Shown here one piece after another: positions 1 through 53,501 of a stretch of DNA of 53,501 bases (position 1 is its first letter; every line of letters starts with the position of its first letter). The position numbers were made by a program, and so were the translations under genes. The stretch lies in NCBI GenBank assembly GCA_025056865.1, contig JANWVO010000042.1:1-53501 (forward strand), in the 5' to 3' direction. Under the pieces are notes generated by a model. The model ran no database searches and had not been told where the DNA came from. It was given only the letters and a program-made list of their open reading frames with translations. This DNA is from Bryobacteraceae bacterium (GTDB lineage Bacteria; Acidobacteriota; Terriglobia; Bryobacterales; Bryobacteraceae).

Positions 1-140
1 CTCCGGAACTGCACCCGCGGATTGTGCTTCGACAGCACCTTCGTGATCGCCGCCGTCAACGTCGTCTTGCCATGGTCAATGTGGCCAATCGTCCCAATGT
101 TGACGTGCGGCTTGCTGCGGTCAAATTTCTCTTTCGCCAT
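1..140 (-). CDS. tuf: Elongation factor Tu, N-terminal fragment (runs off the left edge)
   Basis: Only the first 46 codons are in the window. The reading frame begins with ATG at 140 and gives [20 protein letters not shown], followed by the G1 P-loop GHIDHGKT at residues 19-26, which is the hallmark of EF-Tu. EF-Tu is the GTPase that brings aminoacyl-tRNA to the ribosome. The gene lies downstream of tRNA-Tyr and tRNA-Thr on the same strand, the familiar tRNA-tufB arrangement, so it is probably cotranscribed with them. The 123-base gap to tRNA-Thr holds no further gene that I can see. Confidence 0.95.
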
Positions 141-263
141 GCGAGCGGCTCCCTGATCTGCGAATGTGATTTCTCCTGGTTCGCGGTCTGGCAGGTGGGC
201 GCGGGCGCGGAGGCCGTGCCCGCCGGAGACTGCGGGGCACCAGAATGAATCGAAGAAAAACTC

Positions 264-339
<76 letters not shown>

Positions 340-438
340 TCTTCCACTACTTTAGCGCACCTTGAGGAGGCAAGCGCAAGCCCCCGAGCCGCGACCGGCC
401 CGCAACGCCGGCCTTGAGCGGCCGCGAGGGCCAGAGGG

Positions 439-527
439 TGGTGGACAGGGGAGGATTCGAACCTCCGTAGCTCGCAAGGAGCGGCAGATTTACAGTCTGC
501 TGCCATTAACCACTCGGCCACCTGTCC
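439..527 (-). tRNA. tRNA-Tyr (GTA)
   Basis: On the minus strand the acceptor GGACAGG pairs with CCTGTCC, followed by ACCA. The anticodon loop contains GTA (CTGTAAA). The long variable arm (about 14 nt) and the 89-nt length are typical of a class II tRNA-Tyr. The T arm is GGAGG-TTCGAAT-CCTCC. CCA is encoded. It is the first gene of the leftward tRNA-tuf unit. Confidence 0.96.
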
Positions 528-562
528 ACATCGCATCAGCGGCAAGCGGAGGCGACGCTTTC

Positions 563-568
563 AATATA
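563..568 (-). promoter_or_regulatory. Possible -10 box for the tRNA-Tyr/tRNA-Thr/tuf unit
   Basis: TATATT on the minus strand lies about 36 bases upstream of the tRNA-Tyr 5' end, so transcription could start near 556. No good -35 stands at 17 bases. A TTGATG lies 20 bases upstream, which is longer than usual. Weak call. Confidence 0.35.
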
Positions 569-654
569 GCGCAGCGCGGAGCGTTTTGCATCAACCCGGG
601 CAGGAGGCGGCCGGGCGCGGCGGGGCGTGGGGCGCGCGGGAGGGAGGGTTCAGG

Positions 655-683
655 TTGACAAGCCCTGCGGGCTCCGGTATAGT
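655..683 (+). promoter_or_regulatory. Sigma70-type promoter of the rpsA operon
   Basis: A perfect -35 TTGACA (655-660) is followed after exactly 17 bases by TATAGT (678-683). The predicted start lies near 690, which gives a leader of about 175 bases before rpsA. The remaining part of the 340-base gene-free stretch 528-867 holds no convincing gene; the short open frames in it lack family resemblance. Translation of rpsA uses GGAG at 857-860. Confidence 0.75.
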
Positions 684-867
684 TCTGAAGTGTCGCTCTT
701 TCAATGATTTGTATTCCATCTGGAAGGCGGCGGCCATCACCGGTTCCCGAAAGGCGGCCTGCGGCTGCGATGATCATCCGGAATGTTCTCCATGTGGACG
801 GCCTGGCCGTGCGAGGCGGCGCCGTGCGGGAGCCGGTGCACCATGAGGCGATTTTGGAGTCTGGGGC

Positions 868-2637
868 ATGACGGGCAACCAGGAAGACCGTCCGGTGGAG
901 TATCCCGCCAACGGCGAAGAGAATTACGAGCAACTGCTTGACGACTACAGCCATCTGGCTCCGCCCGCCGAGGGCGAGGTGATGATGGGCCACGTGCTAG
1001 CCGTCACGCCCCAAGGGCTGATTGTCGATGTCGGTCAGAAGCAGGAAGGGTTCGTGCCGATCGAGCAGGTAATGACGCCGGAAGGCACGGTGGCCTATCA
1101 GCCGGGCGATTCGCTGGAAGTGATGCTCGACCGTCGCGGCGAGATGGAAGGCTACATTCTGCTGTCGCACGAGCGGGCCAGCCGGATCCGCGCGTGGGAG
1201 ACGCTGGACAAGGCCTGGCGCGAGGGCCTGATCGTGAGCGGGCGCGTCATCGGGCGCGTGAAGGGAGGGCTGAGCGTGGACGTGGGCCTGCCGGCGTTCA
1301 TGCCTTCGACGCAGGTGGACGTGCGCCCGGTGCACAACCTGGATGCCTACATCGGGATGGACATCGCGGTGAAGGTGCTGAAGCTGAACCGGCGGCGCAA
1401 CAACATCGTGGTGAGCCGCAAGGCGGTGCTCGAGGAGGAGCTGGCGGCGCGGAAGGCGGCGCTGCTCGAGAGCCTGAAGGAAGGCGACCTGGTGACCGGC
1501 GTCGTGAAGAACCTCACCGAGTACGGCGCGTTCATCGACCTGGGCGGCATTGACGGGCTGCTGCATGTGTCCGACATCTCCTATGGCCGCGTGGCGCATC
1601 CGCAGGATGTGTTGCAGGTGGGCCAGGAGATCACGGTGAAGGTGCTGAAGTTCGACCGCGAGAGGGAGCGCATTTCGCTGGGCCTGAAGCAGGTGCTGCC
1701 CGACCCGTGGGAGACGGTAGGAGAGCGCTACCAGCCGGGCATGCGGGTGATCGGGCGGGTGGTGAGCGTCACCGACTACGGGGCGTTTGTCGAGCTGGAG
1801 CCGGGCGTGGAGGGCCTGATCCACATTTCGGAGATGACGTGGAGCCGGCGGATGAAGCACCCGTCGAAGGTGGTGAAGGTGGGCGACAGCGTCGAGAGCG
1901 TGGTGCTGGACGTGAAGCCGCACGAGCGCCGCATTTCGCTGGGCATCAAGCAGCTCGAGCCGGACCCGTGGACGACGGTGGACCAGCGCTACGCGGTGGG
2001 CAGCGTGGTGGAAGGTCGCGTGAGGAAGCTGGCCGACTTCGGGGCGTTCGTCGAGATCGAGGAGGGCATCGACGGGCTGGTGCATGTGTCCGACCTGAGC
2101 TGGACGCGGCGCATCCAGCATCCGTCGGAGGTGCTGAAGAAGGGCCAGGTGGTGCAGGCGGTGATCCTCAGCATCGACGCGCCGAACCGGCGGCTGTCGC
2201 TGGGCATCAAGCAGCTTCAGCCTGACGCCTGGGAGACGTTTTTCCACGAGCACCAGGTGGGCGACATCGTGCGGGGCAAGCCGACGCGGGCGGCCAGCTT
2301 CGGGGTGTTCGTCGAGCTGGCACCGGGCGTGGAAGGGCTGTGCCACAATTCCGAGATTCCGCCGGAGATGCGCCGGCAGTCGCCGCCGCTGCCGATCGGC
2401 GAGGAGATGAGCTTCCGCATCATCAAGATGAACGAGGCCGAGAAGCGCATCGGGCTGAGCGTGGTCACCAGCGAAGCGGCGCGCGAGCTGGAGCGGCTGG
2501 GCGACTATCAACGGCAGGCGGCCGAAGTGAAGCAGCACATTGAAGAGGCGCTGCACGGCGCCCAGCCCGGGGCGCAGGCGCCGGCGCCTTCCGGCGAGCC
2601 AACTCAAGAGGAACCGAAACACGATGACCAAAGCTGA
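868..2637 (+). CDS. rpsA: 30S ribosomal protein S1
   Basis: The 589-residue protein carries six S1/OB repeats at roughly residues 36-105, 121-187, 204-275, 291-361, 378-448 and 463-530. Repeats 3 to 5 are the most regular, with the signature YGAF(I/V)(D/E)L...GL(L/I/V)H(V/I)S, and each closes with ISLG or LSLG. S1 holds mRNA on the 30S subunit and assists initiation on structured or weak-SD messages. Length and repeat number match the long bacterial form. A low-complexity Ala/Pro tail ends the protein. The start ATG at 868 follows GGAG. The 3' end overlaps the next gene by 14 bases, and the rpsA-ihfB order is the same as in proteobacteria. Confidence 0.96.
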   Translation: MTGNQEDRPVEYPANGEENYEQLLDDYSHLAPPAEGEVMMGHVLAVTPQGLIVDVGQKQEGFVPIEQVMTPEGTVAYQPGDSLEVMLDRRGEMEGYILLSHERASRIRAWETLDKAWREGLIVSGRVIGRVKGGLSVDVGLPAFMPSTQVDVRPVHNLDAYIGMDIAVKVLKLNRRRNNIVVSRKAVLEEELAARKAALLESLKEGDLVTGVVKNLTEYGAFIDLGGIDGLLHVSDISYGRVAHPQDVLQVGQEITVKVLKFDRERERISLGLKQVLPDPWETVGERYQPGMRVIGRVVSVTDYGAFVELEPGVEGLIHISEMTWSRRMKHPSKVVKVGDSVESVVLDVKPHERRISLGIKQLEPDPWTTVDQRYAVGSVVEGRVRKLADFGAFVEIEEGIDGLVHVSDLSWTRRIQHPSEVLKKGQVVQAVILSIDAPNRRLSLGIKQLQPDAWETFFHEHQVGDIVRGKPTRAASFGVFVELAPGVEGLCHNSEIPPEMRRQSPPLPIGEEMSFRIIKMNEAEKRIGLSVVTSEAARELERLGDYQRQAAEVKQHIEEALHGAQPGAQAPAPSGEPTQEEPKHDDQS

Positions 2638-2929
2638 CCTGATCGAGGAAATCTCCCGAGTCTGCGAGTTCACCCGGAAGGAGTCGGAGGTGATCGTCGA
2701 AGCCATCTTCGACAGCGTCGTCCGCGCGCTGCGCGAGGGCGACAAGATCGAGATCCGCGGCTTTGGCAGCTTCCGCACGCGGCAGCGCAAGGCGCGCATC
2801 GGCCGGAACCCGAAGACCGGCGCGCGCGTCGACGTGCCCGCCAAGCGCATTCCCTATTTCAAGCCGAGCAAGGAACTCAAGGACCTCGTCAACCAGGACA
2901 CGCAGCCGCCGGCGGCTCCTGGCGCCTGA
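2624..2929 (+). CDS. ihfB: HU/IHF-family DNA-bending protein
   Basis: The 101-residue protein begins MTKADLIEEISR and contains the HU/IHF signature GFGSFRTRQRKARIGRNPKTG-like segment around residues 46-66, including the RNP tip that intercalates into DNA. It would bend DNA as a homodimer or heterodimer and help compact the nucleoid. The ATG at 2624 was chosen over an upstream in-frame ATG at 2540 because family homology starts there and AAGAGG lies just upstream. It overlaps rpsA by 14 bases, which suggests translational coupling. Whether it is strictly IHF-beta or HU cannot be decided from one sequence; the position after rpsA favours the ihfB name. Confidence 0.9.
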   Translation: MTKADLIEEISRVCEFTRKESEVIVEAIFDSVVRALREGDKIEIRGFGSFRTRQRKARIGRNPKTGARVDVPAKRIPYFKPSKELKDLVNQDTQPPAAPGA

Positions 2930-2951
2930 GCGGCGGCGCTGGCGGAGTCCC

Positions 2952-3437
2952 ATGGACCGGCTCTGGAGCCCCTGGCGCTACCACTACGTGAGCACCGTCT
3001 CGCCGGGCGACGAGTGCATCTTCTGCGCCAAGGCGCGGGAAGAGCGCGAGGAAGAAAACCTGATCCTGTGGCGCGGGCGGCTGAACTACGCGCTGCTGAA
3101 CCTGTTCCCGTACACGACGGGGCATCTGATGATCACGCCCTACCGCCATGTAGCGCAACTGGAGGAGCTCACCGACGAAGAGGCCACGGAGCTGATGCTG
3201 GCGACGCGGCAGGCGGTGCGCTGCCTGCGGGCGGTGTACCGCCCGCAGGGCTTCAACCTGGGCATGAATCTGGGCGAGTGCGCCGGGGCGGGCATCGCCG
3301 GCCACCTGCACATGCATGTGCTGCCGCGCTGGACCGGCGACGCCAATTTCATGACGACGATCGCCGAGACGCGGGTGATGCCGGAAGACCTGCGCGAGAC
3401 GTGGCGCAAGCTGGCGGCGGCGTTCCGCGGCGGCTGA
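2952..3437 (+). CDS. HIT-family nucleotide hydrolase/phosphorylase
   Basis: The 161-residue protein has the histidine triad HLHMHV at residues 117-122, the nucleophile-bearing motif of the HIT superfamily. A CIFC pair (C22, C25), seen in zinc-binding branch members related to Ap4A phosphorylase, lies near the N-terminus. Such enzymes cleave or transfer nucleoside 5'-phosphates from dinucleotides such as Ap4A; the actual substrate cannot be read from sequence. The start MDRLWSPWRY is typical of this subfamily. It lies 22 bases after ihfB on the same strand and is probably part of the rpsA operon. Confidence 0.9.
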   Translation: MDRLWSPWRYHYVSTVSPGDECIFCAKAREEREEENLILWRGRLNYALLNLFPYTTGHLMITPYRHVAQLEELTDEEATELMLATRQAVRCLRAVYRPQGFNLGMNLGECAGAGIAGHLHMHVLPRWTGDANFMTTIAETRVMPEDLRETWRKLAAAFRGG

Positions 3438-3465
3438 GCGGCGCGATACTGGAAGCGGGGAGCGC

Positions 3466-4383
3466 GTGATCGTTTCGGCCAGCTACCGGACCGACATTCC
3501 CGCCTTCTATGCGGAGTGGTTCCTGCGGCGGCTGGAAGAGGGATTCGCGCTGGTGCGCAACCCGTATTCCGGACAGCTTTACCGCGTGGATCTGCGTCCG
3601 CACCGCGTGACCGGGTTCGTGTTCTGGACGCGCAATTTCGGGCCGCTGCTCGAACACCTGGACCGGCTGCGGGCTTTCGGGCGGCCCTTCGTGGTGCAGT
3701 TCACGATCACCAATTATCCGCGGGCGATCGAGCCGGCGGTCATCCCGGCAGAGAAGGCGGCGGCGCAGATGCAGCGGCTGGCGCGCGAGGTTCATCCGCT
3801 GTGCCCGGTGTGGCGCTACGATCCGGTGCTGTTCACTTCGCTGACCCCGGCCGGGTTTCATGTGGAGAACTTCCGCCGCCTGGCGGGGATGCTGGAGGGG
3901 GCCACCGACGAAGCAGTGATCAGCTTCGCGCAGATCTACGCGAAGTCGCGCCGGAATCTGGACGCGGCGGCCCGCCGGCAGGGTTTCTCATGGGAGGATC
4001 CGCCGAGGGAAGCGAAGCTCGAACTGGCAGGCCGGCTTGCCGGGGCGGCCGCGGAGCACGGCATGAGGCTGACCGTGTGCTCGCAGCCGGAGTATCTGGC
4101 TGGAGGCGCGGGCGAGGCGCGCTGCGTGGACGCAAGGCGGCTGGCGCAGATCAGCGGAGAGCCGCTGGAAGCGCTGCAGAAGGGGAACCGGCCGGGGTGC
4201 GCCTGCCACGAGTCGCGCGACATCGGCGATTACGACACCTGCCCGCACGGCTGCCTGTACTGCTACGCGGTGCGGCACCGCCGCGTGGCGCTGGCGCGCT
4301 ACCGCGCGCATGATCCGGCATCGCCGTCGCTGCTGCCGCTGGAGCAGGAGGCAGCCAGGCCGCTGCCGCTGCTGGACGGATGA
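3466..4383 (+). CDS. DUF1848 protein with C-terminal radical-SAM-like cysteine motif
   Basis: This 305-residue protein opens with ASYRTDIPAFYAEWF and VFWTRN, hallmarks of DUF1848. Its C-terminus carries C245-x-C247 and C259-x3-C263-x2-C266 (CPHGCLYCYA). The CxxxCxxC spacing is that of radical-SAM iron-sulfur sites, but it stands at the C-terminus instead of the N-terminus. The start is GTG at 3466 preceded by GGGGAG. It follows the HIT gene by 28 bases. Family function is not established, so a [4Fe-4S] enzyme is inference. Confidence 0.85.
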   Translation: MIVSASYRTDIPAFYAEWFLRRLEEGFALVRNPYSGQLYRVDLRPHRVTGFVFWTRNFGPLLEHLDRLRAFGRPFVVQFTITNYPRAIEPAVIPAEKAAAQMQRLAREVHPLCPVWRYDPVLFTSLTPAGFHVENFRRLAGMLEGATDEAVISFAQIYAKSRRNLDAAARRQGFSWEDPPREAKLELAGRLAGAAAEHGMRLTVCSQPEYLAGGAGEARCVDARRLAQISGEPLEALQKGNRPGCACHESRDIGDYDTCPHGCLYCYAVRHRRVALARYRAHDPASPSLLPLEQEAARPLPLLDG

Positions 4384-4396
4384 AGGCTGCCGGCGG

Positions 4397-4434
4397 GCAC
4401 GGGGAGGGGCCCGGAAGGGTCCCTTGCCCCGTGC
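4397..4434. terminator. Strong hairpin between convergent genes
   Basis: GCACGGGG pairs perfectly with CCCCGTGC, the stem continues with AGGG/CCCT and GCCC/GGGT, and the loop is GGAA. There is no U-tract, so it may act as a bidirectional or factor-assisted terminator between the DUF1848 gene and the PEP-CTERM gene. A similar hairpin stands at 41813-41842. Confidence 0.55.
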
Positions 4435-4464
4435 TCCGCCTGCGCTTGCGGAAGGATAAAGGAA

Positions 4465-5178
4465 TCAGGCCTTGCGGCGGCGAGCCAGAAGCCCGAGTCC
4501 GATGAGGCCCGCTCCGATGGTGGCGTAGGTAGCCGGTTCGGGCACCGGCTGGTACTCGAACTGGACGAGCGTGAAGTCGGACTGGTTGTTGCAGGCTCCC
4601 GAGCCGCAGGTGCCGGTCAGAGCCGTGAATTGCACTTTCACGATGTCGGAGAGGCTGCCGAACGGATTGTCGATGCGCCAGACGGCTCCGCCGGTGGACG
4701 TCGACAGGGAGAGATTGGTCACCGTGCCAAGTCCGGTCCAGGTGGCCGTGTCCGGGGGCAGCGAGCTATCGTAGGTGTTGGTGAAAGTGTAGTCGGAGTA
4801 GCCCCCGGCCTTGTGCCAGATGCGGATGCGCGCCTTCTCCTGGACGTCGCCGAACTCGGGGCCGTCGAACAGCGCGCCGAGCGTGATGGAGGCCACGCTG
4901 AACGGGACTCCGCCGACCGGGATCTGGCCGGTCAGGAACTCGTTGATATCGATCTCGCCGGCGGTTCCTCCGGAGATGCCGACTCCGGTGAAACCGGCGA
5001 CCGTCTTCTTCTCGAAGTTGCCTGGAGAGGACGACCAGTTCAACCCGCCGATGGTCTGGCTGTTCACGCCGTTGTTGAACTGGCTTCCGTTGATGGTGAT
5101 GACCGTGCCGGCAGCCGGCACGGAGCAGAGGACCGCCATGGCGACCGCAATGGCGGCCAGAAGTTTCCAATTACCCAT
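4465..5178 (-). CDS. PEP-CTERM sorting-domain secreted protein
   Basis: The 237-residue protein has a Sec signal peptide (hydrophobic stretch at about residues 5-22 ending PAAG). Its C-terminal sorting signal at 212-237 has VPEPATYATIG, a short membrane helix and the basic end ARRRKA. PEP-CTERM proteins are processed by an exosortase and delivered to the outer surface, often with exopolysaccharide. No exosortase is in the window. The middle part is a beta-rich, Gly/Ser/Thr-rich domain without a recognised family. AGGAGGAGG stands directly upstream of the ATG. Confidence 0.92.
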   Translation of the reverse strand: MGNWKLLAAIAVAMAVLCSVPAAGTVITINGSQFNNGVNSQTIGGLNWSSSPGNFEKKTVAGFTGVGISGGTAGEIDINEFLTGQIPVGGVPFSVASITLGALFDGPEFGDVQEKARIRIWHKAGGYSDYTFTNTYDSSLPPDTATWTGLGTVTNLSLSTSTGGAVWRIDNPFGSLSDIVKVQFTALTGTCGSGACNNQSDFTLVQFEYQPVPEPATYATIGAGLIGLGLLARRRKA

Positions 5179-5486
5179 TTGATTTCCTCCTCCTGAGATC
5201 CCCGGAGCATCGAGTTTCCAGGAAGTGTTTGCTGGAACCGCCCGGGGGTGCGGAGATGTACGCTCGCCTCCTGCTGCCAGAATCGCCGGGAGGGAGGAAA
5301 TCCGGAATGGTACATTCGGGCTTCTGGTACTGAGCCCGACGCGCTTGGGTAGCAGAACCGCCCATCCCGTTCCGCACAGCCTCCGGGGTGGCGCGACGGG
5401 AGCCGCCGGAGGCGTGCGGCGTGCGCGCAGCTTTCGCCGGGCGGGGGGTTGTATAGGATGGAAGAGGAATTGAAGAGGAATTGACG
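5179..5486. other. Divergent intergenic region
   Basis: This 308-base spacer lies between the leftward PEP-CTERM gene and the rightward GH28 gene. It holds both ribosome binding sites (AGGAGGAGG on the minus strand, AGAGGA at 5474-5479 on the plus strand) and a -10-like TATAGG at 5452-5457 without a good -35. I see no other gene or repeat. Confidence 0.5.
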
Positions 5487-6905
5487 ATGCGAGACTCCCG
5501 AATCCGGCCCACCCGCCGCCGCTTTGCCGCGCTGGCTTCCGCGGCCGCCGCTGCTCCCGTGTGGTTGCGCGCCGGGCAGGCCGCGCCGGAGGCCGGGTGG
5601 GATCGCGCGGCGGGCATCGTGGCGCGGATCCGCGCGCCGCGTTTTCCGGAGCGCGATTTCGATGTGACGAAGTTCGGCGCGCGCGGCGACGGCGCGCGCG
5701 ACTGCACGGAGGCGTTCGCGGCGGCGGTCCGCGCCTGCCATGAGGCGGGCGGCGGCCGCGTGGTGGCGCCGAAGGGCGAGTGGCTGACCGGGCCCATCCA
5801 CCTGCTGTCGCGCGTGAACCTGCATCTGGAAGAGGGCGCGACGTTGCGCTTCTTCCCGGACCCGAAGCGCTACCTGCCGGTGGTGCCCACGCTGTGGGAG
5901 GGGATGGAGTGCCGGAACTATTCGGCGCTGATCTATGCGCTGGACCAGCAGGACATTGCGGTGACGGGCGCGGGCGTGCTGGACGGGCAGGCCGACTGCC
6001 AGCACTGGTGGCCCTGGAAGGGGCGCACCGATTGCGGCTGGTCGAAGGGCGAGCCGCACCAGGGTCCGGCGCGGGAACGGCTGATGAAGATGGTGGAGGC
6101 GGGGACGCCGCCGGCGGAGCGGATCTTCGGCGAGGGCTCGTATCTGCGGCCGAACTTCCTCCAGTTTTTCCGCTGCCGCAACGTGCTGGTGGAGGGCGTG
6201 ACGATCCGCAACTCGCCGATGTGGGAGATCCACCCGGTGCTCTGCGCGAATGTGACGGTGCGCGGCGTGAAGGTGATCTCGCACGGGCCGAACAACGACG
6301 GCTGCGACCCCGAGTGCTCGCGCGACGTGCTGATCGAGGACTGCCTGTTCGACACCGGCGATGACTGCATTGCGATCAAGAGCGGGCGCAACGCCGACGG
6401 GCGGCGGCTGGCGACGCCGAGCGAGAACATCGTCATCCGCAACTGCGTGATGAAAGACGGCCACGGCGGCGTGACCATCGGCAGCGAGATCTCCGGAGGG
6501 GCGCGGCACATCTACGCCGAGCGCTGCCGGATGGACAGCCCGAACCTGGACCGCGTGCTGCGGCTGAAGACGAACGCCATGCGGGGCGGCGTGATCGAGC
6601 ACGTCTCCATGCGCGACATCGAAGTGGGCACCGTGGCCGACGCGCTGCTGCACATCGACTTCTTCTACGAGGAAGGCGCCAACGGGCCGCACCTGCCCAC
6701 CGTGCGGCAGATCGAGATGGAGAACATCCGCTGCCGGCGCACGAAGTACGGCGTCTACATCCGCGGCTTCGAGAAGAGCCCGGTGCGCGACCTCGTGCTG
6801 CGCAACTGGCAGGTGGACGAGGCTCCGGGGGGCAATGTCGTCCAGCACGCCGAAGGCATCCGGGCGGAGAGGCTGCTGTTCGGCGGCAGGCCGGCGGCGC
6901 TGTAA
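5487..6905 (+). CDS. Tat-exported GH28 polygalacturonase-like glycoside hydrolase
   Basis: The 472-residue protein starts with a Tat-type signal (RPTRRRFAALASAAAAAP). The GH28 active-site signatures appear in order: N-x-D at 269-271 (NND), DD at 292-293 in TGDDC, G-H-G at 325-327, and RLK near 350. These residues hydrolyse galacturonide or related pectic bonds with inversion in a right-handed beta-helix. The N-terminal block DVTKFGARGDG is typical of the pectate lyase-like superfamily. ATG at 5487 is preferred over TTG at 5481 because AGAGGA is 7 bases upstream. The exact substrate (polygalacturonan or rhamnogalacturonan) is open. Confidence 0.9.
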   Translation: MRDSRIRPTRRRFAALASAAAAAPVWLRAGQAAPEAGWDRAAGIVARIRAPRFPERDFDVTKFGARGDGARDCTEAFAAAVRACHEAGGGRVVAPKGEWLTGPIHLLSRVNLHLEEGATLRFFPDPKRYLPVVPTLWEGMECRNYSALIYALDQQDIAVTGAGVLDGQADCQHWWPWKGRTDCGWSKGEPHQGPARERLMKMVEAGTPPAERIFGEGSYLRPNFLQFFRCRNVLVEGVTIRNSPMWEIHPVLCANVTVRGVKVISHGPNNDGCDPECSRDVLIEDCLFDTGDDCIAIKSGRNADGRRLATPSENIVIRNCVMKDGHGGVTIGSEISGGARHIYAERCRMDSPNLDRVLRLKTNAMRGGVIEHVSMRDIEVGTVADALLHIDFFYEEGANGPHLPTVRQIEMENIRCRRTKYGVYIRGFEKSPVRDLVLRNWQVDEAPGGNVVQHAEGIRAERLLFGGRPAAL

Positions 6906-6914
6906 GCGGACGGC

Positions 6915-7481
6915 TCAGATGCCGTCGCCGCAGGGCTCGGGCTGGCGCCGCTTCTCCAGGTAGCGCTCGCGCGCTTCGACGATGGCGCGGCGCGCTTCGC
7001 GCGGCCCGCCCCAGCCCTGGGTGGTGGCGACGCGGCCTTCGAGCTCCTTGTAGATGCTGAAGAAGTGCTCGAGCTCGCGGCGCACGTGAGGGAACACCTG
7101 GTCGATGGTGTGGATCTCGTCGTAGCGCGGGTTGCGCGTCGGCACGGCGATCACCTTCTCGTCCATCTCCTCGCGGTCGACCATCCGCAGCAGCCCGACC
7201 GGGCGCACCTCGATCAGGCAGCCGGTGAAGCTCGGCTCGCTGACCAGCACGAGCACGTCGAGAGGGTCGCCGTCCTCGGCGAGGGTGCCGGGGATGAATC
7301 CGTAGTCGCCGGGGTAGTGCATGGGCGAGTAGAGGGCGCGATCCAGCCGGAAGACGCCTAGCGCCCCGTCGTACTCGATCTTGTTGGCGGAGTTTTTCGG
7401 GATCTCGACAATCATCCGGACCAGCTCGGGGCACTCCGGGCCGGGGTCGAGGTCGTAGAGTTTCGGAAACACAAAGGCCAA
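6915..7481 (-). CDS. ppa: Family I inorganic pyrophosphatase
   Basis: The 188-residue protein contains the family I signature DGDPLDV at residues 70-76, with metal-binding Asp70, Asp72 and Asp75, and YGFIPGT just before it. It hydrolyses diphosphate to phosphate in the cytoplasm and so drives biosynthetic reactions forward. Length fits the soluble prokaryotic enzyme. It is convergent with the GH28 gene (9 bases between stops) and divergent from the dcw operon. Confidence 0.96.
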   Translation of the reverse strand: MAFVFPKLYDLDPGPECPELVRMIVEIPKNSANKIEYDGALGVFRLDRALYSPMHYPGDYGFIPGTLAEDGDPLDVLVLVSEPSFTGCLIEVRPVGLLRMVDREEMDEKVIAVPTRNPRYDEIHTIDQVFPHVRRELEHFFSIYKELEGRVATTQGWGGPREARRAIVEARERYLEKRRQPEPCGDGI

Positions 7482-7572
7482 TGTAGCAGACCTTTTGGTG
7501 CAGTTCCAGAGGAGGGTCTGGCGAAGAAAAAGAGAATAAAGAACTTAGCGCGTTTTCGCCTGTGAAAAAGTC

Positions 7573-7601
7573 TTGCAATTCCGCACGAGCCGGACTAGGA
7601 T
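7573..7601 (+). promoter_or_regulatory. Sigma70-type promoter of the dcw operon
   Basis: TTGCAA (7573-7578) and TAGGAT (7596-7601) are separated by exactly 17 bases, about 48 bases upstream of mraZ. No clear tandem TGGG-type MraZ operator repeats are visible next to it. Confidence 0.6.
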
Positions 7602-7648
7602 CGAATCAACGGCCCGAAAAGGGCTGAATTGGCCGATTTCGGATCGAA

Positions 7649-8125
7649 ATGGAAAGCCAGCCCTCAGCCCCGTCTCCCCGGTTGCGCGCACCGCTGGGCT
7701 TCCACGCCTGCAAGGTAGACGCGTCCGGAAGGCTGAAGCTGCCGGCCCGGTATCAGGAGTATCTGGAGAAGCTGCCGGATAAGTATCTATTTGTGACGGA
7801 GTTCCGCGGGCTGGCCCGGATCTTCACCAACGGGAGCTGGGAGCGGACGGTGGCGATGATCGAGGATCCGGCGCTGAGGAAGCGGTTCACCTACCGTGCC
7901 GAGGCGATCGGCGGGGACGTGGACATCGATCCACAGGGGCGGATCACGCTGCCCCAGCAGTTGCGGAAGCAGCTCGGGCTGGAAGACCAGCCGGTGCAAC
8001 TGAGGTTTTACGAAGACGTGATCACGATCTACCCGCAGCAGAAGTTCGAGGAAGAACTGGCGCGGGCGGAGAGCTACCTGGCTTCGGATCTGGAGCGGCT
8101 CTCCTCGATGGGGATCGACCTGTGA
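7649..8125 (+). CDS. mraZ: MraZ, transcriptional regulator of the dcw cluster
   Basis: The 158-residue protein carries the two AbrB-like halves of MraZ: a first VDASGRLKLPARYQEY block near residues 25-40 and a second IDPQGRITLPQQLRKQL block near 92-108. MraZ forms a ring-shaped oligomer and represses the dcw promoter. An N-terminal extension of roughly 15 residues precedes the usual start region. As in most bacteria it is the first gene of the division and cell wall cluster, 6 bases ahead of rsmH. Confidence 0.93.
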   Translation: MESQPSAPSPRLRAPLGFHACKVDASGRLKLPARYQEYLEKLPDKYLFVTEFRGLARIFTNGSWERTVAMIEDPALRKRFTYRAEAIGGDVDIDPQGRITLPQQLRKQLGLEDQPVQLRFYEDVITIYPQQKFEEELARAESYLASDLERLSSMGIDL

Positions 8126-8131
8126 TGCGCC

Positions 8132-9007
8132 ATGGAGCACACGCCAGTCCTGTTGCGCGAATCGCTGGAGTATCTGGCGATCCGTGCGGAAGGGGTCTAC
8201 GTGGATGCGACTGCGGGGCTGGGCGGGCACACGGCAGCGATCGCGGAGAGGCTGGGAACGGGGCGCGTGATCGCGCTGGACCGGGACGCCGACTCGCTGG
8301 AGCTGGCGCGGGCGAGGTGTGCGGCGCTGGCGGACAGGATCACGTTCGTGCAGAGTTCGTTTGCCGAGTTTTCGTCGACTCTCGACTCTCTCTCCCTCCC
8401 GCGCGTGGACGGGATATTGGCCGACCTGGGGGTAAGCCGCTATCAGCTCACCTCACCGGAGCGCGGCTTTTCGCTTCAGGCGGCGGGTCCGCTCGACATG
8501 CGCATGGACCGGCGGCAGAGCCTCACCGCTGCCGCCATCGTCAACCACTATCCGGAACGGGAAATCGCCCGGATCCTCGAGGAACTGGGCGAGGAAAGGA
8601 GGCGCCTAGCGGAAAAAATAGCCAGAGCCCTGGTACGGGCGCGGCCGATTGCGGACACGGCGCATCTGGCGCGCGTGGTCGCATCGGCCGTGCCCCGGAC
8701 CGGAAGGCTTCATCCGGCCACGCGGGTTTTCCAGGCGTTGCGGATGGCCGTCAACGACGAGCCGGGGCAGCTGGATGCGCTGCTGGAGCAGGCGCCGTGG
8801 CGGCTGAAGGCCGGGGGCCGCATGGTGGTGATCGCGTTTCAGTCGCTGGACGACCGCAAGGTCAAGCAGCGGTTCCGGGAGCTCGCCCGGGGCGGCGGGT
8901 TCCGCATTCTGACCCGGCACGTGGTCAAGCCCGGCGAGGAGGAAGTCCGGTCCAACCCGGCAAGCCGCAGCGCCGTACTGCGGGCGTTGGAGAGAACAGG
9001 GGAATGA
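8132..9007 (+). CDS. rsmH: 16S rRNA (cytosine1402-N4)-methyltransferase
   Basis: The 291-residue protein begins MEHTPVLLRESLEYL, which is the conserved MraW/RsmH start, and has the SAM-binding motif VDATAGLGGHT near residues 24-34. The segments ADLGVSRYQL and a later FQSLDDRKVKQRF are further family hallmarks. It methylates N4 of C1402 in 16S rRNA to tune the decoding centre. It is the second gene of the dcw operon, between mraZ and ftsL. Confidence 0.96.
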   Translation: MEHTPVLLRESLEYLAIRAEGVYVDATAGLGGHTAAIAERLGTGRVIALDRDADSLELARARCAALADRITFVQSSFAEFSSTLDSLSLPRVDGILADLGVSRYQLTSPERGFSLQAAGPLDMRMDRRQSLTAAAIVNHYPEREIARILEELGEERRRLAEKIARALVRARPIADTAHLARVVASAVPRTGRLHPATRVFQALRMAVNDEPGQLDALLEQAPWRLKAGGRMVVIAFQSLDDRKVKQRFRELARGGGFRILTRHVVKPGEEEVRSNPASRSAVLRALERTGE

Positions 9008-9041
9008 TTCGAGCGGTGGAGATTTCTGGGAGGAACATCGC

Positions 9042-9512
9042 ATGACCGGCCTGGGAGCGTTGCTGGACTGGTTTGCCGCCAGCAAGGAGCTGGCTGCGGC
9101 GGAAGGCCGCCGCGATTTGCAGGATGCCCGCCTCCGCGCGTTGCCGCGGGAGGAGATTTTCCTTTACGTGAAGCCGATCGACAATACGCGCGTGCGGTGC
9201 GTGGAAGCGCGCAGCGAGTGGCTTTCGAGCGCGGTGGCGACGCTGTGCGTGCTGCTGATCGCCGGGAGCTTCATGCTGGCGCTGGCGCCGTCGAGCATCA
9301 TCTGGCTGTGCAATCACCGCATCGAGGAGCTGAAGCAGGAGCGTGCGGCGCTGCTGAACGAGTACCGGGCGTTGCGTGCCGAGGAAGCCGCCCTGCTGAG
9401 CCCGGAGAAGCTGGAGCAGTATGCCGGCGAGCGTTTTGTGAATCCTTCGCCGAAGGACATGGTGTACGCGCCGCCGCCGAAGGCCGACGTGGCGAAGCTG
9501 GGCCGGCGTTAA
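9042..9512 (+). CDS. ftsL: FtsL-like division protein
   Basis: The 156-residue protein has a cytoplasmic N-terminus of about 60 residues, one membrane helix at roughly 61-82 and a following coiled-coil (about 91-125, IEELKQERAALLNEYRALRAE). That topology and its position between rsmH and ftsI fit FtsL, which joins FtsB and FtsQ to activate septal wall synthesis. Sequence identity in this family is low, so the call rests on topology and gene order. The Pro-rich tail is unusual. Confidence 0.75.
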   Translation: MTGLGALLDWFAASKELAAAEGRRDLQDARLRALPREEIFLYVKPIDNTRVRCVEARSEWLSSAVATLCVLLIAGSFMLALAPSSIIWLCNHRIEELKQERAALLNEYRALRAEEAALLSPEKLEQYAGERFVNPSPKDMVYAPPPKADVAKLGRR

Positions 9513-9545
9513 GGCTGCGGCTGGCGGGTCTGCGGACAGGCGTCT

Positions 9546-11669
9546 ATGAGCGCGTGGAAGCGGTGGGCCGGCATCCGGGGCGGGCCGCGGCAGCGCGCCG
9601 GGGGGAGCGGGAAGAGCCGCCCCGGCAGGGCGGCGCGGGGGGGGGACCTGTCGAAGAGCCGCGCCCTGGTGGTGGCGGTGGTGGTGGCGGGCGCAGCCGT
9701 GGTGGTGCTGATCCGGCTGGTTGGCCTGCAAGTCCTTGGGCACGAGCGGTTCGCCGCGCGGGCGCGCAACCAGCATGAGCGGACCGTGCCGGTGCCGGCG
9801 CTGCGGGGCGAGGTGCTGGCCCGCGACTCCTACCCGCTGGCGATCAGCATCCGCACGGAGTCCGCGGTGGTGAATCCCGAAGAGATCCGCGATGTGGAGT
9901 TTTTCGCGCGGGTGGTGGGGCCGGTGGTGGGGCGAAGCGCGGATGAAATCGCCGCGGAGCTGCACCGCCGCAAGACCCAGAAGGGGCGCTCGTGGCGCCA
10001 TTTCGTGCTGGAGCGCCACCTGAGCGAGGAGAAGCGCAACCGCCTGAAGGCGCTCGTGCGGACTTTTCCCGTCCACTTTGTGCCCGACGTGCGGCGCGAG
10101 TACCCTAACGGGCTGACCGGGGCGCACGTGGTGGGGGCGATTGACGCCGAGGGCAACGGCAATGCGGGCATCGAGCAGAAGCTGAACCAGGAGCTGAAAG
10201 GAGAGCCTGGCGAGCTGCGCGTGCATCGGGGAGCGCGGCTCGACAGCTATGCGAGCGCGGTCATCCGGCCGGCGGTGCCCGGGGTGAACGTGACGCTTTC
10301 GATTGACCGCGTGATCCAGTACGACGCGGAGCGCTTCCTGGCCGAAGGGATCCGCGATTCCGGAGCCGAGAGCGGCACGGTGGTGGTGATGGATCCGCGC
10401 AACGGCGAAATTCTGGCGCTGGCCAACCTGCCGACCTTCGATCCGCGGCGCGAGACGCCGACGCGGGAGGAGGCCGCGGCGCGGCACACCAACATTGCCG
10501 TGCAGATCCCCTGCGAGCCGGGCTCGGTGATGAAGATGATCACGGTGACGATGGGCATCGACACCGGGCTGTTCACGCCGGAGACGCTGATTTACTGCGA
10601 GAACGGCGCCTTTGCGCGCCCTGGGCGGCGGCCGATCCACGACGTCCACCGCTACGGCCATCTGGACGTCAGCGGGGTGCTCATCAAGAGCAGCAACATC
10701 GGGGTGGCGAAAATCAGCCTGGCCGCGGGTCCGGCGCGGCTGTATGAGTATCTGAAAAAATTCGGCATTGGCGAGAAAACAGGCATCGAATTACCGGCCG
10801 AATCCCGGGGAATTCTGCGCCCGCAGGCCTGCCGCGACGCGCAGGACCGGAACTGCTGGACGCCGGTGTCGCACGAATACATCGCCTTCGGCCACGAGGT
10901 GAGCGCGACGGCGGTGCAACTGGCGCGCGCGGTGGCGGTGATCGCCAACGGCGGGCTGCTGGTGCGGCCGCATCTGGTGATCCGGAAGACGCGTCCGCTG
11001 CCGGACGGCCGCGAGGAGCCGGTTCCGGTGGAGATCGAACCGCCCAAGCGGGTGCTGCGGCCGGAGACGGCGTTCACGATCCGCCGGATCATGGAGCGGG
11101 TGGTGCTGGAGGGGACGGGAAAAGCGGCCGCCATTCCCGGATATTCGTCGGGCGGAAAGACGGGTTCGGCCGAGATTTTCGAAAACGGCCGCTGGCTGGA
11201 CCGCCACAATGCGTCCTTCATCGGGTTCGCGCCGGTGGCCAACCCGAGGATTGTGGTGGTGGTGACGCTGAACCGGACGCCGAAGCTCGGCGGCGCCTCG
11301 GCGGCGCCGGTGTTCCGCAAGGTGGCCGAGAGCGCGCTGAGGGTGCTTCAGGTGCCGATGGACCGTCCGGAGACGCTGAAGGAGCCGGAGCCGCCGAAAG
11401 AGACGGGGAAGCCGGAGACGCTGCTGGCGCGGAAGGAGCCGGAGCCGCCGGCGGAGCCGGTTCCGGCGCCGACGGCTCCGGTGCTGGTGGGGCCGAAGGT
11501 GCCGGACTTTCGCGGCAAGCCGCTTGCATGGGTGCTGCGGGAGGCGGCGGCGATGGGCATGCCGGTGGAGACGCAGGGGCGGGGGCTGGCCCGCTGGCAG
11601 TTTCCGGCGCCCGGCGCCGTGCTGCCGCCTGGCACGCCGGTGCAGATCCGCTTTGGGGTGGCTCGATGA
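9546..11669 (+). CDS. ftsI: FtsI/PBP-type transpeptidase with C-terminal PASTA domain
   Basis: The 707-residue protein has a single N-terminal membrane anchor (about residues 40-60), a pedestal domain beginning near LRGEVLARD, and a penicillin-binding domain with all three motifs: S327-x-x-K330 (SVMK), S382-S383-N384 and K538-T539-G540. A Pro/Glu-rich linker leads to a PASTA domain in the last 65 residues. It crosslinks septal peptidoglycan. PASTA-tailed division PBPs are familiar from Gram-positive bacteria and also occur in deep Gram-negative lineages. The stop overlaps the murE start (ATGA). A run of eight G at 9638-9645 lies in the 5' part of the frame. Confidence 0.93.
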   Translation: MSAWKRWAGIRGGPRQRAGGSGKSRPGRAARGGDLSKSRALVVAVVVAGAAVVVLIRLVGLQVLGHERFAARARNQHERTVPVPALRGEVLARDSYPLAISIRTESAVVNPEEIRDVEFFARVVGPVVGRSADEIAAELHRRKTQKGRSWRHFVLERHLSEEKRNRLKALVRTFPVHFVPDVRREYPNGLTGAHVVGAIDAEGNGNAGIEQKLNQELKGEPGELRVHRGARLDSYASAVIRPAVPGVNVTLSIDRVIQYDAERFLAEGIRDSGAESGTVVVMDPRNGEILALANLPTFDPRRETPTREEAAARHTNIAVQIPCEPGSVMKMITVTMGIDTGLFTPETLIYCENGAFARPGRRPIHDVHRYGHLDVSGVLIKSSNIGVAKISLAAGPARLYEYLKKFGIGEKTGIELPAESRGILRPQACRDAQDRNCWTPVSHEYIAFGHEVSATAVQLARAVAVIANGGLLVRPHLVIRKTRPLPDGREEPVPVEIEPPKRVLRPETAFTIRRIMERVVLEGTGKAAAIPGYSSGGKTGSAEIFENGRWLDRHNASFIGFAPVANPRIVVVVTLNRTPKLGGASAAPVFRKVAESALRVLQVPMDRPETLKEPEPPKETGKPETLLARKEPEPPAEPVPAPTAPVLVGPKVPDFRGKPLAWVLREAAAMGMPVETQGRGLARWQFPAPGAVLPPGTPVQIRFGVAR

Positions 11670-13162
11670 AGCTGGCTGCGCTGATGGAGGGCGCCGGCCT
11701 GCGCCGGCCCCTGGGGCCCGCGTGGGAGGCGCTGGAGATTGCCGGCCTCGACTACGACAGCCGCCGGATTGAGCCGGGCTGGGTGTTCTTCGCCTTTCCG
11801 GGCAGCCGCACGAGCGGCGCGCTGTATGCAGGAGAGGCGGTGCGGCGCGGCGCGGTGGCCGTCGTCAGCGAGCTGCCCGCGCCGGCGGACTTCCCTGCCC
11901 CGTGGATCGAGGTCGAGCACGGGCGGAGAGCGCTGGCGCTGATGAGCCGCCGCTTTTACGGCTGCCCGGACGAGCGGCTGCGGCTGACGGGGGTCACCGG
12001 GACGAACGGCAAGACGACGACGGTGTTCGCGATCGAAGCGATGCTGCGGCATGCGGGCCGCGTGACCGGGCTGGCCGGCACGGTGCTGTACCGGATCGCG
12101 GGGCGGGAGTCGGCGGCGGTGAATACGACGCCGGAGTCGCTGGACCTGGTGCGGATGATGCAGGAGACGCTCGGCGCCGGCGGGACGGATTTTGTGTTCG
12201 AGGTATCCTCGCATGCGCTGGCGCTGGAGCGGGTCTACGGGCTGCGCTTCCACACGGCGGTCTTCACCAATCTCACGCAGGACCACCTGGACTTCCACGG
12301 CACGATGGAGCAGTACTTCGCCGCCAAGCACCGGCTGTTCGAGGGCGCGGGGGGGCCGCCGCCCGCCTATGCCATTCTGAACGCCGACGACGCATGGGCG
12401 CGGAAGATCGCCACGGATCCGTCCACGGCGCGGTGGACGTACGGCGTGTCGGAGGGAGCGGACTTCCGCGCGGTGAACATCGATGCGGGCTTCCACGGCG
12501 TGCGGTTCGAGATCGAACACGCGGGAGGGCGCAGCCGGATCGAGTCGCCGCTGTGCGGGCTGTTCAACGTGTACAACCTGGCGGCGGCGTTCGCGGCCGG
12601 CGTAGCGCTTGGGCTGGAGCCGGAGGCGGCAGCCGCAGGCCTGTCGGCGCTGCGCGCGGTGCCGGGCCGCTTCGAGCGCGTGGACATGGGGCAGCCGTTT
12701 CTGGTCATCGTCGACTACGCGCACACGGAGGACGCGCTGCGGAACCTGATCGAGTCCGCCCGCGCGCTGGGGCCGCGGCGGGTGATCACGGTCTTCGGCT
12801 GCGGCGGCGACCGGGACAAGCTGAAGCGGCCGCGGATGGGGGAGGCGGCTGCGGCGCTGAGCGACCTGGTGGTGGTAACCAGCGACAATCCGCGCAGCGA
12901 GAATCCGCTGGACATCATCAACGACATCCTGGTGGGGGTGCGCCGGCATGACACGGCCCACGAGGTGGAGCCCGACCGCGAGAAGGCGATCCGGCTGGCG
13001 ATTGGAGCGGCCGCGCCGGGCGACATCGTGCTGATCGCGGGCAAGGGGCACGAGCCTTATCAGGTGCTGGCGGACCGGACCATCTCCTTCGACGACCGCG
13101 AGGTGGCGCGGCGCGTGCTGGCAGGCTTCGGCTACGCGCCGGCCGGGGAGCGTGCCTCATGA
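11666..13162 (+). CDS. murE: UDP-MurNAc-tripeptide synthetase (meso-DAP adding)
   Basis: The 498-residue protein shows the Mur ligase ATP loop GVTGTNGKTTT near residue 110 and the motif D407-N408-P409-R410, which in this family marks meso-diaminopimelate as the added amino acid. It ligates the third residue to UDP-MurNAc-L-Ala-D-Glu in the cytoplasm. ATG at 11666 overlaps the ftsI stop by 4 bases; a longer upstream frame lies inside ftsI and is not used. The murF start overlaps its stop in the same way, so the three genes are translationally coupled. Confidence 0.96.
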   Translation: MKLAALMEGAGLRRPLGPAWEALEIAGLDYDSRRIEPGWVFFAFPGSRTSGALYAGEAVRRGAVAVVSELPAPADFPAPWIEVEHGRRALALMSRRFYGCPDERLRLTGVTGTNGKTTTVFAIEAMLRHAGRVTGLAGTVLYRIAGRESAAVNTTPESLDLVRMMQETLGAGGTDFVFEVSSHALALERVYGLRFHTAVFTNLTQDHLDFHGTMEQYFAAKHRLFEGAGGPPPAYAILNADDAWARKIATDPSTARWTYGVSEGADFRAVNIDAGFHGVRFEIEHAGGRSRIESPLCGLFNVYNLAAAFAAGVALGLEPEAAAAGLSALRAVPGRFERVDMGQPFLVIVDYAHTEDALRNLIESARALGPRRVITVFGCGGDRDKLKRPRMGEAAAALSDLVVVTSDNPRSENPLDIINDILVGVRRHDTAHEVEPDREKAIRLAIGAAAPGDIVLIAGKGHEPYQVLADRTISFDDREVARRVLAGFGYAPAGERAS

Positions 13163-14475
13163 GGATCACCGTGGCAGGCCGGGAATGCACGTCGACGAGC
13201 GTGGACACGCGCACGCTGATGCCGGGCGCCGTGTTCGTGGCGCTGAAAGGCCCCAATCATGACGGCCACGACTATGTGGCGGCGGCGTTCGAGAAGGGCG
13301 CGGCGGCCGCGGTGGTGGAACGGCCCGTGGCTGCGGGCGGACCGCTGGAGATCGTGCCTTCGACGCTTGACTGGCTTCAGCAGAAGGCGGCCGAGGCGCG
13401 CCGGGCGTGGCCGGGCCTCGTGGTGGGCATTACCGGCAGCGCCGGCAAGACGACGACGAAGGAAGCCGTCGCCGCGGTGCTGGCCACGCGGCTGCGCACG
13501 GGCAAGACGCAAGGGAATTACAACAACCACATTGGCGTGCCGCTCACGCTGCTGAACCTGCCGGACGATGCAGAGGCTGCGGCGGTCGAGATCGGCATGA
13601 ACCACGCGGGCGAGATCCGGCATCTGGCGGCGATCGCGCGGCCGCAGATCGGCGTGGTGACCAATGTCGGCACGGCGCACATCGAGAACCTTGGTTCGAT
13701 CGAGGCAATTGCGGCCGCCAAGCGGGAGCTGGTGGAGTCGCTGCCGGAGGACGGCACGGCGGTGCTGAACGGCGACGACGAGCGCGTGCGCGCGATGGCG
13801 GCGGCATTTGCAGGCCGCACGGTTTACTACGGTTCCTCTCTCTTTGTTCCTTCCGAGGCACCCCACGTCCGGGCCTCGAAGGTCGGCTACCTGGCAGAGG
13901 GAGTCGGCTTCGAGATCCCGGACGTGGGATCTTTTTTCTGCCCGCTGCCGGGACGCGCGGGCCTGATGGCGGCGCTGGCGGCACTGGCGGTGGCGCGGGC
14001 GCTCGGCTGGGATCTGAGAGAATTGAGGGAGACGGTGGCCCGCCTCACGACGGTTCCGATGCGGCTGGAGCGGCTGGAGCGGAACGGGGTTGTCATCTGG
14101 AACGACTGTTACAACGCGAGCCCGGAAGCGGTAAGGATGATGCTGGACCTTCTGGCGGAGACGCCGGCGCGCCGCCGCATTGCCGTGCTGGGCGAGATGC
14201 TGGAACTCGGCGAGTGGAGCGAGCGGCTCCACCGGGAGGTGGGCCGGCATGCGGCCCGCCGCGTGGACGTGCTGGCGGGCGTGCGGGGCGCGGCGCGGCA
14301 CCTGGTGGAAGAGGCGGTGGCGGCGGGGCTGCCGCGCGAGTCGGCGGCGTATTTTGACGACCCGCGGGAGGCCGGGCTGTTTGTAAAGGGGCTGGCGCAG
14401 GCCGGAGACGCGGTGCTGTTCAAGGGTTCGCGCGGCGTCCGCGTGGAGCGGGCGCTGGAGGCGTTTCTCGAGTAG
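13159..14475 (+). CDS. murF: UDP-MurNAc-tripeptide D-alanyl-D-alanine ligase
   Basis: The 438-residue protein has the three Mur ligase domains, with an ATP-binding loop ITGSAGKTTTKE near residue 95, the NYNNHIGVPLTLLNL segment and a C-terminal domain beginning near WNDCYNASPEA. It adds the D-Ala-D-Ala dipeptide to complete the cytoplasmic UDP-MurNAc-pentapeptide. Its start overlaps the murE stop by 4 bases and it ends 2 bases before mraY. No ddl gene that would supply the dipeptide is in this cluster. Confidence 0.96.
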   Translation: MRITVAGRECTSTSVDTRTLMPGAVFVALKGPNHDGHDYVAAAFEKGAAAAVVERPVAAGGPLEIVPSTLDWLQQKAAEARRAWPGLVVGITGSAGKTTTKEAVAAVLATRLRTGKTQGNYNNHIGVPLTLLNLPDDAEAAAVEIGMNHAGEIRHLAAIARPQIGVVTNVGTAHIENLGSIEAIAAAKRELVESLPEDGTAVLNGDDERVRAMAAAFAGRTVYYGSSLFVPSEAPHVRASKVGYLAEGVGFEIPDVGSFFCPLPGRAGLMAALAALAVARALGWDLRELRETVARLTTVPMRLERLERNGVVIWNDCYNASPEAVRMMLDLLAETPARRRIAVLGEMLELGEWSERLHREVGRHAARRVDVLAGVRGAARHLVEEAVAAGLPRESAAYFDDPREAGLFVKGLAQAGDAVLFKGSRGVRVERALEAFLE

Positions 14476-14477
14476 GC

Positions 14478-15611
14478 ATGTTTTACTGGCTCTTTTACGA
14501 ACTGCTGTTCCCGCACTTTTCGCCGTTCCGCGTCTTCGGCTACGTGACGTTCCGGACGTTCGCCGCCAGCCTTTTCGCCTTCGCGCTGGTCGTGCTGCTG
14601 GGGCCGTGGTTCATCGGCAAGATGCGCGAACTCGAGATCGGGCAGCCGATCCGCGAGGACGGGCCGGAAACGCACCACCGCAAGGCGGGCACGCCGAGCA
14701 TGGGAGGCCTGCTGATCGTGGCCGGGGCGCTGATCCCATCGCTGCTGTTCACGCATCTGGCCAACCCTTACGTGTGGGTGGCGATGTTCGCGCTGGCCGG
14801 CTACGGGGCCATCGGCTTCGCCGACGACTATCTGAAGGTGCGGCGGGGAAAGAATCTCGGCCTCACCGGGCGGCAGAAGATGGCGATGCAGGTGGCGGTG
14901 ATGCTGGCTGTCGGCGTCTGGCTGCTGGAGCTGCACCGCCGCGGGCTGTACAGCACGGCGATGAACGTGCCGTTCTTCAAGAATCTGAGGCCGGAGCTGC
15001 TGATCGATTCGCTGCTCGGCAATCCGTGGACGTATCCGCTGGCCTTTCTTCCCTTCTTTCTGCTGCTGCTGTTCGTGGTGGTAGGCTCGTCGAACGCGGT
15101 GAATCTGACCGACGGGCTGGACGGGCTGGCGGCCGGGCTGATGATCATCGCGGGGGGCGCGATGACGGTGCTGTGCTACGTCAGCGGCCACGCGCAGTTC
15201 GCGCGGTATCTGGAGATCGCGCGGCTGCCCGGCGCGAGCGAGCTCACGATTTTCTGCGCTTCGCTCACCGGCGCGGTGCTGGGGTTCCTGTGGTACAACG
15301 CGCATCCGGCGGAGATCTTCATGGGCGACGTCGGTTCGCTCGCGCTGGGCGGCAGCCTGGGGGTCGTGGCGGTGCTGATCAAGCAGGAGCTGCTGCTGCT
15401 GTTCATCGGGGGCGTGTACGTGATCGAGGCGCTGAGCGTGATGATCCAGGTGGTGAGCTTCCGGACGCGGGGCAAGCGGGTCTTCCTGATGGCGCCGCTG
15501 CACCACCATTTCGAGCAACTGGGCTGGAACGAGACGAAGGTGGTGGTCCGGTTCTGGATCGCCGGGCTGGTGATGGCGCTGTTTGCGCTCACGACGCTGA
15601 AACTGAGGTAG
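14478..15611 (+). CDS. mraY: Phospho-MurNAc-pentapeptide transferase
   Basis: The 377-residue protein is a polytopic membrane protein with about ten helices. MraY signatures are present: FADDYLK with the double Asp, NAVNLTDGLDGLA, and AEIFMGDVGSLALGG, followed by the HHHFE motif near residue 335. It transfers phospho-MurNAc-pentapeptide to undecaprenyl phosphate to make lipid I. It lies directly between murF and murD with 2-base gaps. Confidence 0.97.
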   Translation: MFYWLFYELLFPHFSPFRVFGYVTFRTFAASLFAFALVVLLGPWFIGKMRELEIGQPIREDGPETHHRKAGTPSMGGLLIVAGALIPSLLFTHLANPYVWVAMFALAGYGAIGFADDYLKVRRGKNLGLTGRQKMAMQVAVMLAVGVWLLELHRRGLYSTAMNVPFFKNLRPELLIDSLLGNPWTYPLAFLPFFLLLLFVVVGSSNAVNLTDGLDGLAAGLMIIAGGAMTVLCYVSGHAQFARYLEIARLPGASELTIFCASLTGAVLGFLWYNAHPAEIFMGDVGSLALGGSLGVVAVLIKQELLLLFIGGVYVIEALSVMIQVVSFRTRGKRVFLMAPLHHHFEQLGWNETKVVVRFWIAGLVMALFALTTLKLR

Positions 15612-15613
15612 CC

Positions 15614-16933
15614 ATGGACGTCCGCGGCAGGCGCATCACCGTGTTTGGCATGAAGGACTCCGGCCTCGCCGTGGCGGAGCTGCTGCGGCGTCACGGGGCG
15701 CTGGTGCGCGCCTCCGACGTCAAGCCCCGCGCCGAGCTGCCGGATTTCGACTTCCCCTTTGTGCCGCAGTCGCCGGAGGCGCTGGAAGACTGCGACGTTG
15801 CGGTGCTCAGCCCCGGCGTGCCGGCGGACCTGCCGATTTTTGAGCAGGCGGCCGCGCGGGGGGTGCTGGTGGTGGGCGACGTGGAGGCGGCCTCCTGGTT
15901 TCTGCAAGGGCCGATCCTCGGCATCACGGGAACCAACGGCAAGACCACGACCACGGCGCTGGCGGGCCATCTGCTGCAAACCGCCGGCATTGCCTGCCAG
16001 GTGGGGGGCAACATCGGCCGGCCGGTGGCGGCGATGGTGGAGGCGTCGCGGCGCGATCAGTGGAACGTGCTCGAGCTTTCCAGCTTCCAACTGGAGACCA
16101 CGCGCACGCTGCGCGTGCGGATTGCGGCGGTGCTGAACATCACGCAGAACCACCTGGACCGGCACCACACGTTCGAGCGCTATGCGGCGGCCAAGGCGCG
16201 CATTCTTGCCTGCCAGCAGCCGGAAGACTTCGCGGTGCTGAATGCGGAGAACGAGGCCAGCGCGGCGCTGGCGGCGCAGGCCCGGGGCCAGGTGCGGTGG
16301 TTCCGCACGGCCGGCCCGAAGCGGCCGGGCTTCTGGATGGAGGAAGGCTGGCTGCTGGCTGACGGCGAGCCGTTCATGCCGGCTTCCGAGATTCCGCTCC
16401 GCGGCCGGCACAACGTGGAGAACGTGCTGGCCGCCGCCTGCTGCGCGCATCTGGCGGGCGCGCCGCTGGAGGCGTTGCGCCGCGGCGTGCGGAGCTTCCG
16501 GGGCGTCGAGCACCGCATCGAGTTCGTGCGCGAGCTGAACGGCGTCGCCTTCTACAACGACTCGAAGGCGACCAGCGTGGACGCGACGCGCAGGGCGCTG
16601 GAGTCCTTCGACACGCCGCTGTGGGTGATCCTGGGAGGCAAGGACAAGGGCAGCGACTACCGCGAGCTGAGGCCGCTGCTGGCGAGCCGCGCCCGCGCAG
16701 TGCTGCTGATTGGCGCCGCGGCGCCCATCATTGCCTCGCATCTGGAAGGCGCCGTGCGGCTGATCCCCTGCGGCGATCTCCGCACGGCAGTGGAAACGGC
16801 ATGGCGCGAGGCGCGCCCCGGAGACACGGTGCTGCTGGCTCCGGCCTGCGCCAGCTTCGACCAGTTCAGCAGCTACGAAGAGCGGGGCCGCTTCTTCAAG
16901 ACCATCGTGCATTCGCTGGAGCCGCGCCCATGA
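15614..16933 (+). CDS. murD: UDP-MurNAc-L-alanine D-glutamate ligase
   Basis: The 439-residue protein starts with an N-terminal Rossmann-like domain (ITVFGMKDSGLAVAELL), followed by the ATP loop GITGTNGKTTTTALA near residue 107, the ELSSFQLE motif and NITQNHLDRH. The C-terminal block FYNDSKATSVDAT is characteristic of MurD. It adds D-Glu to UDP-MurNAc-L-Ala. ATG at 15614 lies 2 bases after mraY; a much longer open frame reaching back to 14606 is only the mraY shadow. It overlaps ftsW by 4 bases. Confidence 0.96.
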   Translation: MDVRGRRITVFGMKDSGLAVAELLRRHGALVRASDVKPRAELPDFDFPFVPQSPEALEDCDVAVLSPGVPADLPIFEQAAARGVLVVGDVEAASWFLQGPILGITGTNGKTTTTALAGHLLQTAGIACQVGGNIGRPVAAMVEASRRDQWNVLELSSFQLETTRTLRVRIAAVLNITQNHLDRHHTFERYAAAKARILACQQPEDFAVLNAENEASAALAAQARGQVRWFRTAGPKRPGFWMEEGWLLADGEPFMPASEIPLRGRHNVENVLAAACCAHLAGAPLEALRRGVRSFRGVEHRIEFVRELNGVAFYNDSKATSVDATRRALESFDTPLWVILGGKDKGSDYRELRPLLASRARAVLLIGAAAPIIASHLEGAVRLIPCGDLRTAVETAWREARPGDTVLLAPACASFDQFSSYEERGRFFKTIVHSLEPRP

Positions 16934-18084
16934 ACACCGTCCGCACGCGCACAGACTGGTGGCTGCTGTGGGCCACGCTGTTCCTGGTCTCCTTCGGCCT
17001 GGTGATGGTCTACAGCGCTTCGGCGGTGTCGGCGGAGGTGTATTACCACAAGAAGAGCTGGGAGTTTGCCGTCCGCCAGCTTGTGGCGGCGCTGATCGGG
17101 CTTCCGCTGATGCTGTGGCTGAAGTACAGCGACTACCGCCGCCTGCGGCACGGCGCCGCGGTATTCGTTCCGCTGGTGCTGGTGCTGCTGCTGCTGGGCG
17201 CGGCCATCGTGCTGGACCCGCGCGCGCACCGGTGGATCCGCGTGCCGGGCATCGGCCAGTTTCAGCCGAGCGAGATGGCCAAGCCGGTGATCGTGGTCTA
17301 CCTGGCGTGGTTCGTGGCCTCGCGCGGCTGGGACATCAGCAGCCGGTTTTCCACGCTGCCGACGGTGCTGGTGCTGGTAGTGATGACAGCGCTGATCGCG
17401 GCAGGCGACCTGGGCACGGCCCTCATTGTGCTGACGCCGGCGCTGGCAGTCTACTTCGTGGCAGGAATCGGCAGGCGCCCTTTCATGGTGGCGCTGCTCT
17501 GCCTGCTGATGCTGGCCGCGGCGTACACGCTGCAACGGTCATACCGGGTGGCGCGCATCACGAAGTTCTTCGGGCTCACGGAAGAGAAGATTCAGCAGAC
17601 CCCGTCGCTGCGATGGCTGGCGGTGCGGATGGCGGCGTCCAACGCGGCGCGGGACGACCGGCACCAGGTGGAGCAGTCGATGATCGCCATTGGCCGCGGC
17701 GGCCTGACCGGCGTCGGGCTGGGCGGCTCGACGCAGAAGCTTGGCTTCCTGCCGGAGGCGCACACGGACTTCATTCTTGGCGTGATCGGCGAGGAGACAG
17801 GGTTTCTTGGATGCGCCGGGCTGCTGGCCGCCTATCTGGTGATTTTCTGGCGCGGGCTGCGCGCGATGCTGCTGCTCGAGGATCCATTCGGCCGGTATCT
17901 GGCGCTGGGGGCGACGACGGTGATCGTGAGCCAGGCGCTGGCCAACATGCTGGTTGCGCTGGACGCAGTGCCGACCAAGGGCATGCCGCTGCCGCTGGTG
18001 AGCTACGGCGGCAGCTCGCTGGTGTGCACGCTGATCACGATGGGCCTGCTGATGAGCGTCTGCGACCGCGCTCCGTCGCGGTGA
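16930..18084 (+). CDS. ftsW: Septal peptidoglycan glycosyltransferase FtsW
   Basis: The 384-residue protein has about ten membrane helices and the SEDS-family signatures LGLVMVYSAS-like block (SFGLVMVYSASA) at the N-terminus, FQPSEMAKP in the middle and GMPLPLVSYGGSS near the C-terminus. SEDS proteins polymerise glycan strands from lipid II and work with a partner transpeptidase, here the FtsI encoded upstream. It overlaps murD by 4 bases and is followed by murG after 10 bases, consistent with one polycistronic message. Confidence 0.96.
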   Translation: MNTVRTRTDWWLLWATLFLVSFGLVMVYSASAVSAEVYYHKKSWEFAVRQLVAALIGLPLMLWLKYSDYRRLRHGAAVFVPLVLVLLLLGAAIVLDPRAHRWIRVPGIGQFQPSEMAKPVIVVYLAWFVASRGWDISSRFSTLPTVLVLVVMTALIAAGDLGTALIVLTPALAVYFVAGIGRRPFMVALLCLLMLAAAYTLQRSYRVARITKFFGLTEEKIQQTPSLRWLAVRMAASNAARDDRHQVEQSMIAIGRGGLTGVGLGGSTQKLGFLPEAHTDFILGVIGEETGFLGCAGLLAAYLVIFWRGLRAMLLLEDPFGRYLALGATTVIVSQALANMLVALDAVPTKGMPLPLVSYGGSSLVCTLITMGLLMSVCDRAPSR

Positions 18085-18094
18085 GGAGGCAGCG

Positions 18095-19198
18095 GTGCTG
18101 TTCATCATGGCGGGCGGCGGAACGGGCGGGCATGTGGTGCCGTTGCTGGCCGTGGCCGCCGAGCTGCGCGCCATGGGCCATGCCTGCCTTTTTGTCGGCA
18201 CGCGGCACGGCATCGAGAACCGTCTGGTGCCGCAGGCGGGCTTTCCGCTGGAATGGATCGAGGCATGGGGCTTCCAGAGGATGGGGCTTGCCGGGAGGCT
18301 GCGGGCACTGGCGTCGCTGCCGCCGGCCGTGTGGCGGTGCCTGCGGCTGATGCGCCGGGCGCGCCCGGCAGGGCTGTTTTCGATGGGCGGCTATGCCGCC
18401 GCCGCGCCCATGCTGGCTGCCGCGGCGGCGGGGGTGCCGATGGTGCTGATGGAGCCGAACGCGATGCCGGGGCTGGTGAACCGGCGGCTGGCCCGGTTCG
18501 CGGCGCGGGCGCTGGTGAGCTTCGAAGAGGCGCTGCGGTGGTTTCCGCCCGGCCGGGCCGAGCTGTGCGGTTTGCCGGTGCGGCCGGCGTTTTTCGACAT
18601 CCGCTGGCAGCCGCCGCAGGACACGCTGCGGATCCTGGTGGTGGGCGGCAGCCGCGGCTCCCGCGCGCTGAACCGGGCGGTCGCGGAGAGCCTGCCACTG
18701 TTCCGCTCCGCGCCGTTCCGGGCCGAAATCACATGGCAGGCGGGCGCGGCGGAGGCGGAGGCGCGGGAGCGCGAACTGGCCGCATCCGGCGTGCCGGGGC
18801 GCGTTGACGCCTTTCTGGACGACATGCCGGCGGCCTATGCGCGGGCGCACCTGGTGGTGAGCCGCGCGGGCGCCGGGGCGGTGGCCGAGCTGGCGGCCGC
18901 GGGGATGCCGTCGATTCTCGTGCCGTTCCCCTACGCGGCCGACAACCACCAATTCCACAACGCCGACGCGATGCGCCGGGCCGGGGCGGCGGTGCTTCTG
19001 GAGGAAGCGCGGCTGAGCGGGCAGGCGCTGTATGAAGAGGCGGCGCGGCTGGCCGGCAGTCCCGGAGAGCTGGAGCGGATGAGCCGCGCGGCGCGCTCGC
19101 TGGCGCGGCCGGGCGCGGCCCGGCGCGCGGCCGAGGCGCTGGCCGGAGCAGCCCGCAGGCGCGCGGAGGCTTCGTTGACAGGCGGGCGCAGGCCCTGA
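18095..19198 (+). CDS. murG: Lipid II synthase (GlcNAc transferase) MurG
   Basis: The 367-residue GT28 protein has the N-terminal GGGTGGHVVPLLAVA loop and the C-terminal nucleotide-sugar region SRAGAGAVAELAAAGMPSILVPFP. MurG transfers GlcNAc from UDP-GlcNAc to lipid I on the cytoplasmic membrane face. The start codon is GTG at 18095, preceded by GAGGAGG. It is placed between ftsW and murC as in many dcw clusters. Confidence 0.95.
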   Translation: MLFIMAGGGTGGHVVPLLAVAAELRAMGHACLFVGTRHGIENRLVPQAGFPLEWIEAWGFQRMGLAGRLRALASLPPAVWRCLRLMRRARPAGLFSMGGYAAAAPMLAAAAAGVPMVLMEPNAMPGLVNRRLARFAARALVSFEEALRWFPPGRAELCGLPVRPAFFDIRWQPPQDTLRILVVGGSRGSRALNRAVAESLPLFRSAPFRAEITWQAGAAEAEARERELAASGVPGRVDAFLDDMPAAYARAHLVVSRAGAGAVAELAAAGMPSILVPFPYAADNHQFHNADAMRRAGAAVLLEEARLSGQALYEEAARLAGSPGELERMSRAARSLARPGAARRAAEALAGAARRRAEASLTGGRRP

Positions 19199-19214
19199 AC
19201 AATAAAGAGGCGGA

Positions 19215-20627
19215 ATGTTTTTTCGGCCCCAGCCCCTGCATTTCACCGGCATTGGCGGCATCGGCATGAGCGGCCTGGCGCTGCTGTGCCGCGCGCTTGG
19301 CTGCGAGGTGTCGGGCTCGGACCTGCGCGCGACGCCGCTGACGGCGCGGCTGGCCGCGCTCGGCATCCGCGTCATGCAGGGCCACGCGGCGGAAAACGTG
19401 CCTCCGGAGGCGCGCGCGGTGGTTGTGACCTCAGCGGTGCGCGAGGACAATCCGGAGGTTCAGGAGGCGCGCCGCCGCGGGCTGCCGTTGGCCACGCGGG
19501 GCGAGCTGCTGGCGGAGCTGATGCGTCCGGCGCGGGGCGTGGCAGTGGCCGGCAGCCACGGCAAGACGACAACGGCGTCGATGCTGGCCCGCGCGGCGAT
19601 GCACGCGGGGCTTGATCCCACCGTGTACGTGGGCACGCTGGTTCCGTTCCTGGACGGCTGGAACGCGCGGCTGGGCGGGCCGGTCTTCATCGCGGAGACG
19701 GACGAAAGCGATGGCAGCTTTCTGGAGCTCGCGCCCGAGTGCGCCGTGATCACGAACATCGACCGGGAGCATCTCGACTACTGGAAGACATTCGAGGCGG
19801 CGCGGGGCGCGTTCCTGCGCTTTGCCAACCGCGTCTCGCTGTCCGGCGTGGTGGCGCTGTGCGCCGACGATCCGCCCGCGCGGGGGCTGCTGGAAGCGGG
19901 GCTGCGCCGCCGGGCGGTGACCTACGGGCAGCACGCCGAGGCGCGGCTGCGGATCGAGGATCTTCGCCTAGAGGCGGGGGGCAGCCGCTTCCGGCTGCGG
20001 ATGGACGGGACGCCGCTCGGCGGGTTTGCGCTGCGCGTCCCGGGCGCGCACAACGTTCTGAATGCCGCTGCCTGCGCGGCGATCCTGCTGCACCTTGGGG
20101 TGGAAGCCGACCGCGTGCGCGCCGGGCTGGCCGCCTATGAAGGCGCCGGCCGGCGGATGGAGTGGAAGGGAACGGCGGCGGGCGTCGAGGTGATTGACGA
20201 TTACGGGCACCACCCGGCCGAGATCCGCGCCACGCTGGCAGCGCTGCGGCTGCGCAGGCCGCGGCGGCTGGTGGTGCTGTTTCAGCCGCACCGGTACTCG
20301 CGCACGCAGCTACTGTTCGACGAATTCACCAGCGCCTTTGGGGATGCGGACCTGGTCTACGTCACCGACATTTACGCCGCCTCGGAGGCGCCGCTGGAGG
20401 GCGTCACCGGCGAGGCGCTGGCGAAGGCGATCGCCGCGGCCGGCCACGGCGGCTGCCGCTACGCGGGCAGCCTGGCCGAGGCGGTCCGGCTCGTTGCGGG
20501 CGAGCTGCGCGAAGGCGACCTGCTGGTGACGCTGGGCGCAGGCGACGTGACGACAGCAGGGCCGGCAGTGCTTGAAATCCTCCGGGAGGCCAGCCATGGC
20601 TCGCAGGAAAGCGAAGGAAACGCCTGA
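19215..20627 (+). CDS. murC: UDP-MurNAc L-alanine ligase
   Basis: The 470-residue protein begins with HFTGIGGIGMSGLA, the MurC-specific UDP-binding loop, and has the ATP loop VAGSHGKTTTASML near residue 113. YGHHPAEIRATL and FQPHRYSRT are further MurC hallmarks. It adds the first amino acid, L-Ala, to UDP-MurNAc. The 3' end overlaps ftsQ by 32 bases. No murB frame follows or is fused, which differs from clusters with murC-murB. Confidence 0.96.
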   Translation: MFFRPQPLHFTGIGGIGMSGLALLCRALGCEVSGSDLRATPLTARLAALGIRVMQGHAAENVPPEARAVVVTSAVREDNPEVQEARRRGLPLATRGELLAELMRPARGVAVAGSHGKTTTASMLARAAMHAGLDPTVYVGTLVPFLDGWNARLGGPVFIAETDESDGSFLELAPECAVITNIDREHLDYWKTFEAARGAFLRFANRVSLSGVVALCADDPPARGLLEAGLRRRAVTYGQHAEARLRIEDLRLEAGGSRFRLRMDGTPLGGFALRVPGAHNVLNAAACAAILLHLGVEADRVRAGLAAYEGAGRRMEWKGTAAGVEVIDDYGHHPAEIRATLAALRLRRPRRLVVLFQPHRYSRTQLLFDEFTSAFGDADLVYVTDIYAASEAPLEGVTGEALAKAIAAAGHGGCRYAGSLAEAVRLVAGELREGDLLVTLGAGDVTTAGPAVLEILREASHGSQESEGNA

Positions 20628-21456
20628 AGACCCGCAGCGCTCCGCGGCGCTGCGGCGCGCGCTGACGGCTGCGGGATGGAGCATCACGGCCGTGTGCGCG
20701 CTGGCCGCGGCGGCCTTCTTCCTCCTGGAGTGGAACCGGTTTCTTGCCCGCGACCCGCGCTTCCGCCTGCCAGAGGAGGACCGGGCCGGCACGGGCGGCG
20801 TGTTCGTGGAAGGCGTGCGGCACGTGCCGCGGGCCGCCGTGCTGCGGGTGTTCGAGGCCGACCGCGGGCGCGGCATCCACGAAATCGACCTGGAGAAGCG
20901 GCGCGAAGAGCTGCGGCGCATCGACTGGGTGCGGGACGCGGCGGTGCGCCGCGTCTGGCCGGGCACCCTGTTCGTCCGCATCACGGAGCGGGAGCCGGTG
21001 GCCCTCATCCAGGTGCCGGCGGGCATCTCGGGCAGCTTCGGCGAGCCCCTGCGGATGCGGCCGATGCTGATCGATGAAGACGGCGTGCTGCTGCCGATGA
21101 ACGGCGCCGTTTCCGGCTCCCTGCCGCTGCTGCTCGGCGTGCGGCGCGAGCAGGAGGTCGAGCACCGCCGCAGGCTGGTGCGGCTGATGCTGCGGGTGCT
21201 GGAAGAACTCGCGCCGGCGAGGCCGAACATTCCGGAAGTGGACGTCACCGACCCGGAGAACGTCCGCGTCGCGTATCAGACGAAGGACCATCTGGTGGTG
21301 CTGATCCTGGGCAACGAGAAGTATCTGGAGCGGCTGAACGTGTTTCTCAGCCATCTGGAAGGCATTCAGGACCGGCTCTCCCACCGCGCCGTACTGGATC
21401 TGACGACGGAGGGCCGGATTACACTGGTGGGAGTCCCTCCGGAGGAACAACGCTGA
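20596..21456 (+). CDS. ftsQ: Division protein FtsQ/DivIB with POTRA domain
   Basis: The 286-residue protein has a basic cytoplasmic head, one membrane helix at about residues 28-47, then a POTRA-type domain (about 65-135, VFVEGVRHVPRAAV...VRDAAVRRVWPGTLFVRITER). FtsQ links early and late divisome proteins and binds FtsL and FtsB. ATG at 20596 was chosen because GGGAGG lies 6 bases upstream and homology starts there; it overlaps the end of murC by 32 bases. ftsA starts 3 bases after the stop. Confidence 0.92.
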   Translation: MARRKAKETPEDPQRSAALRRALTAAGWSITAVCALAAAAFFLLEWNRFLARDPRFRLPEEDRAGTGGVFVEGVRHVPRAAVLRVFEADRGRGIHEIDLEKRREELRRIDWVRDAAVRRVWPGTLFVRITEREPVALIQVPAGISGSFGEPLRMRPMLIDEDGVLLPMNGAVSGSLPLLLGVRREQEVEHRRRLVRLMLRVLEELAPARPNIPEVDVTDPENVRVAYQTKDHLVVLILGNEKYLERLNVFLSHLEGIQDRLSHRAVLDLTTEGRITLVGVPPEEQR

Positions 21457-21459
21457 CCC

Positions 21460-22659
21460 GTGGCACGCAACATTGAAATCGCCGCAGGACTGGACGTCGG
21501 CAGCAACTGGATCCGTCTGGTCGCCGTGACGGTGGAAGACGGGTTCGTGCATTACCGGGCGCATGCGGCGGCGCTGTCGCGCGGCTGGCACCGCGGGCAG
21601 ATCTCGGATCAGAACGCGCTGGCCGACTGCATCCGGGCCGTTTTCCAGGAGTGTTCGAGGCGGGCGGGGAGCCCGCTGACGAGCGCGGTGGTGGGCGTGG
21701 GCGGCCCGAACGTGCGGTGCCATCAGGGGCGGGGCGTTTACGACTTCGGCCCGCGGCGCGCGATTCAGAAGGAGGATCTGGAGCAGGCAGTGAAGCTGGC
21801 CATGCAGTCGCCGGTAGGCGGCGGGCAGATGCTGCTACAGGCGCTGCCGCAGGATTTCACGGTGGACGGGGGCCCGCCGGTGCCGCATCCGATCGGGGTC
21901 GAGTGCGAGCGGCTGGAGGCGCATGTGCTGCTGGTGACCGTGCCGCGGCAGGAGCACGAGGCTCTGGTGAGCGCGGTGCAGCAGGCGCAGGTGCAGGTGG
22001 AAGAGACCGTTTTCGAGGCGATTGCCGCAGCCTACGCGGCCATCCTGCCCGAGGAGCGCGCCTGCGGCGTCGCGCTGGCCGACATTGGAGCCCACTCGAC
22101 CGGCATCGTTTTCTACGACGGAGATTCGACGCTGTTCGCCGCCGGGCACGGCATTTCGGGGGACCATTTCACGCGGGACATCAGCACGGTGCATGGGGTC
22201 GCGTGGGAGGAGGCGGAAAGGCTGAAGCTGGCCTATGGCTGCGTGCACACGGGGCCGGGCGGCGACAACATCATCATCCAGCTTCCGGCGGACAGCTCGC
22301 GCCCGGGGCGGGAAATCAGCCGGCGGGCGCTGATCGAGACGCTGGAGGCCCGCGCCGGGCAACTGTTCTCGATCATCGAGAGATGCCGCGCCGGCTTCGC
22401 GCGCGCCGTGCATCTGGGAGAGGGGCTGGTGCTGTGCGGCGGCGGCGCGCTGATGGAGGGCATGGTCGAGGAGGCCGAGCGCATTCTGCACTGCCCTGCC
22501 CGGCTGGGGATTGCCCGGGGCATTCTGGAATGGCCCGAGGAGCTGTACTCGCCGGCGTGGACGACGGCGGCGGGGCTGGCGATGTATTCGGCGCGGCTCC
22601 AGGAGCGGCGCGAACGGCGCAGCGGCCCGGGATGGCTGGGGCTGCTTTGGGGAAAATAG
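21460..22659 (+). CDS. ftsA: Division protein FtsA (actin-like FtsZ tether)
   Basis: The 399-residue protein shows actin-fold ATPase motifs: AAGLDVGSNWIRLVAV at the N-terminus, ALADIGAHSTGIVFYDG as phosphate 2 loop, and the LCGGGALMEGM adenosine motif. FtsA polymerises on the membrane, tethers FtsZ and recruits later divisome proteins. The C-terminus ends GWLGLLWGK, an amphipathic membrane-targeting tail. The start is GTG at 21460, preceded by GGAGG inside the ftsQ end. It lies just ahead of ftsZ as usual. Confidence 0.95.
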   Translation: MARNIEIAAGLDVGSNWIRLVAVTVEDGFVHYRAHAAALSRGWHRGQISDQNALADCIRAVFQECSRRAGSPLTSAVVGVGGPNVRCHQGRGVYDFGPRRAIQKEDLEQAVKLAMQSPVGGGQMLLQALPQDFTVDGGPPVPHPIGVECERLEAHVLLVTVPRQEHEALVSAVQQAQVQVEETVFEAIAAAYAAILPEERACGVALADIGAHSTGIVFYDGDSTLFAAGHGISGDHFTRDISTVHGVAWEEAERLKLAYGCVHTGPGGDNIIIQLPADSSRPGREISRRALIETLEARAGQLFSIIERCRAGFARAVHLGEGLVLCGGGALMEGMVEEAERILHCPARLGIARGILEWPEELYSPAWTTAAGLAMYSARLQERRERRSGPGWLGLLWGK

Positions 22660-22706
22660 GGAGGAAGCGGGCGCCACGGGCGGCGCGATGCAGCAGCGAG
22701 GTTGCG

Positions 22707-24023
22707 ATGTCAGAACTGGATTCGCTGAAGTTCGAGATACAGGACGAGCTGAGCGGCGGCACGCGGATCAAGGTCATCGGCGTGGGCGGCGGCGGCTCCA
22801 ACGCGGTGAGCCGGATGATCGACGCGGGCGTGCGGGGCGTTGAGTTTTATGTGATGAACACGGACGCCCAGGCGCTGCGCACTTCGCCAGTGCCGAACAA
22901 GATCGCGCTGGGTTCGCGCATCACGCACGGGCTGGGGGCGGGTTCGGATCCGGAGATCGGCCGCCAGGCGGCGCTCGAGGACACGGACCGGATTCTTGAG
23001 GTGCTGGAAGGCGCGGACATGGTGTTCATTGCCGCGGGCCTTGGCGGCGGGACTGGCACCGGCGCGGCTCCGGTCGTCGCGGCGCTGTCGAAGGAGCTGG
23101 GCGCGCTGACGGTGGCGGTGGTCACCAAGCCGTTCGCCTTCGAGGGGCCGCGCCGGATGAAGCAGGCCGAGCGGGGCCTGGCCGAGCTCCACGGCACGGT
23201 CGACTGCGTCATCTCGATTCCCAACGACCGGCTCATCGACCTCGTGCCGCCGGGCACGTCGTTCTTTGAGGCGTTCCGGCTGGCCGACGATGTGCTGCGG
23301 CAGGGGGTGCAGGGCATCAGCGACATCATCACGACGCCGGGCCTGATCAACCGGGATTTCGCCGACGTCCGGGCGATCATGCTCGGCATGGGCTTCGCCA
23401 TCATGGGCACGGCGAGCGCGCGCGGCCCGAACGCGGCTGTCGAAGCGGCGCGCGGCGCCATCGCCTGCCCGCTGCTGGAAGAGGGCGGGCTGGAAGGCGC
23501 GCGCGCGATTCTGCTCAACATCACCGCGCCGCCCACCCTGAGCCTGCACGAGCTGCACCAGGCCTGCCAGCTCATCCGCGAAGCGACCGGGAACCCGGAG
23601 GTGCAGATCAACTTCGGGCTGGTGCCTGACGCCTCGACGGAAGACGAGGTGCGAATCACGGTCATCGCGACGGGCTTCCAGCGGGAGGGGCTGCCGCAGG
23701 TGGAGCGGCCGGTGGTGAACGTGGCGCGACCGGCGGCACCGCCTGCCCCGAGGACCGCACCCGCGGCTCCGCGGATCATCGAGGCTCCCGCCGCGGCGCG
23801 CGCCGCCGAGCCGGAGCCGGTGGAAGCGGCAGGGCCGGCTCATGAGGCTGCGGCGTTCCCGGAGGAGGTTTTCGAACTCGAGCCGCTCCCTGAAGAGACC
23901 GCGCCGGTGGCGGGTCCTCCCCCGCAGGCCGCCGCGCCCGCCGCTGGGCCGCCGGACGACATCTTTTCGCTCGATGACCTCGAGACGCCCCCGGTGCTCA
24001 AGCGTGAGCGAAAATTGTTCTAG
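22707..24023 (+). CDS. ftsZ: Cell division GTPase FtsZ
   Basis: The 438-residue tubulin homologue has the GTP loop GGGTGTG at residues 113-119, an N-terminal IKVIGVGGGGSNAV motif, and the synergy loop NRDFADVRAIM that completes the GTPase site of the neighbouring subunit. A Pro/Ala/Glu-rich spacer of about 110 residues leads to a conserved-type C-terminal peptide (TPPVLKRERKLF) that would bind FtsA. FtsZ forms the contractile ring. ATG at 22707 is the start; the open frame that continues upstream is the ftsA shadow. Confidence 0.97.
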   Translation: MSELDSLKFEIQDELSGGTRIKVIGVGGGGSNAVSRMIDAGVRGVEFYVMNTDAQALRTSPVPNKIALGSRITHGLGAGSDPEIGRQAALEDTDRILEVLEGADMVFIAAGLGGGTGTGAAPVVAALSKELGALTVAVVTKPFAFEGPRRMKQAERGLAELHGTVDCVISIPNDRLIDLVPPGTSFFEAFRLADDVLRQGVQGISDIITTPGLINRDFADVRAIMLGMGFAIMGTASARGPNAAVEAARGAIACPLLEEGGLEGARAILLNITAPPTLSLHELHQACQLIREATGNPEVQINFGLVPDASTEDEVRITVIATGFQREGLPQVERPVVNVARPAAPPAPRTAPAAPRIIEAPAAARAAEPEPVEAAGPAHEAAAFPEEVFELEPLPEETAPVAGPPPQAAAPAAGPPDDIFSLDDLETPPVLKRERKLF

Positions 24024-24026
24024 CCA

Positions 24027-25358
24027 ATGACTGCACCGGGCACGGCCATCCGGACGGATCCCATGATCCTGCGCGGCGGCAAGCCGCTCGAGGGCGAGGT
24101 GCCGCTGCGCGGGGCCAAGAATGCCCTGCCCAAGATCATGGTGGCGGCGCTGCTGACGGGCGAGAAATGCGTGCTGCGCAACGTGGCGCGCATCGTCGAC
24201 GTCGGCATCACCGCCGAACTGATCCACGCCCTCGGCGGCGAGGTGAGCGAGCCCGAGCCCGGCGTGCTGGAAATCTGCGCGGCCAACCTGAGGCCGATGG
24301 AGCGCTCCGTGCTGCGCGAGTTTTCCGGCAAGAGCCGCATTCCGATCCTCACCTGCGGCCCGCTGCTGGCCCGCTTCGGAGTGGCTCCCGTGCCGTCGCT
24401 GGGCGGCTGCCGGATCGGGTCGCGGCCGGTGGACTTCCATCTGCGGGCGCTTCAGGACCTCGGCGCGACGCTGCATGAGGAGGCCCATGACGCGCACCTG
24501 ACGGCCACGCGGCTCCAGGGCAACAAGATCCGGCTGGAGTATCCAAGCGTGGGCGCCACCGAGCAGGTGATCCTGGCCGCCGTGCGGGCGGAAGGCGTTA
24601 CGGAGCTGTCCAACGCGGCGGTGGAGCCGGAGATCATGGACCTCATCATGGTGCTCCAGAAGATGGGGGCCATCATCAGCGTCGACGTCGACCGCGTGAT
24701 CAAGATCATCGGTGTGAAGGAGCTGCGCGGCTTCGACCACCATGCCATCCCGGACCGCCTGGAGGCCGCATCGTGGGCGTGCGCCGCGGTGGCCACCAAC
24801 GGGCGGATCTACGTGCGCAACGCACAGCAGGCGCCCATGATGACGTTTCTGAACCGCTTCCGGCAGATCGGCGGGGAGTTCCGGGTGGACGAGGGCGGCA
24901 TCGAGTTCTGGCGCGCAGGGTCGAAGCTGCGCTCCACCGCGCTCGAGACGGACGTCTATCCGGGTTTTTCGACCGATTATCAGCAACCCTTTGTGATCGC
25001 GCTGACGCAGGCGGAAGGCGTCTCGATCGTCCACGAGACGGTGTATGAGGACCGCTTCGGCTACGTGGAGGCGCTGCGGCGCATGGGCGCACAGATCCAG
25101 CTTTACCGCGAATGCCTGGGCTCGCTGCACTGCCGCTTCGGCCAGCGCAACTACAAGCATTCGGCGGTGATCGTGGGTCCGACGCCGCTGCGCGGCGCCG
25201 ACATTGAAATCCCGGACCTGCGCGCCGGGTTCAGCTACCTGATCGCCGCGCTGGCCGCCGAAGGCGAATCCCGCATCACCAACACCCGCATCATCGAGCG
25301 CGGCTACGAGAACATCACCGGCAAGCTGCTGGCCCTTGGCGCCGACCTGCGCGGCTGA
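24027..25358 (+). CDS. murA: UDP-GlcNAc 1-carboxyvinyltransferase
   Basis: The 443-residue protein is an EPSP-synthase-fold enzyme with the MurA loop GGC(R)IGSRPVD. Its Cys128 corresponds to the catalytic cysteine attacked by fosfomycin, so the enzyme is predicted to be sensitive. N-terminal PLRGAKNALPKIMVAALL is typical. It transfers enolpyruvate to UDP-GlcNAc as the first committed step of wall synthesis. It starts 3 bases after ftsZ; neither ATG 24027 nor the alternative ATG 24063 has a strong SD. It closes the dcw operon, an uncommon place for murA. Confidence 0.95.
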   Translation: MTAPGTAIRTDPMILRGGKPLEGEVPLRGAKNALPKIMVAALLTGEKCVLRNVARIVDVGITAELIHALGGEVSEPEPGVLEICAANLRPMERSVLREFSGKSRIPILTCGPLLARFGVAPVPSLGGCRIGSRPVDFHLRALQDLGATLHEEAHDAHLTATRLQGNKIRLEYPSVGATEQVILAAVRAEGVTELSNAAVEPEIMDLIMVLQKMGAIISVDVDRVIKIIGVKELRGFDHHAIPDRLEAASWACAAVATNGRIYVRNAQQAPMMTFLNRFRQIGGEFRVDEGGIEFWRAGSKLRSTALETDVYPGFSTDYQQPFVIALTQAEGVSIVHETVYEDRFGYVEALRRMGAQIQLYRECLGSLHCRFGQRNYKHSAVIVGPTPLRGADIEIPDLRAGFSYLIAALAAEGESRITNTRIIERGYENITGKLLALGADLRG

Positions 25359-25374
25359 CTCCGCCCGCGAAAAC

Positions 25375-25416
25375 GGGGACAGACACCCGGCGTGCCGAGG
25401 CGGGGTGTCTGCCCCC
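25375..25416. terminator. REP-like hairpin ending the dcw operon
   Basis: GGGGACAGACACCC (25375-25388) and GGGTGTCTGCCCCC (25403-25416) pair at 13 of 14 positions with one A-C mismatch and a 14-base loop, followed by ATTT. It begins 17 bases after the murA stop and would terminate leftward and rightward transcripts. The GGGGACAGACACC word resembles REP palindromes handled by RAYT transposases. Only one copy is in the window. Confidence 0.6.
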
Positions 25417-25437
25417 ATTTCCTGCCCGCCTTGCGTT

Positions 25438-26016
25438 TCAGGCGACTTTCTTTACCGGGATGCGCTGGGCGGGAGCCGCACGCATGGGCTTCGCGGCGGG
25501 CCCTTCGTCTCCGCCGCCTTTCCACGGGTTCTCGGTCCGTCCGTAGAAATACTCATCGAGCGGGTACAGCGAATAGGGCTGGAGCTCGCGGAAAACACGG
25601 CCGAGTTTCGCCTCAATGCGGTACACCATGTGGAAGAACTGTCCGCGGTCGATCTTCAGTTTCCGCGTGCACAGCCGGGAATCGGCGCCGAGCAGGAAAT
25701 GATAGCGGAACACTTCCCACTCTTCCGGCGTCAGATGCCGGCGGCTGACGAGGTAGAAATCCGCGATGTACTCTTCGTTCTTCATGCCCCAGGTGATCCG
25801 CCGGCCGCCCCGCGGCGAATATTCGAGAGAAACCCGGCTGTAGCGCTTCTCCTGCTCAACGCATTTTCTGAACCGCGCGTAACAGGCGCGGAAAATGCTG
25901 CGGAACACGCATGCGCAGGGAACAAGCCGGCCGCGCGCTTCCCGCAGCCCGAGGCCGCGGCAATGCACGCATTTCACAGAAGCCAGGCCAATGGTTTCGG
26001 AACGGGTCCACTCCAT
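25438..26016 (-). CDS. Unrecognised zinc-knuckle protein with HTH-like C-terminal region
   Basis: I do not recognise a named family. The 192-residue protein has a C16-x2-C19-RGLG...C34-x-C36 cluster (CxxCxGxG and CxC), like one DnaJ-type zinc knuckle. A middle helical region follows (LTPEEWEVFRYHFLLGA, then KLKIDRGQFFHMVYRIEAKLG) that looks like a sigma-region-4 or HTH fold. ATG at 26016 was chosen over upstream starts because GGAAAGG precedes it. It is divergent from an HTH regulator gene across an AT-rich spacer, so a role in DNA binding or in that regulator's circuit is inference. The C-terminus is Lys/Pro-rich. Confidence 0.75.
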   Translation of the reverse strand: MEWTRSETIGLASVKCVHCRGLGLREARGRLVPCACVFRSIFRACYARFRKCVEQEKRYSRVSLEYSPRGGRRITWGMKNEEYIADFYLVSRRHLTPEEWEVFRYHFLLGADSRLCTRKLKIDRGQFFHMVYRIEAKLGRVFRELQPYSLYPLDEYFYGRTENPWKGGGDEGPAAKPMRAAPAQRIPVKKVA

Positions 26017-26186
26017 AATATTGTTTTCCTTTCCTAGATTCGGGCAGCCGGCCTCACCCCGGCCGCCCGGAATTGCCTGCAACCACACTCCGGCCAACGT
26101 AATTTTTCGTCAACTCCCGCCACACGAAAATCTGGCTCGAGGACAGGCTGCAAGCCATGACAGTCGGTAAGTCTATTCTTTTCAAT

Positions 26187-26215
26187 TTGATATCGTAGTC
26201 ACTTCTTCAGTTAAT
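26187..26215 (+). promoter_or_regulatory. Candidate promoter of the HTH regulator gene
   Basis: TTGATA (26187-26192) and GTTAAT (26210-26215) are 17 bases apart in the AT-rich 270-base spacer. Transcription would start near 26222, upstream of the inverted repeat at 26243-26263. An alternative pair, TTGAGT at 26240 and TACCCT at 26263, would place the repeat exactly between the two boxes. Confidence 0.4.
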
Positions 26216-26242
26216 TTCTTTTAATCTGTGGGTGCAACCTTG

Positions 26243-26263
26243 AGTACTAGAGGTACTAGTACT
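26243..26263. promoter_or_regulatory. Inverted repeat, candidate operator
   Basis: AGTACTAG and CTAGTACT form a perfect 8-bp inverted repeat around AGGTA, and the inner GTACTAGTAC (26253-26262) is itself a perfect 10-bp palindrome. It lies 10 bases upstream of the AAGGAGA ribosome binding site of the HTH gene, a position suited to autoregulation. Binding is inference. Confidence 0.5.
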
Positions 26264-26286
26264 ACCCTATTTCAAGGAGAAATCAC

Positions 26287-27039
26287 TTGAGCTTCTCACC
26301 GGGCCCCGGCTTTGAGCGGCTCCTGCAACGGCTGATACGCCGTATCGTCGCCCACCTCACCAACGGCGAATACACCGAGCGCGGGCTGGCAAGGCTGCTG
26401 GGAATTTCGCAGCCGCATCTTCACCACATTCTTGCGGGCAAGCGCGCGCTTACGCCTCATGTCGCCGACGGGATCCTGGCGAGCCTGGGGTGGTCGCTGG
26501 GCGAACTGTTCACCTCCGACGAGCTTGGGGCGATGCTGTTGCAACGGCAGTCGCAGTCCGGCTTCTGCGGCCTGATTCCCGTTGTGGAGGGCCGGATCGG
26601 CCCGAACTCCCCGCTGCCGGATTTCCGCCGTGTTGCGCGGTGGATTGCCGCAAATTCCGCGTGGATCCGGGGCGCGCGGCGTCCGTTTCTGGTGGAAATG
26701 GAGCCGGATCCTGCCTTTCCATTTCGATTTTCCGGCAAGGATTTCGCAATGGTTGCACTCGACGAAGGCCTGCGGGCGGACATCTCCCCGCAGGGCTGGT
26801 ATGTGGTGCAGTGGGGCGGTGCCGGGCTGATCCGCCGGCTGCGGCGCGAGGGAAATGTTCTGGCCGTTCTCGGGCAGGAGGCGCTGATGGCGGCCAGCGG
26901 CCCGCAGGAGATTCCGCTGGAAGGCCGGTCTCTGCTGGCGGTGGTGCGGGCGCGGTTGTTGTGGGCGGGGCCGGACCCGGCGCAGTTCGATCCTTTTTCG
27001 CACACGGGGAGCGCGTTTCCCGCCGCAGCCCTGTTCTGA
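26287..27039 (+). CDS. XRE-type HTH transcriptional regulator
   Basis: The 250-residue protein has a Cro/CI-type helix-turn-helix at about residues 23-62 (YTERGLARLLGISQPHLHHILAGKR). The C-terminal half (about 95-235) resembles the fold of LexA/CI-type S24 domains (FLVEMEPDPAF..., QGWYVVQ...LIRRL), but I see no Ser-Met nucleophile and the usual Lys is Arg, so self-cleavage is unlikely. The start codon is TTG at 26287, supported by AAGGAGA 7 bases upstream. It is divergent from the zinc-knuckle gene, with a palindromic candidate operator just before it. Confidence 0.8.
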   Translation: MSFSPGPGFERLLQRLIRRIVAHLTNGEYTERGLARLLGISQPHLHHILAGKRALTPHVADGILASLGWSLGELFTSDELGAMLLQRQSQSGFCGLIPVVEGRIGPNSPLPDFRRVARWIAANSAWIRGARRPFLVEMEPDPAFPFRFSGKDFAMVALDEGLRADISPQGWYVVQWGGAGLIRRLRREGNVLAVLGQEALMAASGPQEIPLEGRSLLAVVRARLLWAGPDPAQFDPFSHTGSAFPAAALF

Positions 27040-27072
27040 GGGGCGGAGACTGGCAGCCGTGGCGGGTTCCGC

Positions 27073-28251
27073 CTACTCGGGCAGCGGCCTGCCGGCGGCC
27101 ACCGCCTCGTAGATGGCCAGCACGCGCGCCGCGGTGTCTTCCCAGCGGAATTCGCGGCATCGCTGGTAGCCGCGTTCGATGAGCAGCCGCCGCCTGTCTT
27201 CGTTCAGCAGGACCTCGAGGATGCCGCGCGCGATGTCGAAGACGTTGTCCGGGCTGATGATTTCGGCGGCGTCTCCGATGGCCTCCGGCAGGGAAGCCGC
27301 GTCCGAGCAGACGACCGGCGTGCCGCAGGCCATGGCTTCCAGCGGAGGCAGCCCGAAGCCTTCGTACAGCGACGGGAACACGAAGGCCGCCGCCGACTCG
27401 TAGAACATCCGCAGCGTGTCGATGGGGACGAAGCCGAGGAACCGCACGTAGGGCTCGACGCGCGACTGGATGACGGCCTGGCGGACGGCCGGGTAGCGGG
27501 AGATCTCGTCGCCGATGATGATGAGCCGCAGGTCTTTCCACAGCGGATGATCCTGGAGCCTTCCCCGGACGAGGGCGAACGCTTCCACGAGGCGGGGGAT
27601 GTTTTTCTGCGGCCGGATGGTGCCCGCGTACAGCAGGTAGGGGTAGTGGACCTGGTAGCGTTCCAGCTCGCGGCGCCGTTCCCTTTCGCGGGCCGCGCCG
27701 TCATCGCCTTCTTCCCGTTCGGCCCGGGTCTGCTGGGTGAACTGCGGATCCACGGCGCCGTAGATGCGCCGGACCTTTTCGGGCGGCAGGCCGAGCAGGG
27801 AGATCAGGTCGTTCTTCGTCCATTCGCTCACGGCGATGACGGCCGCCGCCCCGAGCAGCGAGCGGCGGAGGAGCCAATGCTCGAGTTCGCCCCGCCAGCC
27901 GGAGGATTTTTCGAGCACAAGGCTCGAGATGTCATGCACCGTCACAACGTAAGGCCGGGGCAGGAACAGGGGAACGCGGGCGAGCGGGATATGCACGAGA
28001 GACGGTTTCTGCCGCCTGGCGAACAGCGAGAATGCGATGCGGTCCCGCGGCTCGGTGTCAGGCCGTTCGTAAGCGAGGAAGCGGAAATTGCCGGGCAGGT
28101 CCGCCAGCTCTGCGCGGTCGGCCGCGCGCATCGCCAGCAGGAACTCATGCGGCGCGCGGATGGCGGCGAAGCCGCGCAGGAGGTTGCGGATGTAAGTGCC
28201 GTAGCCGAAGTCCCTCACATGACGGGCGTCAAACAGGATCTTCAGCGGCAC
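27073..28251 (-). CDS. GT4-family glycosyltransferase (glycogen-synthase fold)
   Basis: The 392-residue protein has the N-terminal acceptor domain (KILFDARHVRDFGYGTYIRNLL) and the C-terminal donor signature EGFGLPPLEAMACGTPVV, whose EX7E motif is the retaining GT4 nucleotide-sugar site. It probably transfers a hexose to a lipid-linked or surface polysaccharide; donor and acceptor cannot be inferred. The start is GTG at 28251. It is the last gene of the leftward STAS-rpiB-glyA unit, 18 bases after glyA, although it has no obvious metabolic tie to them. Confidence 0.88.
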   Translation of the reverse strand: MPLKILFDARHVRDFGYGTYIRNLLRGFAAIRAPHEFLLAMRAADRAELADLPGNFRFLAYERPDTEPRDRIAFSLFARRQKPSLVHIPLARVPLFLPRPYVVTVHDISSLVLEKSSGWRGELEHWLLRRSLLGAAAVIAVSEWTKNDLISLLGLPPEKVRRIYGAVDPQFTQQTRAEREEGDDGAARERERRRELERYQVHYPYLLYAGTIRPQKNIPRLVEAFALVRGRLQDHPLWKDLRLIIIGDEISRYPAVRQAVIQSRVEPYVRFLGFVPIDTLRMFYESAAAFVFPSLYEGFGLPPLEAMACGTPVVCSDAASLPEAIGDAAEIISPDNVFDIARGILEVLLNEDRRRLLIERGYQRCREFRWEDTAARVLAIYEAVAAGRPLPE

Positions 28252-28269
28252 AGCGGCATTGTACTCCGA

Positions 28270-29550
28270 TCAGGCCCGGACCGCGGAGCGCCGCCACGAG
28301 TACAGAGGGAAGCGTTCGGTCAGCTCCTGCACGCGCCGCCGGACAGCGGCGAGGTTGGCGGCGTCAGCGGGAGCCTCGAGCACGCGCGCGATCAGCTCGG
28401 CCACGGTGCGCATTTCCGCCTCGCCGAAGCCGCGCGTGGTGACCGCCGGGCTGCCGAGGCGGATGCCGCTCGGGTTCAGCGGCGGGTTCTGGTCGAAGGG
28501 GATCGAGTTCTTGTTGACGGTGATCCACGCCTCGTCGAGGGCCTTTTCCGCTTCCCTGCCCCGCAACCCGCGCGAGAAGACGTCGACGAGCATCAGATGC
28601 GTGTCGGTGCCGCCGCTGACGATGCGGTAGCCGGCCGCGGCGAGCGCCTCGGCGAGCGTCCTGGCGTTGGCAACGACGCGCTTCTGGTATTCGACGAAGC
28701 CTGGCTCCATCGCTTCGCGGAAGCAGACGGCCTTGGCGGCGATCACGTGGACCAGCGGACCGCCCTGCACGCCGGGGAACACGGTCTTGTCGATCGCCTG
28801 CGCGTATTCGGCGCGGCAGAGGATGAGTCCGGAGCGGGGGCCGCGCAGCGTCTTGTGCGTGGTGGTGGTGACGACGTCGGCCCAGCAGCAGGGGTTCGGG
28901 TAGAGGCCGGCGGCCACGAGGCCGCTGAAGTGCGCCATGTCGACCAGGAGTTTCGCGCCCACCTCGTCGCAGATTTCGCGCAGCCTTGCGAAGTCGATGA
29001 TCCGCGAGTAGGCGCTGCCGCCGGCGATGATCATCTTGGGGCGGTGCTCGCGCGCGAGCCGGGCCACCTCGTCGTAGTCGATGCGCTCGTCTTCGCGGCG
29101 GACGCCGTATGGAACGACGTGGTAGACGCGGCCGGAGAAGTTGAGCGGATGCCCGTGGGTGAGATGGCCGCCGTGGGCGAGATTCATGCCGAGAATGGTG
29201 TCGCCGGGCTGGAGCAGCGCGGCGTAGGCCGCCTCATTGGCCTGCGAGCCGGAGTGGGGCTGCACGTTGGCGTGCTCGGCGCCGAAAAGCTGCCTGGCGC
29301 GCTCCCGGGCGAGGTTCTCGACGGTGTCGACATGCTCGCAGCCGCCGTAGTAGCGCCGGCCGGGGTATCCCTCGGCATACTTGTTGGTGAACACGCTGCC
29401 GGTGGCCTCGAGAACGGCCTCGGAGGTGAAATTCTCGCTCGCAATCAGTTCGAGCCGCGAGTGCTGCCGCTCGGCCTCGTCGCGGATCGCCTGTGCGATC
29501 TCGGGATCCACGGCCTCCAGCGGCCTTGCCATCCGTTCCTGTTCCGTCAT
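28270..29550 (-). CDS. glyA: Serine hydroxymethyltransferase
   Basis: The 426-residue PLP enzyme has the signature [14 protein letters not shown] with the cofactor-binding Lys233, and the early motifs IASENFTS and YPGRRYYGG. It interconverts serine and glycine while charging tetrahydrofolate with a one-carbon unit. Length is standard. It lies 22 bases downstream of rpiB on the minus strand. Confidence 0.97.
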
Positions 29551-29572
29551 CGGTCAGCTCCCTGTGCCCGGC

Positions 29573-30004
29573 TCAGCAGGCGTCGATCTTGCGGACGCGC
29601 CGTTCATGCCGCCCGCCTTCAAAAGGCGTTTCCAGGAAAATCCGCACCCACTCCATCGCCCGCGCCGCATTCAGATATTTCGCGCCCAGGGTGAGCACAT
29701 TGGCGTCATTGTGGCGCCGGGTCAGCTCCACCACATCCGAGTTGTAGGCGAGGGCGGCCCGCACGCCGGGCACGCGGTTGGCGGCGATCGACATGCCTAC
29801 GCCTGTGAAGCAGACGAGGATGCCGCGCTCGCACTCGCCCGCGGCGACCGCCTGCGCCACCTGGCGGGCGAAATCGGGATAATCGCTCGATTCGGGCGAT
29901 TCCGCGCCGAAGTCCCTGACATCATGCCCCGCCGCTGTCAGCTCGCGCCGCAGTTGTTCCTTCAGGAAAAAGCCGGCGTGATCGGCTCCGATCGCGATCT
30001 TCAT
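29573..30004 (-). CDS. rpiB: Ribose-5-phosphate isomerase B
   Basis: The 143-residue protein begins MKIAIGADHAGFFLKE and has the RpiB active-site block ILVCFTGVGMSIAANR with catalytic Cys65. The family more often has CGTG where this protein has CFTG. It isomerises ribose 5-phosphate and ribulose 5-phosphate; some members act on allose or other phosphosugars. The rpiB-glyA pair is a frequent bacterial neighbourhood. Confidence 0.95.
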   Translation of the reverse strand: MKIAIGADHAGFFLKEQLRRELTAAGHDVRDFGAESPESSDYPDFARQVAQAVAAGECERGILVCFTGVGMSIAANRVPGVRAALAYNSDVVELTRRHNDANVLTLGAKYLNAARAMEWVRIFLETPFEGGRHERRVRKIDAC

Positions 30005-30076
30005 GGGGGGAAGCTACGAGTGTAGCATGCCCCTTGCGGCGGTTCTTCCCGCGCGGGCCGGGGCCTGTTCCGTCCG

Positions 30077-30493
30077 TCACTCCCCGCCCGGGGCGTGCTC
30101 TCCGCGCTCCTGGACGAAAGCCACCGGATCGAAGGGTTTCACCGGCTTGCCGTGGATGGCGTCGACGGCGTCCTGCTCGCTGGAGAACAGATGGAAGACG
30201 CCGCTCAGCTTTGTCAGCAGCATCAGGTCGACGACGCGCTCGGTGAGGTTGAACATCGCCAGCATTCCGCCGGCATCCCGGGCCACCTTGTGCGCCACGA
30301 CGAGGAACCCCATGCCGCTCGAGTCGATGTATTCGGTTCCCGAAAGGTCCAGCGCCACGCGCGTCCGCCCGCCCTTGATGGCCTCGTCGATCTTGCGGCG
30401 GAACTCCTCCACGGCGTCGCCGATGACGAGGCGCCCTTCGAGGCCGAGTACCAGCACGTCGCCGTTGCTGCGTTCAGTGACACGAAAGCTCAT
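30077..30493 (-). CDS. STAS-domain anti-sigma factor antagonist
   Basis: The 138-residue protein is a single STAS domain with the phosphorylation motif D57-S58-S59-G60 (YIDSSGMGFL), as in SpoIIAA and RsbV. When unphosphorylated such proteins bind the anti-sigma kinase and free a sigma factor or act in partner switching. ATG at 30493 was chosen because homology starts at SFRVTER and GAGGG precedes it; an upstream start at 30538 is weaker. No cognate kinase is nearby. It is the first gene of the leftward rpiB-glyA unit, with a 72-base gap. Confidence 0.88.
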   Translation of the reverse strand: MSFRVTERSNGDVLVLGLEGRLVIGDAVEEFRRKIDEAIKGGRTRVALDLSGTEYIDSSGMGFLVVAHKVARDAGGMLAMFNLTERVVDLMLLTKLSGVFHLFSSEQDAVDAIHGKPVKPFDPVAFVQERGEHAPGGE

Positions 30494-30570
30494 AGAGGAC
30501 CCTCCACACTCTACCCGATTCTGCCCGGCCCGGGCCACCCGCGGAGGCGGGCGTGTGATGAAATCGGATC

Positions 30571-32580
<2,010 letters not shown>

Positions 32581-33096
32581 AGCAGCGGCCCCAGTACAGG
32601 CTGTCCTCGCGCCCGTAGCGGCTGCACAGCAGGTAGAGGCGGCCCAGCAGCTCGGTCGCCTCCGCAGATTCGAGTCCCTCCAGTTCCTTCAGGTCGCGGC
32701 TCATCTGCGGCTGCCCGTCCTCTTCGAGCAGCCAGTAGGTATCAAGCAACTGGAACACGTGCGCCTGCGCCTGCAACGCGGGATCGTTCTGCCCGGCAGC
32801 CTCGAGCGCGGCCGCCACCTTCACCCAGGTCAGGATGCAGAGCAGCGCCAGCGCCCGCACGTCCTCTTCTTCCACGGGAAACTGGTCGACGATTTCAAAC
32901 ACGCGGCCGAAGGCCTCGTTGGCCGCTTCCGCGTCCCCCGCCGCCAGCGCGGCATCGCAGCGGATCCAGCACTGGCGGATCTCCTCGGCGCACGCCTTCA
33001 TCCCAGTCGTCATCTCTCACCGCCCTCCTTGCGGGGCGTCTCCACTATATGCTGAAAAGCGCGCCGGTGTACAGCCGGAGCACGAGGGACTGATCG

Positions 33097-35193
33097 ATGC
33101 CAATGCCGCGTTTCTTTGCTGCCGCCTGCTTCTGCGCGGCGCTGCTTGCGCCCTCCGCGGCGGGCGTGGAGGGCAAGTGGACGCCGCAGCAGGTGCTGGA
33201 ACTCGACCCCGCCTGGCTCCGCCAATTGGGCCTGCAACTGCCGCCGGAGCGGCTGTGGGATCCGCGCCGGGGCGCGGGGCTGCTTTCGGCCGCCGTCAAC
33301 ATCGGGGGCTGCTCGGCCGGATTCGTCTCCGAAACGGGCCTGATCCTGACGAACCACCACTGCCTGTTCAGCGTCCTTCAGGAGCACAGCACGCCGCAGC
33401 GGGACCTGATGACGCACGGCTTCTTGGCCCGCTCGCCGGAAGAGGAGCTGCCCGGGCGCACGACGCGCGTCACCGTGCCGCGGCGCTTCACGGACGTAAC
33501 GAAGGCCGTGCTGGAGGCCGTGCCTGCCGGGGCCACGGACCTTCAGCGCTACGAGGCCATCGAACGCCGGCAGAAGGAGCTGGTGGCCGAATGCGAGCGT
33601 CAGCCCGGGACGCGCTGCCGCGTCGCGGTCTTCGACGGCGGCGTGCAGTATGTGCTGATCGAGAGCTTCGAGCTGTCCGACGTCCGCCTTGTTTACGCTC
33701 CTCCGCGCGCCATCGGCGAATTCGGCGGCGAGATCGACAACTGGATGTGGCCGCGCCACACGGGCGACTTCGCGCTGGCCCGCGCCTACAAGGATGGCAA
33801 GCCGTACCGGCCCGAGTTCTGGCTTCCGATTTCGCGCGACGGGGTGAGGCCCGGAGACTTCGTCATGGTGCTCGGCTATCCGGGCCGCACGGTGCGGTCG
33901 CTGACGGCGGCGGAAATGGCGCTTCAGCGCGACGGCTTTTTCGCCCTGCGGGCGCGCATCTACGGGGAATGGATCCAGCTCCTCGAGCAGGCCACGAAAG
34001 GTTCGCGCGATGGGGAGATTGCCGTGGCCAGCACGCTGAAGAGCCTGCATAACGTGGTGAAGAACGCGCAGGGGCAGATGGCCGGCCTTGCGCGCGGCCG
34101 GATCCTGGAGAAGCAGGCCGAACAGGAGAAAGAAGTGGAGGCCTGGGCGGCGCAGCGGCCGGAGTGGCGGCCCGCGATCGAGGCCCGCCGGGAGCTGGAC
34201 CGCCGCGCCGGCGAACGCCGCCGCACGATGCTGCGCGATTTCCTTTTCCAGTCGATCCCGAACGGGCCCATCGCGCTGCGGCACGCGACGCAGCTCGTCA
34301 GGCTGGCGGCCGAGCGCGCCCGGCCGGACATGGAGCGCGAACCCGACTACATGGAACGCGAGCTGCCGCGGCTGCGGGCGCGTCTGGAGCGCGACCAGAA
34401 GAGCTTCTACCGGCCCGCCGACGAGGCGCTGATGCGGAGCTGGCTGCGCCACGCGCTCGCGCTGCCCGAGGGGGCGCGCATCCGGGCGGTGGATGCGGCC
34501 TTCCGCAACGCGCCGCTCGAGCAGGCCGTGGCGCAGCTCTATGCGGGGACGAAGGTCACGGCTCTGGAAGAGCGCATGAAGATGTTCGGGGAGACGGTGG
34601 AGCAGCTCCGGGCGCGCCGCGATCCACTGCTCGACTTCGCCTTCGCGCTCGAGGAGGAGCTGCGCGCTTTCGACCGGGCGCAGAAAGAGCACGAGGGCGC
34701 GGCGAGCCGCCTGCGCCCCGCGTGGCGCCGGGCGGTGATGGCGCACGCGGGCCGCCCCATGGCTCCCGACGCCAACGGCACGCTGCGCGTCTCGTTTGCG
34801 CACGTGAAGGGTTATTCGCCCCGCGAAGCCGTCGAGTATCTGCCGCAGACGACGCTGGCCGGGATGCTGGAAAAGCACACCGGCGAGGAGCCGTTCGCCC
34901 TGCCGAAGAGCCTGCTGGAGGCGGCCGCGAGGGTGGATCCGGCGCAGGTGCCGCTGAATTTCCTGGCGGACGCCGACACGACCGGCGGCAACTCCGGCAG
35001 CCCCACGGTGAACGGCCGCGGGGAACTCGTGGGGCTGAATTTCGACCGCGTCTGGGAAAATGTGGCCAATGATTTCGGATACAACCCGGCGATTGCGCGC
35101 AATGTGAACGTCGACATCCGCTTCTTCCTCTGGCTGCTCGAGCACGTCGACCACGCGGACGGGCTGCTGAAGGAGCTGGGCATCCGCCGCTGA
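33097..35193 (+). CDS. S46-family dipeptidyl-peptidase (DPP11-like specificity predicted)
   Basis: The 698-residue protein has a signal peptide (about residues 1-22) and S46 motifs: TNHHC at 85-89 with the catalytic His, DNWMWPRHTGDF with the Asp, and GGNSGSP with nucleophile Ser633. Eighteen residues after that Ser is Arg651 (in NFDRVWE). In Porphyromonas DPP11 the Ser655/Arg673 pair has the same spacing and Arg gives preference for Asp/Glu at P1, whereas DPP7 has Gly. A periplasmic enzyme removing acidic-P1 dipeptides is therefore predicted. Length fits the family (about 700-720). Confidence 0.9.
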   Translation: MPMPRFFAAACFCAALLAPSAAGVEGKWTPQQVLELDPAWLRQLGLQLPPERLWDPRRGAGLLSAAVNIGGCSAGFVSETGLILTNHHCLFSVLQEHSTPQRDLMTHGFLARSPEEELPGRTTRVTVPRRFTDVTKAVLEAVPAGATDLQRYEAIERRQKELVAECERQPGTRCRVAVFDGGVQYVLIESFELSDVRLVYAPPRAIGEFGGEIDNWMWPRHTGDFALARAYKDGKPYRPEFWLPISRDGVRPGDFVMVLGYPGRTVRSLTAAEMALQRDGFFALRARIYGEWIQLLEQATKGSRDGEIAVASTLKSLHNVVKNAQGQMAGLARGRILEKQAEQEKEVEAWAAQRPEWRPAIEARRELDRRAGERRRTMLRDFLFQSIPNGPIALRHATQLVRLAAERARPDMEREPDYMERELPRLRARLERDQKSFYRPADEALMRSWLRHALALPEGARIRAVDAAFRNAPLEQAVAQLYAGTKVTALEERMKMFGETVEQLRARRDPLLDFAFALEEELRAFDRAQKEHEGAASRLRPAWRRAVMAHAGRPMAPDANGTLRVSFAHVKGYSPREAVEYLPQTTLAGMLEKHTGEEPFALPKSLLEAAARVDPAQVPLNFLADADTTGGNSGSPTVNGRGELVGLNFDRVWENVANDFGYNPAIARNVNVDIRFFLWLLEHVDHADGLLKELGIRR

Positions 35194-35319
35194 CGCGGCG
35201 GCAGGCGCGGCGGGCGCCGCGGCGCGGCATTCCGCGCGCGGCGGAGCGGGCGGCAGGACGAGCCCCCGGCGCGGCGCCGCGGAAGCTGTGATAGTGTGTT
35301 GGGCAACGGGATGCATGCC

Positions 35320-36183
35320 ATGAACCGCCGCACTCTCATCCGCGCAGGAGCCGGGCTGGCAGTTCTCCGCTCCTTCCCTTCTCCGTTGTTGTCCGCTTCC
35401 GCGCAGGAGAAGCGCGCCTCCGACATCATCGAGCTGGGCCCGAGGAAAGTCCGCGTCAGCCGGCTGGCGGCCGGATCGGGGACGAACGGCGTCGGCGGCG
35501 CCTCCAACCAGACGCGGCGGCTCGGCCTGAAAGGCCTGGCCGACCTGTTCCATGCCGCCTATGATCAGGGAGTCTTTTTCTGGGACTCGGCGGACCAGTA
35601 CGGCACGCACCCGCACGTGCGCGAGGCCCTGAAGCGCGTTCCGCGCGAAAAGGTGGTCATTCTGACCAAGACGCACGCCTCCACGGAGAAGGAAATGCGC
35701 GCCGATATCGACCGTTTCCGGCGCGAATTGGGGACGGATTATATCGATATCCTGCTGCTGCACTGCATGATGGATGGCGGCTGGCCGCAGCGGAAGCGCG
35801 GCGCGATGGCGGTGATTGACGAGCTTCAGGCGAAGGGCATCGTGCGCACCAAGGGCGTGAGCTGCCATACGATGGCCGCGCTGCGCACGGCGGCGTCGCA
35901 CCCGTGGGTGGAGGTGGACCTGGCCCGCTTTAACCCGGCGGGTGTGCAGATGGACGCCCCGCCCGCCGAAGTGCTGCCGGTGCTGAAGCAGATGAAGGCC
36001 GCCGGCAAGGGGATCATCGGGATGAAGATCTACGGAGCGGGCGCGCTGCGCAACCGCGCGGACGAATGCCTCCGGTTCGCGCTCGCCAGCGACGTGATCG
36101 ACTGCTTCACCATCGGCCACGAAAGCATCGGCGAGCTGAACGACACGATCCGGCGCATTGCGGCCGCCGGACGGCGCGGCTGA
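35320..36183 (+). CDS. Tat-exported aldo/keto reductase
   Basis: The 287-residue protein starts with a twin-Arg signal (MNRRTLIRAGAGLAVL). The aldo/keto reductase tetrad is present: D89, Y94, K117 and H148, in WDSADQYG, ILTKTH and LLLHCMMDGG. These NADPH-type TIM-barrel enzymes reduce carbonyl substrates; the natural substrate is unknown. Bacterial AKRs with a Tat leader are a feature of lineages with large secretomes. ATG at 35320 is preferred; 35311 and GTG 35296 are in frame. It is followed by the transhydrogenase operon after 71 bases. Confidence 0.88.
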   Translation: MNRRTLIRAGAGLAVLRSFPSPLLSASAQEKRASDIIELGPRKVRVSRLAAGSGTNGVGGASNQTRRLGLKGLADLFHAAYDQGVFFWDSADQYGTHPHVREALKRVPREKVVILTKTHASTEKEMRADIDRFRRELGTDYIDILLLHCMMDGGWPQRKRGAMAVIDELQAKGIVRTKGVSCHTMAALRTAASHPWVEVDLARFNPAGVQMDAPPAEVLPVLKQMKAAGKGIIGMKIYGAGALRNRADECLRFALASDVIDCFTIGHESIGELNDTIRRIAAAGRRG

Positions 36184-36254
36184 GGCCGCCCGCGCGGGGC
36201 GGCAGGCGGCGCGGCTGCATTATCCTTGTTCGGTAGATCCGCGAGGGACACTGC

Positions 36255-37378
36255 ATGACCGTAGGCGTTCTGAAAGAGACATGGCCCGGCGAGCGGCGCG
36301 TCGCGCTTGTGCCGCAGGCGGCGGCGCAGCTCGTCCAGAAGGGGTTTGCAGTAGCCGTGGAGGCGGGGGCGGGAGCGGCGGCGGGCTTCCGCGACGAAGA
36401 GTACGAGGCCAAAGGGGCGAGGGTGGCTCCGTCGCGCGAGGAAGTGATCCAGGCGTCGGACGTCATCGTGTCCGTGCGCGCTTCGGCGGAAGGGTTGCGG
36501 CGCGGGCAGACGGTGATCGGCTTTTTCGATCCTCTTTCGGAACCGGCGCGCGCCCGCGAGTTCGCCGCGGCCGGCGTCTCGGCCTTCGCCATGGAGCTGA
36601 TGCCGCGCATCACGCGCGCGCAGAGCATGGACGCGCTGTCGTCGATGGCCACGGTGGCGGGCTATGAAGCGGTGATCCTGGCGGCTTCGCATCTGCCGCG
36701 GCTTTTCCCGATGCTGATGACGGCGGCGGGGACGATCGCGCCGGCGCACGTCTATGTGGTGGGCGTGGGCGTGGCCGGGCTTCAGGCCATCGCCACCGCG
36801 CGCCGGCTGGGCGCCGTGGTGTCGGCCTACGACGTGCGGCCTGCGGTGAAGGAGCAGGTGCAGAGCCTCGGCGCGAAGTTCGTCGAGCTGCCGCTGGAGG
36901 CGGGCGAGGCGGAGGACCGCGGCGGATATGCGCGCGCGATGGACGAGAACTTTTACCGCCGCCAGCGGGAGCTGATGGCGCGCGTGGTGGCCGAAAACGA
37001 TGTCGTGATCACGACCGCCGCCGTGCCGGGCAGGAAGGCGCCGGTGCTGATCACGGAGGAGATGGTGAAGGGCATGGCTCCGGGCTCGGTGCTGGTGGAC
37101 CTGGCCATCGAGCGCGGCGGCAACTGCGAGCTCACCGTGGCGGGCGAAGTGGTGGAGCGCCACGGGGTGACCATCATCGGCCTGCTGAACCTGCCTTCGC
37201 GCGCTCCCTACCACGCCAGCCAGATGTACGCGCGCAACATCGCGAATTTCCTGCTGCACATTGCGAAGCAGGGGAGCATTGATTTTTCGGGCGACGACGA
37301 GATTCTCCGCGAGACGCTCGTCACGCACGAGGGCGCGGTCGTCCATGGCCGCGTGAGAGAACTGCTGGGAGAAGCCTG

Positions 37379-37379
<1 letters not shown>
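36255..37379 (+). CDS. pntAA: NAD(P) transhydrogenase subunit alpha part 1 (NAD-binding)
   Basis: The 374-residue soluble subunit begins VGVLKETWPGERRVAL, the conserved alanine dehydrogenase/PNT start, and has the NAD-binding Rossmann motif VVGVGVAGLQAIATARRLGA near residues 168-187. It passes hydride from NADH to NADP in the membrane-bound transhydrogenase, powered by the proton gradient, and so supplies NADPH. A GAGGGA site precedes the ATG. Its stop overlaps the next start by one base. Confidence 0.94.
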
Positions 37380-37657
<278 letters not shown>

Positions 37658-37660
37658 ACC

Positions 37661-39046
37661 ATGCCTGCCGCAATCGTCAACCTCGCCTACCTGCTGGCCT
37701 CGGTGCTGTTCATTTTCGCGCTGAAGGGGATGTCGCACCCGCGCACGGCGGTGCGGGGCAATCTGCTGGGCGCAGCCGGCATGCTGCTGGCCGTGGTGGT
37801 CACGGTGCTGGACCGGCGCATCGTGAGCTTCGAGATCATTGTGGCGGGCCTTGTGGCGGGAAGCGCCATCGGGGCGGTGCTCGCGCTGAAGATCCACATG
37901 ACGGCGATGCCGCAGATGGTGGCGCTGCTGAACGGCTTTGGCGGCGCGGCGTCGGCGCTGGTGGCGGGGGCGGCGCTGGTGGAGGCGCTCCACATGGGCG
38001 CCGCCATGGACATGCAGTTCAAGGTGTCCACGGCGCTGAGCGGCCTGATCGGCGGGGTGACGTTCCTCGGCAGCCTCGTCGCCTTCGGCAAGCTCCAGGA
38101 GCTGATCACGGGCGCCGCGGTGGTGTTCCCGGGCCGCCACGTGCTGAACGCGGTGGTGGCGGCGGCCAACGTGGCGCTGTGCGCTGCCGTGGTGATACGG
38201 CCCGAGGAGCTGCTGTTTTACTGGGCGCTGCTGGCGGCTTCGTGCGTGCTGGGCGTGCTGGCCACCATCGGCATTGGCGGTGCGGACATGCCGGTGGTGA
38301 TCTCGCTGCTGAACTCCTATTCCGGGCTGGCCGCGTGCGCCACGGGATTCGTGCTTCAGAACAACATGCTGATCATCGCCGGCTCGCTGGTGGGAGCGTC
38401 GGGCATCATCCTGACGCAGATCATGTGCAAGGCGATGAACCGCTCGCTGGCCAACGTGCTGTTCGGCGGCTTCGGCGCGCAGGCGGTGGCAAAGGGCGAT
38501 GACGTTTACAAGGGCAAGGTGAAGGCGGCTTCGGCCGAGGAGATCGCCATGGTGCTGGCCAATGCGCGCCGCGTGGCCATCGTGCCCGGCTACGGCATGG
38601 CGGTGAGCCAGGCGCAGCACGCGGTGCGCGCGCTTCAGCAACTGCTGGAGCAGCGGGGCGCGGAGGTCTTTTTCGCCATCCACCCGGTGGCGGGCCGCAT
38701 GCCGGGCCATATGAACGTGCTGCTGGCCGAGGCCGACGTGCCTTACGAGGCGCTGAAGGAGATGGACGAGGCCAATCCGCTGTTTCCGCAGACGGACGTC
38801 TCCATCGTGATCGGCGCCAACGACGTGGTGAACCCGCTGGCGCGCACGGATCCGAAGTCGCCGATCGCCGGCATGCCGATCCTGGACGTCGACCGCTCGC
38901 GCACCGTGGTCGTCATCAAGCGCAGCCTCAGCCCGGGCTTTGCCGGCATCCCCAACCCTCTTTTCGCCGCCGACAACACGCTGATGTTTTTCTCCGACGG
39001 GCAGAAGGCGGTCAACGACATCATCCAGGCCGTGAAAGAGATCTGA
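37661..39046 (+). CDS. pntB: NAD(P) transhydrogenase subunit beta
   Basis: The 461-residue protein has about nine N-terminal membrane helices (to roughly residue 260), then a soluble NADP-binding domain with IVPGYGMAVSQAQHAV, HPVAGRMPGHMNVLLAEA and GANDVVNPLAR. These are the classical dIII signatures. It forms the proton path and binds NADP(H). It is the last gene of the pnt operon. Confidence 0.95.
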   Translation: MPAAIVNLAYLLASVLFIFALKGMSHPRTAVRGNLLGAAGMLLAVVVTVLDRRIVSFEIIVAGLVAGSAIGAVLALKIHMTAMPQMVALLNGFGGAASALVAGAALVEALHMGAAMDMQFKVSTALSGLIGGVTFLGSLVAFGKLQELITGAAVVFPGRHVLNAVVAAANVALCAAVVIRPEELLFYWALLAASCVLGVLATIGIGGADMPVVISLLNSYSGLAACATGFVLQNNMLIIAGSLVGASGIILTQIMCKAMNRSLANVLFGGFGAQAVAKGDDVYKGKVKAASAEEIAMVLANARRVAIVPGYGMAVSQAQHAVRALQQLLEQRGAEVFFAIHPVAGRMPGHMNVLLAEADVPYEALKEMDEANPLFPQTDVSIVIGANDVVNPLARTDPKSPIAGMPILDVDRSRTVVVIKRSLSPGFAGIPNPLFAADNTLMFFSDGQKAVNDIIQAVKEI

Positions 39047-39350
39047 CGGCGCCGCGACGCCGGCTGTGCATCTGCGCGGCGGGCGTGTCCGAAGGCCTGG
39101 CGTGGCGGCGCCGGGCGCGCCTTCTTTCGAGGCTCTGCCGGACGATCTGAACGATCCGCGATACCGGCGCGGGCCACCGCGCCGGACCGCACCCTGCGCG
39201 CGCGACCGCGCGGGCGGAGCCGCCCCGCAACGGCTTTCCGGCGCGCGGAACCGCGCGGAATCAACTGGCCGCACAGCGAAGCAGAGGCGGATTTCGGACC
39301 CTTGACTCCGTCTCGGACTTCTGCACATATTCCCCGAAGGAGGTTCTTGC
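39047..39350. other. Gene-free GC-rich spacer with a promoter near its right end
   Basis: The 304 bases after pntB hold short GC-rich inverted repeats but no gene that I can support; a 79-codon frame at 39066-39305 has no family resemblance and no good SD. A promoter for the lipoprotein gene sits at 39302-39331. Confidence 0.5.
39302..39331 (+). promoter_or_regulatory. Candidate promoter of the lipoprotein gene
   Basis: TTGACT (39302-39307) and CATATT (39326-39331) are 18 bases apart. A strong SD, AAGGAGG (39337-39343), follows 7 bases before the ATG at 39351, so the leader would be very short. Confidence 0.5.
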
Positions 39351-40208
39351 ATGCGGCGATTGTGGCGCTGTGTTGTTCCTGTTGCGGCCGTAGTTGTTGC
39401 GTTCACTGGCGGCGGATGCAGCACTTCCAAAGGGCCGGCTCCGCCGAAGCCGGGCACGCCGCCGTTTTTCTGGGCTGCGGCGAAGAGCGCCTGGCAGAAG
39501 GGCGACTTCCAGGCGACGATGAAGAACCTGATGAGCATCATCGCCACCGAGAATGAATACACGCGCCGGGCCCAGATCTGGCAGGTGGTTCTGGACGCCG
39601 GCATGGCGCGCGGCGAGATGGAGTGGGCCGACATTCTCGACGAAGGCCGTCCGGCGGCGAAAGCCCGGGAGATCGACTTCCGCAAGCTGGCCAGCGACGC
39701 CCGCGCGCTCGCCGGCCAGAGCGCCATGCGCTTTGCCGACACCGGCCACAAGCTGATGCCCGCGCTCAGCGAAGAGGAAATCCTCCTGCCCTTCCCGATG
39801 CCGGACGCCAACCGGAACCGTCCGGTGGAGGTGGAGCGCATCGTCAAGGGCATTCTGCCCATGCCGGCCGAAGTCGAACGGCTTCACGGGCTGATGGTGC
39901 GCCGCGGCGTCGCGCTGAGCGTGATCGCCGCCGCCGATCCGGGAGGCGATTTCGAGAAGGCGAAGGCGCTGCTTTCGCAGCCGGAGCCGAAGGTGAAGCG
40001 CACCGATTTCCTGATGTACCTGGCGACGCAATTCACCGAAATCAGCCAGCTTTTTGCGCCGAAGAAGCTCGACCGCGCCGCCCGCGTGAAGCTGTTCCTC
40101 GACGAGGCCAAAGAGGCCCTGGCTGCCGTGCCGCCTTCGCCGGAGCGGACGAAATTGCAGAAGAAAATCGAGGAATACGAAAAGAAATTGCCGAAGATCC
40201 CGGCCTGA
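39351..40208 (+). CDS. Putative lipoprotein of unknown function
   Basis: I do not recognise a family in this 285-residue protein. It has a signal peptide with a lipobox-like end (FTGGGCS, Cys24 as likely lipidated residue) and then a mostly helical, Lys/Glu/Ala-rich body. Pairs of helices beginning FFWAAAKSAWQKGDFQATM hint at TPR-like repeats, and the C-terminus (KKIEEYEKKLPK) is coiled-coil-like. It probably sits at the membrane facing the periplasm. It has its own promoter and is followed by a long palindrome, so it is likely monocistronic. Confidence 0.8.
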   Translation: MRRLWRCVVPVAAVVVAFTGGGCSTSKGPAPPKPGTPPFFWAAAKSAWQKGDFQATMKNLMSIIATENEYTRRAQIWQVVLDAGMARGEMEWADILDEGRPAAKAREIDFRKLASDARALAGQSAMRFADTGHKLMPALSEEEILLPFPMPDANRNRPVEVERIVKGILPMPAEVERLHGLMVRRGVALSVIAAADPGGDFEKAKALLSQPEPKVKRTDFLMYLATQFTEISQLFAPKKLDRAARVKLFLDEAKEALAAVPPSPERTKLQKKIEEYEKKLPKIPA

Positions 40209-40229
40209 AATCCTCCGGGTGTTTCTCCG

Positions 40230-40257
40230 GCGGCGGCCGCGCCGGCGCGGCCGCCGC
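40230..40257. terminator. Perfect 28-bp palindrome downstream of the lipoprotein gene
   Basis: Fourteen bases on each side of 40243/40244 are exact reverse complements (GCGGCGGCCGCGCC and its partner), followed by TTCTGCTTTCT. It begins 22 bases after the lipoprotein stop and would form a very stable hairpin in RNA. It probably serves as a terminator for the lipoprotein gene, and perhaps also for the convergent DUF1080 gene. Confidence 0.5.
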
Positions 40258-40385
40258 TTCTGCTTTCTGCGCGGGGCGGGCGGGCCTGCGCGCCGCGGCC
40301 TGCTCCGCCGGCGAGGGGCGCCCGCGGCGGCAGGCGGCAGCCGGACTGCCGCCGGGCAGCACCTGGCTGCGGCGGGGAACGGAGG

Positions 40386-41003
40386 CTATTTCGTCTCTTT
40401 CGGCAGCCGCTTGTAGTAGAGGTTGCGGTAGTAGGTGGTGGACTGGGGATCGTGCCCCTGGAGGGCGAGCCATCCCTTCGTGTAGGTGTTTTTCTCGTCC
40501 ACGTAGTCCGTGATCACCCGGTCATTCACCTTGATCACGATGTGGTTGCCCCGGACGATGATGTGCTGCGTGCCCCATTCGCCGGGCTTTGTCGGGCTTT
40601 CGAAGTTCTTGTGGAAGTTGTAGAGGCTGCCCGTCTTCACCGGATCCTTGTGGGTGGCGTTCACCTGCGCCTCGTATCCTTTGGGCCAGCCCGGCTCGAA
40701 GGCGGCGCGGAAGTACATTCCGGAATTGCTTCCGTCGGTGACCTTGAAATCCGCCTTGAATTCGCAGTCCTCGCACTCCTCGACCATCCAGAAAAGATGG
40801 CTGCGGTAGCCGGTGGTCCTGATGGCCGGCTGGCCGTCCTCGATGACCACCTGCCAGGCCTGCGGGTTTTCATTCGCCTTCCAGCCGTCGAGGTTCCGGC
40901 CGTTGAACATCGGCACCCACTCGCCGGTTCTGATCTGCGGCTGCTGCGCGAGGCAGGCTGCTGCCAGGGTGCCCAGCAGCAGGAGTCCGTTGAGCATCTT
41001 CAT
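40386..41003 (-). CDS. Secreted DUF1080 (3-keto-disaccharide hydrolase-type) protein
   Basis: The 205-residue protein has a signal peptide (MKMLNGLLLLGTLAAACLAQ) and the DUF1080 pattern: FNGRNLDGWK near the start, SGMYFRA in the middle, and GWLALQGHDPQSTTYYRNLYYKRL at the end. The domain is a concanavalin-like beta sandwich; characterised members cleave 3-keto-glycosides in the periplasm. ATG 41003 was chosen, with ATG 41012 three codons upstream as an alternative; neither has a clear SD. It is convergent with the lipoprotein gene. Confidence 0.88.
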   Translation of the reverse strand: MKMLNGLLLLGTLAAACLAQQPQIRTGEWVPMFNGRNLDGWKANENPQAWQVVIEDGQPAIRTTGYRSHLFWMVEECEDCEFKADFKVTDGSNSGMYFRAAFEPGWPKGYEAQVNATHKDPVKTGSLYNFHKNFESPTKPGEWGTQHIIVRGNHIVIKVNDRVITDYVDEKNTYTKGWLALQGHDPQSTTYYRNLYYKRLPKETK

Positions 41004-41104
41004 GGCCGTCATTCTATGCGAACCCGGGCCAGGGCTGCTGTCCGCGGAAGAGGCGCTAAAGAATTTTTCCCGGAATTCCGTATATTGAGGCAGAGGTGCT
41101 TGCG

Positions 41105-41749
41105 ATGAACTGGAAACCCTCGATCTTTGTCTCGACCCTGGCCCTGTCGCTCGCTGGGGGGTGCTTTGGCTGGCAGCCGCCCGCCGTCCAGATGGAGGTG
41201 GTTGCGACCGGGCGCGGCAATTTTGTCGCCTGGCCTGCGGGAATGCTTGAGCGCGGCGACGCCGAGCAGATTGCCGCCCAGGCTGAGAATGATCTGGCAA
41301 CGACGGGACGGATTGCCAGCAGCACGTCCCAGGACCTGGTGATCAAGACCAAGAGCTCACCCCCGAGGAAGAAGGCTCCGGACAGGAGCGTCGAGGGCGG
41401 CGCGCAGCCGAGGCTCTCTGCGAACGGCAGGTCTGCGCCGTCCGGCGAGGGTGGGCGCCCTGTCATCCAGCCGATGCAGCTTCAGATTTCGGGTCAGGCA
41501 TGCAGGGGAGTGGCGTCGACGTGCACCAACGCGGAAGGTGCGCCCTGCCAGCCGGGCCAGCCGGGCTGCCGCTGCGGGTGCATGAATCCGCTGCCGCCCG
41601 GGGCCGCCGCCATGGAGGCAGCGCGCAGCAAGCGCGACGGGGTGATTGTTTTCGTCATCGCCCCGTCTGAGGATGCCATCGAAGAATTCGCCCGGATGAG
41701 CCTCGAGCGCCTGAGGAGACCCTATTTTCTGAAGGTGAGTCCGTTGTGA
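41105..41749 (+). CDS. Exported Cys-rich hypothetical protein
   Basis: I do not recognise this 214-residue protein. It has a signal sequence (about residues 1-20, ending LAGGC) that could be processed by signal peptidase I or II. A low-complexity basic/Pro/Ser middle part follows, then a Cys-rich segment with C-x6-C-x7-C-x6-C-x-C-x-C spacing near residues 133-160. A short alpha/beta end (VIVFVIAPSEDAIEEFARMSLERL) closes it. The ATG at 41105 lies 8 bases after GAGG. Disulfides or a metal site outside the cytoplasm are plausible but unproven. Confidence 0.7.
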   Translation: MNWKPSIFVSTLALSLAGGCFGWQPPAVQMEVVATGRGNFVAWPAGMLERGDAEQIAAQAENDLATTGRIASSTSQDLVIKTKSSPPRKKAPDRSVEGGAQPRLSANGRSAPSGEGGRPVIQPMQLQISGQACRGVASTCTNAEGAPCQPGQPGCRCGCMNPLPPGAAAMEAARSKRDGVIVFVIAPSEDAIEEFARMSLERLRRPYFLKVSPL

Positions 41750-41812
41750 TCGACCCCGATCCCGGATCCTGCACAACCTGAACAGACGCGCCGCCGGGAA
41801 AGGAACCCCTGG

Positions 41813-41842
41813 GCACGGGAGGCGCGAAGGTGCCTCCCGTGC
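41813..41842. terminator. Perfect 11-bp hairpin between convergent genes
   Basis: GCACGGGAGGC pairs exactly with GCCTCCCGTGC around an 8-base loop. It lies between the stops of the Cys-rich protein gene and the NDH-2 gene, so it likely terminates both. It shares the GCACGGG(G)AGG word with the hairpin at 4397-4434. No U-tract. Confidence 0.6.
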
Positions 41843-41855
41843 GGAAGCGGGCCCT

Positions 41856-43190
41856 TCAGGAGCTGGCCCGCATTCCCGTCTCTTCCACCCGTGCTTCCTT
41901 CGGCACGTCCACCGCCTCGCCGGTGATCAGCCGCGCCCGTGGATTGAAGGTGATGTACTTCAGGGCCCACTGCAACAGGACGAGCAGCCGGTTCTGATAG
42001 CCGATCAGGTACACGATGTGCACGAAGAGCCAGGCCAGCCAGGCCAGGATGCCGCCGAAGCGCAGAGGCCCGAACCAGGCAACGGCCGCATGGCGGCCGA
42101 TGACGGCGAGACTCCCCTTGTCGCGGTAACGGAAGCGCCGCGGCGGCTGTCCGCGCAACCGGCGCTGAATCTCCACGGCAACAAACCTGCCCATCTGAAT
42201 GGCGGCGGGCGCCACTCCGGGCACCTGCCTGCCGTCCTGTTCCACATGCGCGAGGTCGCCTGCAACGAAGATCTCCGGGTAGCCCGGAAGACTGAGGTCC
42301 TCGTTGACGTAAACTGCGCCCCGGCGGTCGAGCTGGGCCCCGGTTTCTTCGGCCAGAATGTGGCTGAGCCCGGAGGCGCGGACGCCGGCAGCCCAAAGGA
42401 CGGTCCTCGCGCCGATCCACTCCCGCCGGCCATCCCGAAGCTGCACCCAGACTCCGCGGTCCGTGATCTCCTGCACGCGGACGCCACATCTCGGGCGGAC
42501 GCCCAGCCCGATGAGGTGGCGCTCGGCCTTGCGCGAAAGCTCTTCCGGGTAGGCACCCAGAACCCGATCGCCTGCATCCAGCAGCAGGATGCGAGCGCGT
42601 TCGGGCTGAATATTACGAAAGTCGTTTCGGAGGGTCTTTCGGGCGATTTCGGCCAGAGCGCCGGCCAGCTCCACTCCTGTTGGCCCGCCTCCAACTATGA
42701 CAAAAGTAAGCCATTCGGTTTGCCTTTCCGGATCCGACTCGCGTTCCGCCCCCTCGAAAGCGGCCAGGATATGCGCCCGCATGGCGGTGGCATCCTCGAT
42801 GGTCTTCAGCCCCGGGGCGCGGGCCTGCCACTCATTCCTACCAAAGTAGTCATTTTCGGCCCCTGTGGCAATGACCAAATAGTCGTAGGAAACAAAGCCG
42901 TTTTCGAGTAGGACCTTCCTTTCGCGGGGATTCAGGCCGACGACCTCTCCCATGAACACCCGGGCATTTTTCTGCTTTCGTAGTATTCGCCGCAGCGGAC
43001 TGGCGATGTCCGAGGGGGACAGGGCTCCAGTGGCCACCTGGTACAGCAGTGGCTGAAAAAGATGGAAGTTCCTCCGGTCGATGAGGGTCACCCTGACGGG
43101 CGCATGGCGCAGGGCGCGGGCAGCGTGGAGGCCCGCGAAACCGCCCCCTACAATGACTACCTCTGTAGTGCACGAATGCCCGGGTTCCAA
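41856..43190 (-). CDS. ndh: Type II NADH dehydrogenase (NDH-2)
   Basis: The 444-residue flavoprotein has two dinucleotide-binding motifs, VVIVGGGFAGLHAAR at about 11-25 for FAD and FVIVGGGPTGVELAG near 165 for NADH. It also has the NDH-2 blocks FQPLLYQVATGALSP, FVAGDLAHV and VAPAAIQMGR. C-terminal hydrophobic segments (GGILAWLAWLFVHIVYLIGY) would anchor it to the membrane. It passes electrons from NADH to quinone without pumping protons. The start is TTG at 43190, supported by AGGAGG 6 bases upstream. Confidence 0.92.
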   Translation of the reverse strand: MEPGHSCTTEVVIVGGGFAGLHAARALRHAPVRVTLIDRRNFHLFQPLLYQVATGALSPSDIASPLRRILRKQKNARVFMGEVVGLNPRERKVLLENGFVSYDYLVIATGAENDYFGRNEWQARAPGLKTIEDATAMRAHILAAFEGAERESDPERQTEWLTFVIVGGGPTGVELAGALAEIARKTLRNDFRNIQPERARILLLDAGDRVLGAYPEELSRKAERHLIGLGVRPRCGVRVQEITDRGVWVQLRDGRREWIGARTVLWAAGVRASGLSHILAEETGAQLDRRGAVYVNEDLSLPGYPEIFVAGDLAHVEQDGRQVPGVAPAAIQMGRFVAVEIQRRLRGQPPRRFRYRDKGSLAVIGRHAAVAWFGPLRFGGILAWLAWLFVHIVYLIGYQNRLLVLLQWALKYITFNPRARLITGEAVDVPKEARVEETGMRASS

Positions 43191-43623
43191 GAGAGTCCTC
43201 CTGTACGCTTGGATGCTCCCGGGGTCCTTTCGGGCGCCGGTCTCCTGCTGGCGCAGCCGGACAAGGCCTTCCGGGCGGGAAAAGCCGGCCCGCTGGCGGT
43301 CTCAGAGACCGGAAGCAGCACCTTCCCAGGCCGAACGCTGAGCGAGTCCGCCGTCCTCCGCGGTGCCTGCCGGGGCATGCGCGACCCCTCGGGTGCGGAC
43401 TGACTGGCATGGAGCCGAGAGAAGTGGCATGCGCTTTCTTCACGTGTAGGATTCAGTCTCCGGACGTCCCTCGGACTGCCGGCTCCGACGCGGACGGTGC
43501 TGGAACGAGGTTCCGCTTCGCACGGACTGCCGGCCGGTTCCTTCCCAGCGGAAGTGCCCGAGGGGATCGCCCCCGGCGCGGCGCACCGGAGGCGGCGGGG
43601 AGTAACCTGATCGGAGAGGGAGC
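43191..43623. other. Intergenic spacer without recognisable gene
   Basis: The 433 bases lie between the divergent NDH-2 and TrmJ-like genes. I see only the two ribosome binding sites (AGGAGG for the TTG start on the left, GAGAGGGAG for the ATG on the right) and short open frames without family resemblance. No clear promoter pair stands out. Confidence 0.45.
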
Positions 43624-44358
43624 ATGGAGCCGGACGCCAAACAGCGCCTTGCGATCGTCCTGATCGAGTCCCGCAATCCGCTCAACATCGGCGCTGCCGC
43701 CCGCGCGATGAGCAATTTCGGCTTTTTCGATCTCCGCCTGGTGCGCCCCTACTCGGTGGCATTCGAGGAGGCGGTGAGCGCGGTGGGAGCGGCAGAGTTG
43801 CTGAAGAGCGCCCGCGTTTTCGAGGACGTTTCTGCCGCGGTGGCCGACTGTTCGCTGGTCGTAGGGGCCACAGGCGTGGGCCACCGCGTTTTCGAGCATC
43901 CGCTGCACCGGCTGGAGCGCGCCGGGCGGCTTCTGCGGCGGCATGTGCAGACGGCGCGGGCGGCCATCCTGTTTGGCAGCGAGAAGTTCGGCCTATCGAA
44001 CGCGGACATTTCGCACTGCCACTGGCTGCTGCATATCCCGACGCGCGCCGAGCATGACTCCATGAATCTCGGCCAGGCAGTGGCGGTGACGTTGTATGAA
44101 CTGAGCCGCTCCCCGGCGGCCGCCCGGCGGCTGCCGCAGGCGGCGGGCCTGGCGACGGAAGAAGAGCTGGAGCGGCTGGGCGGATTGTGGGAGCAGGCGC
44201 TTGCACAGTCGGGCTACTGCGACTTCGGGAAGGAAAAATCGGCCCGGGACAAGCTGCGCCGCCTGCTGCGCCGCCTTTCGGTGAGTTCGCGCGATGCGGC
44301 GATTCTTGCGGGGATGCTGCGGCAGATTCTCTGGAAGCTGGACTCCGGCGGGCGGTGA
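43624..44358 (+). CDS. TrmJ-like SPOUT tRNA/rRNA methyltransferase
   Basis: The 244-residue protein has the SPOUT motifs of the TrmJ branch: IVLIESRNPLNIGAAARAMSNFGF (motif 1), AILFGSEKFGLSNADISHCHWLLHIPT (motif 2) and SMNLGQAVAVTLYEL (motif 3, trefoil-knot SAM site). TrmJ makes 2'-O-methyl at position 32 of tRNA. The C-terminal 80 residues are helical and basic. It precedes the small HMA-like gene by 16 bases, and all three genes to mscS run in the same direction. Confidence 0.9.
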   Translation: MEPDAKQRLAIVLIESRNPLNIGAAARAMSNFGFFDLRLVRPYSVAFEEAVSAVGAAELLKSARVFEDVSAAVADCSLVVGATGVGHRVFEHPLHRLERAGRLLRRHVQTARAAILFGSEKFGLSNADISHCHWLLHIPTRAEHDSMNLGQAVAVTLYELSRSPAAARRLPQAAGLATEEELERLGGLWEQALAQSGYCDFGKEKSARDKLRRLLRRLSVSSRDAAILAGMLRQILWKLDSGGR

Positions 44359-44374
44359 TATTCTGGCAATTGCG

Positions 44375-44614
44375 ATGTCGAAGACGGAATTGCGCTTCGA
44401 ATTCCTGAAGCCATTTGAGGACGCATGGGCCGAAGCCATTCAGCGGCTGCATGGGGTTTACGGGTTCCATGCGATCCGGCTTGCGCCGGACCTGGCCGGC
44501 CTCACGGTCGTCTACGACGCCTCGCGGCTGACGCCCGACGACGTCGAGCATGAGCTCCGCATGGCGGGCCTGCCGGTGCGCCGGGCCGCTGCGCATGCGG
44601 TCCATCCGTCATGA
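44375..44614 (+). CDS. HMA-like mini-protein lacking the CxxC metal site
   Basis: This 79-residue protein has the beta-alpha-beta pattern of a heavy-metal-associated fold: TELRFEFLKPF, AEAIQRLHGVYGFHAI, LTVVYDASRLTPDDVEHEL, AGLPV. It contains no cysteine, so it cannot bind metal the usual way and may act as a small interaction domain. ATG 44375 was chosen at the family-like start. Its stop overlaps the mscS start (ATGA), which suggests coupled translation with the channel. Assignment to the HMA superfamily is by pattern only. Confidence 0.7.
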   Translation: MSKTELRFEFLKPFEDAWAEAIQRLHGVYGFHAIRLAPDLAGLTVVYDASRLTPDDVEHELRMAGLPVRRAAAHAVHPS

Positions 44615-45744
44615 GCCTTGCGCTGAACCTGTTTGATTTCTCCGCCGGCTGGCATCCGGCATGGCGCTTCGCGCTGGTGCTGGGAATTGGCGCGGCGGCG
44701 CTGGCGCTCACCGTCTGGATCGGCCTGCGGGCGCTGCACAAGCTGGCGCAGCGCACGAGCACGACGCTGGATGACGAGCTGATCGGCGCGCTGCGCTGGC
44801 CGGCGCAGTGGACCGCGCTGGCGGTCGCGCTGATGGTCGCGCTCAAGGACATCGAGGAGCGCCATCTTTCGCGCACGCTGGAGTACAGGCTCACGGTGCT
44901 GGTGGCGGCGCTGATCATCGTGCCGCTCACCATCGCCGTTTCGCGCGCTTCCATCATCCTGCTCCGCTACGCCCTGTCGCGCAGCGCCACCGGGTGGCAT
45001 GTGACGACGCTGACAGCGGCCAGCATCCGCATCCTGTGGGCGATCCCCGGCCTGCTGGTGATCCTGAACCTGCTGGACATCTCGCTGGCCCCCGCGCTGA
45101 CGGCCCTCGGCGTGGGCGGCATCGCCGTCAGCCTGGCGCTGAAGGACACGCTCGCCAACCTTTTCTCCGGCTTCTACATTTCCATGGCGGGCAACATCCA
45201 CAAAGGCGACTACATCAAGCTGGACTCCGGGCAGGAGGGCTTTGTGGAGGACGTCACGTGGCGCATCACCACGCTGCGGACGCTCCAGAACAACCTGGTG
45301 GTGATACCGAACTCGAAGCTCAGCGAAGCGCTCGTCACCAACTACACCTACCCGGAGCCCCGCATGGCGCTGCCCATTCCGATCAGCGTCCCCTACAGCG
45401 CGGATGTCGACCACGTGGAGCGCATCGTCCTCGAGGAGGTCGAGGCGGCGGCGGGCCTGGAGGGGCTGCTCATGGATCCGCCTCCGGTGGTGCGCTTCAA
45501 TCCCGGCTTTGGCGACTGGGCCCTCAACCTGACGCTGATCGTGCATGTGTCCGACTTCACGAAGCAGTTCCCGGTGCAGGACGCGCTGCGCCGCCGGATC
45601 CTGGCGCGGTTCCGGCGCGAGGGGATCCAGATACCGTTCCCGGTCCGCACGGTGGATCTGCCGCCGGGCTCGCTGAAGCGCGCTCTGGAGGCCGGGGGCG
45701 TGGCGGACCGGCCGGAGCCAGCGGGCGGCGGAAGCCGCGTTTGA
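44611..45744 (+). CDS. MscS-family mechanosensitive channel
   Basis: The 377-residue protein has several N-terminal membrane helices, then the MscS pore-lining helix and beta domain: ALTALGVGGIAVSLALKDTLANLFSGFYI, KGDYIKL, VEDVTWRITTLRTLQNNLVVIPNSKL and TNYTYPEPR. It would open under membrane tension to release solutes. The start overlaps the small HMA-like gene by 4 bases. The stop overlaps the -35 box of the rpmH promoter. Confidence 0.93.
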   Translation: MSLALNLFDFSAGWHPAWRFALVLGIGAAALALTVWIGLRALHKLAQRTSTTLDDELIGALRWPAQWTALAVALMVALKDIEERHLSRTLEYRLTVLVAALIIVPLTIAVSRASIILLRYALSRSATGWHVTTLTAASIRILWAIPGLLVILNLLDISLAPALTALGVGGIAVSLALKDTLANLFSGFYISMAGNIHKGDYIKLDSGQEGFVEDVTWRITTLRTLQNNLVVIPNSKLSEALVTNYTYPEPRMALPIPISVPYSADVDHVERIVLEEVEAAAGLEGLLMDPPPVVRFNPGFGDWALNLTLIVHVSDFTKQFPVQDALRRRILARFRREGIQIPFPVRTVDLPPGSLKRALEAGGVADRPEPAGGGSRV

Positions 45745-45770
45745 CACTGTTTCCCCGCGCTCCCTATACT
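45741..45770 (+). promoter_or_regulatory. Sigma70-type promoter of the rpmH operon
   Basis: A perfect TTGACA (45741-45746) is followed after 18 bases by TATACT (45765-45770). The -35 box overlaps the mscS stop codon. The leader contains a small hairpin, CGCCCCC/GGGGGCG at 45778-45794, which could influence L34 expression. No DnaA-box cluster is seen here. Confidence 0.75.
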
Positions 45771-45858
45771 GGAATTTCGCCCCCACGGGGGGCGGCAACT
45801 CTTACTGTGCCCGTCGGCCGCGCACTGGCGCCGGGCGTCTGACCTTCAGGACCTACCC

Positions 45859-46032
45859 ATGCCAAAGAGAACGTTTCAGCCGAACAATCGCCGGCGCGCG
45901 AAGACCCACGGTTTCCGCGCCCGGATGAAGACCAAGAACGGGCGCGCCGTGCTGGCGCGGCGGCGGGCGCGCGGCCGCTGGAAGCTGACCGTCAGTGACG
46001 AACGGGCCGTCCGCTACGCCAAGCGGAAGTAG
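45859..46032 (+). CDS. rpmH: 50S ribosomal protein L34
   Basis: The 57-residue basic protein reads [20 protein letters not shown] and continues with [19 protein letters not shown], the L34 pattern. It is slightly longer than the usual 44-47 residues because of a C-terminal extension ([16 protein letters not shown]). AGGA lies 7 bases before the ATG. The rnpA start lies inside its 3' end. Confidence 0.96.
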
Positions 46033-46387
46033 CGGGGGCAGCCGCGGGCGCGAGCGCTTTCCGCGGTCGAAGCGTCTGACCCGGTCCGCCGAATTCCGGC
46101 AGGTCTATGATCGAGGCACCCGCGTCGTGAGCCCTTATTTCGTGGCCTTCTGCTGGCAGAGCGGCAGCGGGGAGGCGCGCGTGGGCTTCACTGCCCCGCG
46201 CTCATTGGGGAAGGCCGTCGTGCGCAACCGCATGCGGCGCCGTCTTCGCGAGACGGTCCGCCGGCGGCTCTGGCGTGTCGCGCCCGGCTGGTGGATCGTA
46301 TTCAACCTTCGCAAGGCCTGTCTGGACGCGCCGCAGGCGGAGCTGGACGCCGCCGTGGAAAGGGTGGTCTCGCAATGCGCGGCCTGA
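45995..46387 (+). CDS. rnpA: Ribonuclease P protein component
   Basis: The 130-residue protein has the RnpA core: [44 protein letters not shown] (the RNR motif that contacts precursor tRNA) and a C-terminal helix. It supports the catalytic RNA in 5' tRNA maturation. No ATG, GTG or TTG stands in frame between GTG 45995 and the core, so this start is the best choice; it overlaps rpmH by 38 bases and adds a Gly/Ser-rich N-terminal extension. The last 13 bases overlap yidD. Confidence 0.92.
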
Positions 46388-46584
46388 TCCTGGGGATGAT
46401 TGGCGCCTACCAGCGGTGGATCTCGCCCCTGCTGCCGCCTTCCTGCCGTTTTCATCCGACCTGTAGCGAATACATGCGGCAGGCCGTCGAGCGCTATGGC
46501 GCGGCGCGCGGCCTGTGGATGGGCCTGAGACGGCTGGCCCGCTGCCAGCCCTTTTGCGCCGGCGGGTTTGATCCGGTGAAATAG
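46375..46584 (+). CDS. yidD: Membrane protein insertion efficiency factor YidD
   Basis: The 69-residue protein has the YidD motif IGAYQRWISPLLPPSCRFHPTCS and a second part ARCQPFCAGGFDPV, with the conserved cysteines. An N-terminal amphipathic helix would hold it at the inner face of the membrane, where it helps the insertion pathway of YidC. ATG 46375 overlaps rnpA by 13 bases; a longer upstream frame is the rnpA shadow. Confidence 0.95.
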   Translation: MRGLILGMIGAYQRWISPLLPPSCRFHPTCSEYMRQAVERYGAARGLWMGLRRLARCQPFCAGGFDPVK

Positions 46585-46592
46585 GAGAACGG

Positions 46593-48305
46593 ATGGGCGA
46601 AGACAATCAGCAGAAGAGGCCCTTCGGCGGCGGCGAGATGAGCATGGAGACGCGTCTCCTGCTCGCATTCGGCCTGATGGGGCTGGTGCTTTTCGCGACG
46701 CAGTATTTCCTGCCGAAGCCTCCGCCGCCCGCTCCCCCGAAGAAGGCGGCCGCGGCGGCCCCGGCCGCGCCGCAGGAAGCGCAGGGCGCCGCGCAGCCGG
46801 CGCCGCAGAAGGCCGCGGCGGCGCAGCCGGAGCAGCCCTCGGCTGCGCGCATCGTGGGCGAGAAGGAAGAGACGTACATCCTCGAGACGGACGTCTACCG
46901 CATTGTCTTCTCCAACCGCGGCGCCGCCATCCGGAGCTGGGTGCTGAAGCGGTACCGCGACAGCGAAGGCCGGCCGGTGGAGCTGGTCAATGCCGCGGCC
47001 GCGCCGAAGGCAGGGTGGGCCTACTCCTACGTGTTCCCCCGCGAGAAGCCCGCAGTGGATCTCAACGGCGTGCTGTTCGCCGTCAGCCAGAGCTCGCCGC
47101 TTTCCATTGAATTCCGCTACAACGACGGCGCCACGAGCGCGCTGAAGCGCTTTCAGTTCGAGCAGAAGCTTTACCGCGGCCATCTGTTGAGCGAGGTCGT
47201 CAGCCAGGGGAGGCCCATCGAGCACCACCTGGCCTGGCGGGGCGGCTTCGGCGACCGCACGGTGCACAACCCGACAGGCGTGCAGAAGAGCGTCTACTAC
47301 GACGCCGTCAAGCAGAAGCTGGTGGAAGAAGGCGTGCACTCGCCGGACAAGGGGCCGCTCACGGTCGCCGGGGCGTTCCATTTCGCCGGCATCGAGGACA
47401 CCTATTTCGCCGCCGTCGCCCTGCCCCGAGGCGAGACCCCGCTGGAGTTCACCGCATGGAGCGACCCTGTGCCGGAGAGGCCGGGCGGCGAGGAGAAGCC
47501 CCATGCCGGCGTCTCGCTGGGCGGACGGGCGCGCAACGAGTGGACCTTTTTTGTCGGCCCGAAGGACACCGACATTCTCCGCTCCACGGACCGGAAGCTG
47601 GAGACGATGATCGACTGGGGCTGGTTCTGGTTCATCGCGAAGCCGCTGTTCCTCGCGCTGCACTGGATTCACGACCGCTGGACCGGCAACTGGGGCTGGG
47701 CGATCGTCATTGCCACGGTGATCATCAACATCGCCATGCTGCCGCTGCGGTTTTCGCAACTGAAAAGCTCGCAGAAAATGGCGCAAATCCAGCCGGAATT
47801 GCAGGCCATTCAGGCGAAATACAAGGGCCTTTCGATGAAAGACCCGAAGCGGCAGAAGATGAACGAGGAGATGATCGCGCTCTACCAGAAGCACGGCATC
47901 AACCCGATGGGGGGCTGCCTGCCGCTGCTGCTCCAGATGCCCTTCTTCATCGCCTTTTTCAAGGTGCTTTCGGTGGCCATCGAGCTGCGCGGGGCGCACT
48001 GGCTGTGGGTGACGGACCTGAGCCAGCCGGAGGCCTCGGCGATCCGCCTGCTGCCCATCGGCATGCTGGTGACGCAGGTGATCCTTCAGAAGATGACGCC
48101 GGTGGCCAGCCCGGACCCGTCGCAGCAGCGGCTGATGATGGTGATGATGCCGGTGATGCTGACGGTGCTGTTCTACAGCGCCTCCAGCGGCCTGGTGTTA
48201 TACTGGCTCACTGGCAACGTCGTCGGCATCGTCCAGCAGTATTTCTTCAACCGGATGGCGGTGAAGCCCGCGCCGGCGGCCGCGCCGGCGCCGAAAAAGA
48301 AGTAG
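46593..48305 (+). CDS. yidC: Membrane protein insertase YidC
   Basis: The 570-residue protein is of the Gram-negative type: an N-terminal membrane helix (about 25-42), an Ala/Pro-rich linker, a large periplasmic beta domain (about 90-340) and the insertase core with five helices (about 350-550). Core motifs include MAQIQPELQAIQAKYKG and GINPMGGCLPLLLQMPFFIAFF. It inserts and folds inner-membrane proteins with or without Sec. The presence of the periplasmic domain supports a two-membrane cell. It starts 8 bases after yidD. Confidence 0.96.
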   Translation: MGEDNQQKRPFGGGEMSMETRLLLAFGLMGLVLFATQYFLPKPPPPAPPKKAAAAAPAAPQEAQGAAQPAPQKAAAAQPEQPSAARIVGEKEETYILETDVYRIVFSNRGAAIRSWVLKRYRDSEGRPVELVNAAAAPKAGWAYSYVFPREKPAVDLNGVLFAVSQSSPLSIEFRYNDGATSALKRFQFEQKLYRGHLLSEVVSQGRPIEHHLAWRGGFGDRTVHNPTGVQKSVYYDAVKQKLVEEGVHSPDKGPLTVAGAFHFAGIEDTYFAAVALPRGETPLEFTAWSDPVPERPGGEEKPHAGVSLGGRARNEWTFFVGPKDTDILRSTDRKLETMIDWGWFWFIAKPLFLALHWIHDRWTGNWGWAIVIATVIINIAMLPLRFSQLKSSQKMAQIQPELQAIQAKYKGLSMKDPKRQKMNEEMIALYQKHGINPMGGCLPLLLQMPFFIAFFKVLSVAIELRGAHWLWVTDLSQPEASAIRLLPIGMLVTQVILQKMTPVASPDPSQQRLMMVMMPVMLTVLFYSASSGLVLYWLTGNVVGIVQQYFFNRMAVKPAPAAAPAPKKK

Positions 48306-48323
48306 CAGTCAAGGATCAGCCTG

Positions 48324-48995
48324 ATGAGCGAGCGCCAATACACCGTGGAGACGGTCGGCGACCGGATCGCCGACTTCCTGGACGCCGTGCTGGACGCGAT
48401 GGACCTCGATGTCGAGTACGAGATTCTCGATGGCGAGGAAGCGGGCGACTATTTCGAGAAGCCCACGCTGGTGGTCAAGTTCAGCGGACCCGATCTCCAC
48501 TATCTGACCAACAACAAGGCCGAGGTCCTGCTCGCGCTCGAGCAGCTTACGCAGGAGGTGCTGCGCATGGAGCAGAACGAGCACGCGCTCATCTGCTTCG
48601 ATGCCAACGACACGCGCCTGCTGCGGCAGGAGGAGCTGCGGCTGAGCGCGCTTACCGTGGCCGAGAAGGTCCGCGCGACGAAGCAGCCTTACCGCTTCAG
48701 CCCGATGAACAGCCGCGAGCGGCGGCTGATCCATCTGGCGCTTCGCGACATGACGGATCTGCGCAGCGAGAGCTCGGGCACGGGCCCGTACCGCCACGTG
48801 GTGGTGTATCCGGCGGGGATGCCGTCCCTGCCGGAGCCGCCGGTGCCGCCGCCGGGCGCGCGGCCTTCGCGCGGCGGCCCGAGGCCGCAGGGCCGCGGCG
48901 GCAACCACGGCCGGCGTGAAGAAGGCAAGGGCCCGGGACGCGGCAAAGGCGGCCCGCGCGGCCGCGGCCGCGGCGGCCCGCGCAAGCGGCACTGA
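48324..48995 (+). CDS. jag: Jag/KhpB-type RNA-binding protein (KH and R3H)
   Basis: The 223-residue protein has a KH-like domain (about residues 5-80) and an R3H domain with the R-x3-H motif (RRLIH, about 130-137) followed by SSGTGPYRHVVVYP. The N-terminal Jag_N domain of some homologues is absent. The last 45 residues are an RGG-rich tail (RGGPRPQGRGG and similar), suited to RNA contact and unusual in length. Jag binds RNA and influences wall growth genes in other bacteria. It lies between yidC and mnmE, its conserved place. Confidence 0.92.
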   Translation: MSERQYTVETVGDRIADFLDAVLDAMDLDVEYEILDGEEAGDYFEKPTLVVKFSGPDLHYLTNNKAEVLLALEQLTQEVLRMEQNEHALICFDANDTRLLRQEELRLSALTVAEKVRATKQPYRFSPMNSRERRLIHLALRDMTDLRSESSGTGPYRHVVVYPAGMPSLPEPPVPPPGARPSRGGPRPQGRGGNHGRREEGKGPGRGKGGPRGRGRGGPRKRH

Positions 48996-49016
48996 CCACG
49001 GACCCTGCCAGACCCG

Positions 49017-50369
49017 GTGACGTCCCGCGACACCATCGTCGCCATCGCCACGCCGCCCGGCGCCGGCGGCCTCGGCGTGATCCGCATCTCCGGCCCGGCG
49101 GCGCGCTCGGTGGCCGAAGCGGTTCTTCTGCTCCGCCCCGGCCATGCGTGGAAGCCGTGGCGGCTGACGCACGCGCGCCTTCCCGATGACGACGGCGCCG
49201 TGGTCGACGAGGTGCTGGTCGCCTTCTTCGCCGCCCCCCGCAGCTACACCGCCGAAGACGTCGTCGAGATTTCCTGCCACGGCTCCCCGGTGGTGCTGCG
49301 CCACTGCGTGGCCCGCGCGCTGCGGGCCGGCGCCCGCGCCGCCGAACCGGGCGAGTTCACCCTGCGCGCCTATCTCAACGGGCGCATCGACCTGCCGCAG
49401 GCCGAGGCCGTGCGCGACCTGATCCACGCCACGACGCTCTATCAGGCGCGCGTCGCCGCGCAGCAGATGGAAGGCTCGGTCTCGCGCGCGGTGCAGCCCG
49501 TCAAGAACCGGCTGCTCGAGCTGATCTCCCTGCTCGAAGCCGGCATCGACTTTGCGGAAGACGACGTGCCCGTGGCTCCCGCCGAGGAAATCGACGCGCG
49601 GCTTGCAGCCGTGCTGGAAGGCCTGGACCGGCTGCTGTCGAGCTACGCCTGGGGAAAGTATGTGCACGAGGGCATCACGCTGGCCATCGTAGGCCGGCCG
49701 AATGTCGGCAAGAGCAGCCTGTTCAATGCGCTGCTGGGCTCCGACCGCGCCATCGTCACCGACATTCCCGGCACGACGCGCGACACCATTTCGGAGTCGT
49801 TTTCGCTGGAAGGCATCCCGGTGCGCCTGATCGACACTGCCGGCATCCGGGAAAGCGAGGACACGGTGGAGCGGCTGGGCATCGAGCGCACGCGGCGCGC
49901 GATGGCGGACGCCGACCTCACGCTGGTGGTGCTGGACCTGAGCGAGCCGCTCGCCGAAGCCGACCGGGAGATTCTCGACCGCACGGCGCGGCAGGGCTCG
50001 CGCGTGGTGGTGGGCAACAAGAGCGATCTACCGCGGCGGCTGGAGCCGGTGGTGGAGGAAATTGCCGTGTCGGCGCAGACGGGCGCGGGCATCGCCGGGC
50101 TGCGGAAGCTGCTGGTGGAACGGATCGCGCCGGAAGGGATCGCTGCGCCGCAGGCGGGGCTGATCACGAGCGCGCGGCACGAGGCGCTGCTGCGGGAGGC
50201 GCACGAAGCAGCCGCGAAGGCGCGGCAGGCGAACTCCGCCGGGCTGCCGCACGAGCTGCTCCTGCTGGACTGCTACGCCGCCCTGCAACCGCTGGATGCA
50301 TTGACCGGCGCGACCACGGCCGACGACATCCTGAACCGCATTTTCTCCACCTTCTGCATCGGCAAGTGA
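49017..50369 (+). CDS. mnmE: tRNA uridine-5-carboxymethylaminomethyl modification GTPase
   Basis: The 450-residue protein has the N-terminal folate-binding domain ([22 protein letters not shown]), a helical domain, and an inserted G domain with GRPNVGKSS (P-loop), IPGTTRD and DTAG. It ends with the catalytic CIGK, C447 being the essential cysteine. With MnmG it modifies the wobble uridine of several tRNAs. The start is GTG at 49017. It closes the rpmH-rnpA-yidD-yidC-jag-mnmE series. Confidence 0.96.
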
Positions 50370-50425
50370 GGGGGGCGGCGCGTGGGCTGCGGCCCGGGCG
50401 AAGGCAGGCTCCCGGGGCGGGCCTC

Positions 50426-50455
50426 TTGCCTCCGCCGGGCGCGGATCGCTATAAT
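50426..50455 (+). promoter_or_regulatory. Promoter of tRNA-Arg
   Basis: A perfect -10 TATAAT (50450-50455) is preceded after 18 bases by TTGCCT (50426-50431). Transcription would start near 50462, 15 bases before the mature tRNA. Confidence 0.75.
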
Positions 50456-50476
50456 TCGAAGTGAACTCGCCAGCGT

Positions 50477-50553
50477 GCGCCCGTAGCTCAGCTGGATAGA
50501 GCGACTGGCTACGAACCAGTAGGTCGGGTGTTCGAATCACTCCGGGCGCACCA
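50477..50553 (+). tRNA. tRNA-Arg (ACG)
   Basis: Acceptor GCGCCCG pairs with CGGGCGC, followed by A and encoded CCA. The D stem is GCTC/GAGC, the anticodon stem ACTGG/CCAGT encloses CTACGAA (anticodon ACG), and the T loop is TTCGAAT. A T-rich run follows at 50555-50566. It stands at the border between core genes and the CRISPR-linked right edge; tRNA 3' ends are frequent integration sites. Confidence 0.97.
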
Positions 50554-50973
50554 TTTCTTTTTTCCCGTTTCCGGCTTTTCCCTGCCCTGCGCGTCCGCCC
50601 GCGGAACGCATCCGGCCAGACGGCTCCCTGCGCAGCCCCCTCAAGAGCAGGACGGATCCTGCCGATAACGGCGAGGGGGACCAGCAACGGTGTCTTCAGC
50701 AGCCTGCGTGGAAACGCTTCTCCGCACCCATGAACGGTGCAGCCGGGCCGGCGCGTCCGCCCGTGGGAAGCCCGGGGGCGGCGCGCCCCCGCCATGCGGG
50801 TTTCCGGACCGAAGCAGACACGTCCCCGCATCCTGATCCCGAGGCCCGGCGCGGCGCGCCCCGCAGGACGCCGGACGCCGCAGCGGCCCGCGCCGCGGCG
50901 TTCCTGGCTCCGCTGGCCTCTTCCGCCCGCGCGCTGACAGCGGACCGGGCCGCCCAGGAGGAAACGCCACAGC
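50554..50973. other. Gene-poor spacer between tRNA-Arg and the TPR-OB gene
   Basis: These 420 bases are GC-rich with short inverted repeats and a T-run just after the tRNA. The short open frames on both strands lack family resemblance. I see no direct repeats of CRISPR type, no second copy of the tRNA end and no clear promoter. AGGAGG at 50956-50961 belongs to the next gene. Confidence 0.5.
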
Positions 50974-52347
50974 ATGAATCCGCAAGACCTGCCGGCTTCC
51001 GCCGCCGCACTCCGAGAGCTGGCCGGCCAGCTTTGGCAAAAGCAGGCATGGGCCGAGGCACTGCCGCTGCATGAGGCGCTGTGCCGCCTGCCGGAGGCCA
51101 CCGGCTGGGATTTTTACCGCCTCGCCAGAATCCTTTCGAAACTGGAACAGCACGAGGCCGCCCTCGAAGCCTGCCGGGCTGCGTGGCAGCGGTTCCCTGG
51201 CGAGCGGCCCGAGGGGTTGCGGAACCTTTATGGGTGGAGCATCTACCGCACCGAGCTGCGCCCGCTGGCCTCGGGCCGGCCTGAAGACGGCGAAGAGGCG
51301 GAGTCCGCGGCAGCCGGGCCGGGGGCGGACGGAAGGCTTGTGCGGGCGATCCGGGCGGCGGAAGCGGTGTGCCAGCTCACCCGGCAGGAGCCGTACTCTC
51401 CTTACACGCGCACCGTGCTGGCGCTGGCGAAGATGCTGCGCCGGCAGGCACGGTGGCAGGAGCTGGAGCAGTGGACGGCGAGGCTGGACCCGGCCCGGCT
51501 GTCGCCGCAGCCGTGGCGGTCCGGCGGCGAGCGGGAGATGGCCTCCGAGCTGGAAACGTGGTACGGCTACCGGACCCGGGCGCTGCTTGGAATGGAACGC
51601 TGGGAGGAATGCGCCGGGCTGTGCCTCCGCTACGAGCAGCAGGGCCTGAAGCCGCACTACGACTGGGACGTCTGGATCCCCTTCTACCGCGCGCAGGCGC
51701 TCCATGCGCTGGGCCGTCTGGAGGAGGCCGCCGAACTCACCGGCCGGCTCCTGGCGAAGAAGCGGGCCGCCTGCCTGCTCCGCTTTCGGGCGCGCCTGTA
51801 CCGGGAATGCGGCCAGCCGGAGCGCGCCTGGCAGACGGCGCTGGACGGCGCGCTGGAGTTGCAGGAGCCGAAAAACGACCCGCAACTGCTGGTCCTGCTG
51901 GCCGAGCTCGCCGCAGGGCGCGGCGACCTGGAGGCGGCGCGGCGCCACGTGGAGCTGGCCGCCGTGGCGCGGCTGGCCGAGGACTGGAAGATCCCGGAGG
52001 CGTTGCGGCAGCAGGCCGCCGCGCTGGGCGCCACGTTTCCGGAGCGCGCTTCGGAGGCCGACAGCAGCAGGCTGTTCCGCGAGCTGCGCTCGTGGTGGTG
52101 GGCGGCGCTGGAGGCGGCGGAGCCCCGGGACAGCGGCACGGTGGAGAGGGTCCTGGCGGGCGGGTCGGGATTCCTGCGCAGCGACGGCGGCCAGACGCTC
52201 TACTTCCGGGACGGCAGGCTCCGGGACCTGGCGCCCGGCCTTCGGGTCAGCTTCTGGGTGCGCCCGAGCTGGGACGCGAAAAAGCAGCGCGTCTCGTCCT
52301 GCGCCATCCGCCTGCGGAGCGGCGCAGGCGGGCGGGCGCAGCGCTGA
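50974..52347 (+). CDS. TPR protein with C-terminal cold-shock/S1-like OB domain, beside cas1
   Basis: The 457-residue protein has no signal peptide or membrane segment. Residues of about 8-340 form helical TPR-like pairs (for example WAEALPLHEALCRLP and RLEEAAELTGRLLAKK). Residues 388-448 match the cold-shock/S1 OB pattern: GTVERVLAGGSGFLRS, a central LYF strand, LAPGLRVSFWV, and a closing RVSSCAIRLR. A TPR scaffold joined to a nucleic-acid-binding OB fold is thus predicted. AGGAGG lies 12 bases before the ATG. cas1 follows on the same strand after 154 bases without an evident terminator. The architecture recalls TPR-S1/CSD proteins of TOTE-type conflict systems (from memory, unverified). Function unknown. 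Confidence 0.82.
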   Translation: MNPQDLPASAAALRELAGQLWQKQAWAEALPLHEALCRLPEATGWDFYRLARILSKLEQHEAALEACRAAWQRFPGERPEGLRNLYGWSIYRTELRPLASGRPEDGEEAESAAAGPGADGRLVRAIRAAEAVCQLTRQEPYSPYTRTVLALAKMLRRQARWQELEQWTARLDPARLSPQPWRSGGEREMASELETWYGYRTRALLGMERWEECAGLCLRYEQQGLKPHYDWDVWIPFYRAQALHALGRLEEAAELTGRLLAKKRAACLLRFRARLYRECGQPERAWQTALDGALELQEPKNDPQLLVLLAELAAGRGDLEAARRHVELAAVARLAEDWKIPEALRQQAAALGATFPERASEADSSRLFRELRSWWWAALEAAEPRDSGTVERVLAGGSGFLRSDGGQTLYFRDGRLRDLAPGLRVSFWVRPSWDAKKQRVSSCAIRLRSGAGGRAQR

Positions 52348-52501
52348 GGCGGCGGCGCCGGGCCCATGAAGCGAACCGGGCCGGGCGGAGCGGCGCCCGG
52401 TGGGGAGGCGGCCCGCCCCTCGGGCATCGGCGCGGTCTGCGGAGGCCGAGATGGAACAGCGGAGCCGGGAGTCCGGAAAGGGAGTCCGCAAGGAGGATGC
52501 A

Positions 52502-53501
52502 ATGGCGGTCACCACGGTTTTCGTGTGTCAGCCGGGCGCGGTGCTGGCGCGGCGCAGCCGGCGTCTGGTGGTGCAGGCAGACGGCGGGGAGCTGGTGGAA
52601 ATCCCGGTGCGGGAGACGGCCGCGGTGGCCCTGTTCGGCCCGGTGCAGGTGACGGCGCAGGCGCTGGCGCTGCTGTTCCGGCACCGCGTTCCCCTGGCCT
52701 TTTTTTCCCGGCAGGGCCGCCTGCGGGGGCGGCTGGCTCCGGCGCTGTCCAGCCATGCCGGGCTGCGGCTGGAGCAGTACCGCGCGGCCGGGGAGGCCGC
52801 ATGCTGCCTGCGGCTGGCGCGGCCGCTGGTCGAGGCCAAGCTTGCCAACAGCGCGCGGCTGCTGGCCGCCTACCGCAGGAACTACCCCGGGGAAGCGCTG
52901 GCTGCGGCGCAGCAGAGGCTTGCGGGGCTGGCCCGGCAGGCGCGCGAGGCCGCCTCGCTGGCAGAGCTGCTGGGGTGCGAAGGGGCGGGCGCGGCGGTCT
53001 ATTTCAACGCCGTCGCCGCGCTCAACCGCAGCGGCCTGGCCTTCGCGGGGCGCCGCATGCACCCGCCGCCGGATCCCTTCAATGCGCTGCTGAGCCTCGG
53101 CTACACGCTGGCGCTGACCGAGCTGCTGGGGCTGGCCGAGGCGCGCGGGCTGGATCCGTACGTCGGCTTCCTGCACCGCACGGGCTACGGGCGGCCTTCG
53201 CTGGCGCTGGATCTAGTGGAGCCGTTCCGGCCGGCGCTGGTGGACCGGCTGACGCTGCGGCTGGTCAATGAACGGATCCTCACTGCCGCCGACTTCCAGG
53301 CGCGGACGCCGGCGGGCGGGCGTCCTTCGGTCGTGCTGAAGCCGGAGGCGCTGCGCCGTTATCTGGAGCATTACGCCCACGCGGTGGCGCGGCCGCGCCG
53401 GCCCGGGGGCGTCAGCCTGCGCGAGGAGATGGCCCGGCAGGTGGACCGGCTGGCCCGGGCCCTGATGAGCGGCGGCGAATGGACCGCCTTTGTGGAGCAT
53501 T
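52502..53501 (+). CDS. cas1: CRISPR-associated integrase Cas1, truncated by the window end
   Basis: The frame is open from ATG 52502 to the last base, giving 333 residues without a stop. N-terminal beta-domain motifs (PGAVLARRSRRLVVQ, VALFGPVQVTAQAL, PLAFFSRQGRLRGRL) and the helical core are typical. The metal-binding triad is E160 (GCEGAGAAVYF), H225 (GFLHRTGYGRPSLALDL) and E240 (LVEPFRP). Cas1 with Cas2 inserts new spacers into CRISPR arrays. AAGGAGG lies 5 bases upstream of the start. The N-terminus is not fused to a reverse transcriptase or Cas4. The CRISPR type cannot be told without the genes to the right. Confidence 0.95.
   Translation, partial: MAVTTVFVCQPGAVLARRSRRLVVQADGGELVEIPVRETAAVALFGPVQVTAQALALLFRHRVPLAFFSRQGRLRGRLAPALSSHAGLRLEQYRAAGEAACCLRLARPLVEAKLANSARLLAAYRRNYPGEALAAAQQRLAGLARQAREAASLAELLGCEGAGAAVYFNAVAALNRSGLAFAGRRMHPPPDPFNALLSLGYTLALTELLGLAEARGLDPYVGFLHRTGYGRPSLALDLVEPFRPALVDRLTLRLVNERILTAADFQARTPAGGRPSVVLKPEALRRYLEHYAHAVARPRRPGGVSLREEMARQVDRLARALMSGGEWTAFVEH

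Follow-up and report, generated by a model that had tools for sequence, protein, structure and literature searches.

A TPR-OB gene beside cas1 in a Bryobacteraceae CRISPR locus: a divergent member of a catalogued family and a possible accessory of spacer capture

The TPR-OB gene and the CRISPR locus around it

The window analysed here spans all 53,501 bases of contig C26, one of the 61 contigs of a 4.18 Mb genome (G000), and a tRNA-Arg, a TPR-OB gene and cas1 lie at its right-hand end (Table 1). The initial annotation had placed the two protein genes on one strand, 154 bp apart and just past the tRNA-Arg, and open reading frames and profile matches confirm this arrangement. The TPR-OB reading frame is intact, and the GC3 values of the two genes, the only ones compared, are similar (0.889 for TPR-OB and 0.895 for cas1). 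The cas1 start is an ATG with AAGGAGG ahead of it, and the gene is without a stop codon because the contig ends. A scan of the gap between the two genes revealed no promoter-like or terminator-like site, the gap leaves no room for a reverse transcriptase gene, and no helicase or nuclease gene was seen between the tRNA-Arg and cas1.

Table 1 Features of the TPR-OB/cas1 locus at the end of contig C26.
Feature	Position	Strand	Basis or remark
tRNA-Arg (ACG)	50477..50553	+	ARAGORN; left edge of the locus; also in sister genome G004 (L072:8150-8074)
TPR-OB gene, 457 aa	50974..52347	+	ORF; PDLC01170, 1.5e-29; AlphaFold2 pLDDT 87.9
Part coding for the OB/cold-shock-like domain, residues 385-449	52126..52320	+	
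TPR-OB/cas1 gap, 154 bp, 77% GC	52348..52501	+	
cas1, 333 codons, open to the contig end	52502..53501	+	PF01867, 3.8e-81

The TPR-OB protein matches the PADLOC profile PDLC01170, named 'TPR repeats containing protein fused to cold shock-like domain (OB-fold)', over residues 126-448 (positions 63-366 of the 368 in the profile), and Pfam DUF7017 at 4.1e-8. The PDC-M16 profile M16B also matches it weakly (1.5e-4). Structure prediction of the C-terminal part had been proposed at the outset, and the AlphaFold2 model places a cold-shock-type OB barrel there (residues ~385-449), behind a TPR solenoid (residues ~10-382). Strands are predicted at residues 385-449, cold-shock domains head the VIA list of structural matches, and and complexes of cold-shock domains with RNA are among the top structural matches. 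Foldseek by itself gave no match for the OB part at E <= 0.001. Two further sets of matches were set aside, namely the general TPR proteins returned by Foldseek for the whole model and the PDB sequence matches of the TPR part, which were mostly designed TPR/PPR repeats. By its profile match and its predicted two-domain build, the protein is a member of the PDLC01170 family. It is a divergent one, because its score (101.5 or 90.9 bits) is far below that of a helicase-linked Bacteroidota homologue, L048 (349.8 bits). The gene had been proposed as undescribed, a claim that does not hold since PADLOC already has this family profile. Moreover, the family was probably catalogued earlier as CRISPR-linked, because the PADLOC numbers around PDLC01170 include PDLC01185 ('Cas1, diverged variant, second in the loci'), PDLC01168 ('CARF, 2 TMs') and PDLC01148 ('RecD_like').

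In the cas1 product, Glu160, His225 and Glu240, which we take to be the catalytic residues, have identical counterparts in alignments with two Cas1 proteins of solved structure (7mi4 and 7cr6). The genome has three cas2 matches: two lie on contig C12, and the third is truncated at the edge of contig C23. From that edge inwards, C23 has the remainder of cas2, its stop, about 220 bp, a repeat array and then cas6 on the opposite strand. The array has seven copies of a 37-nt repeat (six according to the repeat finder), of which the final two differ at 5 and 11 positions, and spacers of 37-40 nt. C26 and C23 are taken as adjacent because the sister genome G004 has the matching parts in the same order on one contig; this is a placement by synteny, with a short unread gap between the contigs and their letters left unjoined. 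On this placement, the locus would run TPR-OB, cas1, cas2, array, cas6 over the two contigs. Extending the locus past the contig end, as had been recommended, thus yields a cas2 remainder, a short array and cas6, and the locus can be classed as a CRISPR adaptation locus by its cas1 with conserved acidic and histidine residues, the cas2 beside it and the repeat array. Elsewhere in the genome, a search for a second array with the same repeat gave short partial matches only. No exact match to 24-base stretches of three leader-proximal spacers was found in viral contigs, and no spacer target of the array was found in the phage collection, both uninformative results.

A second locus, on C12, encodes Cas10a (Csm1 type), Cas6, a CARF-HEPN protein, Cas1 and Cas2, and we infer that this type III locus may supply the effector for the window locus. 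In this C12 region (L030, G000:C12:70000-89999, 8916-11405), a full cas1 is accompanied by a second, diverged Cas1-family gene (PDLC01185) and two cas2 matches.

Sister genomes differ at this site. Within ~8 kb of one contig, G004 has the tRNA-Arg, an N-terminal remnant of cas1 (108 aa, 69% identical), a cas6 broken across three frames and an fhs flank matching that of C23. Neither TPR-OB nor, with up to 9 mismatches allowed, the repeat of the window locus was found in G004. Since G004 keeps a broken cas1 and cas6 without TPR-OB, the latter was either dispensable or a late arrival. The decayed copy of the CRISPR locus occupies 3519-8150 of L072 (G004:C1:972100-992000). In G001, long runs of different CRISPR-like repeats lie past the same fhs flank (L071, G001:C1:3391700-3411600, about 13400-19900), and these were recognised as repeated peptides in frames on both strands.

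Relatives in Acidobacteriota and Bacteroidota

TPR-OB genes are rare. A PDLC01170 search of the window genome and 40 relatives (41 genomes) gave one match, the window gene itself, and five matches, window included, were obtained at 1e-6 in 396 Acidobacteriota genomes. Profile A1, searched in 41 genomes of the class of G086, recovered the same four genomes. Among 14 control genomes, PDLC01170 gave one match at 1e-3 (Sulfolobus acidocaldarius) and none at 1e-6. A single-protein search of genome contigs found no close relatives of the window gene, three different TPR-OB queries found no match in plasmids by tblastn, and queries A1 and A2 found none in viral contigs. The sole match in the phage collection is MT837669.1 (L106), an unverified, unannotated faecal scaffold labelled Bacteriophage sp., in which, at 1449-6179, TPR-OB is followed by a 1216-aa UvrD-like gene, near an integrase-like ORF; the UvrD-like gene and the integrase-like ORF were recognised by eye. 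This scaffold is possibly bacterial or mobile-element DNA and was excluded from the homologue counts.

All five Acidobacteriota TPR-OB genes lie in CRISPR loci (396 genomes, window included), L035 being assigned by two repeat copies only. These copies stand at the contig end, 273 bp from the TPR-OB start codon, and nothing more of that locus is visible. L036 has Csx1-like and Card1-like genes and a cas6 fragment with TPR-OB before its contig ends. L037 contains cas10, a CARF-HEPN gene, CAPP, cas1, cas2 (recognised by eye from its frame), a convergent TPR-OB gene and four repeats, with TPR-OB between cas2 and the array. In L038, two repeats at the contig end are followed by TPR-OB and a CARF-HEPN-CARF gene, with cas2, cas1 and CAPP on the other strand. 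Because gene order differs among L036, L037 and L038, the linkage of TPR-OB to CRISPR outlives rearrangement. The pair cas1-cas2 lies within 5 kb of TPR-OB in all three loci that can be judged (window, L037 and L038), the other two of the five being too short. The initial annotation had suggested that a recurrent neighbourhood with cas genes would support a functional link; such a neighbourhood is indeed seen, down to a CAPP gene in two of the three judgeable loci. The four cases outside the window belong to one family (f8) and four genera, representing few independent events, so that the counts overstate independence.

In the phylum of G436, a Cytophagales MAG, PDLC01170 matched at least seven genes in at least six of 395 genomes at 1e-8, with up to four candidates per genome scored. 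Only one of the seven Bacteroidota genes found is CRISPR-linked (L059, with a 30-repeat array, cas6 and a CARF-HEPN gene near TPR-OB), and tblastn with the queries used here found no cas1 or cas2 in the 20 kb of that locus. In L035, L037, L038 and L059, roughly 270-300 bp separate TPR-OB from the closest CRISPR repeat. Just ahead of the L059 array (G502:C124, 5878-6718) are two near-identical blocks (95-97%), ~450 bp apart, possibly a duplicated leader or an insertion. The initial annotation had named homologues that are rarely near cas genes as evidence against its proposal, and this pattern is seen in the Bacteroidota (1/7 near CRISPR genes) but not in the Acidobacteriota (5/5 in CRISPR loci).

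A RecD-like helicase, M16A, is part of the gene string with TPR-OB in five of the seven Bacteroidota cases (L048, L058, L059, L061 and L062). TPR-OB overlaps the M16A gene in L058, L059 and L061, follows the helicase closely in L062 (4.4 kb only, left out of the repeat scan) and is one gene away from it in L048. The overlaps with the preceding M16A gene measure 4-8 bp (L058 9472-9479, L059 10697-10700, L061 10979-10985), pointing to coupled translation of the two genes where TPR-OB is linked to a helicase. The remaining two genes, both in G738 (L057 and L060), stand alone, with neither a CRISPR link nor M16A. At 1e-10, M16A was found in five of the six Bacteroidota TPR-OB genomes and was not found in the window genome (all 11 candidates scored) or in the four other Acidobacteriota TPR-OB genomes.

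A tree of 12 proteins unites the four f8 proteins with support, places L059 with L058, which is helicase-linked, and leaves the window protein on a long branch of unsupported position. Given the supported branches, the CRISPR label must change twice, and a gain plus a loss would also account for this. By score, the closest homologue of the window protein is L048 (166-167 bits), from a helicase-linked locus, ahead of L059 (97 bits) and the four CRISPR-linked f8 proteins (58-89 bits).

With up to three candidates per genome scored, PDLC01101 (PrimPol) matched at least 52 of the 396 Acidobacteriota genomes at 1e-10, at least 12 of them above 200 bits. Strong CAPP matches occur in three of the four other TPR-OB genomes against 12 of 396 overall (8.5e-5, with kinship ignored and all four genomes in one family), and they are missing from G043 and the window genome. 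Because nine of the 12 strong-CAPP genomes have no TPR-OB match, and G043 and the window genome have no strong CAPP, neither gene needs the other. In the window genome, PF22548 gave no match and no candidates, and PDLC01101 no match among the three of 48 candidates that were scored. Each of the four f8 TPR-OB proteins has an acidic stretch capped by a terminal RLDL or LLDV; the tips in the three CAPP genomes read ...DDDFRLDL, ...DDDPLLDV and ...EDDSESRLDL, and the window protein has no such tip. The acidic C-terminal tip of SSB resembles these ends. The idea that the tip strictly tracks CAPP was dropped, since the L036 protein, from a genome without a CAPP match, still ends in RLDL and has four acidic residues in its last 15.

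A possible role in spacer capture

Single-strand binding is frequent among cold-shock/OB domains, RNA is a common ligand of cold-shock domains, and TPR solenoids are protein-binding modules. How single-stranded fragments, RNA-derived ones among them, are brought to Cas1-Cas2 is a general question for many type III-linked systems. We propose, with a probability of roughly 45%, that TPR-OB is a single-strand-binding adaptor or accessory of the CRISPR adaptation locus, with a hand-over role in spacer capture. The modelled domain anatomy, the locus itself and the recurrence of the linkage are the observations behind this proposal, from which nucleic-acid binding, docking to Cas1-Cas2 and the step in adaptation would follow. 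The cold-shock OB domain would bind single-stranded nucleic acid and the TPR solenoid would dock partner proteins, in the relatives likely either a helicase (RecD-like or UvrD-like) or Cas1-Cas2 together with CAPP. In the window genome, where no CAPP or M16A helicase was found, TPR-OB would instead hold or shield a single-stranded prespacer (DNA or RNA-derived) for Cas1-Cas2. The window arrangement is a reduced variant, because neither CAPP nor the M16A helicase was found in the genome. The homologues linked to helicases point to work at sites of single-strand formation, and a hand-over role is favoured because of these homologues and of the precedents in PMC8211822, which reports binding of MpCAPP to MpCas1 and of DbCas1 to a RecD-like helicase.

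The distribution of partners is best read, from gene content, as TPR-OB being shared with helicase-based defence while its partners may have been exchanged (M16A beside 5/7 Bacteroidota genes and in 0/5 Acidobacteriota genomes). A more elaborate and rather unlikely version is that TPR-OB is a dedicated SSB analogue for spacer capture, recruited from helicase defence, perhaps repeatedly; the acidic f8 tip would then recruit the primase-polymerase, and the window would have a stripped form in which TPR-OB feeds Cas1-Cas2 with neither CAPP nor a RecD-like helicase, its tip lost or never acquired.

The same helicase links raise the alternative that TPR-OB in the window acts alone in defence or has degenerated, as the remnant of a PDC-M16/TALON helicase pair in a defence island, and does not work with Cas1. 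We regard this as doubtful, though likelier than the two alternatives below: homologues adjoin helicases (including, by eye, the UvrD-like gene of L106) or stand alone, the window protein is nearest to L048, and defence genes cluster in general, whereas all five Acidobacteriota copies accompany CRISPR genes or repeats in genomes where M16A was not found, the linkage is seen in four f8 genera, and the window gene is intact, on the cas1 strand and similar to cas1 in GC3. The proximity of cas1-cas2 in 3/3 judgeable loci argues against TPR-OB binding pre-crRNA or target RNA and working with Cas6 or type III interference or signalling genes rather than in adaptation, and in this genome the Cas10 and CARF genes were seen on C12, with their own cas6, cas1 and cas2. 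Such a transcript-side role is unlikely, even though it would suit the RNA-binding habit of cold-shock domains and the CSD-RNA complexes among the structural matches, and even though cas6 occurs in the window/C23 locus, L036 and L059, CARF genes in L036, L037, L038 and L059, and Cas10 in L037, with the array rather than cas1 standing closest to TPR-OB among the CRISPR elements of L035 and L059.

Finally, the neighbourhood could be due to chance at a tRNA-adjacent insertion hot spot, given the tRNA-Arg beside the locus, the variation among sister genomes (a decayed copy in G004, different arrays after the same fhs flank in G001) and the exact window gene order, which was not found in any other searched genome. 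If about 3% of a genome is assumed to lie near CRISPR genes, however, the linkage of all four other Acidobacteriota copies has a probability of ~8e-7, and that of five of 11 homologues over both phyla ~1e-5, figures that kinship makes too small; we consider chance very improbable. If an adaptor is indeed common to helicase-based defence and CRISPR adaptation, it would provide a concrete protein to test, and one nucleic-acid-binding part would be reused with different partner enzymes. With a protein of ~450 aa and a locus this short, assays of binding and spacer uptake are simple to set up.

Comparison with known systems

A literature search returned no paper recognisable as dealing with a separate TPR-OB gene beside cas1, within a scope that excluded a 2018 neighbourhood survey and a 2022 TOTE review. 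Such a gene is not named in the available portions of PMC8211822, PMC12458937, PMC10910872, PMC12669027, PMC11090510, PMC10415136, PMC5513706, PMC4158269 or PMC7159879. A term search of the accessible text of PMC6967390 gave no relevant passage, and in PMC12669027 the legends of figures on type III refer to TPR.

The window protein shares with PDLC01170 the profile match and, in its model, the two-domain build, and differs in its divergence, with a score far under that of L048. With the CAPP adaptation loci of PMC8211822, the window shares the cas1-cas2-array core, and TPR-OB stands beside CAPP-cas1-cas2 in L037 and L038, whereas CAPP was not found in the window genome. In the sections available, PMC8211822 deals with TPR fused to the primase and does not name a separate TPR-OB protein. 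The accessible part of PMC12458937 spells out TOTE as TPR, OB, TBP, Effector and describes TPR-cold-shock (TPR-CSD) proteins in TOTE/TALON conflict systems. The window protein likewise joins TPR and OB modules, the latter of cold-shock type, but it sits with cas1, and no helicase or nuclease gene accompanies it in that interval. The link to CAPP or TOTE suggested in the initial annotation is sound at the family level, where the CAPPs of L037 and L038 both match Pfam AEP-TOTE, and not for this genome, where CAPP was not found. PDC-M16, a PADLOC candidate that pairs the RecD-like helicase M16A with M16B, resembles the present case through the weak M16B match and the three Bacteroidota homologues that overlap M16A; unlike PDC-M16 and TALON, the window genome lacks a detectable M16A partner. 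What emerges is a better-resolved view of a family already catalogued, not a new kind of system.
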